Part shown: one piece after another, positions 1-64,000 of the stretch
Numbering within the stretch: the first letter of the stretch is position 1
Layout: each line of letters opens with the position of its first letter
Assembly: GCF_023343835.1 (NCBI RefSeq)
Contig: NC_064434.1
Location: forward strand, 9,343,505-9,407,504
Direction of reading: 5' to 3'
From: Lagopus muta
Lineage: Eukaryota; Chordata; Aves; Galliformes; Phasianidae
DNA: 64,000 bases
Notes under the pieces: model-generated
What the model was told of the DNA's origin: nothing
Database searches by the model: none
What the model saw: the letters and a program-made list of their open reading frames with translations, nothing else
Position numbers and translations under genes: made by a program

Positions 1-240
1 AATCTTGTGATGCCCAAACTTGGTTTACACATTCATTTTTGGATGTATAATAAAAATTGAAAGCAAAGTGCTCCTAGTGTCAGAAGATTCTAATGCTAGA
101 AAAATGGAAAGGGCAAAAATCAGGAAACAAGGGTAAGGCAGAAGCATAGAAAGAAAAAAAGGAGAGAAGGGGAAGAATTCCAAACAAATGGGATTCCCTC
201 TCCTCTTTTACCATCCACAAAAGAAGAATAACTCGTTTTG

Positions 241-263
241 TACTTCATCTTTGTTTTGCAGGA
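241..263 (+). other. 3' splice site just before the Rho start codon
   Basis: A pyrimidine-rich run ending in TTTTGCAG (AG at 260-261) is followed by GA and the ATG. This is a good acceptor and implies that the single coding exon is preceded by a noncoding 5' exon outside the window. Bases 1-240 would then be intron; I see no other feature in them. Confidence 0.6.
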
Positions 264-857
264 ATGGCTGCTGCTAGGAGGAAGCTTACAGTAGTTGGAG
301 ATGACTGCTCTGGTAAGACGTGCCTCCTCTTCGCTCTGCGTCACAATCAGCTCCCCGCATTCTACGAGCCAACCCTGTTTGACACATATGCCACTGACGT
401 AGAGGAAGATGGGAAGGAGATGAAGCTGTTTCTGTTTGACATGTCAGGAAAAGATGAAGCCAGCTACCGAAATCTCCGCTCGGTGTTCTATGAGGACACC
501 AACATTATTTTAATATGTTTCTCAGTGGACAGGCCTGACTCACAGCAAAACGTCCTTGACTTTTGGGTTCCAGAAATCAAACTGTTCTGCCCCACGGTTC
601 CTATTATTTTGGTGGCTACCAAGATTGAACTGAGGGATGATGAAGCTATCAGGAAGAAATTAGCTGCTCAGGGCTATGAGCCAATTAACACTGTAGAAGG
701 AAAAGCTTTAGCAGCCAGGATTGGGGCATACGCTTACCTGGAGTGTTCTGCCAGGACAAAAGAAGGTGTTGATACCGCCCTGCAGATAATTAGCCAATGT
801 GCATTAAATGAGAAAAAGAGGAGAAAGAAGCGCCAAAGGTCCTGCCAAATTTTGTAA
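264..857 (+). CDS. Atypical Rho-family small GTPase, RhoA/RhoB-like, probably GTPase-deficient
   Basis: A 197-residue open frame reads as a full-length Rho GTPase (RhoA is 193). Residues 1-13 and the switch I core (Y34, P36, T37, F39, Y42) align with RhoA/RhoB without gaps. The P-loop reads GDDCSGKT at 12-19, so RhoA G14 is D. The G3 motif reads DMSGK at 59-63 in place of DTAGQ, so the catalytic glutamine is K63, and two residues are inserted before the next conserved arginine/leucine. The G4 motif is TKIE (119-122) instead of NKKD, and G5 is CSAR. The Rho-specific insert helix is present, followed by a lysine/arginine-rich tail and a CQIL CAAX box, which predicts geranylgeranylation and membrane attachment. 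Rho proteins switch actin and adhesion signalling. By analogy with Ras G12/Q61 mutants and Rnd proteins, this one should stay GTP-bound; that is inference. The intact frame argues against a pseudogene. The start is the first ATG, two bases after a 3' splice site. It is not canonical RHOB, which is far closer to RhoA. Confidence 0.85.
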   Translation: MAAARRKLTVVGDDCSGKTCLLFALRHNQLPAFYEPTLFDTYATDVEEDGKEMKLFLFDMSGKDEASYRNLRSVFYEDTNIILICFSVDRPDSQQNVLDFWVPEIKLFCPTVPIILVATKIELRDDEAIRKKLAAQGYEPINTVEGKALAARIGAYAYLECSARTKEGVDTALQIISQCALNEKKRRKKRQRSCQIL

Positions 858-3029
858 GAGGCACAAATATTATTTTGTTTTTAGTTTTCATTATGTGGAA
901 GAGTGAGGTGATGTCTTTGATGCTGCTGTGTGGGCGCTGTAAGGGCTTTTGTGGTACAAGATGGAAAAAACATTTATGTGGATGGAAAGTCTGCCAAGTC
1001 TCTCACTTGAAAAGTTGGATTTGTTTCCTTCTCCAAAGCAGGCTGAAGAACACAATTCCAGGTTCGAGCTGAGCACAAGTCTTGAGAAATGGAAATGAAC
1101 AAGCTACAGTTCTTCACAGAGCTGTCTTGGTCAAGGGACATAATATGCAGACTGGGACAATCATGAGTGCATGGAGGTCAGTGAATCTAATCATGACTTC
1201 CTGGTAATCATGACCTCCTTTGGTGGCAAGCAGCTGTGCTGAAAAGGTTTACTAGTATGCACTCCCTTCTGTGCACTCCCTTCCATACACTTCTTTGAAG
1301 GACGCCCTTAGGGAATAGAATCACTGCACAGAGCTCACATACTCATGTATCCAGCGTCTGCCCTGCTAATGGGAGTGGCTTTCTGACTGGCAGAGCAGGT
1401 CTAACTCTTCGCAGGATTCATTCACAGATCTGACCTGGCTTGGTTCCTTGAATGCATTAGGGATGCAATGTATTGTATAGGGTGCAAGGAAGGCAGTGCT
1501 ATGTACTTCTTCAGGCACAGGTAAATAAGTTTACCCAAGGAAGTGGGGTAAAGCAGCCTGGCTCTGAGTTAAGATCCTTAACAGAATTCTTACCTTAAAA
1601 TGAGAGAGGCAAAGAGACCTGACTTCAGTGTCTAAAATTCTTTAGAAATCTCCGTGGTTTGAGCGTATCTTAAATCTTCCTACCTTTCCTTAGCACTTGC
1701 AGGCTGAAGACATGAAATAAAAGGAATGCTGACAGCTACGCTCTCTGCTTTGCAAGTCATTGACAATTTGGAAAGAGACTAAAACATGCTGTCAACCTCA
1801 GCAGAGAATCTCAGGGAAGCACAGAGACGAGGCAAAAAGGAACGACTTTGGGTGCACCTCCATACTCTTCCCTTCTCCGAAGCACTCTGCTGCCAGCCCA
1901 AGAAACTGATTTATGGACTGACATTAAAGGTGCAAGTGTGGGAGACAGAAGATAATGTAACTATGGGATTTGGAGACAGATGCTATAACAGGAAATGGAC
2001 ATAAAAGTTTCAAAGGTAAACTCTGATAAAGGGACAGGACTAATTGAGCATAACTGTTGTGAACTGGGAGAATGTGGAAGTGCAGTACTTTCTTTCACTG
2101 ACTTACCTAGTGGTGGTTTCATCACTCAGCAGCTTGTCTAAAGTTTCCCAGGGGAAAACAAGACTAAACACAAAATGTTACGCTGATTGTGCAACCTGCA
2201 GCTGTACCCTTAGCAAACTAGTTTTCCCAGACCTGGTAAAATACACACTTCATATTTTAATTGCCCATTCTTCCCACCAACATTTGTCTATTGATGGTAA
2301 CGTGGATAGAAATGCCAGACTTGGCCAGGTATTATTGAGTGGGTTGCTGCTACTTCTTAGCAGTAGGTTTGAGTAACAAATGCTTTAGGATGATGCTTTA
2401 CATTTCCAAAGAATCTCTGAGCTCTATTCAACTTGAATTACGAATCCATCTCTTGGTGATAAAAAAGTGTTATTTCCATTTTCAAAACTGAGAAACTTAA
2501 ATTGTTGCCTAAAGTAAGTGTGAACCATCTACTACATGGAGTTCCTGTTTTTCTTGACTCATTTTCTTCACCTTTTCCCTTTTCCCTCCAGAGACAATTT
2601 TTCACCTTGATTTCTTCCCCTCTGTGTAATAATCCCCTCTATGCAACTTGATATTGTACACAAATTTAAAACCGTTTTCCCCTTCCTCCTTGGATGTGTG
2701 TTCTGTGCATAAGTGCTCTACAGATTCAGGCAGTGACATACATTAGTGCATTTCAAAGAGCTGTGTTTATGTAGATAGGTTTAAATTGTTATTTCCATTT
2801 TATATGTGTGGGTGAGGAGGATTAGACTGCAGATAGGTGAAAGAACACAGGTGTTTCATATGCTTCTGATGTAGGGTATGGAGAAAGACCACTTTGCAAA
2901 GATGCTAAGCACTGAGCGCTACCACTGCTTGGAAAGCACAACCACTTTGGTGAATCTGAGGTTGCACTGCCTGCTGCTTAGTAGGATATGGGTCAGCGTA
3001 TTGACTGGAATCTCTTTTCAATCCAAGAA
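858..3029. other. Rho 3' UTR candidate and intergenic DNA
   Basis: No coding exon recognised. The first ~860 bases may be 3' UTR. The open frames at 1786-2004 and 2044-2376 show no family resemblance and no splice context. Confidence 0.5.
1716..1721 (+). terminator. Candidate poly(A) signal for the Rho-like gene
   Basis: This is the first AATAAA after the Rho stop codon, which would give a 3' UTR of about 0.87 kb. The downstream sequence is only weakly GT-rich, so the assignment is tentative. Confidence 0.3.
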
Positions 3030-4055
3030 AACAAGGAGTTTTTTCTTGCAGAGGGTGCTCTGCTCAAGAAAAGAGTAGCTGATCAATGGCTGTATGTCCA
3101 AGTGGAGCTGAGTCACAAGTGGTGTCCCTCTGGGGTCCATCTTGGATGGTGCCCTTCAGCACCTTTATCAGACCAAGGCAGTGGGATCGAGACTGTCCTC
3201 CTTATGTTTGATGAAGACAACCAAGCAGAGTGCTGCAGCTGATCAAACAGCAGGAAGGTATGGCATCCAGAGGGACCTGGACGGGTTTGAAAAGTGGGCC
3301 TGTATGAACATAATGAGGTTGGAGCAATCCCAGGTCTGAGTACAGACTGAGAGAAGAACTCATTGAGAGCAGTGCTGAGGAGGAGGACGGGGGGGTTCTG
3401 GTGGATGAAGAGCTGGACACACACCAGCAGTGTGCTTCTGCAGCCCAGAAGGCCAGCGGTGTCCTGGGCTGCAACAAAAGAGGGGCAGCCAGCAGGGAGA
3501 GAGACAGGAGCATTTCCCTTTGCTCTGCCCTTGTGAGGCCCCGTCTGGAGTGCTGTGTCCAGGCCTGGGGGCCCCAGCACAAGGAAGGCATAGAGCTGTT
3601 GGAGCAGGTCCAGAGGAGGGCCATGGCGGTGGTCAGAGGGCTGCAGTACTTCTTCTGTGAAGAAAGGTTGAGGGAGATGGGCTTGTTCAGCTTGAAGAAG
3701 AGAAGGCTTTGGGGAGATCTCATGGCAGCCTTCCAGTACTTACAGGGAGCTTGTAACTGGAGGGAATGACTTTTTACGCTGCCAGATAGTTATAGGACAA
3801 GGGGGAATACTTTAACTAAAAGTGGAGAGATTTAGGTTAGAACATTAAGAAGAAATTCTTTGCTCAGAGGGTGATGAGGCACTGCCACTGCTGCCCGGAG
3901 GAGCTGTGGGTGCCCCATCCCTGGAGGTGTTCAAGGCCAGGGTGGGCCCTGGGCAGCCTGAGCTGGTGGATGGCAATCTTGCCTGTAGCAGGGGGTTGGG
4001 ACTGGATGATCTTTAAGGTCCCCTCCAACACAAGCCATTTAATGATGCTATGAAA
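3030..4055 (+). mobile_element. CR1 LINE fragment, 3' kilobase with end of ORF2
   Basis: The sequence follows the CR1 sense strand from the C-terminal part of the reverse-transcriptase ORF (frame around 3401-3769, ending in the conserved [12 protein letters not shown]-like stretch) through the 3' UTR (CTGGAGGTGTTCAAGGCCAGG) to the terminal CCATTTAATGATGCTATGA. The reading frame is broken, and this is a 5'-truncated dead copy. Confidence 0.9.
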
Positions 4056-5812
4056 TTAACTGAATGTCCATATATCATTCAACAGGGTTATTTGAAAGAT
4101 GAAATACTTTCTTCCCCACAACAGGTTAAGACATATGTCCAATTAAAACAGCAGGGTACATTTAACCTGTAATATGTGAGTAGGATGCTATGCCCTGCAA
4201 TTAAATGGGAGCTTATTTGCGATGTCAGTGAAACAATTACACAAATAAATGATAAGTCTTTCAAAAGAAAGAAGAAGGAAGAAGGAAAGAGAAGGAAAGC
4301 ACAAAACGAAGCAAAATGACACAGCACTAATAAGGCAATACGTGAGAGCAGTTTTCCATTTCCAGTGCAAAGATAGCTTTTCCTTCACCTGCAGAGTGAC
4401 ATATTGAAAATAGACATGCACAGTGCACAGTGCAGGGCCTTGGGAAGAAGTCTGAAATAAAGAGAAGCCTGTATGTTATCTCCTGTTGGTAGGCTGCTCA
4501 TTGCTTGTTTCTGGAATGGACTGGAAGGAAGGCAATACGTCTTGCTTAGCAAGACCATTCTCTATTTAATATTAATTTCCTGGGTAAATATTAGGCCTTT
4601 CTAGTAGCCAATCTATCAGTTACCTGCTAATTCATCTATTTACTCAAAATTATAATGAACTGGGAAGCGTGCTATATTTTATGAAAACAGATTCTCATAG
4701 GCTTTTGTCTCAGTTTTCTTCATAATAATGTTTTGCCACTTAATTGAATTCATTGCCTGAGACATACAGCATCTATTTTAAATAATTCATCAGCTTAGAC
4801 TGTTTCTACTCAGTCACTCCCAGAATGACAGACTGAGACAAGAGCTGTACTTCATCATTGTGTTTTGATGGAAATAAGGCGCTGGATTGTGGTATTCCCT
4901 CCAAGCAGCGTAGAGGAGCACATAAAAAGACAGAAGGACTGGTACTTCATTTGCCAAAACTAAATTGTAGGAATCATTAAGGCCTTAAATCCTCCTCGTT
5001 CAGCTTCATTGCTGCTCGTGGACACGTGCCTCACTGAAACTCCTTTTGTGCTGCTGATATGGCAGTCAGCTGACATTGCAGTCTCACACCAAGGGTTCAC
5101 ACCAGTGAACCCTTTTTCAGTCCCACTGTTTTCAGCCTCTCGCTGCCCTTGATGCTGTAAGTGTAGCTGATTGATCCAATACTTCACAGTGGGGAGGGAT
5201 GGAGGCAGGACTTGGTGGCCAAGAGGTATTCAAGACCTTACTCTTCTGCAGAGCTTGAACCCTGTGCTCAGTTCCCAAACAGATGCTGTTTGCCAGCTGC
5301 CTCCTGTGTCAGTGAGACCCCATTTGGGGTAACTGTCTGCACACCCCTGGGGCTGTGCCTGTTAGGACACAGACTGGTAGAGGCACATCCCATCCGTGAA
5401 TCACCACTGACTGGTTTCTGAGTAGTTCAGTGCAACTGGGAGCAACTCTGTTAGCTCAGGTGTGTCTGAGCCTGGCTGTCACAAGGCGGATGTGCCTCAG
5501 CACTAAGGGGGATTTAGCTGCCAGTCATCATCCAGATTCAAAAGAGAGTTTGCAAGCCTGAAGGCACTAAAAAGAACAATCTTCTCTCTTCAAATCCTTT
5601 CTGTCAGGCATCCGGGGTCTTTGCAGAGACTGTCTACCCTCAGCTCACACCCAGCTGCTCCCCAAGAAAGCATGTTGTTACAGCCTGCTGAACCCAGCAG
5701 CCCAACAGAGGTGAGGCTGCTGCAACTCTGTCCCAAATCCAGTTGTCAGTGAGGCCGTGTGTTCTCCCATGCTCACAGACATGCATCATCAACACATATT
5801 TATATTTATATA
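4056..5812. other. Intergenic DNA, no feature recognised
   Basis: AT-rich in the first half with a short GA-rich run near 4259-4300. Open frames are short and unconvincing on both strands. Confidence 0.5.
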
Positions 5813-6240
5813 GATCATAGAATCATAAAATCATTTGAGCTGGAAGGGACATTTAAAGGCCATCTAGTTCAACTCCCTGCCACGAGCAGGGACACTTACA
5901 GCTCCAGCTGTGCTCAGAGCCCCGTCCAGCCTGACCCTGAGTGTCTGCAGGGATGGGGCATCCACCCATCTCTGGGCAACCTGTGCCAATGCTTCACCAT
6001 CTTTACTGTGAAAAACTTCTTCTTTGTATCCTGTCTAAATCTCCCCTCCTTTCGTTTGAAACCATTTCTCCTTGTCCTCTCACAACAGACCCCGCTGAAG
6101 AGTCTGTTCTTTCTTACAGCCTCCCTTTACATACTGAAAGACCACTATCAGGTCTCCCCAGAGCCTTCTCCTCTCCAGGCTGAGCAGCCCCAGCTCTCTC
6201 AGGTTCCTCCCCATGCCATGCCACTGTGCTTGTGGGCTGA
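5813..6240 (-). mobile_element. CR1 LINE 3' fragment
   Basis: Starts with the reverse complement of the CR1 tail (ATCATAGAATCATAAAATCA) and runs through the 3' UTR and the last part of ORF2 (GGTCTCCCCAGAGCCTTCTC) in reverse orientation. Confidence 0.9.
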
Positions 6241-7185
6241 GCGATGCTCCCTCACCACCATGGGAAGACACTGCAGGGTTTGCCTGCCACTGCCCAGTCC
6301 ATCACTGACTTGTGCTTGCCACCACTTACCCCTGGAAGGAAATGAAATGTGGCTGTGTTTAAAGCCTTTGGCAGGAAGAGTCTACATAAACATTTATCAG
6401 CAGCCATATGGAGAAGAGCGAGCTAATAAAAATGCATCTTTCGGAAGGCTCTCTGACTACCAGTTTTCTGCAGGAGGGTAAATTTAAATTAATGTTGCAC
6501 AGAAGCACTCCTCAGCTATTAAAAACGATGATGGGTCCAGGTACATTTCCAGTGACCTGCTGCTAACACGGTATATTCTGCATTGGTACTAAACTGCCAG
6601 CATTTGATGGTGCTCTGAAACATGAGAGAGGATGCTCAGACCTTTTTCTTCACCCCTGTTCCACAGGAAAGAGCACTCAGGCTTCTTCCCACACAGCTGA
6701 GCTAAGTCCTACAAGAACTGGTCAGCCCCTGCCATGCCACACCAGTGCTCCAGCCTTCACAAGGTTCATGAGCACCCAGCCAAGGCCCAAGCAAAGGGCT
6801 CAGCAATGAGTGGCATTCAGCATCTCCAAACCATACTTGTTATTTTCCTCTTCTACAAACCAGACACCTTGCTTGCCATCACCAGATAGACAAGGCTTTA
6901 TAAGTAGACAGATATTAAAATGAACATCCTTGAAAAAAGAAAATATTGTGGAGCATGATGTTCACTCCTGGGTCCTGCTGCACTTACAGAGACAAGGGCA
7001 TATGGAGACAGTCTGATGGAGCCATCCAGGTGATCGAGGAAATGAGCAACTCTCCTGTGAGGGGATGCTGGGACAGCTGAGACTGTCGGAGTTCATGCAG
7101 TGTTTGGACAGTGCTCTCAGACATCTCAGATTTGGATTTTGGGTGGTCCTGTGCGAAGGCAGGAGTCGGATTTTATGATCCTTCA
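6241..7185. other. Intergenic DNA, no feature recognised
   Basis: No splice-bounded open frame, RNA gene or repeat family recognised. Confidence 0.45.
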
Positions 7186-7536
7186 GGGAGTTTGCAAACG
7201 GGAGGAGGACCTGACAGTCTGATAGAGACAGAACAAGGGGGAATGGCTTTAACCCAAAAGAGGGGAGATTTAGGTTAGATGTTAGGAAGAAATATTTGAC
7301 TCAGAGAGTGGTGAGGCAGTGGAAGAGGATGCCCAGGGGAGGTGTGGATGCCCCATCCCTGGAAGGGCTCAAAGCCAGGTTGGGTGGGCCCTGGGCAGCC
7401 TAAGCTGGGTGGCAGCCAGCCCATGGCAGGGGCTGGAGCTTGGTGATCTTTAAGGTCCCCTCCAACCCAAGCCATTCTGTTACCCTTATGGGTCCCTTCC
7501 AGGTCAGGATGTTCTATGAATCTGTGATTCTGTGAT
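7186..7536 (+). mobile_element. CR1 LINE 3' fragment
   Basis: Sense-strand CR1 3' UTR: GGGAGATTTAGGTTAGATGTTAGGAAGAAAT-type motif, then the CATCCCTGGAAGGGCTCAAAGCC stretch and TAAGGTCCCCTCCAACC. It closes with an ATTCTGTGATC-type tail. Confidence 0.9.
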
Positions 7537-9756
7537 CTGATGGATCAAGAGATTACCAGCTCTTTTTGTTAGGTGTTTGCATAGCTCGTAACACGAGGGC
7601 TGAACATCCTGAGAAGAGAAGGAGGAGCTGCTGATGGTGGCAAGCTCTCGGTCTAGTACTGCTGGCTGTCCACAGCCCAAATGCTTTAAGACAAAAAGCA
7701 AGCAATCACGTCTGGTAAATTGTTCTGATGGGAGATCTTCCCAAATCTGTCAGTGAAGGGGTTAACGCACTGCCAGCACCATGGGTGCTTCTCTGAGTGC
7801 CCACACACCTGATCTCAAGGCCCCCTGGGCAGTAGAAGAGTTCAGGGTCACTCCCTGCTCACTGTGGCTCACGAGGAGCCTTCTGCCCAGAGCAGGACCT
7901 GATCCTGGCATTCAGCCTGCCCTGCTAACTAAGCTACAAAATAGCACTGTACATAAATGTTATTTATTTCTAATTAATTATTAAGGCAGTATGTAACAGC
8001 ACTCGAGAAAGATCATATTGGTATGTATCTGGATGCAACACAACCCTCCCTAAATCATGCTAAAAGCTGATTTCCCTCCTGCTATACAGCAAATTATGTC
8101 AGGCTTAGTGCTGGTACATAAGGAGAAAATTTGTTACCCTTCTGGAAAATCAATAGGCTCTTGGCAAACTGGGTTGGGAGTATTAATCATCCTGAAGGCA
8201 CCATCTGCCCATGTGCCAAGGCACAACAGGAGAGCCACAGCACTGCCTGCAGGAGGGCAAAAAGCAGAGAGGACCTTTCCCACAGGGCAAGGGTGGGCTG
8301 GGGAGCCTGGAGCCAAACCCAGGGAGCACGACTGGGTTGGCAGAGAGCATAGCTGAGGCTGAAGACCTGGAGATGCACTGAGGAGCAGCTGGTGCTGGGC
8401 AGCGTGACCTGCTGGGCTGGAGCTGGCTCCTGGTCCTGGGGAAGGGACCCTCCGGCCGTTGCTTGTGGCTTCTGCGTCTCATCCAATGGGTCTGTGCCTC
8501 TCCCCAGACCCACCTGGGAGCCTTCAGAAAGCCCAGAGAGCCAGCTGGTGACAGCCAGGAGACAACAGCAGTGGCCAGCTTGTTCCTGCTCAATATTAAT
8601 CAGCACTTTACTGAATCACAGACGTGGCTTTGTTTGTGGGATATCATCTGTGAGGTTCGGAAAGCAGCAGGAATTAATTCAGCTTGGGAGCGTTGGATGA
8701 CTCAGATTGCTGTGAAAACACCCCAGAGCAGAAATGAGATGTAGGGTAAATTCACCCATGGGGTGGCTCTCAATGGACTTCAGCTGAGGATAAATTTAAT
8801 TTGCAGAAGTGAAGAAAATTTTATTTATACTTTCTAAGTAGCATTTTAATATGAAATATTCAAATGGATAATCGAGAGACTCTTAATGGGTTGCATTTAT
8901 TGAAAGAGGCTTTGATTTAAATTCCTCAACCTTGGAGTCCCAGGCACGTTTCTCTTCCCCAAACGAATTCCCAAGCTGGATTTTCCTACTGTGCTAATGT
9001 ATGAAAATCTGATTTCTCTGAATAAACATAGAAGATGACGCGGCGCTGATATTAGGTTACGTGCAACCCACCCCGTGCTCTTGCTGGGGGGTGTCTGGAA
9101 AAGCAGGATGCAGCTGTCAGGAGTGCCTTGATGAGCCTGCAACAGCAGAGGGCTTCTGGTGCAGCTCCCAGGGATGGGTCCAAGATATAAGAGCCCCTCG
9201 GGCTCCTCTGGCTGTGCTGTCTGGAAGAAAAGATTGAGGTGAAGGATTTAAAATGCTGAGCCACGCAGACTGCTGCTTCGGCTCTCAGTGCAGCGGTATT
9301 TCATTGCAATCAATAAACATTTCATCATAATTTCTGGCATAAAGCAGGGAGGCTGTAAGGAAAACAGGTTCCTTCCTCATCCCCTTCCTCTGCTTTCTGT
9401 AGGCTGTGGAGCATCATTATAGGTGAATGCATCAGGGCTTTGGTGTTTTAAGAGGGAGATGTGGAGTAGGGGCTGCAGGAGGGCAGCAGGCAGCGGTTCG
9501 GTCACGTCCCCATAGGATACTGATGCTGGTGGCCAGGAGTCAGGGAAAGCCCAGCAGCAAAATGTGGAGGAGGATCTGGAAAAGTTCCTTCTTGAGGTCT
9601 TGTGCTGGAAGTCACAGCTGGATCCCATTTGTTCCCCTCAGCCTGCTCAGGTTAAAGCTTTGTGCTTACAGTGTGGCAGATAACCATTGGGTTAGGGTTC
9701 CTTGTTTTGTGACTGTTCCTCTGCACCCAGCCAGGGATGCATCTGCCACCTTTTCA
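7537..9756. other. Intergenic DNA, no feature recognised
   Basis: Overlapping open frames on both strands at 8057-8744 are in a GC-richer patch and match no family I know. There are no paired splice sites, so I do not call a gene. Confidence 0.4.
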
Positions 9757-10065
9757 CAGAATCATAGTATCATAGAATCGTAGAATTGCTTGGGTTTGAA
9801 GGGACCCCAGGTTCAAGTTTCAGCTCTCCTGCCACAGGCAGGGCCACAACCTCCAGATCTGGCACCAGCTCAGGTTGCCCAGGGCCCCATCCAACTTCAT
9901 CCTGACCACCTCCAGGAACAGAGTATCCACAGCCTCTCAGGGCAGCCTGTTCCAGTACCTCACCACTCTCTCTGTAAAGAACTTCTCCCTGACATCCAAA
10001 ACTTTCCCCTGAACTTCCCCATCCAACCTTTCCACTTTGGTTCTCATTAAACTCCTTTTCTCCTT
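9757..10065 (-). mobile_element. CR1 LINE 3' fragment
   Basis: Reverse-complement CR1 tail (CAGAATCATAGTATCATAGAATCGTAGAATTG) followed by the 3' UTR, including CTCACCACTCTCTCTGTAAAGAACTTCTCCCTGACATCC. Confidence 0.9.
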
Positions 10066-10825
10066 CCATTGGGAGCCCCTCAGCTGAGGGCTGTGTAGGC
10101 TGCAGGACTGTCCCTGCTCTGATGGGCTTCTGTCTCTTCTACGGCTTGGTATTTCAGACCCAGGTTCACCTCTCTGCTCTGTTCTCATTTCCCTCTTCTC
10201 CTCCTTTTGATATTCAGCAAACACCAGGAAAAACACCAGAGCTCAGCTAAAGCAGTCCACAAAATGCCAGCATGTCATCCCGCAGAGCATGAATCCTACT
10301 GCAGACAGGATGCTCAGCATCCCAGCAGGCAGCCTGGGTCCCAGGGCTTGAGGACATCATATATGTATATGTACATGTACAATGCATCGTAACTCTGGAG
10401 CTTTCACTGCTCAGAGTAGGAGCAAAGCACCAGCACCATTACCAGGTGCTTCTGTTCACCGTGCTTGTAGCCTTCCTGGGCCTTCCTGCAGTACGGCTCT
10501 GCTGCCAGTCCTGTTCTGCTGCCTGCCACAGGCACGGGGGAGAGGTGGGCGCTGCCGGGGACTCCATCAGATGTCTGCCACTGCCATCTGCTGGATTGCC
10601 TTCCTTCTACAAACACATCTGTACGGCTCCCAGCTGCCGGAACAACGCCCCGAGCCCCAGTGCCTTTTGCATTTTTGCATTGCAAAGCTGAGGAAAGGTG
10701 GTTCTGTGCAAAGTAAGCTGAATGAGGGAGGGGGAGCAGGCAGGGGGAGGAGGAGGAAGGCTGGGGCAGAGGAGAGGCATCTCGATGGGAAGTTGGAGGA
10801 GGCTGCCTGGGGGACAAGCCCAGCC
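10066..10825. other. Intergenic DNA between two CR1 pieces
   Basis: Holds a short TATATGTATATGTACATGTAC simple tract near 10360-10381 and overlapping unrecognised open frames. No gene is called. Confidence 0.4.
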
Positions 10826-11345
10826 TGGAGAGACGCTAGGAGAGGTGCTCCAGCACTCTGTTCATCCTCGTGGCCATCCTCTGGGCCCTCTGCAACAGTT
10901 CCACAGCCTGGACACAGTACTCAGATGGGGCCTCATGAGGGCAGAGTGGGACAATCTCGTCCCTCTCCCTGCTGCCTCCTCTCTGTTGGTGCAGCCCAGG
11001 ATACCATTGGCCTTCCAGACAGCAAGAGCATCCTGCTGGCTCCTGTACAGCTTTTCATCCACCAGAGCCCACAAGTCCTCCTCAGGACAGCTCTCAATTC
11101 TCTCACCACCCAGCCTGTTTTTGTGCTTGGGACCTTGCATTTGGCCTTATTGAGCTTCATGAGGTTTGCACAGGCCCATCTTTCAGGCTGCCAGGGTCGC
11201 TGTGAATGGCATCCCTTTATCCCTCCAGCACACTGACTGCACCAATCTGCTTGGTCTTGTCTACAGATTTGCTGAGGGCGAACTCCATCCCACTGTCTGT
11301 GTCACCAACAAAGAAGTTAAGTAGTGCCAGTGTCCATACTGACCG
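10826..11345 (-). mobile_element. Internal CR1 LINE fragment lacking its 3' end
   Basis: Reverse-strand CR1 ORF2 sequence: GGAGAGGTGCTCCAGCACTCT, then the CAGCCCAGGATACCATTGGCCTTC and TTGCATTTGGCCTTATTGAGCTTCATGAGG segments. The usual final ~350 bases of CR1 and the octamer-like tail are absent at the low-coordinate end. Confidence 0.85.
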
Positions 11346-12714
11346 TTGAGAAACACTGACTGCAACTTGAGTGTGACCACTCAGTGGGTTATGCTCTAAA
11401 AGACAGGCCAGAATGCAAAAGCAGAAAGGAAAGTGATGCCTGAAGCATTCTTCACTCCGTCATTTCTGAGCTTCTGGGCATGCGTCTTTGCTGCTTAGGT
11501 GTTGTTCATGTGTGTTTATACATAGGTAATTCACACATACACGCCAAGACTTGTGCACACAGGAATGCTCTTTCCATCTACTTCTCCTCTTGTTTCTCTG
11601 CTCACTCACTGTCATCTCACAGTACAACAACCAGAGCACAGCCCATGAAATTAAACAGTAGGAATTAATGACCAACCTTTAGAAGAAAAAGGTGGTCGTT
11701 TATCTGTCACACACTCGAGCCATAGTTTTGCTGCTTGAAGGACAAATTTGACATGGTTGCTCGATCCTCAGAACAGAGGGGCTGTTGCATTACCTTTGCT
11801 CTCACTGCTAGCTCATAAACCTAACACCACCCATTTATTTTACAGCCCTGGGTCTCGATCCATTTTTAGCAAAAATCACTGCCTCGTACGGAATGAGTCA
11901 CATACACAAAGACCCTGATGATATTCATCTAACTATTCAACAAAGTGTGAGATTGAGCTCCTCCAAGCTGCTAAACTGACTCACCCCGATGCGCAGACTT
12001 ATCACAGCCGGTCCAATGTCAGTACTAGCCTCAGTTGTACAAAATCAGGGCTTGCCATCGCCTGTCACTGAGCCAGCTGAAGCTCTCAGAAGTGTGGAGC
12101 TACATTGCAAGCTAAGGCTAGCTTGACATCTGGCCAGTGGCTGGCAATGAGCGCTGCAGGAATTGAGCCTGACTGATGTGACAGCATGTGCTCTTAGCAA
12201 ATCTGTGGATGGCAGTGGGTTACAGGGTGGCTGGCATGCCAAACAGCAGAACTTCAGTCCAGAGGGAAACGGAGGGCAATGCTGACACTCTTGTTTTCCT
12301 CAGAGCCCAGGACGGAAAGGGCTAAGCACAGGTCCCAGGGACCTGGAGCTCCTGGGCAGACCACCACGATCTCACAGCGTACACACAGATGAAACCACAG
12401 GGCTCTGCCTGGCATCTCGTTTGTCTCAGGCTGTACCATTGAACAGTAGGGATGCGCTGCCTCTTTCTGACACTTCTACTGTAAATATCCAACGAAGGAA
12501 AAAGAAATTCCGATTTGCATACGCTGGGATCGAAGTAAATAAGTAAACATTTTGGAAAGTGAGTGCACGTACGCATAGCCACCCATGCATACATTGAAAC
12601 CTCCCATCCAAGGAGAGATGAGCCTGATGTTGGTTGTTTATGTTCGTGCAGTAAGAATTCTATGGGGTGAAAAACAGAATCAACCACATCAACTCACTTC
12701 ATTTCAATGTCCGT
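11346..12714. other. Intergenic DNA, no feature recognised
   Basis: No recognisable repeat or gene. Short minus-strand open frames at 12045-12687 lack similarity and splice context. Confidence 0.4.
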
Positions 12715-12720
12715 TTTATT
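12715..12720 (-). terminator. Candidate poly(A) signal on the minus strand
   Basis: TTTATT on the plus strand reads AATAAA on the minus strand. It is followed on that strand by GTGAGTTGATGTGGTTGATT, a GT-rich element of the kind found after cleavage sites. It would serve the orphan exon or a long transporter 3' UTR. Confidence 0.4.
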
Positions 12721-12915
12721 GTAATCAATTTGCTGTTTGTGAGCTTTCAGCATCTCGTTTTGGCACTAAGCACCCGTGCTTGTAAACACTAGGCAACATA
12801 AATAAAATCTTATTACAGTAGTATCTACAGAAAATGAACTTGGTGCAAAATATGATACCTGCATCTTCTCAGCTTCCCTGCATCCGTGCACAATCCAGTA
12901 ATATACAAAGGCTGT

Positions 12916-13067
12916 CTATCCAAAGTGCTGAATCTGCTCTTCAGTATTTGCACAGAGAGAAAGGATGGGCGAAATGATGTTTGACTGGACCTTGGGAGAA
13001 ACATTCACATCTCCTGAGCGACCTTGAGGAAGCCACCCAATCCATCCTTTGATCTGTTCATCAAACC
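12916..13067 (-). CDS. Orphan terminal-exon candidate, function unknown
   Basis: On the minus strand a strong acceptor (TTTCTGTTTCTTAG, AG at 13069-13068) precedes an open stretch. After a split codon it reads FDEQIKGWIGWLPQGRSGD and about 30 more residues to a TAG at 12918-12916. About 200 bases further on is AATAAA followed by a GT-rich run. The phase requires one base from the preceding exon. None of the SLC7A15-like exons upstream ends in that phase, so it does not simply extend that gene. I do not recognise the peptide. It could be the last exon of an unannotated transcript, a spliced 3' UTR exon of the transporter gene, or chance. Confidence 0.3.
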
Positions 13068-13630
13068 CTAAGAAACAGAAATTATTTCCAAAAGGATGAT
13101 AACTGCCAGCTATCATTGTGCCTATGCTTGGACAAAAAGACTTCCTGCATCTGTGCAGCTGCTGTGTCACCACTTGGGAGGAGGAGTGACACAGCAGAGT
13201 GAGATTGCAGTCAGTTACACCGCTCTGAGACAGCTGGAGGATCGAGTGACCCTGTTCCAGGAATGGAGTGTTAAGTACAGGTCTGCAGAACAAACACTGA
13301 CAGAAAGGTGACCTCAATAATATTCGGTATTTTGAGAGACAACAAGACATTTTAGGGCCAAACACTCGGACCTTTTTAGGCTATTAGTTTCCTCAACTAA
13401 TAGAGGGAACTGGAATAGTGTTTTTGAGCACTTCCCATCTCATGTCAGAGGTCTTTCTATGGCACGTGTAGGGTGATTTAGTTTGAAATGTGGTGCGAGT
13501 ATGTTCTGAGACAGAGAAAGGACTGTTGTGACTGTGCACCTGAGGTTGGAAGGAACAAGGGAAAGCCACACTCCCAGAGATGATACCTGAGCAGACAGGG
13601 ATGTTTTGCTGTGAGCATGTATGCCCATGA

Positions 13631-13636
13631 TTTATT
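13631..13636 (-). terminator. Candidate poly(A) signal for the SLC7A15-like gene
   Basis: Minus-strand AATAAA about 405 bases after the transporter stop codon and the nearest hexamer to it. The downstream GT content is modest. Confidence 0.35.
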
Positions 13637-14041
13637 TACTGGAGAAGCAGCATGATCGCAGGGGGCAGAGCTAGGTGGAAATAGTGAAGGGCACTGCCAA
13701 GGATGGCTTAAGGTCACAGCCTGCTGTGGGATTAATACTTCACTGTCAGTCTTCTATTGCCTTACGGCTTGAAATACGAGAGCTAAAATTTAGATCTGCT
13801 CAGGATGGACAGCTGAAAAACACACATTTCTTTGGGAAATCTGCTGAGTGAAAGCTGAAAATGAGAAAAACAAATGCCCCAAATTCTAAGGAATTGTGAG
13901 AAGTCCTGGCTCCAGTCCCTCCCAGCTGAAACCTTTCGGTGACACTTTAATTCTATTCATTCTCCCTTCCAGAATACTATTCTCTGAACCTTGAAAACCA
14001 AAGTGTTGCAGTAAGTGAGGAAGGACCAGGAGGATGTTAAC

Positions 14042-14275
14042 TCAGTTCACATCGCTAGAGGTCGGAGCAACTTCCAGGAACAGCTGGAGATGCAAAGTGA
14101 CCCTCTGTAAGAAGCGGGGCTGGCACTTGAAGCGAACCAGGGGGAAGTAAAGGACAACACCGCTAAAAACGAACAGGGCTACGTAGAGAATCTCAATCTG
14201 GGGTTGGTCGATGATTGGAGCTAACACCAGGTACACGGCTGCCATCAGCACAACTATGGGGATGACAATGGGGAC
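14042..14275 (-). CDS. SLC7A15: SLC7A15-like coding exon 6 with stop
   Basis: Acceptor TTTCACAG, then [20 protein letters not shown] through helices 11-12 and a cytoplasmic tail ending TSSDVN and TGA at 14044-14042. The [15 protein letters not shown] segment matches ITMHLQMLMEVVP near the b0,+AT C-terminus. Confidence 0.88.
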   Translation of the reverse strand, partial: VPIVIPIVVLMAAVYLVLAPIIDQPQIEILYVALFVFSGVVLYFPLVRFKCQPRFLQRVTLHLQLFLEVAPTSSDVN

Positions 14276-17200
14276 CTGTGAAAACAGAACGTAAAGACAG
14301 CCCTGAATCTTGTGCAGAAAGCTTTTTAGATGAACAACTGCCGCAGCCTGATGGATTATCCAGAAATCACAGTTAATCCAGGCTTCCTGTTTCCCAGATC
14401 ACTCCTCCTCTAAAGCTGAACAGCCCTTCAAGAGCTACACCACGTGCCATAACCCCTGGTCTTCCCTGCCCTCCCAGACCTGAAGATGCAGACAGCTGTT
14501 TTAGTTCCAGATCTGCCCTTGCTCTCCAGACTACTTTGCATCCAAAACCTGAGCAATAGACAACACCCACATCGATGTGCCCAGATTGAATCTTAGCACC
14601 CTGGAGCCAAAAGGTTTCTTGAAGTGTTCACAGACAGGTGGACAAGGAACCTCAGAAACGATTAAATAGAATTATAGAATCGCCTGCTGCCTGGAGGAAC
14701 ACCATGAAACCCAAGAGGAAGCCTCAGCTCACTCATGGCATCAGGAGAAAAAGCAGATAACTCCCGATTTCTTTCCACTGAACTGATTAGTGGGGAGCAA
14801 ACCTCTCCCCTGGCCATGACAGAGGACTTGGGCTGTTCTGGCCAGCTTTTTTTCTCTTAGGTCAGGCTCTCTTACCTGGGCCATCTAGTCCAACCATCAG
14901 CCCCCCACCACCAATGCCCACTAACCACGTCCCTCAGTGCCACATCGACCCTTTTCTTGAATATCTCCAGGGATGGTGGCTCCATCGCTTCCCCAGGCAG
15001 CCTGAGCCAGTGCACATTATGGGATAGAACATGCAATAAAAAAAGGAAAATCACACCAAATCTGTAAGCAACAAACCCCAGCTCTTTCTCATTCCTCAGA
15101 AAGCTATCTTATTCGTTTGGATGGTCAAGGAAAAGGGCTAGGGGGCTCTATGTTATTACTTCACCTTGTAAGATCTTGGCAGGTCTGGTTTCTTGATTTT
15201 TAAATACAGGAGACCAGAAATAGTCATGCCATAGAAAAACCATGCTATAAAACTGGAAAAAAAAACAACATTAAATTTGGGGTGAGATCAGTCAACAACG
15301 TCAGTCCTGCTTTGCATGTCCCAAGTACACATATCTTCAATTAAAAAGGATAATATTGATATAAATTTAGTCATTCTTGCATTCGTTTCTTTTCCAGCAC
15401 AAATAATGCAAACCTCAGAATGGTCTGAATATGACAGATTCATTTCAATATGAGGATGAATCACAGCCAGTTAAGCATTCATTCAAAAGCATTCACGCGT
15501 TGCAGAGATCCTGGTTTATAAGATCTTTCTTCTCTCCTCCTCCCTCGTCAGCATCGGTCAAGAAGCAATAAGTCATGTTCAAATGAGTATTAAAAGAAAA
15601 TACTTTTGCAGAACGTCATCACCCAGCACTGCAGGGGGTGCAAAGAGAAAGGCCGTGCTCACCTGAAATAGGTCACAATGCTGGTGAAGTTTCCTGAGAT
15701 TATCATTATTAAAGACATTGCAGAGGTGAACAGCAGCGCAGGAGAAGGCGTGAGGCATCGCACGTGGGCCATGGACAAGATGTCAGGCTGCAAGCCAAAG
15801 CAGAACACTTGTCATGTCGTTGTCATGTTGTGGATGTGGGGATGTTGCTCATCCCCGCAGCCGCTGGGGGCAGTTCTGCCTGCAGCCACATCCACTCTGG
15901 CTCATCACATAAGCACCATGATCTAAAAGCTGTTCAGCTGTGAGGAATGTAAACATGAACCCTCCCAGCAAGGACATTTTGAGTCTCTCTGATTTCACAA
16001 CAGATTTGCTGGGTTTAGGCAGACAAGATGAGGTCTTCAAGCTACCAATGTGACAGATGAAGGCTGAGTCAAATCAGAGCTTTCCTGACCATCACCAGAA
16101 AAGCAGCCTGGCCTTCTCACAGTCCCACTCTCCTGCCCTCTGTCACATTGCTCTGAGACCTTTCCTGGTCCAACTGGAAAACGGGATGACCATTTCCAAC
16201 TTGCAACCAATGCAAGGGAAGATTGGTTCCAGAACATGGAGAGAATGGTAGGCTTTTTACTTCTCGGTTCATTGGGAATGCTTAATAGAAAGTCTGTTGA
16301 TTTTTTCCAATTTTTATTCTTATTTTACTTTTACTATCATGCAAGTTGTTCTGCTAGGCTCAGTCTGAGAAAAAGACTGAGCAAGAGGTCAGCTCTTAAG
16401 TCCAATATGGTGAAACTCAGACTGTGAACTGCTCAGCACAGAGCTTGCCACAATAACAGATGCTGTCATAGAATCACAGAATACTTAAGGTTGGGAAAAA
16501 CTACTAAGATCATCCAGTCCAACTGCCCACCCAGCACCAGTATGACCCACAAAACCATGTCCCTAAACACTGCTGTTTCTTGAACACCTCCAGGGACAGA
16601 GACTCCTCCACCTCCGTGGGCAGCCTGTGCCAACGCATCACCACTCCTTCTGAGAATAAATGTTCCCTAATACCCAACCTGAACCTCTCCTGGCACAATT
16701 TGAGGCCATTCCATCTTGACCTATAGCTGTTACGTGGGAGGAGAGACAGAACCCCACCTCACCACAGCCTCCTTTCAGGGAGTTATGGAGAGCCATAAGG
16801 TCTCCCCTGAGCCTTCTCTCCTGACTGAACAATTCCAGAGAGCGTCACCACTGAAGGAAGACACCAATTCAGTCACCTCCACCAACCTTGTCATTTATGT
16901 ACATGGAATATTCCCTGCAGTGCCAAAGGAGCGGAGCTGATGCAGAGTGCTATACTTTCCCCCTGAGTAGAAATACTGGATGGTGTGGGGAGGGAGAAGC
17001 AAAGCAGCAGCAAGCTCCATGAGGAACACAACACATCTCAAAGCAGAGGAGGTTGAATGCAGCGCAGCTCAAGTGCCAAAAGTGGAGCCAACTTCCAGAT
17101 GTAGCAGAAGCATCCAGACGTGTGTATATGTGCACCTCATATGTTGTATACATGTGTTTGTGTATGTGTGCACCTACTGGGAACATAGCTCAACCTCACT

Positions 17201-20200
17201 TTCAGCTGGACCTGGGCCGTGGGGCTGTGGCAGCCTGGCCACTGTTAGGCCAATGGATTCAGCCCTGCCTAACAAGACTATTTAAAAAACAAATCTAGGG
17301 AAGTTCCGAACATCAGTGTCACCTTGCAATTGCTGTGAAGAATATAAAGTTGCCCAAAGCAAACCAGATGTCCTTTTTGATTTCTTACCATATGACCTTC
17401 CCTTGCAGCGATGTAGCACACGCGGCCTCCACTAAAGAATGTGCCATTGGATGAGCCAAACGTAGACAGTGCCACTGACAGGGAGATGATCCATGCCCAG
17501 TTACCCAGGACTTTGTTCCTGAGGTGAGAAAGAATTTATGGCACAACATCCAGCTCGCGAGTGTACTGAATATTCATCCTAGAACCCAACAGCTCTCTTT
17601 ACTCCATTATTCTCATTGAACATTTTTTTCCAAGCTTTTCTACTGATTGAAAGCCTTCTCCTCACTCCCATAATATTTAGTTGCTAGGAACTTTGTCTTG
17701 TCTAGAACAAGCTTTTCTTCCTGCCTGGTGTATTTCCACCTAAATCTGTCCACACCGTAATGGTGGACACACAAAACTCACTGTTTTATGCGCATTTATG
17801 TTGCATGACTCCAGCAGATACTGCATTTACAGCCAACAGTATAAGAATGGAAAATGCAGAAAGGCTGTTATCACCATTAGAATTGTGTGGCATGAAGCCA
17901 TACGTACGCCTTTTCAGTATCACTTATCCCAAATATTCGAAAATCAACAGCTGGGCTTCCCAAAACTATGGCAGTTGCTCCCGTGCCACAGTCACTTCAC
18001 AGTTTACAAGTTTATAGTTCATAGTTTACACATATAGTTTACAAGTTTACTGTCCAGGTTACAGGCCTTCTGGATTTGGGTTATTAAGCCATTTGCCACA
18101 GTCAGAACTGAACATTTCCTTGTCTCGAAATGATGGAATCTGAGCACCTCTTACAATTGCAGGACTCCATTGCCTCAAGTCAGCAGTGTTTCTCCCTAGC
18201 AATCTTCTTTGTTTGAACAGGTTACAAAGCCTCACTGAACTGCCTCATGAGCCTTCTCTGCACTTCCTTTCTCACCACTCCCAATTAACACCTAATTTGT
18301 GAGCCCCCTCCTTTTTGACGCATCTTCTTTCCCTTCCTGATTCATCTTTTCACCCCAAAAGTGAGCTCAGGAGATTCAACAAATCCAAGTGCAAAGTCTT
18401 GCACCCAGGTCGAGGCAACCTCCACTACCAATACAAACTGTGAGATTAAAGGATTGAGAGCAGCCCTGCTGAAAAAGACCTGGGGGTACTGATGGATAGG
18501 AAGCTGGACATGAGGCCTCACAGCACAGAAAGCCAACTGTATCCTGGGCTGCATCCAAAGAAGCGTGGCCAACAAATCCTACCCCTCTACTCTGCACTGG
18601 TGAGGTCTCTCCTGAAGTACTGCATCCAGATGTGGAGTCCTCAGTATACAAAAGACATAGACCTGCTGGAGCGCATCCAGAGGAGGGCCACAGTGATCCA
18701 AGGGATGGAACATCTCTCCTATGAGAACAGGCTGAGAGTTAGGGCTGTTCAACCTGGAGAAGTTCACCTGATAGCAGTCTTTCATTATCTAAATGGCAGC
18801 TACAAGGAAGAAGGGGATAGACTCTTTAGCAGGGTCTGTGGTCACAGGACTAAGCAAAATGGTTTCAAGCTTAAAGAAGGTAGATTTATGTTGTATATAA
18901 GGAAAAATCTTTTACAGTGAGGGTGATGAGGCACTGGAACAGATTGCCCAGAGATGTGGACAGGCTGGACCAGCCTCTGAGCAACCTGTTCTAGCTGTGA
19001 ATGTCCCTGTTAATTGCAGGGGAGTTGGACTAGATGGCCTTTAAAGGCTCCTTCCAACTCTAAGGATTCTGTGATGCTTATGGAGGAATAAATGCACTTA
19101 AGTGCGATGTGTCCTCCTCTGGCTTCTTTATGCCTCTCATTTCCCTCCTTAATGGCCGAAATGGCTGCACCTCCTGTCACCAACCACAGGGAGCACACCC
19201 TCCTCAGCCCATGGCCATCCACCTGTCCTCAGGGCTTCCGGGTGCTGCTGAGATTCCTGATTGCTTCTTCAGTGCTTCTCCTTAGTTGTGTTTTTGGGGT
19301 GAAAAGATGAATCAGGAAGGAAAAGGAGATATGTCAAAAAGGAGGGAGCTCACAGATTAGTTGTTAATTGGGAGTGGTAAGAAAGGAAGTGCAGAGAAAG
19401 TTCATGAGGCTGCAGTTTAGTGAGGCTTTGTTACCTCTTCAAACAAAGCATCAGACCTTTAAAAGTCTTTGTAATTACATGAAATGCTGTTAGAGAACAT
19501 ACCTAGCAAGAGCTCGTTTAGATAAGCTGAAGGTGTTGTGAAAAGCACACAGCAGCAAAGCTGCTGCTGACTTTTTAGGGAGAGAATGAGCAGCAACATA
19601 ATCTCTGGATATAATGTGTCATGGTTTCTGCCAGCCAACTCACTGGGGAGATCATGGATTCTGTGTCTTAGAAATACTTAGGCTGAAGTTGGGTGTTCTG
19701 GTGGAAGAGCACCTGGTTCAAAGCCATCGCTGCCTATATTTCTCACGAAGGTCCTTTCCTTCCTATCCTAAAACCCTCGGTGTTCAATACCACCAAACTG
19801 ATTCTGTGGAACAGCTCAGGCTGACGGAAGGTGCAAATAGTTTGTAAGCAGATGGGGAAACTGAACCAACGCGCTTTTGTCTCACCCCCAAATCACCGTC
19901 ACTGCATTTGTGGGGCAGCACGCTGTCCTCTCCACTTCTCTGCAAAACATAGGATATATGTATGGATATATATCTGGATATGTATCTGAGCTGGGCTTAT
20001 GTGAGAACAGCACCTAAATCTCCCAATATTCAGGGGAGAACCTGTGTTTTGCTAGACCACATGGGCTGTGTTACCACAGGCAGAGCTCACCCCCAGGTGA
20101 CGGCCACAGCTCCTGAAGTCAGCAGCTCAGATGGAGCCATGGCCGCAAAGTAGCTGATGTTTACCAGCAAATACAGGCATGTAACCAAAGGAATAGCAAT

Positions 20201-22365
20201 CATCACAGCTCTGGGAAGGGTCACCTGGGAAAGGGATGACAAGAGTGTTAGATGCAGCATGTTTACGCTGTTGTTTTGTCTTTGCTATGAACTGAAACAC
20301 ATTTGCTCACAATACTTTTCCCAGACTTATACCCAGATTCATAAGGAAGTTTTTACACCAATCTCCCGTACTATTAGGCTGTACATTTCAAAAGCTGTTC
20401 CTCAAAATAAAACAAATCATATTCAAAACATTTTGCTTCATAGATGCCCAGGAAGTCTGTTGCACACTTGTTGATTATTTTCATATTGGTTCATTTGCTG
20501 CGTATGGCTCCTGATGTGCTGCATCTCTGCACGAACATCCGATGGAAATGGGTGAAAAACCAGTGTGTGCTGCATCCTGTGTAACAGCACAAGGGAAATC
20601 TGCTCCAGGAAGGAATTATTTTGTTCTTAATGACAGAATACCACCTGTGTGCCCACAGACTACTTTAAGCTGCATCAATATCAGTAACTACTGCTTCGTG
20701 CAATTGAAAGAATGAGAAAAGAGCACCTAGTAGTCATCTCAGAGCCATTTTCTATTTAAAAAACATGAGATATCCATTTTTGTATTCCCCACTCTTACTG
20801 TAGGACAAGATAAGGCAATTCCTTATGTTGTTACCTCCACCCTGTCCAGGTCTGAAAATCAGTACACACAGTCCTGTGGGAGAGAGTGCCACGTGATTCT
20901 AGGATCTTTGCTTCCATTTAGATTAATATTCAACTGTGCATTTCCATTTAAACTGTAAAATCTTGCACACTGCACTGGCAGAAAGTGCAAGGTATCCATG
21001 CTGTGCTCACACAGCTTGACGGTGCTGTGGTGTCCCATCTGTGATCTGCACGGCACAGGGAGGGCTGATGTGAGATGCAAGTGAGCTACTTCAGTGCCTA
21101 CAGCATGGACCAAACAATGCCTAGAAAATAGATGATTAAAAACAAGGGTTGTTCAGAGGCTTAGATTCCCTTATCAGTGAGGCTCGGCCTGCTCTGGTTC
21201 CCCTCCATGCAATGAGGAGGGACAAGTGCTTTTCTGAAGCACGCATTACAGATTAGATCTTTTGAGGAATATGTGGTATTGAGAAACCATTAGCAGTAGG
21301 GTGGCTGCAGCACTTTTCTGCATAAATCTGGATATCTGGTGTGAGATGCTCTGAACTCTGAGGAAACTTCAACACCCAACCACCTAGAAGCTCTTTCTCC
21401 AGCCACTGAGATCTGGTAGCACTTTCTTCTGGATAGGCTGCTCTTTTCCTTTGAGCCTCATTTTTGTTTGTCCTGTCACGTTTCCAGACACATCCATAGG
21501 TGTCCTGCCCCACTACAACAGCAACAACAAAACAGCAGTTTTTCCCTGATGCCCTATCCTTCAGTTACCCACAGCAGCAAATTTGCATAACCACTGGGCA
21601 AATACAACGCAGCTCACTCACCTCAGGGTTCTTCAGTTCCTCAGTTACGTAGTTCAGGTTGTTCCAGCCATCGTAGGACCAGAGCCCCTGATAAAATGCC
21701 ACTCCGATCGTCCCAATACCTGCATTTGTGCCTTGAAAAGCATTCTGAAAGCTCTGAGTCTGCCCGTTGGCAAGCAGCACCAATCCGCCCACCACAATCA
21801 CCAGCAAAGCCAAGAGTTTGGCAGCTGTAAAAACATTCATAACAGACATCGCCAGCCTCACGTTGAGGCAGTTGATGATGGTTAGGACCAGGATGCAGGC
21901 AGCAGCTGTACATTTGATGACAACCTGCGGGGATGAGCATCCTTGGTAGAACGGCGCGACGGCGTATTCGGCAAAGCTCAGACAGACAGCTGCCAACCCA
22001 GCTGGTCTCACCAGGATGACAGAAGTGTAGGCGAAAAGAAAAGCAGGAAAGGAACCAAAGATCCTCAAGATGTAAATATATTCGCCTCCAGACTCTTTGA
22101 TCACGGTTCCAAGCTCAGCGTAAGACAGGGCTCCGAACGTGGCCAGCAGACCACACGCTGCCCACATGAGCAGGCTGCTGGCGGGGCTCCCCATGTGATG
22201 CAGCACCCACTCAGGGGACATAAAGATTCCCGAGCCTATCATGGTGCCTGCAATTAATGACACTCCGCTAATCAGGCCGACCTCTTGTTTCAGCCTTAAT
22301 TTCTCCCTTCCTTCACTCGGATCTGCGGATGAATGAGGCGAATCTGATGTTTGCCTTCTCCTCAT
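14042..22365 (-). CDS. SLC7A15: SLC7 light-chain amino-acid transporter, b0,+AT/arpAT-like (six coding exons)
   Basis: Joined exons 22365-21622, 20224-20091, 17518-17389, 15787-15663, 15252-15165 and 14275-14042 give 1455 bases, 484 residues plus stop, with every junction in phase and GT-AG. The product aligns end to end with b0,+AT (SLC7A9, ~487 residues) and should have 12 membrane helices. Visible marks are the unwound helix 1 motif GSGIF (44-48), the light-chain signature [17 protein letters not shown] (71-87), SGGEY (92-96), and C143 in APFYQGC. C143 sits where b0,+AT has the cysteine that disulfide-links to the heavy subunit (rBAT or 4F2hc). Such proteins are plasma-membrane amino-acid exchangers. 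Placement beside PUM2 and the b0,+AT-like sequence suggest SLC7A15 (arpAT, aromatic-preferring), a pseudogene in humans. Family assignment is firm; choice of member rests on synteny recalled from memory and could be wrong. Confidence 0.82.
14876..15025 (-). mobile_element. CR1 LINE short fragment
   Basis: Reverse-strand CR1: GGCCATCTAGTCCAACCATCAGCC, then CTCCAGGGATGGTGGCTCCA and CAGGCAGCCTGAGCCAGTGC. The tail and body ends are missing. Lies in the last transporter intron. Confidence 0.75.
15165..15252 (-). CDS. SLC7A15: SLC7A15-like coding exon 5
   Basis: Acceptor TTTCCAG, completes the split serine, then [20 protein letters not shown] to RSYK before GTGAAG. Matches SFAAWLFYGLTILGL of b0,+AT (helix 10). 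Confidence 0.87.
15663..15787 (-). CDS. SLC7A15: SLC7A15-like coding exon 4
   Basis: Acceptor TTGCAG, then [20 protein letters not shown] and on to SIVTYF plus two bases, donor GTGAGC. Corresponds to the helix 9 region; an NFT sequon lies in the loop. Confidence 0.87.
16466..16850 (-). mobile_element. CR1 LINE 3' fragment
   Basis: Starts CATAGAATCACAGAATACTTAAGGTTGG and continues in reverse CR1 order to AGGTCTCCCCTGAGCCTTCTC. Lies in a transporter intron. Confidence 0.88.
17389..17518 (-). CDS. SLC7A15: SLC7A15-like coding exon 3
   Basis: Begins with the last base of a split codon, then [20 protein letters not shown] and on to YIAAREGHM, donor GTAAGA. The [11 protein letters not shown] segment matches the helix 8 core AANGTCFTAGR of b0,+AT. 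Confidence 0.88.
18207..18360. repeat. Left arm of a ~155-bp inverted repeat
   Basis: Reads CTTTGTTTGAACAGGTTACA to CATCTTTTCACCCCAAAA. The reverse complement of 19292-19448 matches it over its whole length with about 13 substitutions and one 3-base gap by eye, roughly 91% identity. It abuts the 5' end of a CR1 copy at 18361. Confidence 0.9.
18361..19076 (+). mobile_element. CR1 LINE fragment between inverted arms
   Basis: Sense CR1 from ATTCAACAAATCCAAGTGCAAAGTC in ORF2 (frame at 18492-18920) to the 3' end TTCCAACTCTAAGGATTCTGTGATG. It is 5'-truncated exactly where the left inverted arm ends, and the ORF2 frame is broken. Confidence 0.9.
19292..19448. repeat. Right arm of the ~155-bp inverted repeat
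   Basis: TTTTGGGGTGAAAAGATGAATC to CTCTTCAAACAAAG, inverted relative to 18207-18360. About 215 bases of ordinary sequence separate it from the CR1 3' end. Confidence 0.9.
20091..20224 (-). CDS. SLC7A15: SLC7A15-like coding exon 2
   Basis: Acceptor CCCAG, then [20 protein letters not shown]... to AVTWG, 44 codons plus two bases, donor GTGAGC. Matches the helix 7 region of b0,+AT (PLVTACYILMNVSYFTVM). Confidence 0.85.
21622..22365 (-). CDS. SLC7A15: SLC7A15-like coding exon 1
   Basis: Codes residues 1-248 in one uninterrupted block, from the cytoplasmic N-terminus ([10 protein letters not shown]) through about helix 6, ending TEELKNPE before a GTGAGT donor. The chosen ATG has A at -3 and lies seven bases after a CAG that can act as acceptor. 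It leaves 29 residues before GLISG, as in b0,+AT. The frame stays open a further 50 codons upstream, but that part does not look like the family. Confidence 0.85.
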
Positions 22366-22515
22366 TGTGGACCTGTTAGGAGATGTTTCTTCAGAGGCAG
22401 TACGGAATAAGACTGAGTCATTTGAATAAGAACCACCTAAGGTCTTGAAGGTTAAGTTAATAATTATAAGAGTCACACTGTTAAGGAATGGACATGCTCT
22501 TCCCCTGTTTTGCAT

Positions 22516-25014
22516 TCTTCCATTCCCTGTCTTCTCTTGCTAATTTATAATTGTTCAGATCCTGCCAAGTTTGATTATCTTTGACTGCCATTACAATAAT
22601 GGCAATGGATTGTGCTTAGCAGTACTTGAGTCGTGCAGTACCTTACCAGATTGTGCCCCTGGTCACATCTATAAATTACGCTTCTAATGGCACCTGAAGC
22701 AGACTTAAGATAAGAAAAATCCCCATGCAAATCTGTACTTTATTCTTTGCCTTAAAGTCAAAGATCAAGCATCTGCTTTAGTGCTGAATTATATTTTCAC
22801 TCCCCACTATCAAGGGATCAAACCAGCCTGTCAACCAGCCCTGCTCAACAAGGAATATTTCCAGTTCCTTCACCAAAGACACAGAAGCGTTCTGCTAAAA
22901 ACAGCCCAGGTTCTGCTTTCTTGTGGAACAGTGGGGGGAAATTCTGGCTTTTTCAAATTTTAGGAGGCACAGGAGGAGAAGAGTGAAGAGGCAACAAATG
23001 CATTTTATGGGCCCCTTATGTCAGTGTCTGTGAGGTACGCAGATTCATAGCAGACCACAGTGTTCAGAGGATGCTGTCACTGCTCTTCATATACACTGAA
23101 ATGCACACAGTGAGGAGAAATGCAGAGGCACACGCTTTCGGCAATGCCTCTACTTCCTACTGATCTAACAAAATTCAGGATTTGGGGAGGCCTCTGCAGG
23201 GAATCAGAAGATTGTTACAATGCATGAGGGTGCATTTTGTGATCTGTGATACGTGTGAAGCACTGAGAAGGGGATGTCTGCACAGATTTCTTTCGACGTA
23301 AAGTAAACTTTACAGACTGCAACTGTGAAGGAGGAGAACTACTGTCCCTGGTGGTCTCTGTCAGCCTTCTGCTGTGATGAATACCAGAAAACAGGGCTGG
23401 GACCTTCCTCAGGACTTCCTAGACACGGCAGACCTTGATTCTTTACAACAATCCGTCCTCCTGAACCATTTGAGCTAAAAAAAAAAAAAGCATGAATATA
23501 AACAATTATTGTTATTTCTAATTTCTTCTCTTTCCCTGTTTTGTTTTTTATGATTTTAAATTATCTTCTTAGCTTTCCTATGGATGAGTCTTGAGCTCTT
23601 AGCAAAATCCTTAGCACCCATAAGAAAAAGAAGGTAAACAAGTTGTCCAGTTTCTCGTGGTAAAGCAAATAAAGCAGAACAGATTTTAACATCAAGTTTT
23701 AGTTTCTTTAAAGATGGATAAAAAAGAGATCTCATTTAAAAGTATAAATCTTATTGCCAGACGAAGGAGATCATTAGAAAAGCTTTTCCTTTTGGTAAGG
23801 TGTGCTGGGAGTCGTTCCTGACACTAACTGCCATGTCCCAGCCGTTAAGAGAGAGAGCAACGATCAGACTTGCAAATCCCCTCGGTTAGATTAAGGTGAA
23901 ATGACGTTCAAGGTCCAAACACGGTCATCAATTTTAATGAGGGTTCCTCTAATACAATTACGAGTATCGGCACTCTTACAATTATGTCTAAGCTGTTCTG
24001 CTAACCTATCTGACACTATAGGAAATCGAAATAAGCTTTGTGTTACTTAGCAACTTGAAGAGAAGGAAAAAGAGAGAGATGGACAGAAGTAGAGAGCACC
24101 GGTCGGGTTGCAGCCCTGCTCCATCCAGGTAGGGTGCTTGGTCTGAAAGTGTTCATCCAGAGGTGCCACCTGAGCTGCTCCTGAGCACCTTTTGTGCCCG
24201 CTAGATGTGGGGCTTCAAGCAGCACATCCACAGGTAAAGCTGCGTTATCACTGAACAGGGAGTTTGGGTCAGAGCAAGGCCATCCCAGCTCCCTCACCTC
24301 ATCCTTGAGCAGCTCACCTATTGTCATGGTGACCATCCTATCTTGCAAGTGTTTGAGGCATTTCCAGGCATACCACAGATAAGGTGTTTCCCACTTGTCT
24401 GCTGTACCAACTCACTAGTATTCACTTGGAAATGGATCCCAGCTTGATTCTCAAAGACAATTATAAACATTCACAGCTGATCAATGCATAACTTTCACAA
24501 AAATGAAAGGTTATTTTGTCTGTATCAAAGAAGTTTTTTTAAGTCTCCTTAGTAAAGGTGTGAGTTCTAACAATAAACACATGCTCCTTGTACTGCAAGG
24601 GTGCAAATTAATTCATTTTGAGTTAATGGTTTGTAAAGTGCTTGAAAAGTTGAAAGCAGGCATCCCAGTAATGCAGAATATTTTGGATTACTGCTACTAA
24701 GTGACAGTGCTTGTCTTGTTAACTGGTTTAACTATCTGTAGCATAATCGTTTTACAATTAGGCAACACTAGAATCCTTCAGAGGTCTAAGGATACGAGGG
24801 TTTTTTTCTGCACTATAGACTACACAGACTTCTGTGCACAATTATACATACATTATGTATACCAGTCATATTTGAAAATGTATTCACAGAACACAGCTAA
24901 ATCAATACTAAAAGAAAACTTACTGTGACTGCAGGTAGTTGAGCATCTGGTCAGGTCACAGAAGTATTTCAGTAACTGTTCCATTGTAATAAAGAAGTTT
25001 CTTTTCTCAAGTGT
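22516..25014. other. Upstream flank of the transporter gene
   Basis: Must hold the transporter promoter and any noncoding 5' exon, but I cannot place a TATA box or CpG island. A minus-strand open frame at 24043-24348 is unrecognised. Confidence 0.4.
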
Positions 25015-25137
25015 AAATGTAAGGCTCTGTGGAGGAGCTGAGAGGATCTTCTCAAACCTTTACAGTTTTGGCTCCTAGAAATAGAACTAGATGATCTTTG
25101 AGGTCCCTGCCAACCCAAGCCATTCAATGATTCTAAG
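25015..25137 (+). mobile_element. CR1 LINE terminal scrap
   Basis: Ends TAGATGATCTTTGAGGTCCCTGCCAACCCAAGCCATTCAATGATTCTA, the CR1 3' terminus. The part before 25080 is degraded. Confidence 0.75.
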
Positions 25138-26187
25138 AAATAAAGAACTCCTAATCTAATACTGTAGAACCAGAATTTGTTCAAACTTGATCATGTCTTA
25201 AAAATTTCTGTAAGACCACTCAGCGAGGATTAATTAATTGGTGAGCCAAAGCCTCAGTCAGTTTCTAAAGGGAGTCTATTTCTATTCCTCTGATCGTTGT
25301 CACTCAGTTCTATCTCCTACCCAAGGTAATAATAACTCTAATTAATAAGATAAGAACCTGAGGCTACTCCTGTTGAAGCTCAGATGGTCTGACTTCTCTG
25401 GATTTTTTTTCCATTGACTTCATTCTTTTTTTGACCGGTATCAGCAGTGGGGTGCAGGCAACCACAGATACTTTAGTCAAGTGGATTGGCACCATTATCA
25501 AAGCATTTGTCAAGATTGGATATGTAAAGATGTATCTCACTGCTCCACTTCAAAAACTGTGTATGAGCAGGAGTAAAAATAAAGCACTGCTTTCCCCTTC
25601 TGGGGAACAGCAAAACTTTGTTATTCAGGCTGCCATGTACAGGTCTGCAACCGAAGCAGCTCTCACTGGCCATTTGACATTGCAGTGGCTGGTTGCCATC
25701 TACTGGTCTCTAAGCAATAAAGCAGCTTTGTCCAGTGAATTCTGGCTTGCTCTACTTCAGAGATTGATATCTTGCATTACTGATTAAAAAGGAAATATGC
25801 AACAAGTGTTAGTTCTTGAGCATTAATGTAACATGAATTGAAAGTATGTTGAGCTCATGAATGAAAATTGCCCTTTATGTCACTAGGACTGTTTTTATCC
25901 CAGCAATAACTACAAGCACTACAGAAAAATAATTTAACATAAAAGCTGATGTCAGTTAGTAAAAAGCAGAAAAAACGTGCACAAATAATTTGCAGTGCTT
26001 AATTTTGGGCCCTGGGAGCTGCATTTGGAACACAGTTATAGGCTCATCTTCTCTCTATGCTATACTTTGGAAAGAGTTTCCATTCTCAGAACAGAAAGTA
26101 AAAACAACCTACAACCCGAGATCAGTGGCCAAAGCCTGCAGCTTTCCTGAGGCAGGCATTTCTTTATGCCTACTAATGCCTACTAAG
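25138..26187. other. Intergenic DNA, no feature recognised
   Basis: A 118-codon plus-strand frame at 25431-25787 matches nothing I know and has no splice context. Confidence 0.4.
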
Positions 26188-26375
26188 AATCATTTGAGTT
26201 AGAAGGGATCCTTAGAGACCATCTAGTCCAATTCCCCTGCAATTGAACAGGGGCACCTACAACTCCATCAGGTGCTCAGAGCCCCATCCAGCCTGCCCTT
26301 GAGTTTCTCCAGGACAGGGCATCTGCCACCTCTGGGCAACCTGTGCCAGTGCCTCAGCACCACCTGTACTTGTGA
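26188..26375 (-). mobile_element. CR1 LINE 3' fragment
   Basis: AATCATTTGAGTTAGAAGGGATCC, then CATCTAGTCCAATTCCCCTGC and GGGCAACCTGTGCCAGTGCCTCA, reverse CR1 order. Confidence 0.88.
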
Positions 26376-27689
26376 TATAAGCAGAGCTATCTGTTGAAAG
26401 GAGGGAGGCAACAAACGCTAGGAAACTGGAGCTCTGAAATAGGTTTTGAGCCCATAAGAAAAAATGGAGCAGAGAGAAAACATGTCACATGTGCGCTATG
26501 TGAAAATAGAAGGAAAAGTTGACTCACTCAGAGGTGTTTGCCTGGGCAGGGGGTGCCCTGTGGTGCTGGGCTCCAGGCACTCGCCTTCCACGAGCCCAGC
26601 CAGCACCACTGCTGGCTTCCAGCTACCAGAGCTGACCTGCACTCAGCCAGGGGCCGACTGGTGAGCTCCAGGCTGCTGCTGTCGCTTGGTAAGACCCCAG
26701 CACATTCTGGTTCTGCAGCTGCTGAACTGAAATACTGGGTTTTGTTTTGCATGATGAAGTGTCGCACGTTGTGCCAATCAGATACTGGGCATTTTGTTTC
26801 GTTGTCTTATTGTGTTCAGGAGGAAGCTGTTAGCGTTGTACTGTATGTTCTGTGCTGCCCTATGGAGCTGTACGTTGGGCAGTAACAGTCCAACCTCTCC
26901 ATGCTGCATGGAAGGACACTTCAGTAAAAGAACTCATATAGAAAATAGTAATGGAGCAACACAAAACAAGGCTCATACGTGAAAAGGAAATAATAACCAC
27001 TTGCATCAGTACTGGTCCCACTGCTGCATGCAAAGGTCAGGACTTGTTACTTAAAGTTTATTTTATAAATATCAAATAAAAATAGACAATTTAATTAAGA
27101 AGGTTTATAATAAAATTAGAAAGGAGAATTCTGCTTCTAATATGATTAGAGTAGCATTCTGAAGTTAAACAGGCAAATAAAGTATATGTTTTTGCCAATA
27201 GATGCTGCATACATTGGAAAGCAGTACAACCACAGAAGATCCCAAGAGATGCACAGACGCAGCAGGAGAGGACGTGTGTAAGTGTTCATTCCCCAACCTG
27301 GGGGAATATAACTTCAACAAAACAAACAGAAAAAAAACAACAGCTGTAGACTGATGCTGCCTCCAAGGTTCCCCACTTTGGCACTACAGTTACTGTACCA
27401 ACACTGTGCTGTTGCTGTGTTTTCTTTCACCTGTTCACATCCACATTTCCTGCTTTTATCTACCTATGCACATACAGACACCGAGTATTCCAAACCTGTC
27501 CTGTTCTCTTTTTCACACCTTAGAACACCTTTACATTTGCCTTTATAATCTCTTTGCATCTCTTTGTACTCTGAAGAATTCCTTTTAAATCTTGAAACTC
27601 TTTTTTTATTATTATTACTTCTTAGCTTTAACTGAAGATTAACTTCTCCTACATGAAGTCTGTTTTGAAGAATCACCTCGTCTGTTTTT
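26376..27689. other. Intergenic DNA, no feature recognised
   Basis: AT-rich after 27050. Open frames around 26464-26885 overlap on both strands and are unrecognised. Confidence 0.4.
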
Positions 27690-27845
27690 GAAGAATCACC
27701 TACCAGCACTGCGCACTGCCCACGTCCCTCAGTGCCATATCTACATTTCCAGAACACCTCCAGGGACAGTGACTCCATCTGCTCTATGGGCAAAAATGCA
27801 TTCCTCCATTTATGAATAGATTGCCCTTTCCCTAATACTAAATGG
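27690..27845 (-). mobile_element. CR1 LINE short fragment
   Basis: ACTGCCCACGTCCCTCAGTGCCATATCTACATTTCCAGAACACCTCCAGGGACAGTGACTCCA is reverse CR1 3' UTR. The tail is missing. Confidence 0.7.
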
Positions 27846-30472
27846 TTTGTTATTTCCAAAACAAACTTTTACAACTCTCGCTTGTAGTTTAATCTATAAC
27901 TTCATATTCACTGTGTTAGGTACCATTCTGTAACAAGACAGTGTCATCTCTACAGTTCTTATTAAAAATATCATAATGTTGCTGGTCCAAATCATGCCAG
28001 CTTCTCTTAGCTCCAAAAGCAACATAGTGACCATGTGTATATAACTCAAAGTCTTAAAGACTTTCCCCAAACCAACCTTGTATCACAAGAGACATTCCAG
28101 GTCATACTGGCTGTTAGAAAATAGAACAGAGGACTGGTTGAAGTGCAGCCTGTTAAATAAATTACAGCCCTGTGCTTTACACCCATATAAAGACCATTCC
28201 TGCACTCAGTGCAACCCCTGCACTTTGTGCCTGCTCCTCCTGGTCAGCTGCAGCCAGGGGAGGCATCTTCCTCCCAACAGCCCAAGTGGCTGAAGAGCTG
28301 CTTGCCCATCTGGAAGGACACACCGAGAAACGCAGCCAGGAAGAAAAGTAGGGTAACGTGGCTTGCAGCAGCTCGTGGAGGCAGCAGCTGTGGGCTGCCT
28401 CCCTGCCTGTTTACTTTCTTTTGGTCACGCTGTAAGAGCAGGGTGGGGCTGGGTAGGCTTATCCCTACATCACACTTTCTGCCATCAACATGTGGGGCAG
28501 GTCCATACTGCACTTCCCCAGCACTGAGTGGGGTTTCCACAGAGCCAGGCATGGCACAAGGGCAGACTTTGTCCCCACGTGCCCAGAACATTTAATGCGA
28601 GGGGTGGGCATGGGTGTGCCAGGGCTCCAGGCTGTACCTGGGCACCAAGGTGACTTCCTAGGATAAGCTTAGGCAGGGACAAGGGGGCTCATCCTGTCTC
28701 CATGTCTGTTACTGCCTACCTTCTCCAAGAGCCAAGACAAGGGTTTAATTTTAACAGCCTATTTAATTATAACCTCACTTTCACTCTGCCAAATGTCAAG
28801 AGGAAAAAAAAAAAACCGAAAACAACACGTTTGCCTGGAAAAATCACATAGGTGATGATGCTGTGCTAATATCTCTGACTGATGCTTTATGAAATTGTAA
28901 CAAACATATTTTGCAGTTCCTGTTTCATCTTGTACAGCTTTACCAATAGAAAAACTAAAGATCTTGGGAAGATAGTGATGTGTTGATAGTGTAATTGCTC
29001 CCATCTGTAGCTTCAGTTAAAGTTATAAATAGATAGGAATAAAAGGATGAAATGAATTACACATCTTTTCTTGGGCCTTACAGGGGAAGCATGTGTGGGA
29101 GAGGGGAAAAGAATCCTATCAACTTATAATTCCATTTGGTATTTTAATTTAAGATAGGATGAAGAAAATGACTGTGCTTAAAGACTTGCAGGATTCGTTC
29201 TGGGCCCAGATTACAGCTTCCTAATTGCCCTTGTTGGTGATACAGTCAGCTGTCAAATTCATGACATAACGATGATGTCCAAGAATTCCTCTGAAGTAAT
29301 ACTGCTCTCTTAGACGGTATTTGATAAATCTATAGATGCTGTCTCCCAGTTTTTACCCCATAGCCAAAATGAGTGGATACGTTCTTTTATCGGTGCATAC
29401 AAACTTCCTGTTCTGCAGCCCATAAATAGGATGTATTGGGAGGGAAGGAAGAAGTTTTCCAGCTGAACTGGATTCCTGTTTGGAGCCAGCTGAAGCCGGT
29501 AGGCACAGCAAGCCTCTGGCTCTGGGGTGTGTGGGCTGGTACCTATTTTTCCTGTTCCAGGGGAAAGGGAATTAATGACACCACTTTGAACAGCTAATCT
29601 CTGCTTCCCTCTTGCAAAGCTCTTTGCCCCCATTGTGACAGAACAGCAAAGGCATACCCGGGTGGCTTCTCCCCACATTCACAGAAGAACAAAGAGCTGC
29701 TCTTCTCACCCTGCCTTTTCCTTCTGCTACAGACACAGGCTCACCCTTTGGGCTCCCACCCCTGTGCTGGGGGTGTGGATGCAGCAGTGGCTGTTGGGCC
29801 CAGATAGGAGATTAGCTGAAGGCAGGAGTCCTGTACTGCAAGAGGGGAAGAGCTGATTCCAAAACAGCATTTTGCAATGTCAGAAAATACATTATTTAAT
29901 CTCAGTGGCTTTTTTTTGTTTTTGTTTTGTTTTGCTCTGTGTTTAAGTAACTGCCTAGGAAGAGGAACACATTTGAAACAGCAGAGGTACTTTAAAAGTC
30001 TGTAAAACCTGCAGACGTAAAGATAAGCTCACATATGCATGAGCACTATTTATGCAACACTTGATGCAATACATGCATAGCTTTGACACCTACTTTTCAG
30101 TGTTACAGCACTCAACCATTTTGTTTATGCTCAGGAAGCAAGCAAGTATTGTCCTTCTTGAGTCTCTTTCTGGCATGGAACACTCACTGTGCTGTGCCTT
30201 GTTGCTCTGAAGGCATGTTTGACATAGCATATATTTTGTTTTCTTGATGTGCCAGCGGGTATGTCTTCACAGCAAAACAGCAGGCCAGAAGGGTGGCTTT
30301 TATCAGCTCTGAGATGATACACCCGTGCTGCATTTTGGTATTCAAGTGATGAGTTCAGTCATACAGACACAGTGAGTTGCTTGTGGTCAGCCCTCTTTAC
30401 ACTGTAAGAAGAAGAATCTATAGTCTAGAAATCACAACACAAGAGCAAAGATGAGAAGTCCCCACATGTTAC
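27846..30472. other. Intergenic DNA, no feature recognised
   Basis: A GC-richer patch at 28200-28660 has open frames on both strands without similarity or splice sites. No repeat family recognised. Confidence 0.4.
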
Positions 30473-30582
30473 CTTAAGTAAGTTCCACTTAGTGCAGAGC
30501 TGCTTCTTTCGGTCCTCATCAGAAGAACTTGCTGGAGGTGTTGATGTTGCAGTCAGCAATAGGTGCAGGGGCACTGATGAGC
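30473..30582 (-). CDS. Orphan internal-exon candidate, function unknown
   Basis: On the minus strand TTTCTCTTCTCAG precedes a 110-base segment that ends CTTAAG before GTAACA. Only one of three frames is open across it: two bases of a split codon, then SSVPLHLLLTATSTPPASSS and 16 more residues ending KWNLLK in phase 0. The other two frames have stops. The peptide is serine/threonine-rich then charged and I do not recognise it. It lies upstream of the transporter gene on the same strand, but joining it to the acceptor at 22372 would not keep the transporter frame. It could be a 5' UTR exon of that gene, an exon of an unknown gene, or chance. Confidence 0.25.
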
Positions 30583-31616
30583 CTGAGAAGAGAAAGTGAT
30601 AGAAGCACAAAGTACTGCTGCAGATATTTGTTCTAGTTTATGCTTGCTATCACGGCTCCTAATTTGTTAGGATGCAGATTCTAGATCATTTAAACTGGGG
30701 AGACTTTATGCAACCTAATTACAATTTCCAGATGTGCTCTGAGGATTCCTATAATGGTTTTGCTTAGGAGAAAAAAAAAACAAACATTCTTGCCCCCATC
30801 CTTTGTTTGGATATGGCTGAATGACCCATCTTCCTCATCTACTTGCACAAAACTAATTACTGTCACTGCCTTTTTTTTTCAAGTGCTCATGTGATTACTT
30901 CACTGCTCAGGATAGTTCTTTGAACTTCTTTATCTTCTATTAGAAATAAGAGTGTTACTCATTACAGTGTAATATATGAAATGAGTGAGAATCAATGTAA
31001 TGCTTATCTCTGTGGTTTCATTCTTTGTGCTGAATACAATAGGCGATCCTTGGTTTTAAGAGCCACAATCTTCACTTCGCATGTAGAGTTTCTGGAACTT
31101 ATTTCTCCAAAGGAAAGGAAAACATACTCCTGTTGAGACAATAAAGCTTTTTTTCTTAAGATAAGGGCCAAGAGCCACTCTGCTGAGGATGAGATGAATG
31201 TGGAACTAAAAAACAGCTGGCATTATCTCTGACTTTGCCACTCCACAGCCATCCCCATTTATGTACATGTAGTGATGTCATTAGTCACTCCTGTTACAAT
31301 GGCTGTCTCTGGTTGTTGCAACTCTGAGGTATGTTTATGAGCCTCATTTATAGCCCAGCCAATTAGGAGGAGGTGAATGACTCAGGGACAAAAGCTGCCT
31401 TACTGGTGAAACGAGCGTTCAGCTGACTTCTGGGCAGTGTTAGCACAGACTTGGCAAAGCAGCTCCACGAGATACACTTCTTTCTCGTAACAAGTTCACA
31501 AAGACATGCTGCAGGGTTGTGCTTTCAATTCACCGACACCTCCTTTTGTGCATTTCCTTTAAACCTCTGGAAGAAAAGCTTTTGGGAAGGTTGGAAATGT
31601 TTTCAGAAGCAATTGC

Positions 31617-31697
31617 CATAGAATCATAGAACCGTAGCATCACTAAGGTTAGAAAAGAGCTCTAAGGTCATCTAGTCCAACCGTACGTAACCATCTA
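31617..31697 (-). mobile_element. CR1 LINE terminal scrap
   Basis: CATAGAATCATAGAACCGTAGCATCACTAAGG then TCATCTAGTCCAACCGTACG, the reverse of a CR1 3' end. Confidence 0.8.
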
Positions 31698-34600
31698 ATG
31701 GCAAGTCAGCCTCCCTGCATTTTGAAACAACAGGATAGCAACGAGAAAGTCCAAAATTGTGACTAGCAGCAAAAATTGTCATAATTCAGCTGAGCATTTC
31801 TGTTGGTTCTAACATGAAGCATTCTCATTTGTACCGCCTACTGTGCCATGCCAGTTGAAAGCTAGTACAATAAACAAATAAGTAATCCAAGGTGGTCTTC
31901 ATTGAAGAAATTTAGTGTTGCACTGGCAAGGGAAACAAATGGAACCATTCTGAGCAGCACAGCAGAATGGGCTTTCAGAAAACTGATAGCACGGCTGCTG
32001 TCAAATGGTTTACAGGAAACACACTAAAGGAAAGCCTTTTTGTGCCAGTTTTTGTGCTGTTAAATGGAAAATTTGAAGGATGCTAAAGTAACTCAGAAGA
32101 GTTCTTCCTGTTACATTCACGGAAAATAGCTCAAAGGTGTGTGCATTTCAACATTAAAATCAAGTACTTGCATACATTGGGTCAAATGTCTCTGTATCAG
32201 GAGGTTTGAGGCAGGAGTAGCCTATGAAGCTTCAGGCAGCATTAGTGCAAGGAGAAGCTGCAGCAGAAGCTGCATTAATGAACAGGCTGCGTAGGCAAAA
32301 GCAGCTCTGAGTTAGTGTGGTGAGTGGCCATGGAAAGTCTGTGTTTGTAAAGCAAAGGTGAGGAAAAAGGATGTGTGGGTGGGAAAGTCCCTCTGTGCAA
32401 AATCTACAGTGTGTAAGTAATGCGCGAGGCCCCAGGGAGAGGCTGGCCCAAAGGGATGCCGGGGCACTGGGCTACAGCTCTTATCTCAGTACACACTCCT
32501 GAACATCACAGCCACTGCTGGTCTAAAACATGAAATACCAACCCACAGCCATGCATTTAGCAATGAATCTTGTGCAGGTGGTATCTCAGGTTTTTTTTAA
32601 TTAATTAAGAGTATGCCTGTTGACAAAGTGGAATCCAGAACTGTGCATGAGCTGCCAGAGGTACTATGCGGCATGTGGGATAATTAATAACTTTATCAAA
32701 ACAGGAGCTGCTCCTGTGAACTCACAAAGCATTCATCTGAGTCAGCACTTCTCTCGTGGAGATGTAGGTAACAAGGGTTGTGCTCGGGGGATGTCCTGCC
32801 ACTCCAAGGCCCTGCTCTGGAATGTGGACAGATAGCTCTAATCAATTTGGATCTGCAGTGCTGTGCAGCCTGAAGGTGGTAGGTAGTGAACTGTGGCTCT
32901 TATTTCAGAGGCTGAGCAAGGCTCACCCTTTTATGACTGCTCCTCATGGGCAGCAGGATGGTGATTAGACTGCAAGCAGGGCTGAGACAGAGGTTCTTGA
33001 GTTCTTCCCTGCAGCAGAGGACAGACAAAGCTGTGTCTGATTTTCATGACTCTGTAAGGAAATCAGACCTGCAGGTCTCGAGTGAAGAAATCAAATCTAG
33101 GGGCCCCCAGTCCTTGAGATGTAGGGGGGTTAACATTGGCTTAAAAGAGCACAGCTTCACGTAGGGACTTGCATCTTTTCTAGAGATGCTTTGAGAAGGT
33201 CTACCGTATCAATTTATTTAATTTCCATGGAGAAATGCCTTTGATTTAATTAAGTCTGGTTAATTATTTGCCGCCATGCTAGGTCTAACAGCATGATACG
33301 TCAGAGACGCTGAGGACGTGCGCCTCCTGGCACACCGAGAGAAATTTTGTTCACATGGAGAGCTTTGGGTCCTGACGTTTGTGGTTTTGGAAAATGTAGG
33401 CACCAGTCGGATTAAACACCGGCTGAGCGGGATAGTTAGGACTGCAGCTCCTTGATTAGGGAACTTGCCCAAGTTGCACAGCAAGACTCTGGAGGAAGGC
33501 AGCAGCACCCTGATTTTCACTATCCTTGGCTACTTCTCTAAACTGTGGGCCATATATTTGGATGGCATTGAGGATGCTCATTCACAGGAAAAAAAAAAAC
33601 GAAAACAAAAAACCAACCACAGCCAGACTATGTTTATCAGTGCTTATCAGAAACATCTGGAGTGTGAGCAGAGCCCAGTCGGCTGTTAATATCTCCTTAA
33701 CAAAAAAGAAATAGATAAGAAAAGCATTTTGTAATGGAGCAATACTAAGTTAAAGTATGTCAAGCATTAAGTAATTTTAAATTTTCCACTCAGAGGAAAA
33801 GATAAAGACTATTCTTGAACTTTTTTAACGTGAGACAGAACTTCAGTGATACCATTAGACTGTGCTGTGTGTGGTTATGGAATTTACTCTCTAGAAAAAT
33901 TATTAAGAAAATAACAAAGCAATATTTCTCAGATCAAATCCTGAACCGTTTCCACTTAAACAGGGTTTTCCAGTACTGAGGAGCAGACTGATTCAGAAGT
34001 CCTTCAAGCTTATCATATACATGTCGAATTCCTCCTGAACACTGAATGCTTCATACACGCGCTTTGCTGCTGATCAGAATTACCCAGGATAGACCGGGCC
34101 TCCAGAAGGGTCTGAGTTGGTATAATACAGACCAGCTGTTGCAGCTGCCTGGGACAGCAAGAACAGCCCCTGCTTGCAGCACAGGCTGTGACTCGGAGGC
34201 CGACTCAGAGGCCTCCTCTCCTCCAGAGAGCAGAGGAAGTGGCTCTGCAGCCCTGCAGACAAAGGTGGCAGTGGGACAGGACACAGGATCACAGTGATTA
34301 GCCGGGCGTCTGGCTGCTTAGCGTTAAGCTGAAATCATTTTCATTTCTTAGGAAAACATTTATCAGGAAATGGGAACTTTTATGCCCCCAGCAGCGAGTT
34401 TTTCCTTCAGGATGCCTCTACGGAAGCAGTTGGCGGGCAGACCTCTGCTCCCCAGCAGGCCACCCCAAAGTCCCTGCTCCCCATCGATGCGCTGCTGTCC
34501 TGTTGGGCACCACACGAGCCCCAGGCTGGTGGACAGGCCTGCTGTGTGCAGGAGGAACTGGGGCAGCAGCGCTGTGCAGCCTGCTGGGACCGATAACGGG

Positions 34601-34834
34601 GTCCCACCCTAAGGTGTGATCTAAGGATGGCTTCCCGAGTGCCCTGCAGCCAGCCAGGCTTAGCGGACCTGCTGAGGAGGCAGACAGCATATTTCCTCGT
34701 GGAATCTGCGTTTTGAAGTGACACTGACAGGCTGGGCCCTGTGTCCTACGAGAGAAATGCTGCTGGGAATAATTGGGGTTGTAATTCAGCGTGGCCGACA
34801 AACCCCACAGCGAGCTGCTGTTGGGAACCTGTAG

Positions 34835-34900
34835 TAGCAGGGGGCCGGAGTCCATAAACCCCAGAGGTCCCTTCCAACCCTGCCATTCTGTGGTTCTAGC
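34835..34900 (+). mobile_element. CR1 LINE terminal scrap
   Basis: AGAGGTCCCTTCCAACCCTGCCATTCTGTGGTTCT is a CR1 3' terminus in sense orientation. Confidence 0.7.
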
Positions 34901-35267
34901 AGTGCTTACTGACTGCAAGGCAATGATGTATTTATCAACAGCTGTATCTGAGGTCGCGCATTTCACGTTCTCGGGGAAGAACTAAATCCTCCCACGGCCA
35001 TCACACACAGGCACATCAGCCAATTAGTAACTCCGGCCACGCGTGTACTGTTTACTGTATGAACAACGCGCCTTTCCCCGCTCCGCGGCCTTCCTTTGGG
35101 AAGCCGATAACGTCGAAAACCTCCCGGGAGAAGCGACGGCCACACAGCCCGAGGGCAGAGCGGCGAGGGCCGCTCCGAGGGGAGGAGGGACGCCGGCGGG
35201 CGGCGCACGCGCGGTGAGCGGCGGAAGGGGCCGGGGGCCGCCTCCCCGCCTCCTCCCGGCGTGGGGC

Positions 35268-35277
35268 GCGCATGCGC
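35268..35277. promoter_or_regulatory. NRF-1 binding motif
   Basis: GCGCATGCGC is the perfect palindromic NRF-1 core. It lies about 100 bases before the likely transcription start region. Confidence 0.6.
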
Positions 35278-35370
35278 TGTGGCGGCGGCAGGGGCGAGCG
35301 GCGGCGGTGGCGGCGGGGGGAGCTTTGCCGCGCTCTCGCTCTCCCTCTCCCTCCGCGCGCGCCCTCCCGC

Positions 35371-35379
35371 CATGTTGTT
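35371..35379 (+). promoter_or_regulatory. YY1-type motif with embedded minimal uORF
   Basis: CCGCCATGTTG matches the YY1 core GCCATNTT that often lies just inside transcription starts. If transcribed, its ATG opens a three-codon uORF (ATG TTG TTG TGA). Confidence 0.45.
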
Positions 35380-35526
35380 GTGAGCCCCTCGCGGCCGAGG
35401 GGGGGGGGGAGGGGAGGCCGGAAGGAGAGGCGCCGAGAGGAGCGGGGGGCGGCGGGCGGGCGGCGGCGTCCCAGGGCCCGCTCCGGCTCCGGCTCCGTCG
35501 CGGCGAGCGGCGCCGCCAGCCAGCCC
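35380..35526 (+). other. PUM2: PUM2 noncoding first exon (5' boundary uncertain)
   Basis: GCCAGCCAGCCC is followed by a near-consensus donor GTGAGTAG at 35527. This fits a 5' UTR exon spliced to the coding exon at 53550. The start is a guess from the promoter motifs; a transcript end map would fix it. Confidence 0.5.
35418..35424 (+). promoter_or_regulatory. ETS/GABPA-type motif
   Basis: CCGGAAG in the CpG island, a common partner of NRF-1 and YY1 sites in TATA-less promoters. Confidence 0.35.
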
Positions 35527-35742
35527 GTGAGTAGCGGCGGGGCCGCGCGGGGTAGGCCGCGGGCGGGCGGAGCGGGCGGGCCGCCCCCCTTCTTTCTTCC
35601 AGCCCCCTTTTGTCTGCGGCGAGGGAGGGGAGAGAGGGCGGGAGGGGGCCATGTTGCGGCGGGGCGGTGCGGGGCCTGCGCGGCGGGCTGGCCGCCTTTG
35701 TGTGCTCGCGGCGCCGAGGTGGGAGCGGGCGGCGGCGGCGGC

Positions 35743-35775
35743 GGGAGGGGTGGCGGGGCGGGAGCGGGGCGGGGG
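35743..35775 (+). other. G-quadruplex-capable run
   Basis: Six runs of three to five G separated by loops of one to four bases, just inside PUM2 intron 1. The RNA would carry the G-rich strand. Confidence 0.5.
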
Positions 35776-36130
35776 CTTTGTTCGGGCCGAGGCAGCGCCG
35801 GCGGCTCGGGGCTTTGTGATGAGCGCGGCTGTGGGGAGGGCGGGACGAGAGGGCTGCCGCCGCTTCCGCGCCGCGAGGGCTCGGGCTGTAATCGTGCTTC
35901 GAAACCGGCGGCGGTAACAGAAGTCGGGGCGGGCGGCCGCCGTCGTGCGGGGCTGCGCGGCGTTGCGCTGCGCGGCGTTTCGCTGCGCGCCCGGGGCGGC
36001 TCTGCGCCTTGCCGCGCTCCTGCCCGCCCCCGCGGCGCCGCGCTCTGACGGACGGTGCCGGCAAGGCTTTGTCCGCCGTTCCCGGAGCGCTGTGTGAGCC
36101 GCTGCCGAACGAGCGAAACTTTTCCTGGCC

Positions 36131-39100
36131 GCCTTATCGTTGTGGCTTTACGTGCGGCGTGCGAACAAAGCGCACGGAGATCTCTTTTAGTTTCTCTTTT
36201 CTTTGTTGCCTCCCGGCTCTGTGCTTCGGTTGTGCGGGATACCGACGCGTTGCGTGTGTATTTACCGCCTCGCGTCCCCGTTTTCGTAGATAAAACGCGC
36301 CGTTTCTGTACGATCGGCGTCTCTGGGGCCAAAGCGTCGCCGACACGTGCGGCTGTGCCGAGAAACAGAATTATTTTCTACTTCCCCGTGACCCGCAGCT
36401 CAGTCCGTGGCCGTGCGAGAGCGGATGCGTTCTGTTGGTGGGAGAAGGAGGCGCGGAGCAAAAGGGAGATGGGAATTCGGCGATGTGCTTCGGCTGTGTG
36501 TGTAGGAACGGCGCTGAATCAGCTGATGGCTCTCCCAAGTGTGCAAAGAGTTCGGAATCTGGAATTTGGCCCAGCAAAGTGGTTAGAAGGCAAATGCGTG
36601 TGAGAAACTGCTTGATAGTGCTGATAGTTCTATAGTTTAATATGTGGAGGTTGCATCTAGGGAAGTAATATAGGATTTGAATAGGGTTGTTGTTGTTTTT
36701 CCAGCATTAATTGGAAATAGCTTTTCTAATTAATTTCTGTAGTATCATTTTGCTACTTAATGTTTTTCTCCAGCATTCGGGGTGTCAACACAGAGCTGAG
36801 GTCGCTGTAACCATATCTGATGTCGTGGTTGCCACCACGCGAGGCTGTTGACTGAAAAGTTGGACTTGCCTATGTTGCAGTGAGAAGTTGTCTCTTACTG
36901 TGGCAGCGTGTATTAAATGTTATGTAGGGTTGTGATGACATGAAATGCTGCACGTGTGTTTGCCTCATAGTTTGCCCTCGGGGAAGTTCCTTAGGGCAGG
37001 TGCTTGGGGTGAGCATATGAGCAGGACGTCCCCTTGTTGAGTACAGGGGGCTGGATGGGGTTTGTGAAAGCATTTTCTACTTTGCTCTTAGACTTCTTTT
37101 GCTTGCTGAAATGATATATGACTGCACACAGAAACATCTGCAATAGGGAGTTTCGTAAAAGCTTTCTCCTTGATGATTTCCATTCTTTGTACAGTGGTTT
37201 ATAAGTCTCCAGCGTGATTAGAGCAAGTTGTTGTAAACAGAGGCAGATGACCCAGGAGATGGTTTAAATACCTGCCTGTATGTCTTCACGCCTTCTTTGA
37301 TCGTGGAAGGACAAAACACTGCACTGCCCATTGCACTGAAGAGAACCCTAAATTCTCTCGTGTTCTTTCTGGGTTGAGCCCTCCTGTGAAATGAGCGTTA
37401 ATGCACTGGAGTTTCTTCAGGCTTTATAAGTGCTTCTCATTGCATGTATCATACGTATAGGTATGTGAAAACTTTATCAAGCTGCTGCTTTCTCTTCTCT
37501 TTGGCAGATGTAGTTGGAAATGCATACTTAGCCTGATGTGGATTTTCCCCACCCATGACATAGCACTGTGATTGTTGTGCACAGTTGCAGCACTGTCACA
37601 CAGCCAGTGACAAGATTGTCGTCCTGAAGTGGCACGAGAAGTGTTTTTGTGTAAGGTTCCTTTATCCTTTAAGAACAAATACAGCTGTGCAGTCATTTCT
37701 GGTGCTTCTAACCATGAAGTCAAAGGCACTTCACCTTCCTTTGGTAGGAAGGAGTTTTAAATGGCATCAGAAGATGAAAATGTATTCAGTTCTGCCGTCT
37801 GCGATGTAATTTCAAACACGTTGCATTCAGTTGCTTTACAGTAATGGCTTGGATAGAGAAGCATGATAGCCAGGTTTAGTTTAAATCCCACTCAGAATAC
37901 ATGCTGTGCCTTTCAGGTTAACAGGCAAGTGCTTTCTGAGTTGCTTTGGAAAATGTTTGCCCTACAGATGAGGGCCAGGTGTTACCTCTGGGTGTATCGG
38001 TGAAGATTTAATTTCATTAGTGGTGAATAGATTCTTCTCCTGAATGTGCTGGTTTAAGAGCAGCTGTACACTTACAGAAGAAATGTGTCTGAAGGTGTTA
38101 CAGTGACAATCTCCAAAATGAGAACAAGTATCTCTGTAGTAACCCGAACTTCAGATTTCTGCATCTGGTTCTGCATTTAAGTCCCAAACTTCCGAGTGTC
38201 AATGCATGGATCTGTCCTGTACAGGCTGTGCTGTTTTTCCAGTGTGTATTTGTGTATAAATTGCTGCAAGTAATCCAATTTTGTACTTTTTCTTCGAAGT
38301 TACCATATAGTTTTAAGGTAGGCTTCCTTTTGCACTGGCAGAGCTGTCAGTCACAGGTGGTAGAACCTCAGTTGTCTTTCTGCTGCAGAGCTCCCTGCAT
38401 GTAAGTCCTGATGGAAATGAAGGCAATATCAGGCTGCCTTCTTGGACGTCATTCTTTAGTTTTCATCCACGTTATTGTGAGGAATTTTTTTTCAAGTATC
38501 TCGCTGTTCATGTCCTCTATGATATGCATTACTTAAGGTAGTTCCATGGATGCTGGATGAGCTTGTTGTGTGGTGTAAAGAAGTTGCAGAAGTGATTTGA
38601 GGAGCTTTGTTTTGTCAATAAGGTGCATATGTACCACAGCAGTGAAAGCAGTTCTTATGTTACAGAGACACTTTTATTCCACTTTATTAATGTTCATCCT
38701 CCTCCATCTGTCTGCACTTGCACACACACACACACATATTCCCTAATGGTTGGCCATACAGCAGTGGAAAAGTAGGTGTGGAGGGATTAGAGGGCTGTAC
38801 TTCCTTTTGTCTGCATCCTCTCATCTAGGTGTCCTTGTTCTGATTCAGCAGCTTTCCACATAAGTCAGTCCTTATTGTTTGGATGTGGCACTCCTGCTTA
38901 GCACAAAAAGCGAGAGGTTTCTCGGCCTTGAAAATGGAAGTCATGCAGCTTGTTAGCACAGAAAGTACATAGTTAAAACTGCAGAGAGACTTGGGGTTTT
39001 GTGTTTGCAGTTATCTAGTTCCTCAGGACATACTGAAAGATTGATAGCACATTGGTTACAGTGGACATGTGTGCAGATCACCGCGTATCCAGGGAGAAGC

Positions 39101-40882
39101 AGTTTTTACCTGCAGAGGTTCTGAATATCACAGGGAGATTTTTCTGGTTGTCATCTCTGCTTGTTTCGAGCCAAGAGTTAAATGCTTTGAAAATAACTTG
39201 GCAAAGTTCATTTTAATCTGAGCCTGAGATCTTTGTTTCATGAAAACCCAAAAATGCATCAGCACAAGCTGCAGAAGTTTTATGTCCATTCCTTCATTAG
39301 GATCTTCTGTAGTGCACCGAGTTTGTAAGAAAAACTGAAGCTGACATGCAAGAATGAGATGCATTTCAGATAATGTGTTTTCTGGGCTGTTTCATTTCAT
39401 AGTCTACAGATGTAGAAGATCAGACTAAACAGCTTCACAGATTGTGCTGAGTAGCAATGTAAAAAAAAAAAGCAGGGCCTGGTGCAGGTGGGAGCACTGC
39501 TGACTCCATCCCCACCGCTCAGGATCACGCTGCAGGTGGGTGTTGCTTCCACAGACCCAGCGGGACACAGCGTTCCTGTGATGGTTGGATAGTTGGCGTG
39601 TTTGTTTTTCATGGATCCACTTGCACTTTGCGTTGACTCCGTAGCTTTAAGGATGCCTGTGAGCTGAGCTACTTTTTCAAAGCCTGCAGTAATCCAAAGT
39701 CAAAAAATGTTCCTTTGCTTGAAGCAGTTAGAAATCAAACTGTGTGCAGTAGCCTCCCAGTGCTCCGTTTGGCCCTGTAACATATATAAGCATTTCACAG
39801 TGCTGTGAGTGCCTGGTTTCCATCAGAAGTCTGTCGTACAGTTGGGTTTGAGTTTATGCAAAGCAGACCTATGAGAAATGCTATGGGTTTTGCACCCAGT
39901 TTTGCTTGTTACAGTTGCAGCCTAAAAAAAAAAAATGATTAAGGTAAAATAGAACAGAGATTTTGTTGTAGATTAGAGCTTCTGTTGGAAACAGTAATCT
40001 GGGGGACAAAATCCAGCGTTAAGCTTTTATCTCCAAGTGTTCCATTGGTACAACTTCCTCATTTGTCTTGAATCTCAGCTGGGAATGGCTTTATTCCCCG
40101 TGACTCCTGTAATGCTGTGGGGAGCTTGGGGGGTGTTCTAAGAGTATAGTAAATACAGGAGCAAGCATAATACAACAAAACTGGCTCTTCTTAAACGCAG
40201 GGATCTCTGTTGTCTGTTTTTTTGTTGTGTTTTTCCCTAATCTGTTTTGGTTTTTTTTTTCCTCACTCTTGAGCTACTTTTGACTTTTCTACTTTTACTA
40301 TTCCAGTTTTTCCTTCCGTTCTTGCCCACATCCAGCTTTCTGCTGTATCACATTCTCTATTACATTAGTGCTGAAACGAGAGCGGTCCTGTACATACAAA
40401 TTGCTGCAGCATTCTACTCCTCCACTGGAATGTGCAGAAACGTTGGTGTGTTTTTCTCTTGCCATCCCTTCCCTCACAGGCAACTGCACAGGTTTTCACA
40501 CTTCTCTCTTCCACCTGCTTCCCCTCCCCAGAGGGAGGCAGAGGAGCATTGTAAGCAGAGCCCTTGTTTAATTACTGCCTGCGTTCCTCAAAACATGGCT
40601 GCATTTCTCCAGCAGAGAATACCATGAATGTGTGTTTTCTGGTAACTTGGGTAGGGAGTGCAGGGCAGCCACTCAGTATCTTTTTGTAGTGTTTCAGCAG
40701 AGTCAGAAGTACTGACTGAATGTTTTGTTATAGTGATTTATGCAGGTTGTGTTAGGAGCTGAACCACTCGCTGTTGTGCTCACTAAGTATTGCATGGGCA
40801 ACGCCTCTATAGATGAATGCATGCAGTTTTTTTTGTCCTTTTAGACAGATGGCAAAGAACATTAATAGAAATAATTATACTA
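36131..40882. other. PUM2 intron 1, first part
   Basis: No exon recognised. A (CA)n run lies near 38728-38743. Open frames such as 40247-40627 are low-complexity and hydrophobic. Confidence 0.5.
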
Positions 40883-41100
40883 GATCATAGAATCATAGAA
40901 TGGCTTGGGCTGGAAGGGACCTCAAGGATCATGAAGCTCCAATTCCCCTACCAACCTCCCCATTTAATACCAGACCAGGCTGCCCAGGGCCCCATCCAAC
41001 GTGGCCTTGAACACCTCCAGGGACGGACAGGGGATCCACAACCTCTCTGGGCAGCTGTTCCAGCACCTCACCACTCTCTTGGGAAAGAACAAAAAGGTGA
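40883..41100 (-). mobile_element. CR1 LINE 3' fragment
   Basis: ATCATAGAATCATAGAATGGCTTGGGCTGGAAGGGACC through CTTGAACACCTCCAGGGACGG to TCACCACTCTCTTGGG. In PUM2 intron 1. Confidence 0.92.
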
Positions 41101-42455
41101 ACAAAAGTTGTTCAAGAACTAAAAATGGAGATGCTGAAATGTTCAGAATAAATCATCTGAAGTGTATCTTCAAACTGTGGATTTGGTGTTATTTTTTAGC
41201 AGGCTGCAATGAACTCACATAATGTGAGACTACCAAAATGATTTAAAAATGCATTTCAGATATAAATAGGAATAGTGAATCATTACTTTGAATTCCATTA
41301 GGAGTTTAATCTATATAGAAAGTAAAGCAAAAAGTGTAAGTTTGCAAATACAGCAGGGATTTTTCATGTAAAAATAGCTGAAGCCATCCTTATTTCCAGC
41401 AAATGATAACTTCTTGCTTTTTGGGATTAGCTTGTGTGAAACCCTGCTGGTTTTGTGGCAAGAAAGTGGTGTAAACCTGAGGACTTCAGGAGGAGGCTAA
41501 AGGAAATGCAGAGTGTGGAAGAGCCATGTTTTCCCTTTGTAACAGAAGATGGGTGAGCTCTGACAGACTGAGGGGTACGTGGAAGTGAGTCTGCATGGTT
41601 GTGTGCAGTTTGTTTTTGAGAGGAATGTCAGTTTGATTGCAGTTACTGGTGGATTTTGAGTAATCTTCCTATTAGTTGGTGGAAGTTGGGAAGTCCTTTC
41701 TAAGTGAGTCAGAATAATAAGTTAATAAATATACTTGATTAGTTCCAAGACAGTAATTCCTGTGAAGACTGGGAATTTATTTGGGAAATTATTTGGGTCT
41801 TTTGAAAGCCATCTGAAACGTCTGCGGATGAGCTGAACATCTTGGTAAGCATAAGGCAGAGCAACATTGTCTGGTGTAGGGTATTTAATGTTTGTTTTTG
41901 TTGATGCTGAAGAATTTTTGTCAGAGTCCTTGGTAAGAGATAATGGAGAAATGAGCGTGGATGGGTGTTTTAGAGGCTGCTCACAGGGAAGGATGGAGTG
42001 GATTATGTGGGAATTCCATGGCAGCGCTGAGGCTTAATGAATGCTGGTTTGGCCTTCACACTGATTCACTCAGGCTTTTGGCTTATTTTTCTCTCCCTCA
42101 AGACCCCAAAAGCACTGCAGGCTCTTTGATTGCACTGCATCTGAGAAGACCACTAGCTGCTGTGGCATCGTCCTTTCACTGACATCCCTATGGGGCTGCA
42201 GATCAGCTAGAGATCTGTTCATCAGTAGTTCACCTTGCTTCAGTGTGAAAGATTGCCCAGGGTAAATAGGTTTAGTGATCAACAGTCAGTAGTGTTTGGA
42301 TTTACGATGGCAGTGTGGGTTTTGTGAAGTTCAGTGTATGCTTTCTTGGGTGTCAGAACACTTGCAGGTGTTCTTGCTGCATGCTGAAGTGAAGAGGAAC
42401 ATCAGGGCGACACTGTCCTCAGTGTTTGTTCTGTCTTCCTCGTCTGTCCTTGCCC
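41101..42455. other. PUM2 intron 1, no feature recognised
   Basis: No splice-bounded open frame or repeat family recognised. Confidence 0.45.
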
Positions 42456-42622
42456 AAGGAGGCTGTGGATGCCCCATCCCTGGAGGCATTCAAGGCCAGG
42501 CTGGATGTGGCTCTGGGCAGCCTGGTCTGCTGGTTGGTGACCCTGCACATAGCAGGGGGCTGAAACCAGATGATCATTGTGCTCCTTTTCAACCCTGGCC
42601 ATTCTGTGATGCTACGATCTAC
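42456..42622 (+). mobile_element. CR1 LINE 3' fragment
   Basis: GAGGCTGTGGATGCCCCATCCCTGGAGGC to TCAACCCTGGCCATTCTGTGATGC, sense CR1 3' end. Confidence 0.9.
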
Positions 42623-45412
42623 TACCATTCCTCATAGCAAAGGTTGATAAACAGTTCCTAAATTTAGTTACGTGGAGTTATGAATCTGAATTCTGCTCTT
42701 TCTTCCCCCAGTAAAGGAGGGAAAAAAGGTGAGAACTGATGGTGAGAACCTTGAAAATCCTGCAGCTTGGTCTGCTGGAAGCTCTTTGTCTCTGAGAAAT
42801 GCTGGGACTGTCGCAGCCTGTTTGACACTTCTTGAGGAGAGTGGTGCTGTGCACAACGGAACATAACTGCTTTCACTTAACTATTTAGGCTTTGGTTGCT
42901 GCAACTCATTTCTGGTGCAATGTATGGACTTAGAGAGCAGTTCTGTGAGTAGCTGCTGACACACAGTCCTTTGGGGAGAAGGATGCAGAGAGTTTAGAAG
43001 TTCACTGAGATCAGGAGCTTTTTAGCATTGCTGTGGTACAGGGGAGGAAATCAGTAGATCAGTTTGTGCAAGTATTCAGTGTGACTCGCATGGGAATCTG
43101 TTAGAATTCATGCAGCCACAAAATAAGTGCCTGGGTGTTATTAAATTAATAAAATATGCAGATGTTTAGCATTGTTGCCTCTGGTATAAAACAGACAATT
43201 GCTAGCAAAAACTTTGCTTGATTTTAAACAATAAAATTGTTTTTGTTGTTCAAATAAGATACTTTTGTGCAATGGAAATTGGGAAATAATGTTCCCGTAT
43301 GAGACTTTACAGTCATGTAGACATCCCTTGGAACAATGAGCACCATCTCATCGTTCCAGTTGGGAACAACATAATCCATTTCCTGACCTTAGAGTGGGAG
43401 TCACATTTCCTGAATCATTTGTTGGTCCATTTATAGAATCCACGTAAAGCATCCCTAGAAATCTAAGTGATCTTGCAGATCGTATTTTTGCATTTCCTAA
43501 CTTTGTGACTTTTATTTCAAAATAAAGTTTTTCAATATGCATCTAAACCTTTTCAAAAGGTTTTCATGAACGGATATTGAAGAGTTTTTCGAGTGCTGAA
43601 CAACTGCAAAGCACATAAATACCATCATGTTTGAAGCCCAGGCTGGGTGTTAGCTCATTGACACTGCCTTCTCCCCATAAAGTGTCCATCAGTCTACGGA
43701 GCTGCTCTGGGCTTCATTGATTTCTGTTTCTGCACTTAACAGACTCTGATAACTTCATTACAAGTGCTGTCTTTCTGCATTTCTCAGTGTTTATATTTAG
43801 TAGATACATACCACAGTAACCTTTAGATCCACGTAATTAGAGGCCAGGTAAATGAACGTCAAACACATGTTTTAAGCAGCTGCTCAGATCTGCCAGCTAG
43901 TACAACTCTCCAAACCGTACTAATTAGGGAGAGAAATGTTAGACTGAAAGCATTTTTCCTTTTGCTTTGCCGTGGTGAGGGCATTTGATTGGAAAACGTC
44001 TACTCTTGTTAAAGCTGGTTTAATAAGTTACTTGCAGAACTTTTCACCGTGTTATTGCTGTGTAGTTTGCAGCAAATCTGAGGTTCTTGGGGGCGAGTTT
44101 TAAGGTGTTGATTTTTTGTGCACTGAAAAAAGAAGAAAAAGACACCAGATGTCCTGTGTCTCGCACTGGAGACCTCACCAGATTAGTGGCTTGTGACTGC
44201 CACAGTGCTGGCAGCAGCCTTGAAACTTTCCCAGTAGGAAAGAGGTAACTGGTGTTCCCAGCTCTTTCATTGAAAGTAGCTAAAATGGTGTGTTTTATGA
44301 CCCAAAATCAAACAGAAAGGCATTCAGAACTCGTCGTGTATTTCCTTAGCTAGAGAGAGGAAAACAAGAGTTCTGAATTTGCAGATAAGTGACTTGTATT
44401 TTGAGCAGTCTTGAGCATGTAGTGTGTGGAGCAGGCACCTTAACTACGAGGGAATGGCATAGAGCTGCATCAGAGGAGCCTCCAGTTGGATGTTAGGTAA
44501 AGGAGGGAGTGTTTGGGTGCTGGAAGTCTCCCCATGGCAGAGCAGCTAGCTTCAACAAGCAGTGCGACAACACACTCAGACACAGGGTTTGAATTTTGGG
44601 TGGACCTGTGTGGAGCCCCGAGTTGGGCACAGTGATCACTGAGGGTCCATTCTAATGCAGGGTATCCTGTAAATACCCTGTGACTGTAGAACTATTGCTC
44701 GCTTCAGTGGGTGTGTTGTCCAAAAAGAACATCCTTAGAAAACAGCTGAGGAGATTGATAACAGCAATGTCTTTAACTCTGCGTTTCTCTGCTGTAGACA
44801 GATAAAGTAGAAAATGTGCTCTTGCCTATAGTAACTCTTAAAATGCATTGGAACAAACGTGGTTTTGTGTTTTCTGCTTAACCTTCTCTTTGTGCTCTCG
44901 TGTGATTGAAGTCACCGCCTGAGAACTGGGCAGTTCCCTTTCTTCACCTCTAGCTTCAGCACCCTCCTGGAGAACATGTGGGGTTCCACACCGCTGGAAC
45001 TCTTCTCAGTCACGTTTCTCTCTCAGTTCTCTTCCTGAAATGAACAGGGAGAGAAAATGCGATGAGAAGGAGCACACCACCCTGTGTCCCCTTGCTGTGT
45101 AAACCCCAAACAGAAGGTTGGATTTCATTGGTGTTGGCTTGATGGAGAAATGACCAGGCTTTGCATGGTTTGTTTTTTTTTCTTTTCTCCTTTGGGTGCG
45201 TTGGTTATTATTTTTCAGTATTTTTCCTGTTCCTCATTCCCTTGTATCTGGGTTATTTTCATTTTTCTGTTAGCTGTGTTAACGCATCAGTAAATGGATG
45301 TCTTGCTTGCAATGCAGAAGGTTAATTTATGGGAAGTTTTACTTTATTCTAAGTGTGTACATCTTGTTTGTTTTATTTGTTCTGATTCATTATTGACCTC
45401 ATTATATAGACC
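42623..45412. other. PUM2 intron 1, no feature recognised
   Basis: Unremarkable AT-rich intron sequence with only short open frames. Confidence 0.45.
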
Positions 45413-45532
45413 TCAATGCAGCCTTCTAGTACCTAAAGGGAGCCTACAGACAAGAGGGCAGCCAACTCTTCACAAGGGTAGATAATGGCAGGACAAGGGG
45501 AAATGGTTTTAAATTGAGGGAGGGAAGGTTTA
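45413..45532 (+). mobile_element. CR1 LINE internal fragment
   Basis: GCAGCCTTCTAGTACCTAAAGGGAGCC, then GACAAGGGGAAATGGTTTTAAATTGAGGGAGGG, sense CR1. It stops abruptly at the start of an oppositely oriented CR1. Confidence 0.85.
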
Positions 45533-45640
45533 GAATCCTAGAATCATTAGGGTTGGAAAAGACCTCTAAGATCACTTCGTCCAACCATCCACCTACCACC
45601 GGTGTTGCCCACTAAACCATACTTCTAAGTATGGGTCAGT
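45533..45640 (-). mobile_element. CR1 LINE 3' fragment
   Basis: AGAATCCTAGAATCATTAGGGTTGGAAAAGACCTCTAAGATCACTTCGTCCAACCATCC is a reverse CR1 3' end, joined directly to the preceding sense copy. Confidence 0.85.
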
Positions 45641-46516
45641 AACCCCCATCAGAAGAGAACATGGGAGAAGGAGAGCCTGTTGGCTGACATTACAGTCCTA
45701 TCTCCTTTTTAAGAAACAGGATCACAAAACATTACCTTTGACCACCCAATGGAGAAACAGACATGCTCTGGATACACACCTTGCTCAGCGCTCAGCAGCC
45801 CCAAAAAGGCAGAGGTGGCTGCAAGGGAACCAAAGTCACAGCCAGGTCCTCCAGCCACAAAGCACACAGACACAAGGTTAACAGAACAGGAGACCAGCTA
45901 GAAGGAAGAATGCCTAGGTAAGGGAGATGTCTGAGGGCTCCGAGCTCTCCTGTGGATGTTTGTACATCCAAGGACAAAATCTCTGCCAACCGAGTCCTAT
46001 TTATGTACAGCTTGTCAAAACCATGCAGTCAGAAAGTACTGTTGTTTTGGCATCTTGAACCACGTTTTGCCATCAAATTCCACGGGAAGATTAAGTTAAT
46101 TTTAAAAATCTTGAATGTTCTCATCTATTTCTTTTTGTTCTTAAATAGAAGTTGTACTAAAATGATAAGGACAGACAGCCTTTTAGAGCTTCCCCAGCTG
46201 CTCTCACTGAAGTGCATGTAATTCACTTGCCCCTCTCCTGGTCTTCTTCCCAAGGGGATACCCTGTGAAACAGCACTGCCTTCCTCAGGTGTGGTGAAGA
46301 AGCTGTACACCTTTACAAACCTCACTGTTAAGGTCAGGACATTCTCATGTGGTGTGGATGGCTGTAGGATTAGGCAGTTTAATACTCGAGGTATGATTTG
46401 CATGTTTTTAATACCTCTCCACCCAAGCTGCCACATCAACATAAAAATGTGAAATTTTCTCAATCGGTGAGAAATGAGCATGAGAAGGAACCTCTAAACT
46501 TAGCTTAAAAAAAGAA
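45641..46516. other. PUM2 intron 1, no feature recognised
   Basis: Nothing recognised beyond short open frames. Confidence 0.4.
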
Positions 46517-46810
46517 CCATGGAATCATTCAGGTTGGAAATCTGATCATCAAATCCAACCGTCAACCCAGCGGCAGAATGTTTCTGCCAGCATAGGATGG
46601 AAGTGTCCCTCCTGCCCTTCCTTCCCACCACGAATCCCCACCATGCACCCAAGCTCCAAATTGCTTTCCAGACCTCCTGATGCCTCTTGCTTCTACAGTA
46701 CTTCAGAGAGCAGTGGAGCACGTCCATACTCAGCAGCGTCCTGATGGGAGGAGAAATCTGAGCTACTTCTGGAACCAAGGCACCCGATGGGCTTTTAGCA
46801 TCCAGCCTAG
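46517..46810 (-). mobile_element. CR1 LINE fragment
   Basis: ACCATGGAATCATTCAGGTTGGAAATCTGATCATCAAATCCAACCGTCAACCC is a diverged reverse CR1 3' end. The part beyond 46600 is poorly conserved. Confidence 0.65.
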
Positions 46811-46866
46811 CATCTGCATCCAGCACAGCCCACACCACACAGCAAAGTACTGAGAGCTTGATTCCC

Positions 46867-47115
46867 GTGCAATGCAGGCATTGGATGTCAGGGAGAAGTT
46901 CTTTACAGAGAGTGGTGAGGTGCTGGAACAGGCTGCCCAGAGAGGCTGTGGATGCCTTGTCCATCCCTGGAGGTGTTCAAGGCCAGACTGGATGGGGCCC
47001 TGGGCAGCCTGGTTTGGTATTAAATGGGGAGGTTGGTGGCCCTGTGTGTGGCAGGGGGTTGGAGCTTCATGATCCTTGAGGTCCCTTCCAACCCTGGCCA
47101 TTCTGTGATTATCAA
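46867..47115 (+). mobile_element. CR1 LINE 3' fragment, well preserved
   Basis: GGATGTCAGGGAGAAGTTCTTTACAGAGAGTGGTGAGGTGCTGGAACAGGCTGCCCAGAGAGG through to CAACCCTGGCCATTCTGTGATTATC. Few differences from the family consensus, so a relatively young copy. Confidence 0.93.
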
Positions 47116-48179
47116 CCGTTAACATATTTAATAAAGGTCTCTTTGTTAGAAGGAAGGAGTAACGATTACTGAAATATAATGCTATTTTGTGTGAATTGTC
47201 TCTAGTTCTTACATAGACCACTTCTTCTGTCTCGTTTTCATTTTCAGAAAAGGCGAATTTTAAGTTTTCTGTAGCATACAGTTCACTTTTTAACCTTTTT
47301 AAGAGAAAAGCAAACTATAAAATAATGAAGTGCAGCAATGTAATATCACACTTCTGAGAGAGGGAGCTGCATGGTGTTAATTTGCACTAGCAGAGCTTTT
47401 TAAAATTAAATACTGATGATTGGAAACATCTGAGTTCCCTGCAGTTGCTGTTGCATCACTTGTGGCACTTGCTGCTGTGTTACGGAAAGGTGATGCTACC
47501 AAGAAAAGTGCTGATATTCAAAATGAGAAAACTTAAACTTGTAGCATGCATGTATAAAGCAATCAACACCAATTAAGTAACAAGCAGGGTTAGACAGAGA
47601 TGCAGGTGCAGTTCAGATTTGGTCATTTATAACACGTGCTTGCATACATTGGAATATATCACTTCAAATGGAGCAAGCAGTAAATAAATAGTTACAAATC
47701 GTGCCATGTTATTTATTGGTTAGGCTGGTAGTTCTGCCTGTTTTTTGACTGTGGGCATTACAGTTCTGGGCTTTTGGACATCTGAAAGTAGTTTAGAAAA
47801 GCTTGTACCACGCAGATGTGCCACTTTCTGACCAATACTTCCTGGATGGGAAAATGGATATAAAAGTCTGTGCAAGGAGGAGAGCAGTTTCTTAGTGGCA
47901 GAAGAGTTTGTGAGGACTGAGTGCTGTTTTGTGTTTCATGAAGCGTGTTTCACTTTGCAGCCAGGAAGAGAACCCAAGGTTTCTGGATGGTGCTGGCCTC
48001 TGCAGCCACCAGATGGGACTGAAGTGGGTGCAGAGATGTTTCATTTTCCTCTGCCTCTCTTGCTGGGAATGCTGTCCTGTTAGACTGGGTTTGTGTGCTC
48101 TGTTGGTAGAGGACAGGGAAACAGGTTGGTGATTGCCAACTTTGGCAGTGCCTTCTGAGATTACAACTGGCTTAGATAT
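47116..48179. other. PUM2 intron 1, no feature recognised
   Basis: No exon or repeat recognised. Confidence 0.4.
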
Positions 48180-48548
48180 GTGGGGTGCTCTGAAAATAGT
48201 GCCTCCTATTTATTTCCATGAAAACAGCAATGGATACAGAGAGCACAGTAACATGATTTGATAGAGCAGGTTCTCAGCTGTGAAACACTGTTTCTCAACA
48301 CAGTCACCACCCTTAGCTGGACATTTTCACCAGCCCTGAACAAGAGCCTTGGAGGAATTCAGTGACACACCTCTGCTTCAGTCCCCATTTTGTCAGACTG
48401 CCCCTCTGCTGCCATCTGTCACAGGGCAATAAGTGTAATGGGATATTGGTGGGAAGGTTGAATCTCTGCTGCCATACCAGCATCATCTGTCTCTGCTGTC
48501 ACAGGCCACCATAATAAAACAGGAGGTATTTCTTTTGGAGCAGGCCTT
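48180..48548. mobile_element. Non-autonomous mariner-type element (Galluhop/Mariner1_GG-like)
   Basis: The left end GGGGTGCTCTGAAAATAGTGCCTCC and the right end GGAGGTATTTCTTTTGGAGCAGG form imperfect terminal inverted repeats of about 30 bases. The left body (TTGATAGAGCAGGTTCTCAGC, CAACACAGTCACCACCCTTAG) resembles the chicken mariner family as I remember it. At about 370 bases it is far shorter than an autonomous copy and has no transposase frame. Confidence 0.75.
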
Positions 48549-48771
48549 GAGTACTTTCGTATATTTTTATTTCCTGCTTGTACAAGTCCAGGAAGTTCCT
48601 TTTTCCAACATGCATGGTTCCAGATTATAGACACTCCTGTTGACTAGAAGGACTATCAGGCAAGTGAATAACTGCGTATACACGTGCCATGTGTTATGGT
48701 CACCATATTCTTTTGTGACTTGCCTTTAGCAGATTGGAAAGTGCTTTTGTTGAATATTTCTTCTTTGCAGT

Positions 48772-49690
48772 ACCACAGAGTTGCTTGGGTTGGAAGGGAC
48801 CTTTAAGATCACCCAGTTCCAACCCCTGCTGTGGGCTCATTGCCCCTCACCAGCTCAGGCTGCCCGAGGCCCCCCCAACCTGGCCTTGAGCTCCTCCAGA
48901 ATGGGGCACCCACAGCTTCTCTGGGCAGCTGTGCCACCATCTCACCAACCTCTAAAAAAAAGATTCCTCCTAGTATTTCATCTCAGTCTCTCCTCTTTTG
49001 GGGACATCGCTCTTTGTCTTATCACTATTAGACCATGTGAAGAATTGCTCTCCCTCCTGTTGGTGAGCTTCCATCAGGTACAAGGTCTCAATGAGGTCTC
49101 CCCAGAACCTTCTCCAAACTGAACAAGCCAGCTCTCTCAACTTTGTAAGAGAGATGCTCCAGCCATATGTTCATCCTTGTGGCTCTCCTGGACCCACTCC
49201 AACAGCTCTGTATCCTTACTGTACTGGGGGTCCCAGGCATGGACAGAGTTCTTCTGGTGAAGCTTCACAGAGGCAGAGCAGAGGGTCAGTGGGACAATCC
49301 CATCCCTCTCCCTGCTGCTACCTCCTCTGTTGGTGCAGCCCAGGGTACTGTTGGCATTATGGGATGGAGGCACACACTGCTGGCTTGCATCAAGATTTTA
49401 GTTGTCCAGAAAACACAAGTTCTCTGCAGGACTTCTCTATACATATACTTGGGATTGCTCCAATTCAAGTACAACACCTTGCACTTGGCCTTGTCAGACC
49501 TCCTTATGTTCACGTGGGCTTGCTTTGCAAGCCTGTCCAGGTCCCTCTGAATGATGTATTCTCCTTCTGTTGTATCAACTGGACCACTCCACCACTCCAC
49601 TTGGATCCTCAGTGAACTTGCTGAGGGTGTCTTTGATCCCATTGCCTAGGTCATGGTAAGGGTGTTGAACAGCACTGATCGCTTTACTAC
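48772..49690 (-). mobile_element. CR1 LINE, ~0.9-kb copy with 3' UTR and ORF2 end
   Basis: Begins at the reverse tail (CACAGAGTTGCTTGGGTTGGAAGGGACC), continues through AGGTCTCCCCAGAACCTTCTC, AGCCCAGGGTACTGTTGGCATT and CACCTTGCACTTGGCCTTGTC, and ends near GTGTTGAACAGCACTGATC. Frames over ORF2 are broken. Confidence 0.9.
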
Positions 49691-51679
49691 ATGAGACAGA
49701 ACTGCTGCTTTGTAGCCTTCTGTGTTTTTTCACTCTGCTGCTCTCATCAGTTCTGAAACTTGCACTCTGAGGAGCACTGTGAGCCAGTGGTGGCTGACAA
49801 ATTTGTTTTTGATAGAGCATCTGACAATGTTAATGATAACGTAGAATAAAACTTAGATCTCAGAGTATTTGTTCAGAAACCCGAAATAGATTAAATAATG
49901 AATTTGCCTGCAAAAATTTGTTTTTAAGGATGCTAATGCAGTGAAAATTTTTAAGGATGTGCTGGAAGAAAATAGTGTTCTTTTTAGATTTGAACTGTGG
50001 GATCACAGTAAAACTTCAAAATTGTTTGTCTTAAGCGTCTTTAGCATGTGTTGTTTACTTGGACTGCTTCTTTCAGCTGTCCTGTAATTCGTTTTGGAGC
50101 ACTTAATTAGTCCTGCAGTTCAATATTGACGTTGCTGTTGCTCAAAAAGTGTTACTGGTTTTCAAGTAGATATTCATAGCACAGAAATGTGAACTTCTGT
50201 TGGGCAGCTTGGTAGTAAGTGAGCTTCTGGGTGTTCGGTGTCTCAGAGGTGTGGGAAGATGCATCCAGCCAAAGGTTGCTTTAAGCAGACGAGCACCACG
50301 TGTTCTTAAAATGCAGGTTGTAATTAACTTATATGCAGTGTTCCCTTACTGACTGCATTGGTTGTGTATTCGGCTGCTGCACAGCTTTTGGTATCCGGAC
50401 ACATGACTGGCTGGTCTCTGAATAGGGAAAGTAGGAAATTTAGCAAAATGTTCTGGATTAGAAAACATGTACAGCTCTGAACTGCAGTATGTGATAATAA
50501 AGGCCATTAGATTTGCAGTTTAGGCTCCTTGCATCCTTTTCCCTTATTCTTCGTTATAAACCTCTACTAGACTTGTCTAAAGTTTTCATTTCTAGTAAAA
50601 TATTTTTCTGTATTAATTTCAAGCCTACTGCCCCTCTGAAATGTTAAATGAACTTTCTGTGTCTGTAGTCAAGTGTCTGCCCAAGATGACTGGGCTGTGC
50701 TGAACCCACCTGGAGGGCTGGCAGAACTGTGGCACGCTGTGTTTCAAAGTACAGCCGTTGCTGTGTTCTTAAACTAGTTCAATTTGTTAGTGATGGGAAG
50801 GCCACCATAAGGATGTATTACACATGAGATGATAAAAGCTGCAGAAGAGCCACCACCTGGAGGAAGCTGCTGGAAAGGCGTTTTGCATTGAACTTATTGA
50901 GGAGGACACAGAGGCTGTAGCATTTGCAGAGCAGCTAGCGGCTTCTGTTTTTTTCAGTGCCAGCTTTGTCAGTCAGCCAGCAGACAGTGTGCTGTGCCCC
51001 TGGCCTGCTGCTGTACCTGCAGCTGCACAGTGCCGCCCTCCCCTTGTCGTGGTGTTCGGGTGTTTGCTTGGGAAGGGAGAGGTGATCTTTGCTTGCATTA
51101 ACTTGAAAAATGCTGCACTGGCAGCAGAAGTGTGGGCTGTTGGAGCAGGTACCTCTCCCTACACGGAGATTCAGGTGCCTGGATTCCAGAAGTGGCAATT
51201 ACTTAAAGCAGGAGCTCTCTTGACCTTTTTACCTCTAGCATCAGCTCGGCTTACTGTTTGAAGCTTGTGGCTTTCAGGTCTGAGGGCTGTCTGGTGGATG
51301 CAGTGCAAGGCAGCAGAGGAACAGCAGAATGAGATACCTGCTCTGGGAGTCCTGATACAGAGTAAAGAAAAACTTTTGTATAGGTGTTTAGATGTAAAAT
51401 ATGTTGTACGTGGAAGATAAAGGGAGTATTAAGTCTGTATTCCAAAAAAACAACACTGCTATTTTTGGTCTCTGTCAGAACCTCATGCTTAATACTGTGA
51501 TGAATAATGGACTAGTGTGTGCTGGTATGTTGTATCGAGTTTCTGTGGCAGGGGAAAGGGAGCTGTTGAAGAGTATCCCTGAACTTTTCCCCCTTTCACG
51601 ATGTAGCCTTGTGACAGCAGCACGTGAGAGCTGATATTCCTCCCAGTGCATGTGTTTGTGCATTACTGGAAATAGCACA
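49691..51679. other. PUM2 intron 1, no feature recognised
   Basis: No exon or repeat recognised. Frames at 50935-51261 overlap on both strands and have no family match. Confidence 0.4.
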
Positions 51680-51806
51680 GAGTCATAGAAGGGTTTGGGT
51701 TGGAAGGGACCTTTAAGATCATGTCGTTCCAGCCCTCTGCTGTAGGCATGGACACCTCCTGCTAGACCAGGTTGCTTGAAGCTCCATCCAGCCTGGCCTT
51801 GAAAAT
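51680..51806 (-). mobile_element. CR1 LINE 3' fragment
   Basis: AGTCATAGAAGGGTTTGGGTTGGAAGGGACCTTTAAGATCATGTCGTTCCAGCC to CATCCAGCCTGGCCTTGAAAA, reverse CR1. Confidence 0.88.
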
Positions 51807-53549
51807 GGAACCATAGTAGGAAGTGCTTATTTGCTTTCAGCTTCTGAAAACGAAGATTACATCTAGCAGCTGATTCCAAAAGCAAGTAGCTGGCAGATGG
51901 ACGGAGAGTAATGTTCAGAGTGATGGTGGGGAACAGGGCTGCCTGTGTAGTGGAGCATCGTGCTGGGATGTTGGCACCACAGGTATTTGCTTCTGTTGTA
52001 GGGATCAGGGTAAAGCCGAGGAAAGTAATTAAGGCTTCTGCAGCTAGTAGTGCTGCCTGTATTTTCTTCAGGCTGTAAGCTCATCTGTGAAGCCTGTATT
52101 CATGATCCAGGAGAGTGTTTTGTGGGCTGCTCTGTTTGATGGGAGACGAAATGGAGACCCTCTTTGCTGCAGCTGTAAGACTGTTATGTTTTTTGCTGCT
52201 GGTAGCAGTAGATAACACTAACTTACATTTCATGCTTGCAAGAAAGGAGAGAGTGAGCAAAATGAAAGTTCAACGTACTGAAATGTATTTATAAGAAAGA
52301 AGACTTCCAATTTCTTGAAGTTGACTTAAAAGCTGGGAGGAGAAGAGTTAGCTGTGCCATTTCCCTGCTTCCTGGATTGTCTTTTTGTGGAGATTTGGCA
52401 GTGTGCGTGCACATTTTTGAGGTTTGTTGTGTGTTGGAAAAGTATTTGCTATTGGGTCCTGTAAAACAAAAAAGACAACTTGGACAAATCCCAAATGTAC
52501 TCCTGAATTGCAGTTGGAACTGCAGTGCCTGATGTTCTGGGGAGTTGGTCGTGCTGAGGTACTCGGGTCTGTCAGCCGTCCGTACGGTAATTCTCCTTTC
52601 AGAAACTGGAATGCCCAAATTCAGAAGTACTTCAACACTTCAATTTCCAGTTTTTCTTTCTAAAATGTTCTTCTGCAGGTAATTTTCCCGTGCTCTTGCA
52701 CAAAAAATTGGATTAACCCCACTAAATGAGCTAAATGAAGTAAGAGTGTGTTTCACATAGATTTCAACCTGATTTTTAATTCACGTGTCCAGCTTTATTA
52801 AAGACACGCAACAATCTGATTGCGGTGTTCAAATGAATGAAATCAACCTTGGTTGACTTAAACAGCAGCATCTTGGAAAAAAGGTCACAAGGCTGATTTT
52901 TTTTTCATAATTTGCTGCGAAACTAAATTTACTCTCATTGAAACTGTTTTGAATTGGCTTCGTACCCATCTTAATTATGCATGCTGTGGGAAAGCAGGAT
53001 GCTTTTTGCAGCAGCCCCTGCTTTTATAGCGTAACTTCTGTATTCAAAGAAATGTTTCCTGGCAGAAGGTGAGAGAAATGGTGATGTTGCAGTCAGTAGC
53101 TAAGTTGTGATAGCAGCCCAGTACTGCTATGGGGGGCTTTTGTGACTTGTCCAGTGAGCTTTTCTTGGCCTGCTGCTATGTGTGCTCTGTGACACTGCGC
53201 CATCACTCGTCTGCTTCCTCAACTGTATGTTCAGTTCTTGCATCTCACTTTTTTTGTATTTACTGACAATAGGACATAGGTCATTGCTTCCATGATGAGT
53301 GGCCTCTATCTGGATATCCAAAGTAGATCATTTTTAATTTTTTTCATGGGATTTCTTGCTCGTTACCATATTAGAATGGTTCACTAACTTGGTAATTAAC
53401 AAATGTGTCCATGCCCCAAACTCATGTTTGACCTAGATTCATTAGCAATTTTCTTTATGCTCTCAATTGTTGAAAATATGGGATATTACAAATTCTGGAA
53501 AATATATTGGACTACGTAGCAGATCACTGTTTTGTTTTCCCTCCTACAG
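51807..53549. other. PUM2 intron 1, last part
   Basis: Ends in the pyrimidine-rich TTTTGTTTTCCCTCCTACAG acceptor. No other feature recognised. Confidence 0.5.
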
Positions 53550-53618
53550 GTTCGATCTGTGGATGAGATGAATCATGAGTTTCAAGCTCTTGCCCTAGAA
53601 TCTCGGGGAATGGGAGAG
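53550..53618 (+). CDS. PUM2: PUM2 exon 2 (start codon)
   Basis: Acceptor CTCCTACAG, 18 bases of 5' UTR, then ATG at 53568 and 17 codons to GMGE, donor GTAATT. The 18 bases before ATG are open in the same frame and read VRSVDE, as in the PUM1 coding sequence VRSMDEMNHEF. Confidence 0.92.
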
Positions 53619-56600
53619 GTAATTACTGAGGACTGAAAATCCAGTTGGAGTTGTGAAAGTTTTGATGCAGTTTAAGAGTTGTAAATGATACCAAGCTGAC
53701 TGAAGAGTTTCTTGTAAGAGCAAATCGATTTTTCAGGCCGCTGAGGATCTGAGTGTCTTGTGAGAACATGGGATGCTCGGTGACTGTGGTGTTACTGTAG
53801 TCTTGTCAGATGACTGATACTGTAGGGGAAGCAACCGTGTAATTTCGTTAAAATCTTGTGCAATTCTATGAAATGAGGCATGTTTTCATTGTCTAAACTA
53901 GTGAAACAGCTGCCACCCCTAACAAGCCAAGGATGCTAAGAACTGCTAAGGGTTTTGGCTCCGTGAAAGATATTGGCACAACTTAACAGAAATGTGATAA
54001 TTTATGATGCCTCTATTGGTAATTACTCCTTAAAATAACATTTTAATCAGGAGTAGAAGGACTGTTGTACAATTATAACGATGGGGAGGAGTTTTTTGAT
54101 TCATTCCCATTGTCAGTGTACTTCTGAAGATCTGGGCATCATAGACAGTGACTTTGGAAACTGTCTTTGAAAGACCTGAACTTTTAAAAGTAATCAACAT
54201 CCATTACTTGCCTTGGCAGCACATAATAATGAAATAAATTCACATTAAACAAAAATTTCAAATAATGATCTATTTCTTTGCTGGATGTTAATAAAGTTTT
54301 TGATAATGGAACTGCTGACAATATTTCTTCTTAATTTTTAAAAGGTAATTACAAGACTGCATGCTCAAGGGAAACTGTAACTCACTGACAGAAAACAAAT
54401 GTGTTCTGGTTGCTCAACACTTGTTGGCTGACAAGTTGCTATTTGTGTTTGATCTTTTTTACTTAAATGAAGCATTTAACGAATTCTGCAGAGCTGTGAA
54501 GACTTTTCTTTAAATAATGTTAATTTTTTTTTTTTTTTTTTTTTTTTGGAAGAGGAGTTCCATTGCAGTCATCTTGTATCAGGAATCTGATTGTCACTGT
54601 ATTGTGACCCTGATGAGCCTGTTACACCTTTCAGTAACGTCTTTCATAGAATCATAGAATGGCCCAGGTTGGAAGAGACCTCAAGGATCATGAAGCTCCA
54701 ACTCCCTGCCACATGCAGGGCCACCACCCTCCCCATTCAATACCAGACCAGGCTGCCCAGGGCCCCATCCAACCTGACCTTGAACACCTCCAGGGACGGG
54801 GCATCCACAACCTCTCTGGCAGCCTGTTCCAGCACCTCACCACTCATTAGTATAGAACTTCCCCCTGACATCCAACCTAACTCTTCCCTCTTTCAACTTA
54901 AAACCATTTCCCCTTGTCTTTCAAGTATCTTGATTTAGTTGCATGTTCAGATAGCTGCGTTGACATTGTAATTTTTGTGTTACTTAGTGTTTCACCGCAG
55001 TGCTGCACTGCATGGAACCTAATGCAAACTGTTTTGACCTTCTTTTTGGATATATTAATAGCCTTCCAAAATACTAGAGAAAACACCCTCACACATACCC
55101 GTGTAAACAGAATTGGTAGTTGTGCATTCTTAACTGCTTCCATCTGCCTACTTCAGAAGGTTTGAAGAGATCATTTCAAATGATGTGCTTCTAGCTATTG
55201 GGAAATAGACTTCTTCCTCAATTTTTCTTCTCTGTTAATTCTTTTTTTTCTGAACTGAAATTAATTTCTTGTCCATGTAATTCTTTTATCCTTCTTGGTT
55301 TGTTTTTTTCCCCCAGTGGGATTCAGCATTTCTTGACGTCAAGAGGCTGTTATGTCTTATTTCCCACATCATTGCTGAAATGAAGACTGCACATGAATCC
55401 TGATGCAAGTATTTTGGGAAGGATGCATACTGGAAATCTTTCTGTTAAAGTTTTTGTCTGAACTGAGCCTGCTGTGAGTCAGTAGCAGGACTGGGACTGC
55501 AGAACATGAGCCAGATGTGTTGTTCCACAGAGTCATCCTTGATCTCTTTCCATCTTGTAATTCTTTTGTAAAGAAGCGAACCAGAGCTCTGTTAGCAGGA
55601 GATCTGCTGTTCTTCAGGCATCTCTTTGAAAATATCACCTGCAGTTGTAGCTCTTAGATGGTTAAATGCAGATGCTGCTTCTGGCTCCAGCTTTCAACAG
55701 CAGTCATGGCTCTCAAGGTCAGGGTGATATTCTGAAGACATACTGGCACGTGTTGCTATTTCTCTTCTTCAGGCATCTGCTGTTTCCTATTTCAGGGCTG
55801 GCTTTCAGGGCTCCAGGACCCTTTGTTTGACCTCACACGGCCATATGCAAAATTAATTTTATTTAGAATGTAAAATAATTTTATTTGGTAACATCTGTTC
55901 TTAGAATCATGGATTCACAAGGTTGGAAAGGACCTACAAGGTCATGTAGTCCAACCATCCTCCCGTTACCATTGCTACCACATGCACCAAACCGTATCTC
56001 GTAGCTCCTCATCCAGACGCCTCTTGAGCACTGCCAGGGATGGCGACTCCACCACCTCCCTGGCAGCCATTCCAGTGCCTGACCACTCTCTGAGAGAAAA
56101 AGTCCTTCCTTATGTCTAAACCTCCTCTGATACAACTTGCAGCCATTTCCTTGGGTCCTGTTTGTTGCCTGGAAGAAGCCAAACCCCTCCTCATCACAAC
56201 CTCCCTTCAGGAAATGGTACAAGTGGGGAACGAATTGCATATTGGTTTTATTTTAGGGACAGAGTATCCATTTCTGGTCTCAAAACTTCATTTGGAGAAT
56301 TTGTAGTGAGCTACATAGTAATAACTTCTGATCTTGGGGAAAAAAAGTTGTTAAGACCCCATAATTGAGACTGTGTAGTTACTTATTAGAGCTGGTTAAG
56401 AGTGACCTTTAACATGATTGGTTATTATCTGTGCATAGAAAAGAGCTTTGTTCATCCAGCAGAGACATGAAAGGGAGCAAGGCTCATACTGAAGAAGACA
56501 CTTGAGCATACTGTTGGAAGAGCTTAGTTAGAAATACGGCACTTTTTCTTTTGAGTTAGAAATGGATGCATTTTTGTAAAGTGTCTTTTGAACTGCAGGT

Positions 56601-59600
56601 TACTAGATTAAATGTAGAAAGTGTTGAGCACAAGGCATGTTATCAGAGCAAGATGTTGTAGTTACTGCTGATTTTTTTCTTCTCTGTTGGAGAAGAACAC
56701 AGTTCTTGTGTTTGAAAAACACATTTTTTGAGTCTCCAATGAGGTAATTGACAGCTGCCACAGCTGCTTCTTTATATGGCAATCCAATAGCTAAAAAATC
56801 CCTTTGAATGGACATAGTATGTCAACCCATCAACACTCTCTCTCTAAAAAAAACAAACAAAAGCCTAAAAATCCAGGTCACTCCTCCACAGGAAGGCACA
56901 GATTATAATCTTTAAGAATGTCAGTTTCTCTAGATAGTTGAGGGACTTTTTGTTACGTAAAATTTAATCAAAAATGTCTCCATGAATCTGTTCAGCTTTC
57001 ACTGTAGCCTCCTGAGGTACAGGTGATGCATTATGTTTATTTGGAAGCTTTACTGTCAACCAGAAAACATAAGGCAACAAGAAGTTGAATGCATATGTTT
57101 GGAAGTTAAAAGCATTCAATTTAGAACAGAGAAAAACACATACATAAAATACAACAGAAAAGGAAGTACACAACCTTTTGCCTGTGGTCACTGTTGTGTC
57201 TTTTTATCAGTGAACAATTTCTTCCTGTAATAGGAACTCTGAAAATGAATTTTGAAATCAGAATTGCAGTGTGTTCTACTTCCGTCTGCTTATTGCTTTC
57301 CACTGCTTCATCTGAACATCTGTCTGATAGTGGAATTAAGAAAAAAAAAATAATATATATATATATATATATGTAAACTGTAATTGAAGGTAAGCATACT
57401 GGAAGCTACATGATGATTTGATGAGACCCAAGGTATTTTTGTTCTGACCTTCACTTCCGTGTTTCTCATCTCTCTCACCTCAGCTGGAAGTACCCTTGAA
57501 CTTCTGATGGACTGTACTTACTATGAGGTGTGGTTCTGTTTCCCTATAAAAGGCTCTGCAGATAACAGAAAAGGCTTTTTGTCTACCTCTGTACGACAGA
57601 GTGAAAAAGTAGTACTACTGCAGAATTGGTACTACGCAGAGCTGAGAAATATTAATAGATTTTCTCAGTTTATCTGTAATATATCATCTGTTGCTTTTTA
57701 GTTGAACTGTAGTTTTAAGATTCCATGAATCTTCTTCTAAATCCTCTGATGGCAGACTTCACCCAGTTCTTAAATTTGTGGTAAACTCAATATTCTGGTG
57801 CTCCCAGGGCATGTTTGTTTGACAGCTGCTGGTGGTTCTCCCACGTACTGAGAAAAAGCACCTGTGTCACTGCTGCAGTACTGCAGGCATAGAACTCTTC
57901 CATAGGTGGTTTTGTGAAGTATTGACTGTTGATCTTCTTCCATCCACCAGTTCTTCGGTGTTACTGAATTCTTTATGTAAGGAACACAGGGATTTCAGTA
58001 TCTAGTTTAGCTAAACATTTTTCTGGGGATCATTCTTGTAAACTAGGAGACATCAATCAGCAATCCCTGCGTTGTTCGAGAGGAGCTTCCTTCACCTCTC
58101 TTGGTTTTGTGGCCTGCTAATGGCAGTCTTACCCTCTTCTTTAAGCAGTTTTTACAAACTCTCTCAAAGCTACATTAATAAAAACCTAGGAAAAAAAATC
58201 TTGTTAGTAGCTTCATCAGGGCTCGTATTAAGCAGCTGTGATGTTGAATGATTTTTATCTGTCAGTTAAATAACAGGAGAGATTCTTGTTTGTGTGGTAC
58301 TTCTGTAGTTTTGCACTGTCTTCTGGTCTTGAAATTATTATCAAGATATTATTATATCTTGAAAGAAATTATTCTGTTACTGATTTGACCTGCAACTTTG
58401 CTTAGTAATGAATAGTAATAGTGATGAATAGAATCATACATCTATATTAAATGACTGGCACTTGAAACTTCAAATTTGATGGTCACCAGTTTATGATCAG
58501 GAGATCCATGTGGTCTAAAGGAGCGGACTTGTCACAGTGCAAGTCAGTTGCTTGTTGAAATCTGGAACATAACTCCTTTCTTTCTGTCTCTCACAGTGGT
58601 GCTGGTTAAAGGCCCAGCTTCTGAGCCAAAATGAGGAGACCATGCAAAGTTCCAGGTTTCTGAGAGGATTATTTGTTCAGCTTTTTATCATAACTGGTTA
58701 TGTGTTCTATATCTCTTCCTTGTACCTTCAGGATCAGCCTTGTTGCAGTCATTGGAGCAAATTCTTAATGCATCATCAGCTTCAGTAACAACTTCAGGTG
58801 TTTTAATTATTCAGACTACGTGTGCTTTCTCATGTGAAGCTGACTTGGGTATCTCTAAAACAAATTGCCCATCATCTTAGTTGTGTTGTTAATTTTTGCC
58901 TATTTGTAATCATTTTATTAAAAAGACAATTTTCTCACACAGCTTTTACCTGCCAAAAAGTTTTGGGAACCTGATGATTCAGCAAAAGATGGACAAAAAG
59001 GGATATTCCTTGGTGATGAGTGGAGAGAGACTGCATGGGGAACTCCTCGTAAGTGATAAACAGATACGTACTGAAAAATTGATTACTTGGTATGTGTTAT
59101 TTTAAAGTAAAGCAGTATACTGTTAGATATCCATGTAATGAATTGGGTTTTACTTTTGTTTTAATTGTGTATAGCCCTGGTGATTGTATGCTAATAACAC
59201 TTTTGGAAAGTGGGATTTTGAATTAATTTATTTTTCAGCTTCTTTGATACCTCACCTGTAATGAAATGCACAAATATTGCAAGTTGTATTCAGAAAGTAC
59301 AATTGTGATATTTTTGTTTGTTTCAACAGACCATTCTATGTCCCAGCCTATTATGGTACAGAGAAAGCCTGGACAGGGTTTTCATGGAAACAGTGAAGTA
59401 AATGCTGTATTGTCTCCACGATCAGAAAGTGGTGGCCTTGGAGTGAGCATGGTAGAATATGTGTTAAGTTCCTCTCCAGCTGATAAATTGGATTCCCGGT
59501 TTAGGAAAGGAGCTTTTGTAAGTAACACAGCGTGTTCAGCTTATGTAGTTACGTGCTATGGTCTTAGTGATTTACAGGGTTATTTTTTCTATGTGGTTTG

Positions 59601-62600
59601 TCCAGTTGTTTTTTTCCTCTTCTCTTTAGGAAGTGTGTATAGTTGCTATCTGCCTGTCTTCCTTGGTTGGAGGGGGCTAAGGAGGTCAGAGGGAAGTACT
59701 TTGGGAATCTTGACTAAACAGCTGCCTTAAAAACAGTGCTTTCCTAATGCCTTGAAGGAGAGGAGGGAGAAGGTCACAAATAATTGAAAATGCATATTGT
59801 TCTTTTTTTCCTAGGTCTTCCTGTTCTGTGTTTCACTAAGGGGGTTTGATGTACTGGATGTTTTAGCTGTATAAACTAAGTGTTATTGCTTCAACAGCAC
59901 CGCTATAGTTAAGGTTGAGTTAGCTCTTCCATTATAAATCCTGGCATTCCTTTTCACATATTGGCAGTTCTTAATTGCATGTGGTCAAAACTTGGTGACC
60001 AAGTTACCCACCAGATGCAATTGTATTGAAAACAAACTGTTTGTATTGTTTACGTGCGCTGTAGTGCAGAATTAGGTCACCTTGTGGTGCTCCTGTTGTG
60101 TTCTGTTCAATATTCAGAATCAAACAGATTCTTTTTCCTCAGGGCACTAGAGATGCTGAAACAGATGGACCTGAGAAAGGAGATCAGAAAGGCAAGGCTT
60201 CTCCATTTGAGGAGGACAAAAACAGAGATCTTAAACAAGGAGATGATGAGGATGTTACTAAAATAAATGGCAGAGGTTTGCCAAATGGAATGGATGCCGA
60301 TTGCAAAGATTTTAAGTAAGCTTTTAACTGTTTCTCGAGAAGGCGAACATGTCTCTTTAGGCATTATTACAGTTCTGGTTTGTGTGTCAGCTTCAAACAT
60401 TATCCAGCTGCAGATTGATTCTTGCTGCCTCACGTCCTTCCTTTCCCACTGTGCCACGTGTTTCTTGGGATGTCATTAGTGTGTGTGTCACTTCTCATGA
60501 GACAAATTCATTTTAATGAAGTATTTCTTCAAGCAAACGAGTACCTTCACAATGTGGTGAATTAAAGGGGGATGAAAGCTTTCACCCTTTTGATCACAAA
60601 GTCAATCCTTTTCTCTCTCTGCTTCCTTTTGATATCTCTAACTTTTGCACCTGACTGTTGTAGAGAGATAATCCTGCGGAATTACAACGTGCCTTGTGAT
60701 TTTGCTGGTCAGCACCTCAGCCTCACACAGTTATTTCTCCGCAAAAGTTTTTGTGGGAATTATGTACTTGGATGAGAGTTCACAGAGCTAAGTGTCCCAG
60801 TTCACTGCATGGAGTGGTGTTACCCTTTAATTCTTTTCCTAGGGAGAAAAAAATGGGACAAACTCAAGGTTTTTGAATGATACGTTCCTTTATGATAGCA
60901 CAGCCAGCCTGCTTTTTTAATAATGCTAAAATGCATTTCAAATTGGATGTTTTTAAAGGACTAATTTTTGTTTTCAGGTGACTAGTGCATTTATAATTGT
61001 CATAGAGAAGAATTGGCAGGATTAGAAAACTAGAGTACTGCTCATTAATTCGTATTAATGTGATGAACGTGACCTAATAGTTGGGCTTTCATTAGTTTAT
61101 AATTAAGCATGTATATTAAAATGCATGTTTGAATCTCGTATTTAAGTATTTTCTACCCCTTAAAAATGTAATTACCTAAGGCTAAGGAAGGATTCTTCAG
61201 ACCTATTTTTCAGGATCTGTTACTGAGAATAATATAATAGCACACATATTAGAGAGCTCAAACTAATTACCTCCTTTCGGATGCGTTCTGCAATATGTGA
61301 AATAAATGAAGTTACTTTCTATTATATATATATATATATTTTTTTTTGTCCTGCTTTCGCCAGGATCTATTTCAGTTTTGAAATAACAGTTTGCAAATCA
61401 TAGAATTGTAAACTCATAGAATGGCCTGGGTTGAAAAGGACCTCAGAGATCATCTGTTTTCAACCCCCCTGCTGTGGGCAGGGTCACCGACCCCTAGACC
61501 AGGCTGCCCAGTACAGAAGTAGCTTTTGTATTATTTAAAGTAGGAGATGATTAAAAACTAGAGCAAAGAAGCATCCAAAGCCAGAAAACCTCTCAAAAAA
61601 TAAGGCCATCTAATTGAAATGGCCCATAGGAAGTGATGCTATAAGGCTCTCTGAACAGAGGTTTATAATTGAAGTATTGACACAACTTTAACTATAGCAA
61701 CAGAACAGTACTGATGTAAGGAGCATCCTTTACTAAGTAAACATACGTAGTAAATCAAAACTTTGTCCTGTGCTCCTCCTTGTATTTTTATTGTACTTAG
61801 GACATTTTTTGGAACTAAAATATGTACTGAAATAACTGCTTCTTTTCTTTTTGTTCTTTGCTTTGTTGATACTGTACGTCCCTTGGGAAGCATAAGGAAT
61901 GTTAAACAGCTTCAAACTCGGTTTTATTCATTGAGCTAAATATAGTTGCAAGCTAGGATACGTAGATGTGCAGTACCTTATAGATAGATGATTGTTGTAG
62001 GTTGTTCCTTACATTCAAAAAATGCCCCATGTAACTCTGCTTTCACCTGAAGGATTTTGTCCTAAGAAAACGACCATAAAGTATTGCTGACTGAACTTAC
62101 TAAGTGATTTCTAGCTGTGCAGTCTGCAGGGTTGATACTAGCAAACATTTAAATTCTAGCAGGTTTCTTTGCCTTGGTAAGAGGGGATAGCTTTGGAGCC
62201 CTGAAGAGGAAGGAGAGCAGGTACTACAGAGGCTGTGCCTCTATCCTAGCATTAGTCTTCGGTCAGTGTACTCTTGGAATAGATACAGGTTGATCCTGCA
62301 AGATTGATTTTTGTGGTTGTGAACCCCATCTTCACAAGTAAAGTGATCTTAAATGTAATTTGCGTTTTTCTTGAAGAACCATAAATACATGTAATTATAG
62401 TGCTCTGCCAAGACAACTAATGCTGTTAAGGGATTACAGATTTCCTCACAGAACTCACTCCCAGTATTTCATTTTAGACTTTTGTCAGAAAAAAAATGCT
62501 AGTCTAAATTGTATGGCATGACACACAGCATAGGATGCAAGTCCAAATTAGGGTAGAGTCATAGAATCATAGAATATCCTGAGCTGGAAGACACCCACTA

Positions 62601-63976
62601 GGACCACCAAGACCAACTCCTGTCTCCAGCAGGACCAAATGTGTGTCTGAGAGCATCATCCAGACCAAGTACAGGAGTGGGAATCTTTTCAGAGCATCAA
62701 TCAGTTGACATCTCATTGCAGGTGTTTGCATGCACTGAGAGATTCACCTGTAGTCACTGGAGATGTAGTCAGTGCAGCCTGTGGAGATGTGAGTGATAGT
62801 GACTGGTCAGTTGCTACTCTCTACATTTCCATCCTCCTAACGGCATTTTAAGATGTGTGAACTTACAGTGCAAGTGTAGGTGGCTAAATATCAGCCACCA
62901 GCAGCTCTGTTCTTATGGAAAGACAAACCTCAAGGTTTTGGCAATGTATACAATTTCCAGGTGCACATCTCTGATGTATTGCCAAAAGAAATCAAACACT
63001 CCCATTTTACTCCATCCTGAAGATCTTCTTATAGACAACGGGCTGCGTTCATTCTTAAGGAACTTAAGATGGAGCTGATGAGATTATATGAGGAACACTT
63101 TTTTCCATAATCAGTCATTGGTGTAGTCTGTTAAATGACTCGTGTGGGGAAATTAAATGTGAGGGAGTTCTGAGTCTGCTTTACGTAGAGGTGGAAAATG
63201 CATTATTTGTTTTTGAGATGTGAAAGATACTTGCTATATTGTGTGTGTCTTTTCCTGTTGAAGTTTTATTGTTGCTTTCTCTCCTTTGGCATGAATACAC
63301 AGCTGTGTCCTTTTGTTTCTTTTTCTAATTATTTCTTTTTGAGTTGTTTTTTAGTAATTCTGTCCCTCCCAAAATGCAATAACAAAGCCATCCCAAAAGT
63401 TACAGATTATTACAGTTTATTTCATTCCACCATCACTAGCTTCGGTGATTACTTTGTTTATTTTACAGTGATTTTAGAGAGCTGTATATTCTAAAGTTTA
63501 AAAATAAAAAATATGCTTTGAAGTGAAATGTGTCCTTTATCTTGAACCATCAGTGCATGCTGCTTAAAATCCCTCTACTCTCCTTTGTAACTTCTTTGTA
63601 ACATCTCAGAGCTCAGAGATCCCTATAAAATAGAAATACTGTACTCTATTGGTGAATAGTGTTATTTAAGACTGTAAGAGCCTGTCTTGAATTTCTTCTG
63701 AACAGTCGTACCCCTGGAAGTCGACAAGCCTCCCCAACAGAAGTAGCTGAACGCTTGGGCCCCAATCCCAGCACCACAGAAGGATTGGGTCCACTTCCCA
63801 ATCCTACAGCCCACAAGCCCTTGGTAGAAGAATTTTCCAACCCAGAAAATCAGAATCTAGATGCCATGGAACAAGTTGGTCTTGATTCTCTACAATTTGA
63901 TTATCCTGGCAATCAGGTACAGATGGACTCTTCGGGAGCTACTGTAGGACTTTTTGACTACAATTCTCAGCAGCAG
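53568..63976 (+). CDS. PUM2: Pumilio homolog 2, N-terminal 263 residues (runs off the window)
   Basis: Five coding exons (53568-53618, 58943-59048, 59330-59517, 60143-60315, 63706-63976) join in phase with GT-AG introns. The product follows vertebrate PUM2 from [17 protein letters not shown] onward. PUM2-specific marks are [33 protein letters not shown] (PUM1 has SSPGDSCLRKG) and [16 protein letters not shown]2 is a cytoplasmic RNA-binding protein that recognises UGUANAUA elements in mRNA 3' UTRs and promotes decay and translational repression through CCR4-NOT; this N-terminal region holds repression activity. The eight PUF repeats, near the C-terminus of the ~1065-residue protein, lie beyond the right edge. 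The start is the ATG at 53568, the usual PUM2 start. Small differences from human, such as V-T in [11 protein letters not shown] and Q for P in [10 protein letters not shown], look like ordinary divergence. Confidence 0.95.
53619..54644. other. PUM2 intron 2, first part
   Basis: Contains a run of about 24 T at 54524-54547. No exon recognised. Confidence 0.5.
54524..54547 (+). repeat. Poly(T) tract
   Basis: An uninterrupted run of about 24 T. It is not followed on the minus strand by any recognisable retrocopy. Confidence 0.7.
54645..54915 (-). mobile_element. CR1 LINE 3' fragment, well preserved
   Basis: CATAGAATCATAGAATGGCCCAGGTTGGAAGAGACCTCAAGGATCATGAAGC to TTCAACTTAAAACCATTTCCCCTTGTC, a clean reverse CR1 3' end. 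Confidence 0.93.
54916..55899. other. PUM2 intron 2, no feature recognised
   Basis: Only short open frames without splice sites. Confidence 0.45.
55900..56225 (-). mobile_element. CR1 LINE 3' fragment
   Basis: TTAGAATCATGGATTCACAAGGTTGGAAAGGACCTACAAGGTCATGTAGTCCAACC to TCATCACAACCTCCCTTCAGG, reverse CR1 of the subfamily with short tail. Confidence 0.9.
56226..58942. other. PUM2 intron 2, last part
   Basis: Holds an (AT)n microsatellite at 57353-57372 and otherwise no recognisable feature. Confidence 0.5.
57353..57372. repeat. (AT)n microsatellite
   Basis: About nine AT units directly after an A10 run. Confidence 0.85.
58943..59048 (+). CDS. PUM2: PUM2 exon 3
   Basis: Acceptor TTTCTCACACAG, then [20 protein letters not shown] and on through [16 protein letters not shown] plus one base, donor GTAAGT. 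Human PUM2 reads GDDEWR here; one D is absent, as in PUM1. Confidence 0.94.
59330..59517 (+). CDS. PUM2: PUM2 exon 4
   Basis: Acceptor TTTCAACAG, completes a split histidine, then [20 protein letters not shown] to SRFRKGAF, donor GTAAGT. Contains the conserved [14 protein letters not shown] block. Confidence 0.96.
60143..60315 (+). CDS. PUM2: PUM2 exon 5
   Basis: Acceptor TTTTTCCTCAG, then [20 protein letters not shown] to GMDADCKDF plus two bases, donor GTAAGC. Highly charged and presumably disordered. Confidence 0.95.
60316..61398. other. PUM2 intron 5, first part
   Basis: Contains a short (TA)n run at 61323-61338 beside a T tract. No exon recognised. Confidence 0.5.
61399..61515 (-). mobile_element. 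CR1 LINE terminal fragment
   Basis: TCATAGAATTGTAAACTCATAGAATGGCCTGGG to CCCTAGACCAGGCTGCCCAG, reverse CR1 3' end. Confidence 0.88.
61516..62557. other. PUM2 intron 5, middle
   Basis: No exon or repeat recognised. Confidence 0.45.
62558..62670 (-). mobile_element. CR1 LINE terminal fragment
   Basis: AGTCATAGAATCATAGAATATCCTGAGCTGGAAGACACCCACTAGGACCACC to GAGAGCATCATCCAGACC, a reverse CR1-type 3' end of a somewhat different subfamily. Confidence 0.82.
62671..63705. other. PUM2 intron 5, last part
   Basis: No other feature before the TTTCTTCTGAACAG acceptor. Confidence 0.5.
63706..63976 (+). CDS. PUM2: PUM2 exon 6 (last in the window)
   Basis: Completes a split asparagine, then [20 protein letters not shown] through [20 protein letters not shown] to DYNSQQQ, donor GTTAGT at 63977. 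The first base pairs with AA from exon 5 to give DFNRTPGS, as in human PUM2. Confidence 0.95.
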
Positions 63977-64000
63977 GTTAGTATTGGATTTCAAAGCATG

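Follow-up and report, generated by a model that had tools for sequence, protein, structure and literature searches.

The window analysed here, 64,000 nucleotides of Lagopus muta, carries near its left end an open reading frame (ORF) of 197 codons plus a stop, without interruption, that encodes a Rho GTPase, and further along it holds coding sequence of an SLC7-type transporter and of PUM2. The features at the locus are as follows.

248..262, plus strand: splice-acceptor-like site, TCTTTGTTTTGCAG followed by G, with its AG at 260-261, two bases 5' of the ATG
264..857, plus strand: Rho GTPase coding sequence, one exon, intact, 197 aa, stop at 855-857
813..839, plus strand: polybasic tail KKRRKKRQR
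843..854, plus strand: CaaX box CQIL, predicted to be geranylgeranylated
1716..1721, plus strand: candidate poly(A) signal, the first AATAAA 3' of the stop
21621..22515 (reading frame open over 21565-22515), minus strand: SLC7-family light-chain coding exon, ending at a GTGAGT donor
59326..59511 (approximate limits), plus strand: PUM2 coding exon, by similarity to human PUM2
63659-64000: further PUM2 coding sequence, by similarity to human PUM2

The product of ORF 264..857 is a Rho protein, as a sequence-only reading of this DNA had proposed. In a phmmer search of solved chains, 209 distinct sequences matched at E <=1e-10, and among the best 60 of the 209, which were inspected, RhoA, RhoC and RhoB ranked first (E about 1e-58), their matches spanning residues 1-196, 1-197 and 1-183 of the protein, respectively. 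Pfam assigned a Ras domain (1.5e-31) and gave only Ras, Roc and Arf models, with no BTB domain in the protein. The ORF thus combines a Ras-type G domain, a Rho insert and best matches that are Rho proteins. The insert, read earlier as intact, aligns without gaps to that of RhoA, and the CQIL prenylation box is likewise whole at the C terminus; its last residue, leucine, predicts geranylgeranylation. A single-sequence AlphaFold2 model was unusably low in confidence (mean pLDDT 43.3). A collection of viral contigs yielded two pattern matches, neither of them confirmed, and a phage collection held no relative, neither collection being meant for vertebrate genes.

The exon start at 262 suggested by the sequence-only reading fits the acceptor-like AG at 260-261, which is among just 7 of 4842 plus-strand AG sites, itself included, that score equally well or better on a position weight matrix. 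Because this site stands two bases before the ATG, a 5' non-coding exon upstream of the ORF is likely. CpG observed/expected was 0.44 in the coding sequence, against 0.12 in bases 1-262 and 0.18 in bases 858-3000; the GC contents of these three segments were 0.47, 0.36 and 0.42, respectively.

The nearest solved relative of the minus-strand SLC7 exon is b(0,+)-type transporter 1 (E 7.6e-88, residues 51-297 of 298); the exon probably belongs to SLC7A15, a gene that is a pseudogene in humans. The ORFs at 59.3 kb and 63.7-64 kb we take to be PUM2 on the basis of the human sequence; Pfam found no family in either. A CpG-rich stretch at 34000-38000 (GC 0.66 and CpG o/e 0.86 in 34001-36000; GC 0.48 and o/e 0.80 in 36001-38000) is likely to be the PUM2 promoter. 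Fragments resembling CR1 retrotransposons, at 3113-3769, at 18376-18920 and in other short ORFs, are presumably CR1 pieces typical of sauropsid genomes and, like the order of the genes, point to a bird or other sauropsid. Syndecan-1 has both RHOB and PUM2 as conserved neighbours in human, mouse and chicken (PMC1464127), so the presence of PUM2 in the window places ORF 264..857 in the region of the RHOB locus. No second Rho gene, RHOB included, was found in the 64-kb window by tblastn with the ORF 264..857 protein (other matches E >6). The ORF and PUM2 lie on the same strand; human RHOB and PUM2 are divergent, and if RHOB has the same orientation in this genome, the ORF 264..857 copy would be inverted with respect to it.

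We compared the protein with a panel of 15 Rho proteins, comprising 14 of the 20 human members (RHOBTB1/2, RHOJ, RHOV, RAC2 and RAC3 lie outside it) and Drosophila Rho1; six of the panel sequences were verified against solved chains, with a single-residue difference in RHOC. Identity was highest to RHOB (50.0%, 96/192), followed by Drosophila Rho1 (48.4%), RHOC (48.2%) and RHOA (47.7%), with all remaining panel proteins at 42.4% or lower. The Rho alignment and tree that the earlier reading had proposed as a check, built here with IQ-TREE on this panel, put the protein in a clade with RhoA/B/C and Drosophila Rho1 (97/97). That clade was unchanged when RhoA columns 14, 30, 61, 63 and 120 were removed and again when columns 14, 15, 30, 120 and 59-75 were removed. 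The branch leading to the protein is long (1.41 in the full tree, 1.2-1.4 changes per column across trees).

Placement with RhoD/RhoF was rejected by the AU test in three column sets (p 0.0047, 0.0077 and 0.0039). Membership of the Rnd or RhoH family, in place of derivation from RhoA/B/C, would account for the serine at RhoA position 61 and the asparagine at R68 that the protein has in common with Rnd1-3, and a Rnd clade survives two of three AU tests (p 0.068 and 0.061). The same test falls to 0.032 when the columns of switch II and of the pocket are removed, a RhoH clade is rejected in all three column sets (p 0.029, 0.035 and 0.026), the RhoA/B/C clade is recovered at 97/97 in three trees, and PUM2 adjoins the gene as it does RHOB. 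Rnd ancestry is therefore disfavoured, and to descent from either family we attach almost no credence. The claim that the protein is distinct from Rnd and RhoH accordingly stands in full for RhoH and, given the two AU tests that keep the Rnd clade, less firmly for Rnd.

Within the RhoA/B/C clade, the best trees pair the protein with RHOB at supports of 54/23, 73/37 and 60/52, and RHOA or RHOC as sister gave AU p values of 0.22 and 0.21. At nine columns where RHOB alone departs from a residue common to RHOA, RHOC and Drosophila Rho1, the protein matches RHOB in four, the others in two and neither in three. The sequence thus also allows an origin from RHOA or RHOC, but the PUM2 neighbourhood and the uninterrupted coding sequence (that of RHOB lacks introns) tip the balance towards RHOB, and the gene is probably a local RHOB duplicate.

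Residues were called from a 16-row alignment and a codon table of the ORF. The changes in the switch regions and nucleotide pocket are listed below.

303..305, plus strand: codon 14, GAC, aspartate at Ras G12 / RhoA G14
351..353, plus strand: codon 30, CTC, leucine at Ras F28 / RhoA F30, the fast-cycling position
444..452, plus strand: codons 61-63, TCA GGA AAA, serine at RhoA A61, G62 kept, lysine at RhoA Q63
459..464, plus strand: two extra switch II residues, A66-S67 as aligned, their exact placement ambiguous
471..473, plus strand: codon 70, AAT, asparagine at RhoA R68 / Cdc42 R66 (RhoGDI contact), as also in Rnd1-3
627..629, plus strand: codon 122, GAA, glutamate at RhoA D120 / Cdc42 D118, making the G4 motif TKIE

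Replacement of the P-loop glycine by D14 and of the catalytic glutamine by K63, the two-residue insertion in switch II and the TKIE motif had all been seen in the sequence-only reading, and each is borne out by the alignment; it had overlooked A61S, R68N, F30L, T60M and the D120E change that lies within TKIE. The G5 motif CSAR is present as described but is no departure from the norm, since RhoD has SAR too. Switch I, which had been called intact, does keep F39, Y42 and T37, but it differs from RhoA by F30L, V35E, V38L, E40D and N41T, of which E40D gives the residue of Rac and Cdc42. Serine at A61 is the residue of Rnd1-3. The residues that hold Mg-GTP (K18, T19, T37, D59 and G62) are unchanged, and the protein also retains the G4 lysine, the G5 alanine, F39 and Y42 of the effector loop and the cysteine of the CaaX box. 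Because the classical residues G14, A61, Q63 and R68 are D, S, K and N here, ORF 264..857 is related to the RhoA/B/C subfamily without being a classical member of it.

Eight classical Rho proteins agree at 73 columns, and the ORF 264..857 protein departs from them at 20 of these; G14D, F30L, A61S, Q63K, R68N and D120E are among the departures. That all six of these deregulating positions are changed has a hypergeometric probability of 2.3e-4, for a set picked after the alignment had been seen; the same six positions show five changes in Rnd1, five in Rnd2, four in Rnd3, three in RhoH, two in RhoU and none in RhoD or RhoF. Among the 30 columns invariant across all 15 panel proteins, the protein differs at six. 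T60M and D120E lie in the pocket; V9T, L72V, F171L and A174I lie outside the nucleotide contacts, have no place in the always-on account and could reflect relaxed constraint.

Substitution at Ras positions 12, 59 and/or 61 is a mark of the GTPase-deficient Rho proteins, a known class comprising Rnd, RhoH and RhoBTB (PMC9029563 and PMC13236570), and all three positions are substituted in the ORF 264..857 protein. The GTPase deficiency of RhoE is ascribed to these three positions in PMC9029563, which gives aspartate at Ras 61 of RhoE; the solved sequence, DTSGS, has serine there, and we used the latter.

Table 1 of PMC6678527 supplied a list of mutants independent of the analyst's choice. At its GTPase-defective, fast-exchanging and RhoGDI-defective positions, five of six are changed (G12, Q61, F28, D118 and R66; P29 is unchanged), against none of five at its nucleotide-binding-defective, effector-loop and CAAX positions (T17, T35, F37, Y40 and the CaaX cysteine), a split with a chance of 6/462 by hand arithmetic. 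Two rows that are not point mutants were excluded, namely an insert-domain deletion and Rac1B, in which exchange is raised by an addition of 19 residues following switch II (same source); by comparison, the ORF 264..857 protein keeps the insert, and its two extra residues sit within switch II. Support at G4 comes from D118N, whereas the change here, D to E, is conservative.

Mutants of relatives suggest what these substitutions would do together, and each step that follows draws on them. Since the phosphate- and Mg-binding residues K18, T19, T37, D59 and G62 are kept, the protein would be expected to bind nucleotide. With G14, A61 and Q63 replaced by D14, S61 and K63, it would be expected neither to hydrolyse GTP nor to respond to GAPs; an ion pair between D14 and K63 above the gamma-phosphate is a speculative addition. 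L30 and E122 would bring quick nucleotide exchange without a GEF. Cellular GTP is in large excess over GDP, and this excess, rather than tight binding, would keep the protein GTP-loaded. F30L is the standard fast-cycling mutant of RhoA and hydrolyses GTP normally (PMC11941300), F28L reduces the guanine affinity of Ras, and Cdc42 D118N raises exchange, by less than F28L does (both in PMC6678527). The earlier proposal of a GTPase-deficient, GTP-loaded Rho agrees with both the sequence and the tree, and it gains strength from A61S and R68N; 'locked' is too simple a word for the state, because F30L and D120E predict weaker holding of nucleotide and fast exchange.

With N70 the protein may bind RhoGDI-1 poorly, Cdc42 R66 being important for RhoGDI binding although R66A altered cell responses only marginally (PMC6678527). 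Freedom from every GDI does not follow, because RhoGDI-3 binds RhoB, Rnd2 and RhoH (PMC8253491), and RhoB itself is already rated weakly GDI-bound and atypical in a review (PMC13236570). A geranylgeranyl group on CQIL, together with the polybasic tail, would hold the protein at membranes, and E40D, N41T and the enlarged switch II point to a set of effectors shifted from that of RhoA. The dose of the protein would then be set through transcription and turnover.

We considered two other readings of the same residues. In one, the protein is a working Rho under ordinary GEF and GAP control that still cleaves GTP through a modified catalytic mechanism, in which K63 or the lengthened switch II, for instance, stands in for the glutamine; switch II does gain two residues alongside K63, and transfer from Ras point mutants is uncertain, but three hydrolysis positions are changed together, in the same columns as in Rnd, and the RhoGDI-contact residue R68 is changed as well, which makes this reading very improbable. 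In the other, D14, L30, M60, K63 and E122 cost so much affinity that the protein is a nucleotide-poor pseudoGTPase, serving Rho effectors or regulators as a scaffold or sponge that carries a prenyl anchor. The lowered guanine affinity of Ras F28L and the raised exchange of Cdc42 D118N (PMC6678527) speak for it, as does the change of T60 and D120, each invariant in 15/15 panel proteins. Retention of K18, T19, T37, D59, G62, the G4 lysine and the G5 alanine would be needless in a protein that binds no nucleotide, and D to E is conservative; we hold a pseudoGTPase to be unlikely, if worth keeping in view.

Compared with RHOB, 86 of 180 sites are changed, and the changed sites fall in columns that are more variable among the 11 panel proteins other than RhoA/B/C and Drosophila Rho1, to an extent matched by 0 of 20000 permutations. 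When RHOB was allowed to decay neutrally to 50% identity, at assumed mutation and indel rates, the frame remained free of stops in 6/1000 and 15/1000 runs (two starting GC3 values), and 0 of 2000 simulated copies escaped both stop and frameshift. These permutation and decay tests show that most of the divergence of ORF 264..857 arose under constraint. Both a chance ORF and an old pseudogene were rejected on the matches to RhoA, RhoC and RhoB (E about 1e-58), the 0/20000 permutations and the 0/2000 intact decayed copies.

Recent death is a subtler case, in which a long-constrained gene has become a pseudogene with its frame still whole. Decay from the present ORF with indels allowed leaves the frame intact in 464/2000 copies after 12 neutral substitutions and in 46/2000 after 30, and with substitutions only in 683/2000 after 30 and 117/2000 after 90; the changes at the invariant columns V9, L72, F171 and A174 would also suit it. 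Yet such a death could hide only about 5% neutral divergence at the assumed indel rate, or about 15% ignoring indels, the overall pattern of change is a constrained one, and the splice acceptor and CaaX box are intact. We regard recent death as decidedly unlikely.

The explanation that we favour, with rather more confidence than doubt, is that ORF 264..857 encodes a functional, fast-evolving Rho that belongs with RhoA/B/C, arose most likely by local duplication of RHOB, and would be GTP-loaded without GEF or GAP and convergent with Rnd. More tentatively, and here with slightly more doubt than confidence, we propose that an always-on Rho was born once more and independently, from RHOB, through a Rnd-type hydrolysis lesion combined with F30L/D120E and an altered RhoGDI contact, that it was thereby freed of GAP, GEF and perhaps GDI, and that selection retained it in a sauropsid lineage.

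With RHOB, and with RHOA and RHOC, the protein shares its clade, length class, MAA start, Rho insert and a CaaX box ending in leucine, and with RHOB in particular an uninterrupted coding sequence and the PUM2 neighbourhood; it differs in being only 50% identical to RHOB, in G14D, F30L, A61S, Q63K, R68N, D120E and the two residues added to switch II, and in a polybasic tail that lacks the extra cysteines of the RHOB terminus CINCCKVL. Rnd1, Rnd2 and Rnd3 (RhoE) are likewise changed at Ras positions 12, 59 and 61, with the same serine at 59 and the same asparagine at R68. In contrast to them, the protein falls outside the Rnd clade in the best trees, has neither an N-terminal nor a long C-terminal extension and ends in CQIL, whereas Rnd proteins end in CaaM and have neither leucine at F30 nor glutamate at D120. 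RhoH is also short and changed at Ras 12 and 61, but it is 34% identical, its pairing is rejected by the tree, it has other residues (S and N) at those two positions, and it shows a gap in the insert region of the alignment; a six-residue C-terminal insert is described for it in PMC13236570. The laboratory mutant RhoA F30L has the leucine that occurs naturally at this position in ORF 264..857, but the mutant hydrolyses GTP normally (PMC11941300), whereas the hydrolysis residues are changed here too. As its clade differs from those of Rnd and RhoH, the Rnd-like state would have been reached independently of both, and relative to the known GTPase-deficient Rho proteins what is added would be the exchange-raising changes and this separate origin.

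Among the matches listed in a search of titles and abstracts of open-licence literature, none described an avian or sauropsid RHOB-like GTPase; a 'GTP-binding protein RhoB-like' appears in a paper on salmonid sea lice (PMC8225872). A predicted gene record for ORF 264..857 may exist.

If the favoured explanation is true, ORF 264..857 would be a natural experiment by which a classical Rho became permanently active, the positions that mutagenesis marks as deregulating having changed together and those for nucleotide binding, core effector contact and prenylation having been kept. If these features are kept in orthologues, the gene would mark a convergent path to the Rnd state that can be dated and that probably began at RHOB, and it would allow a test of whether GAP, GEF or GDI is dispensable for a Rho protein.
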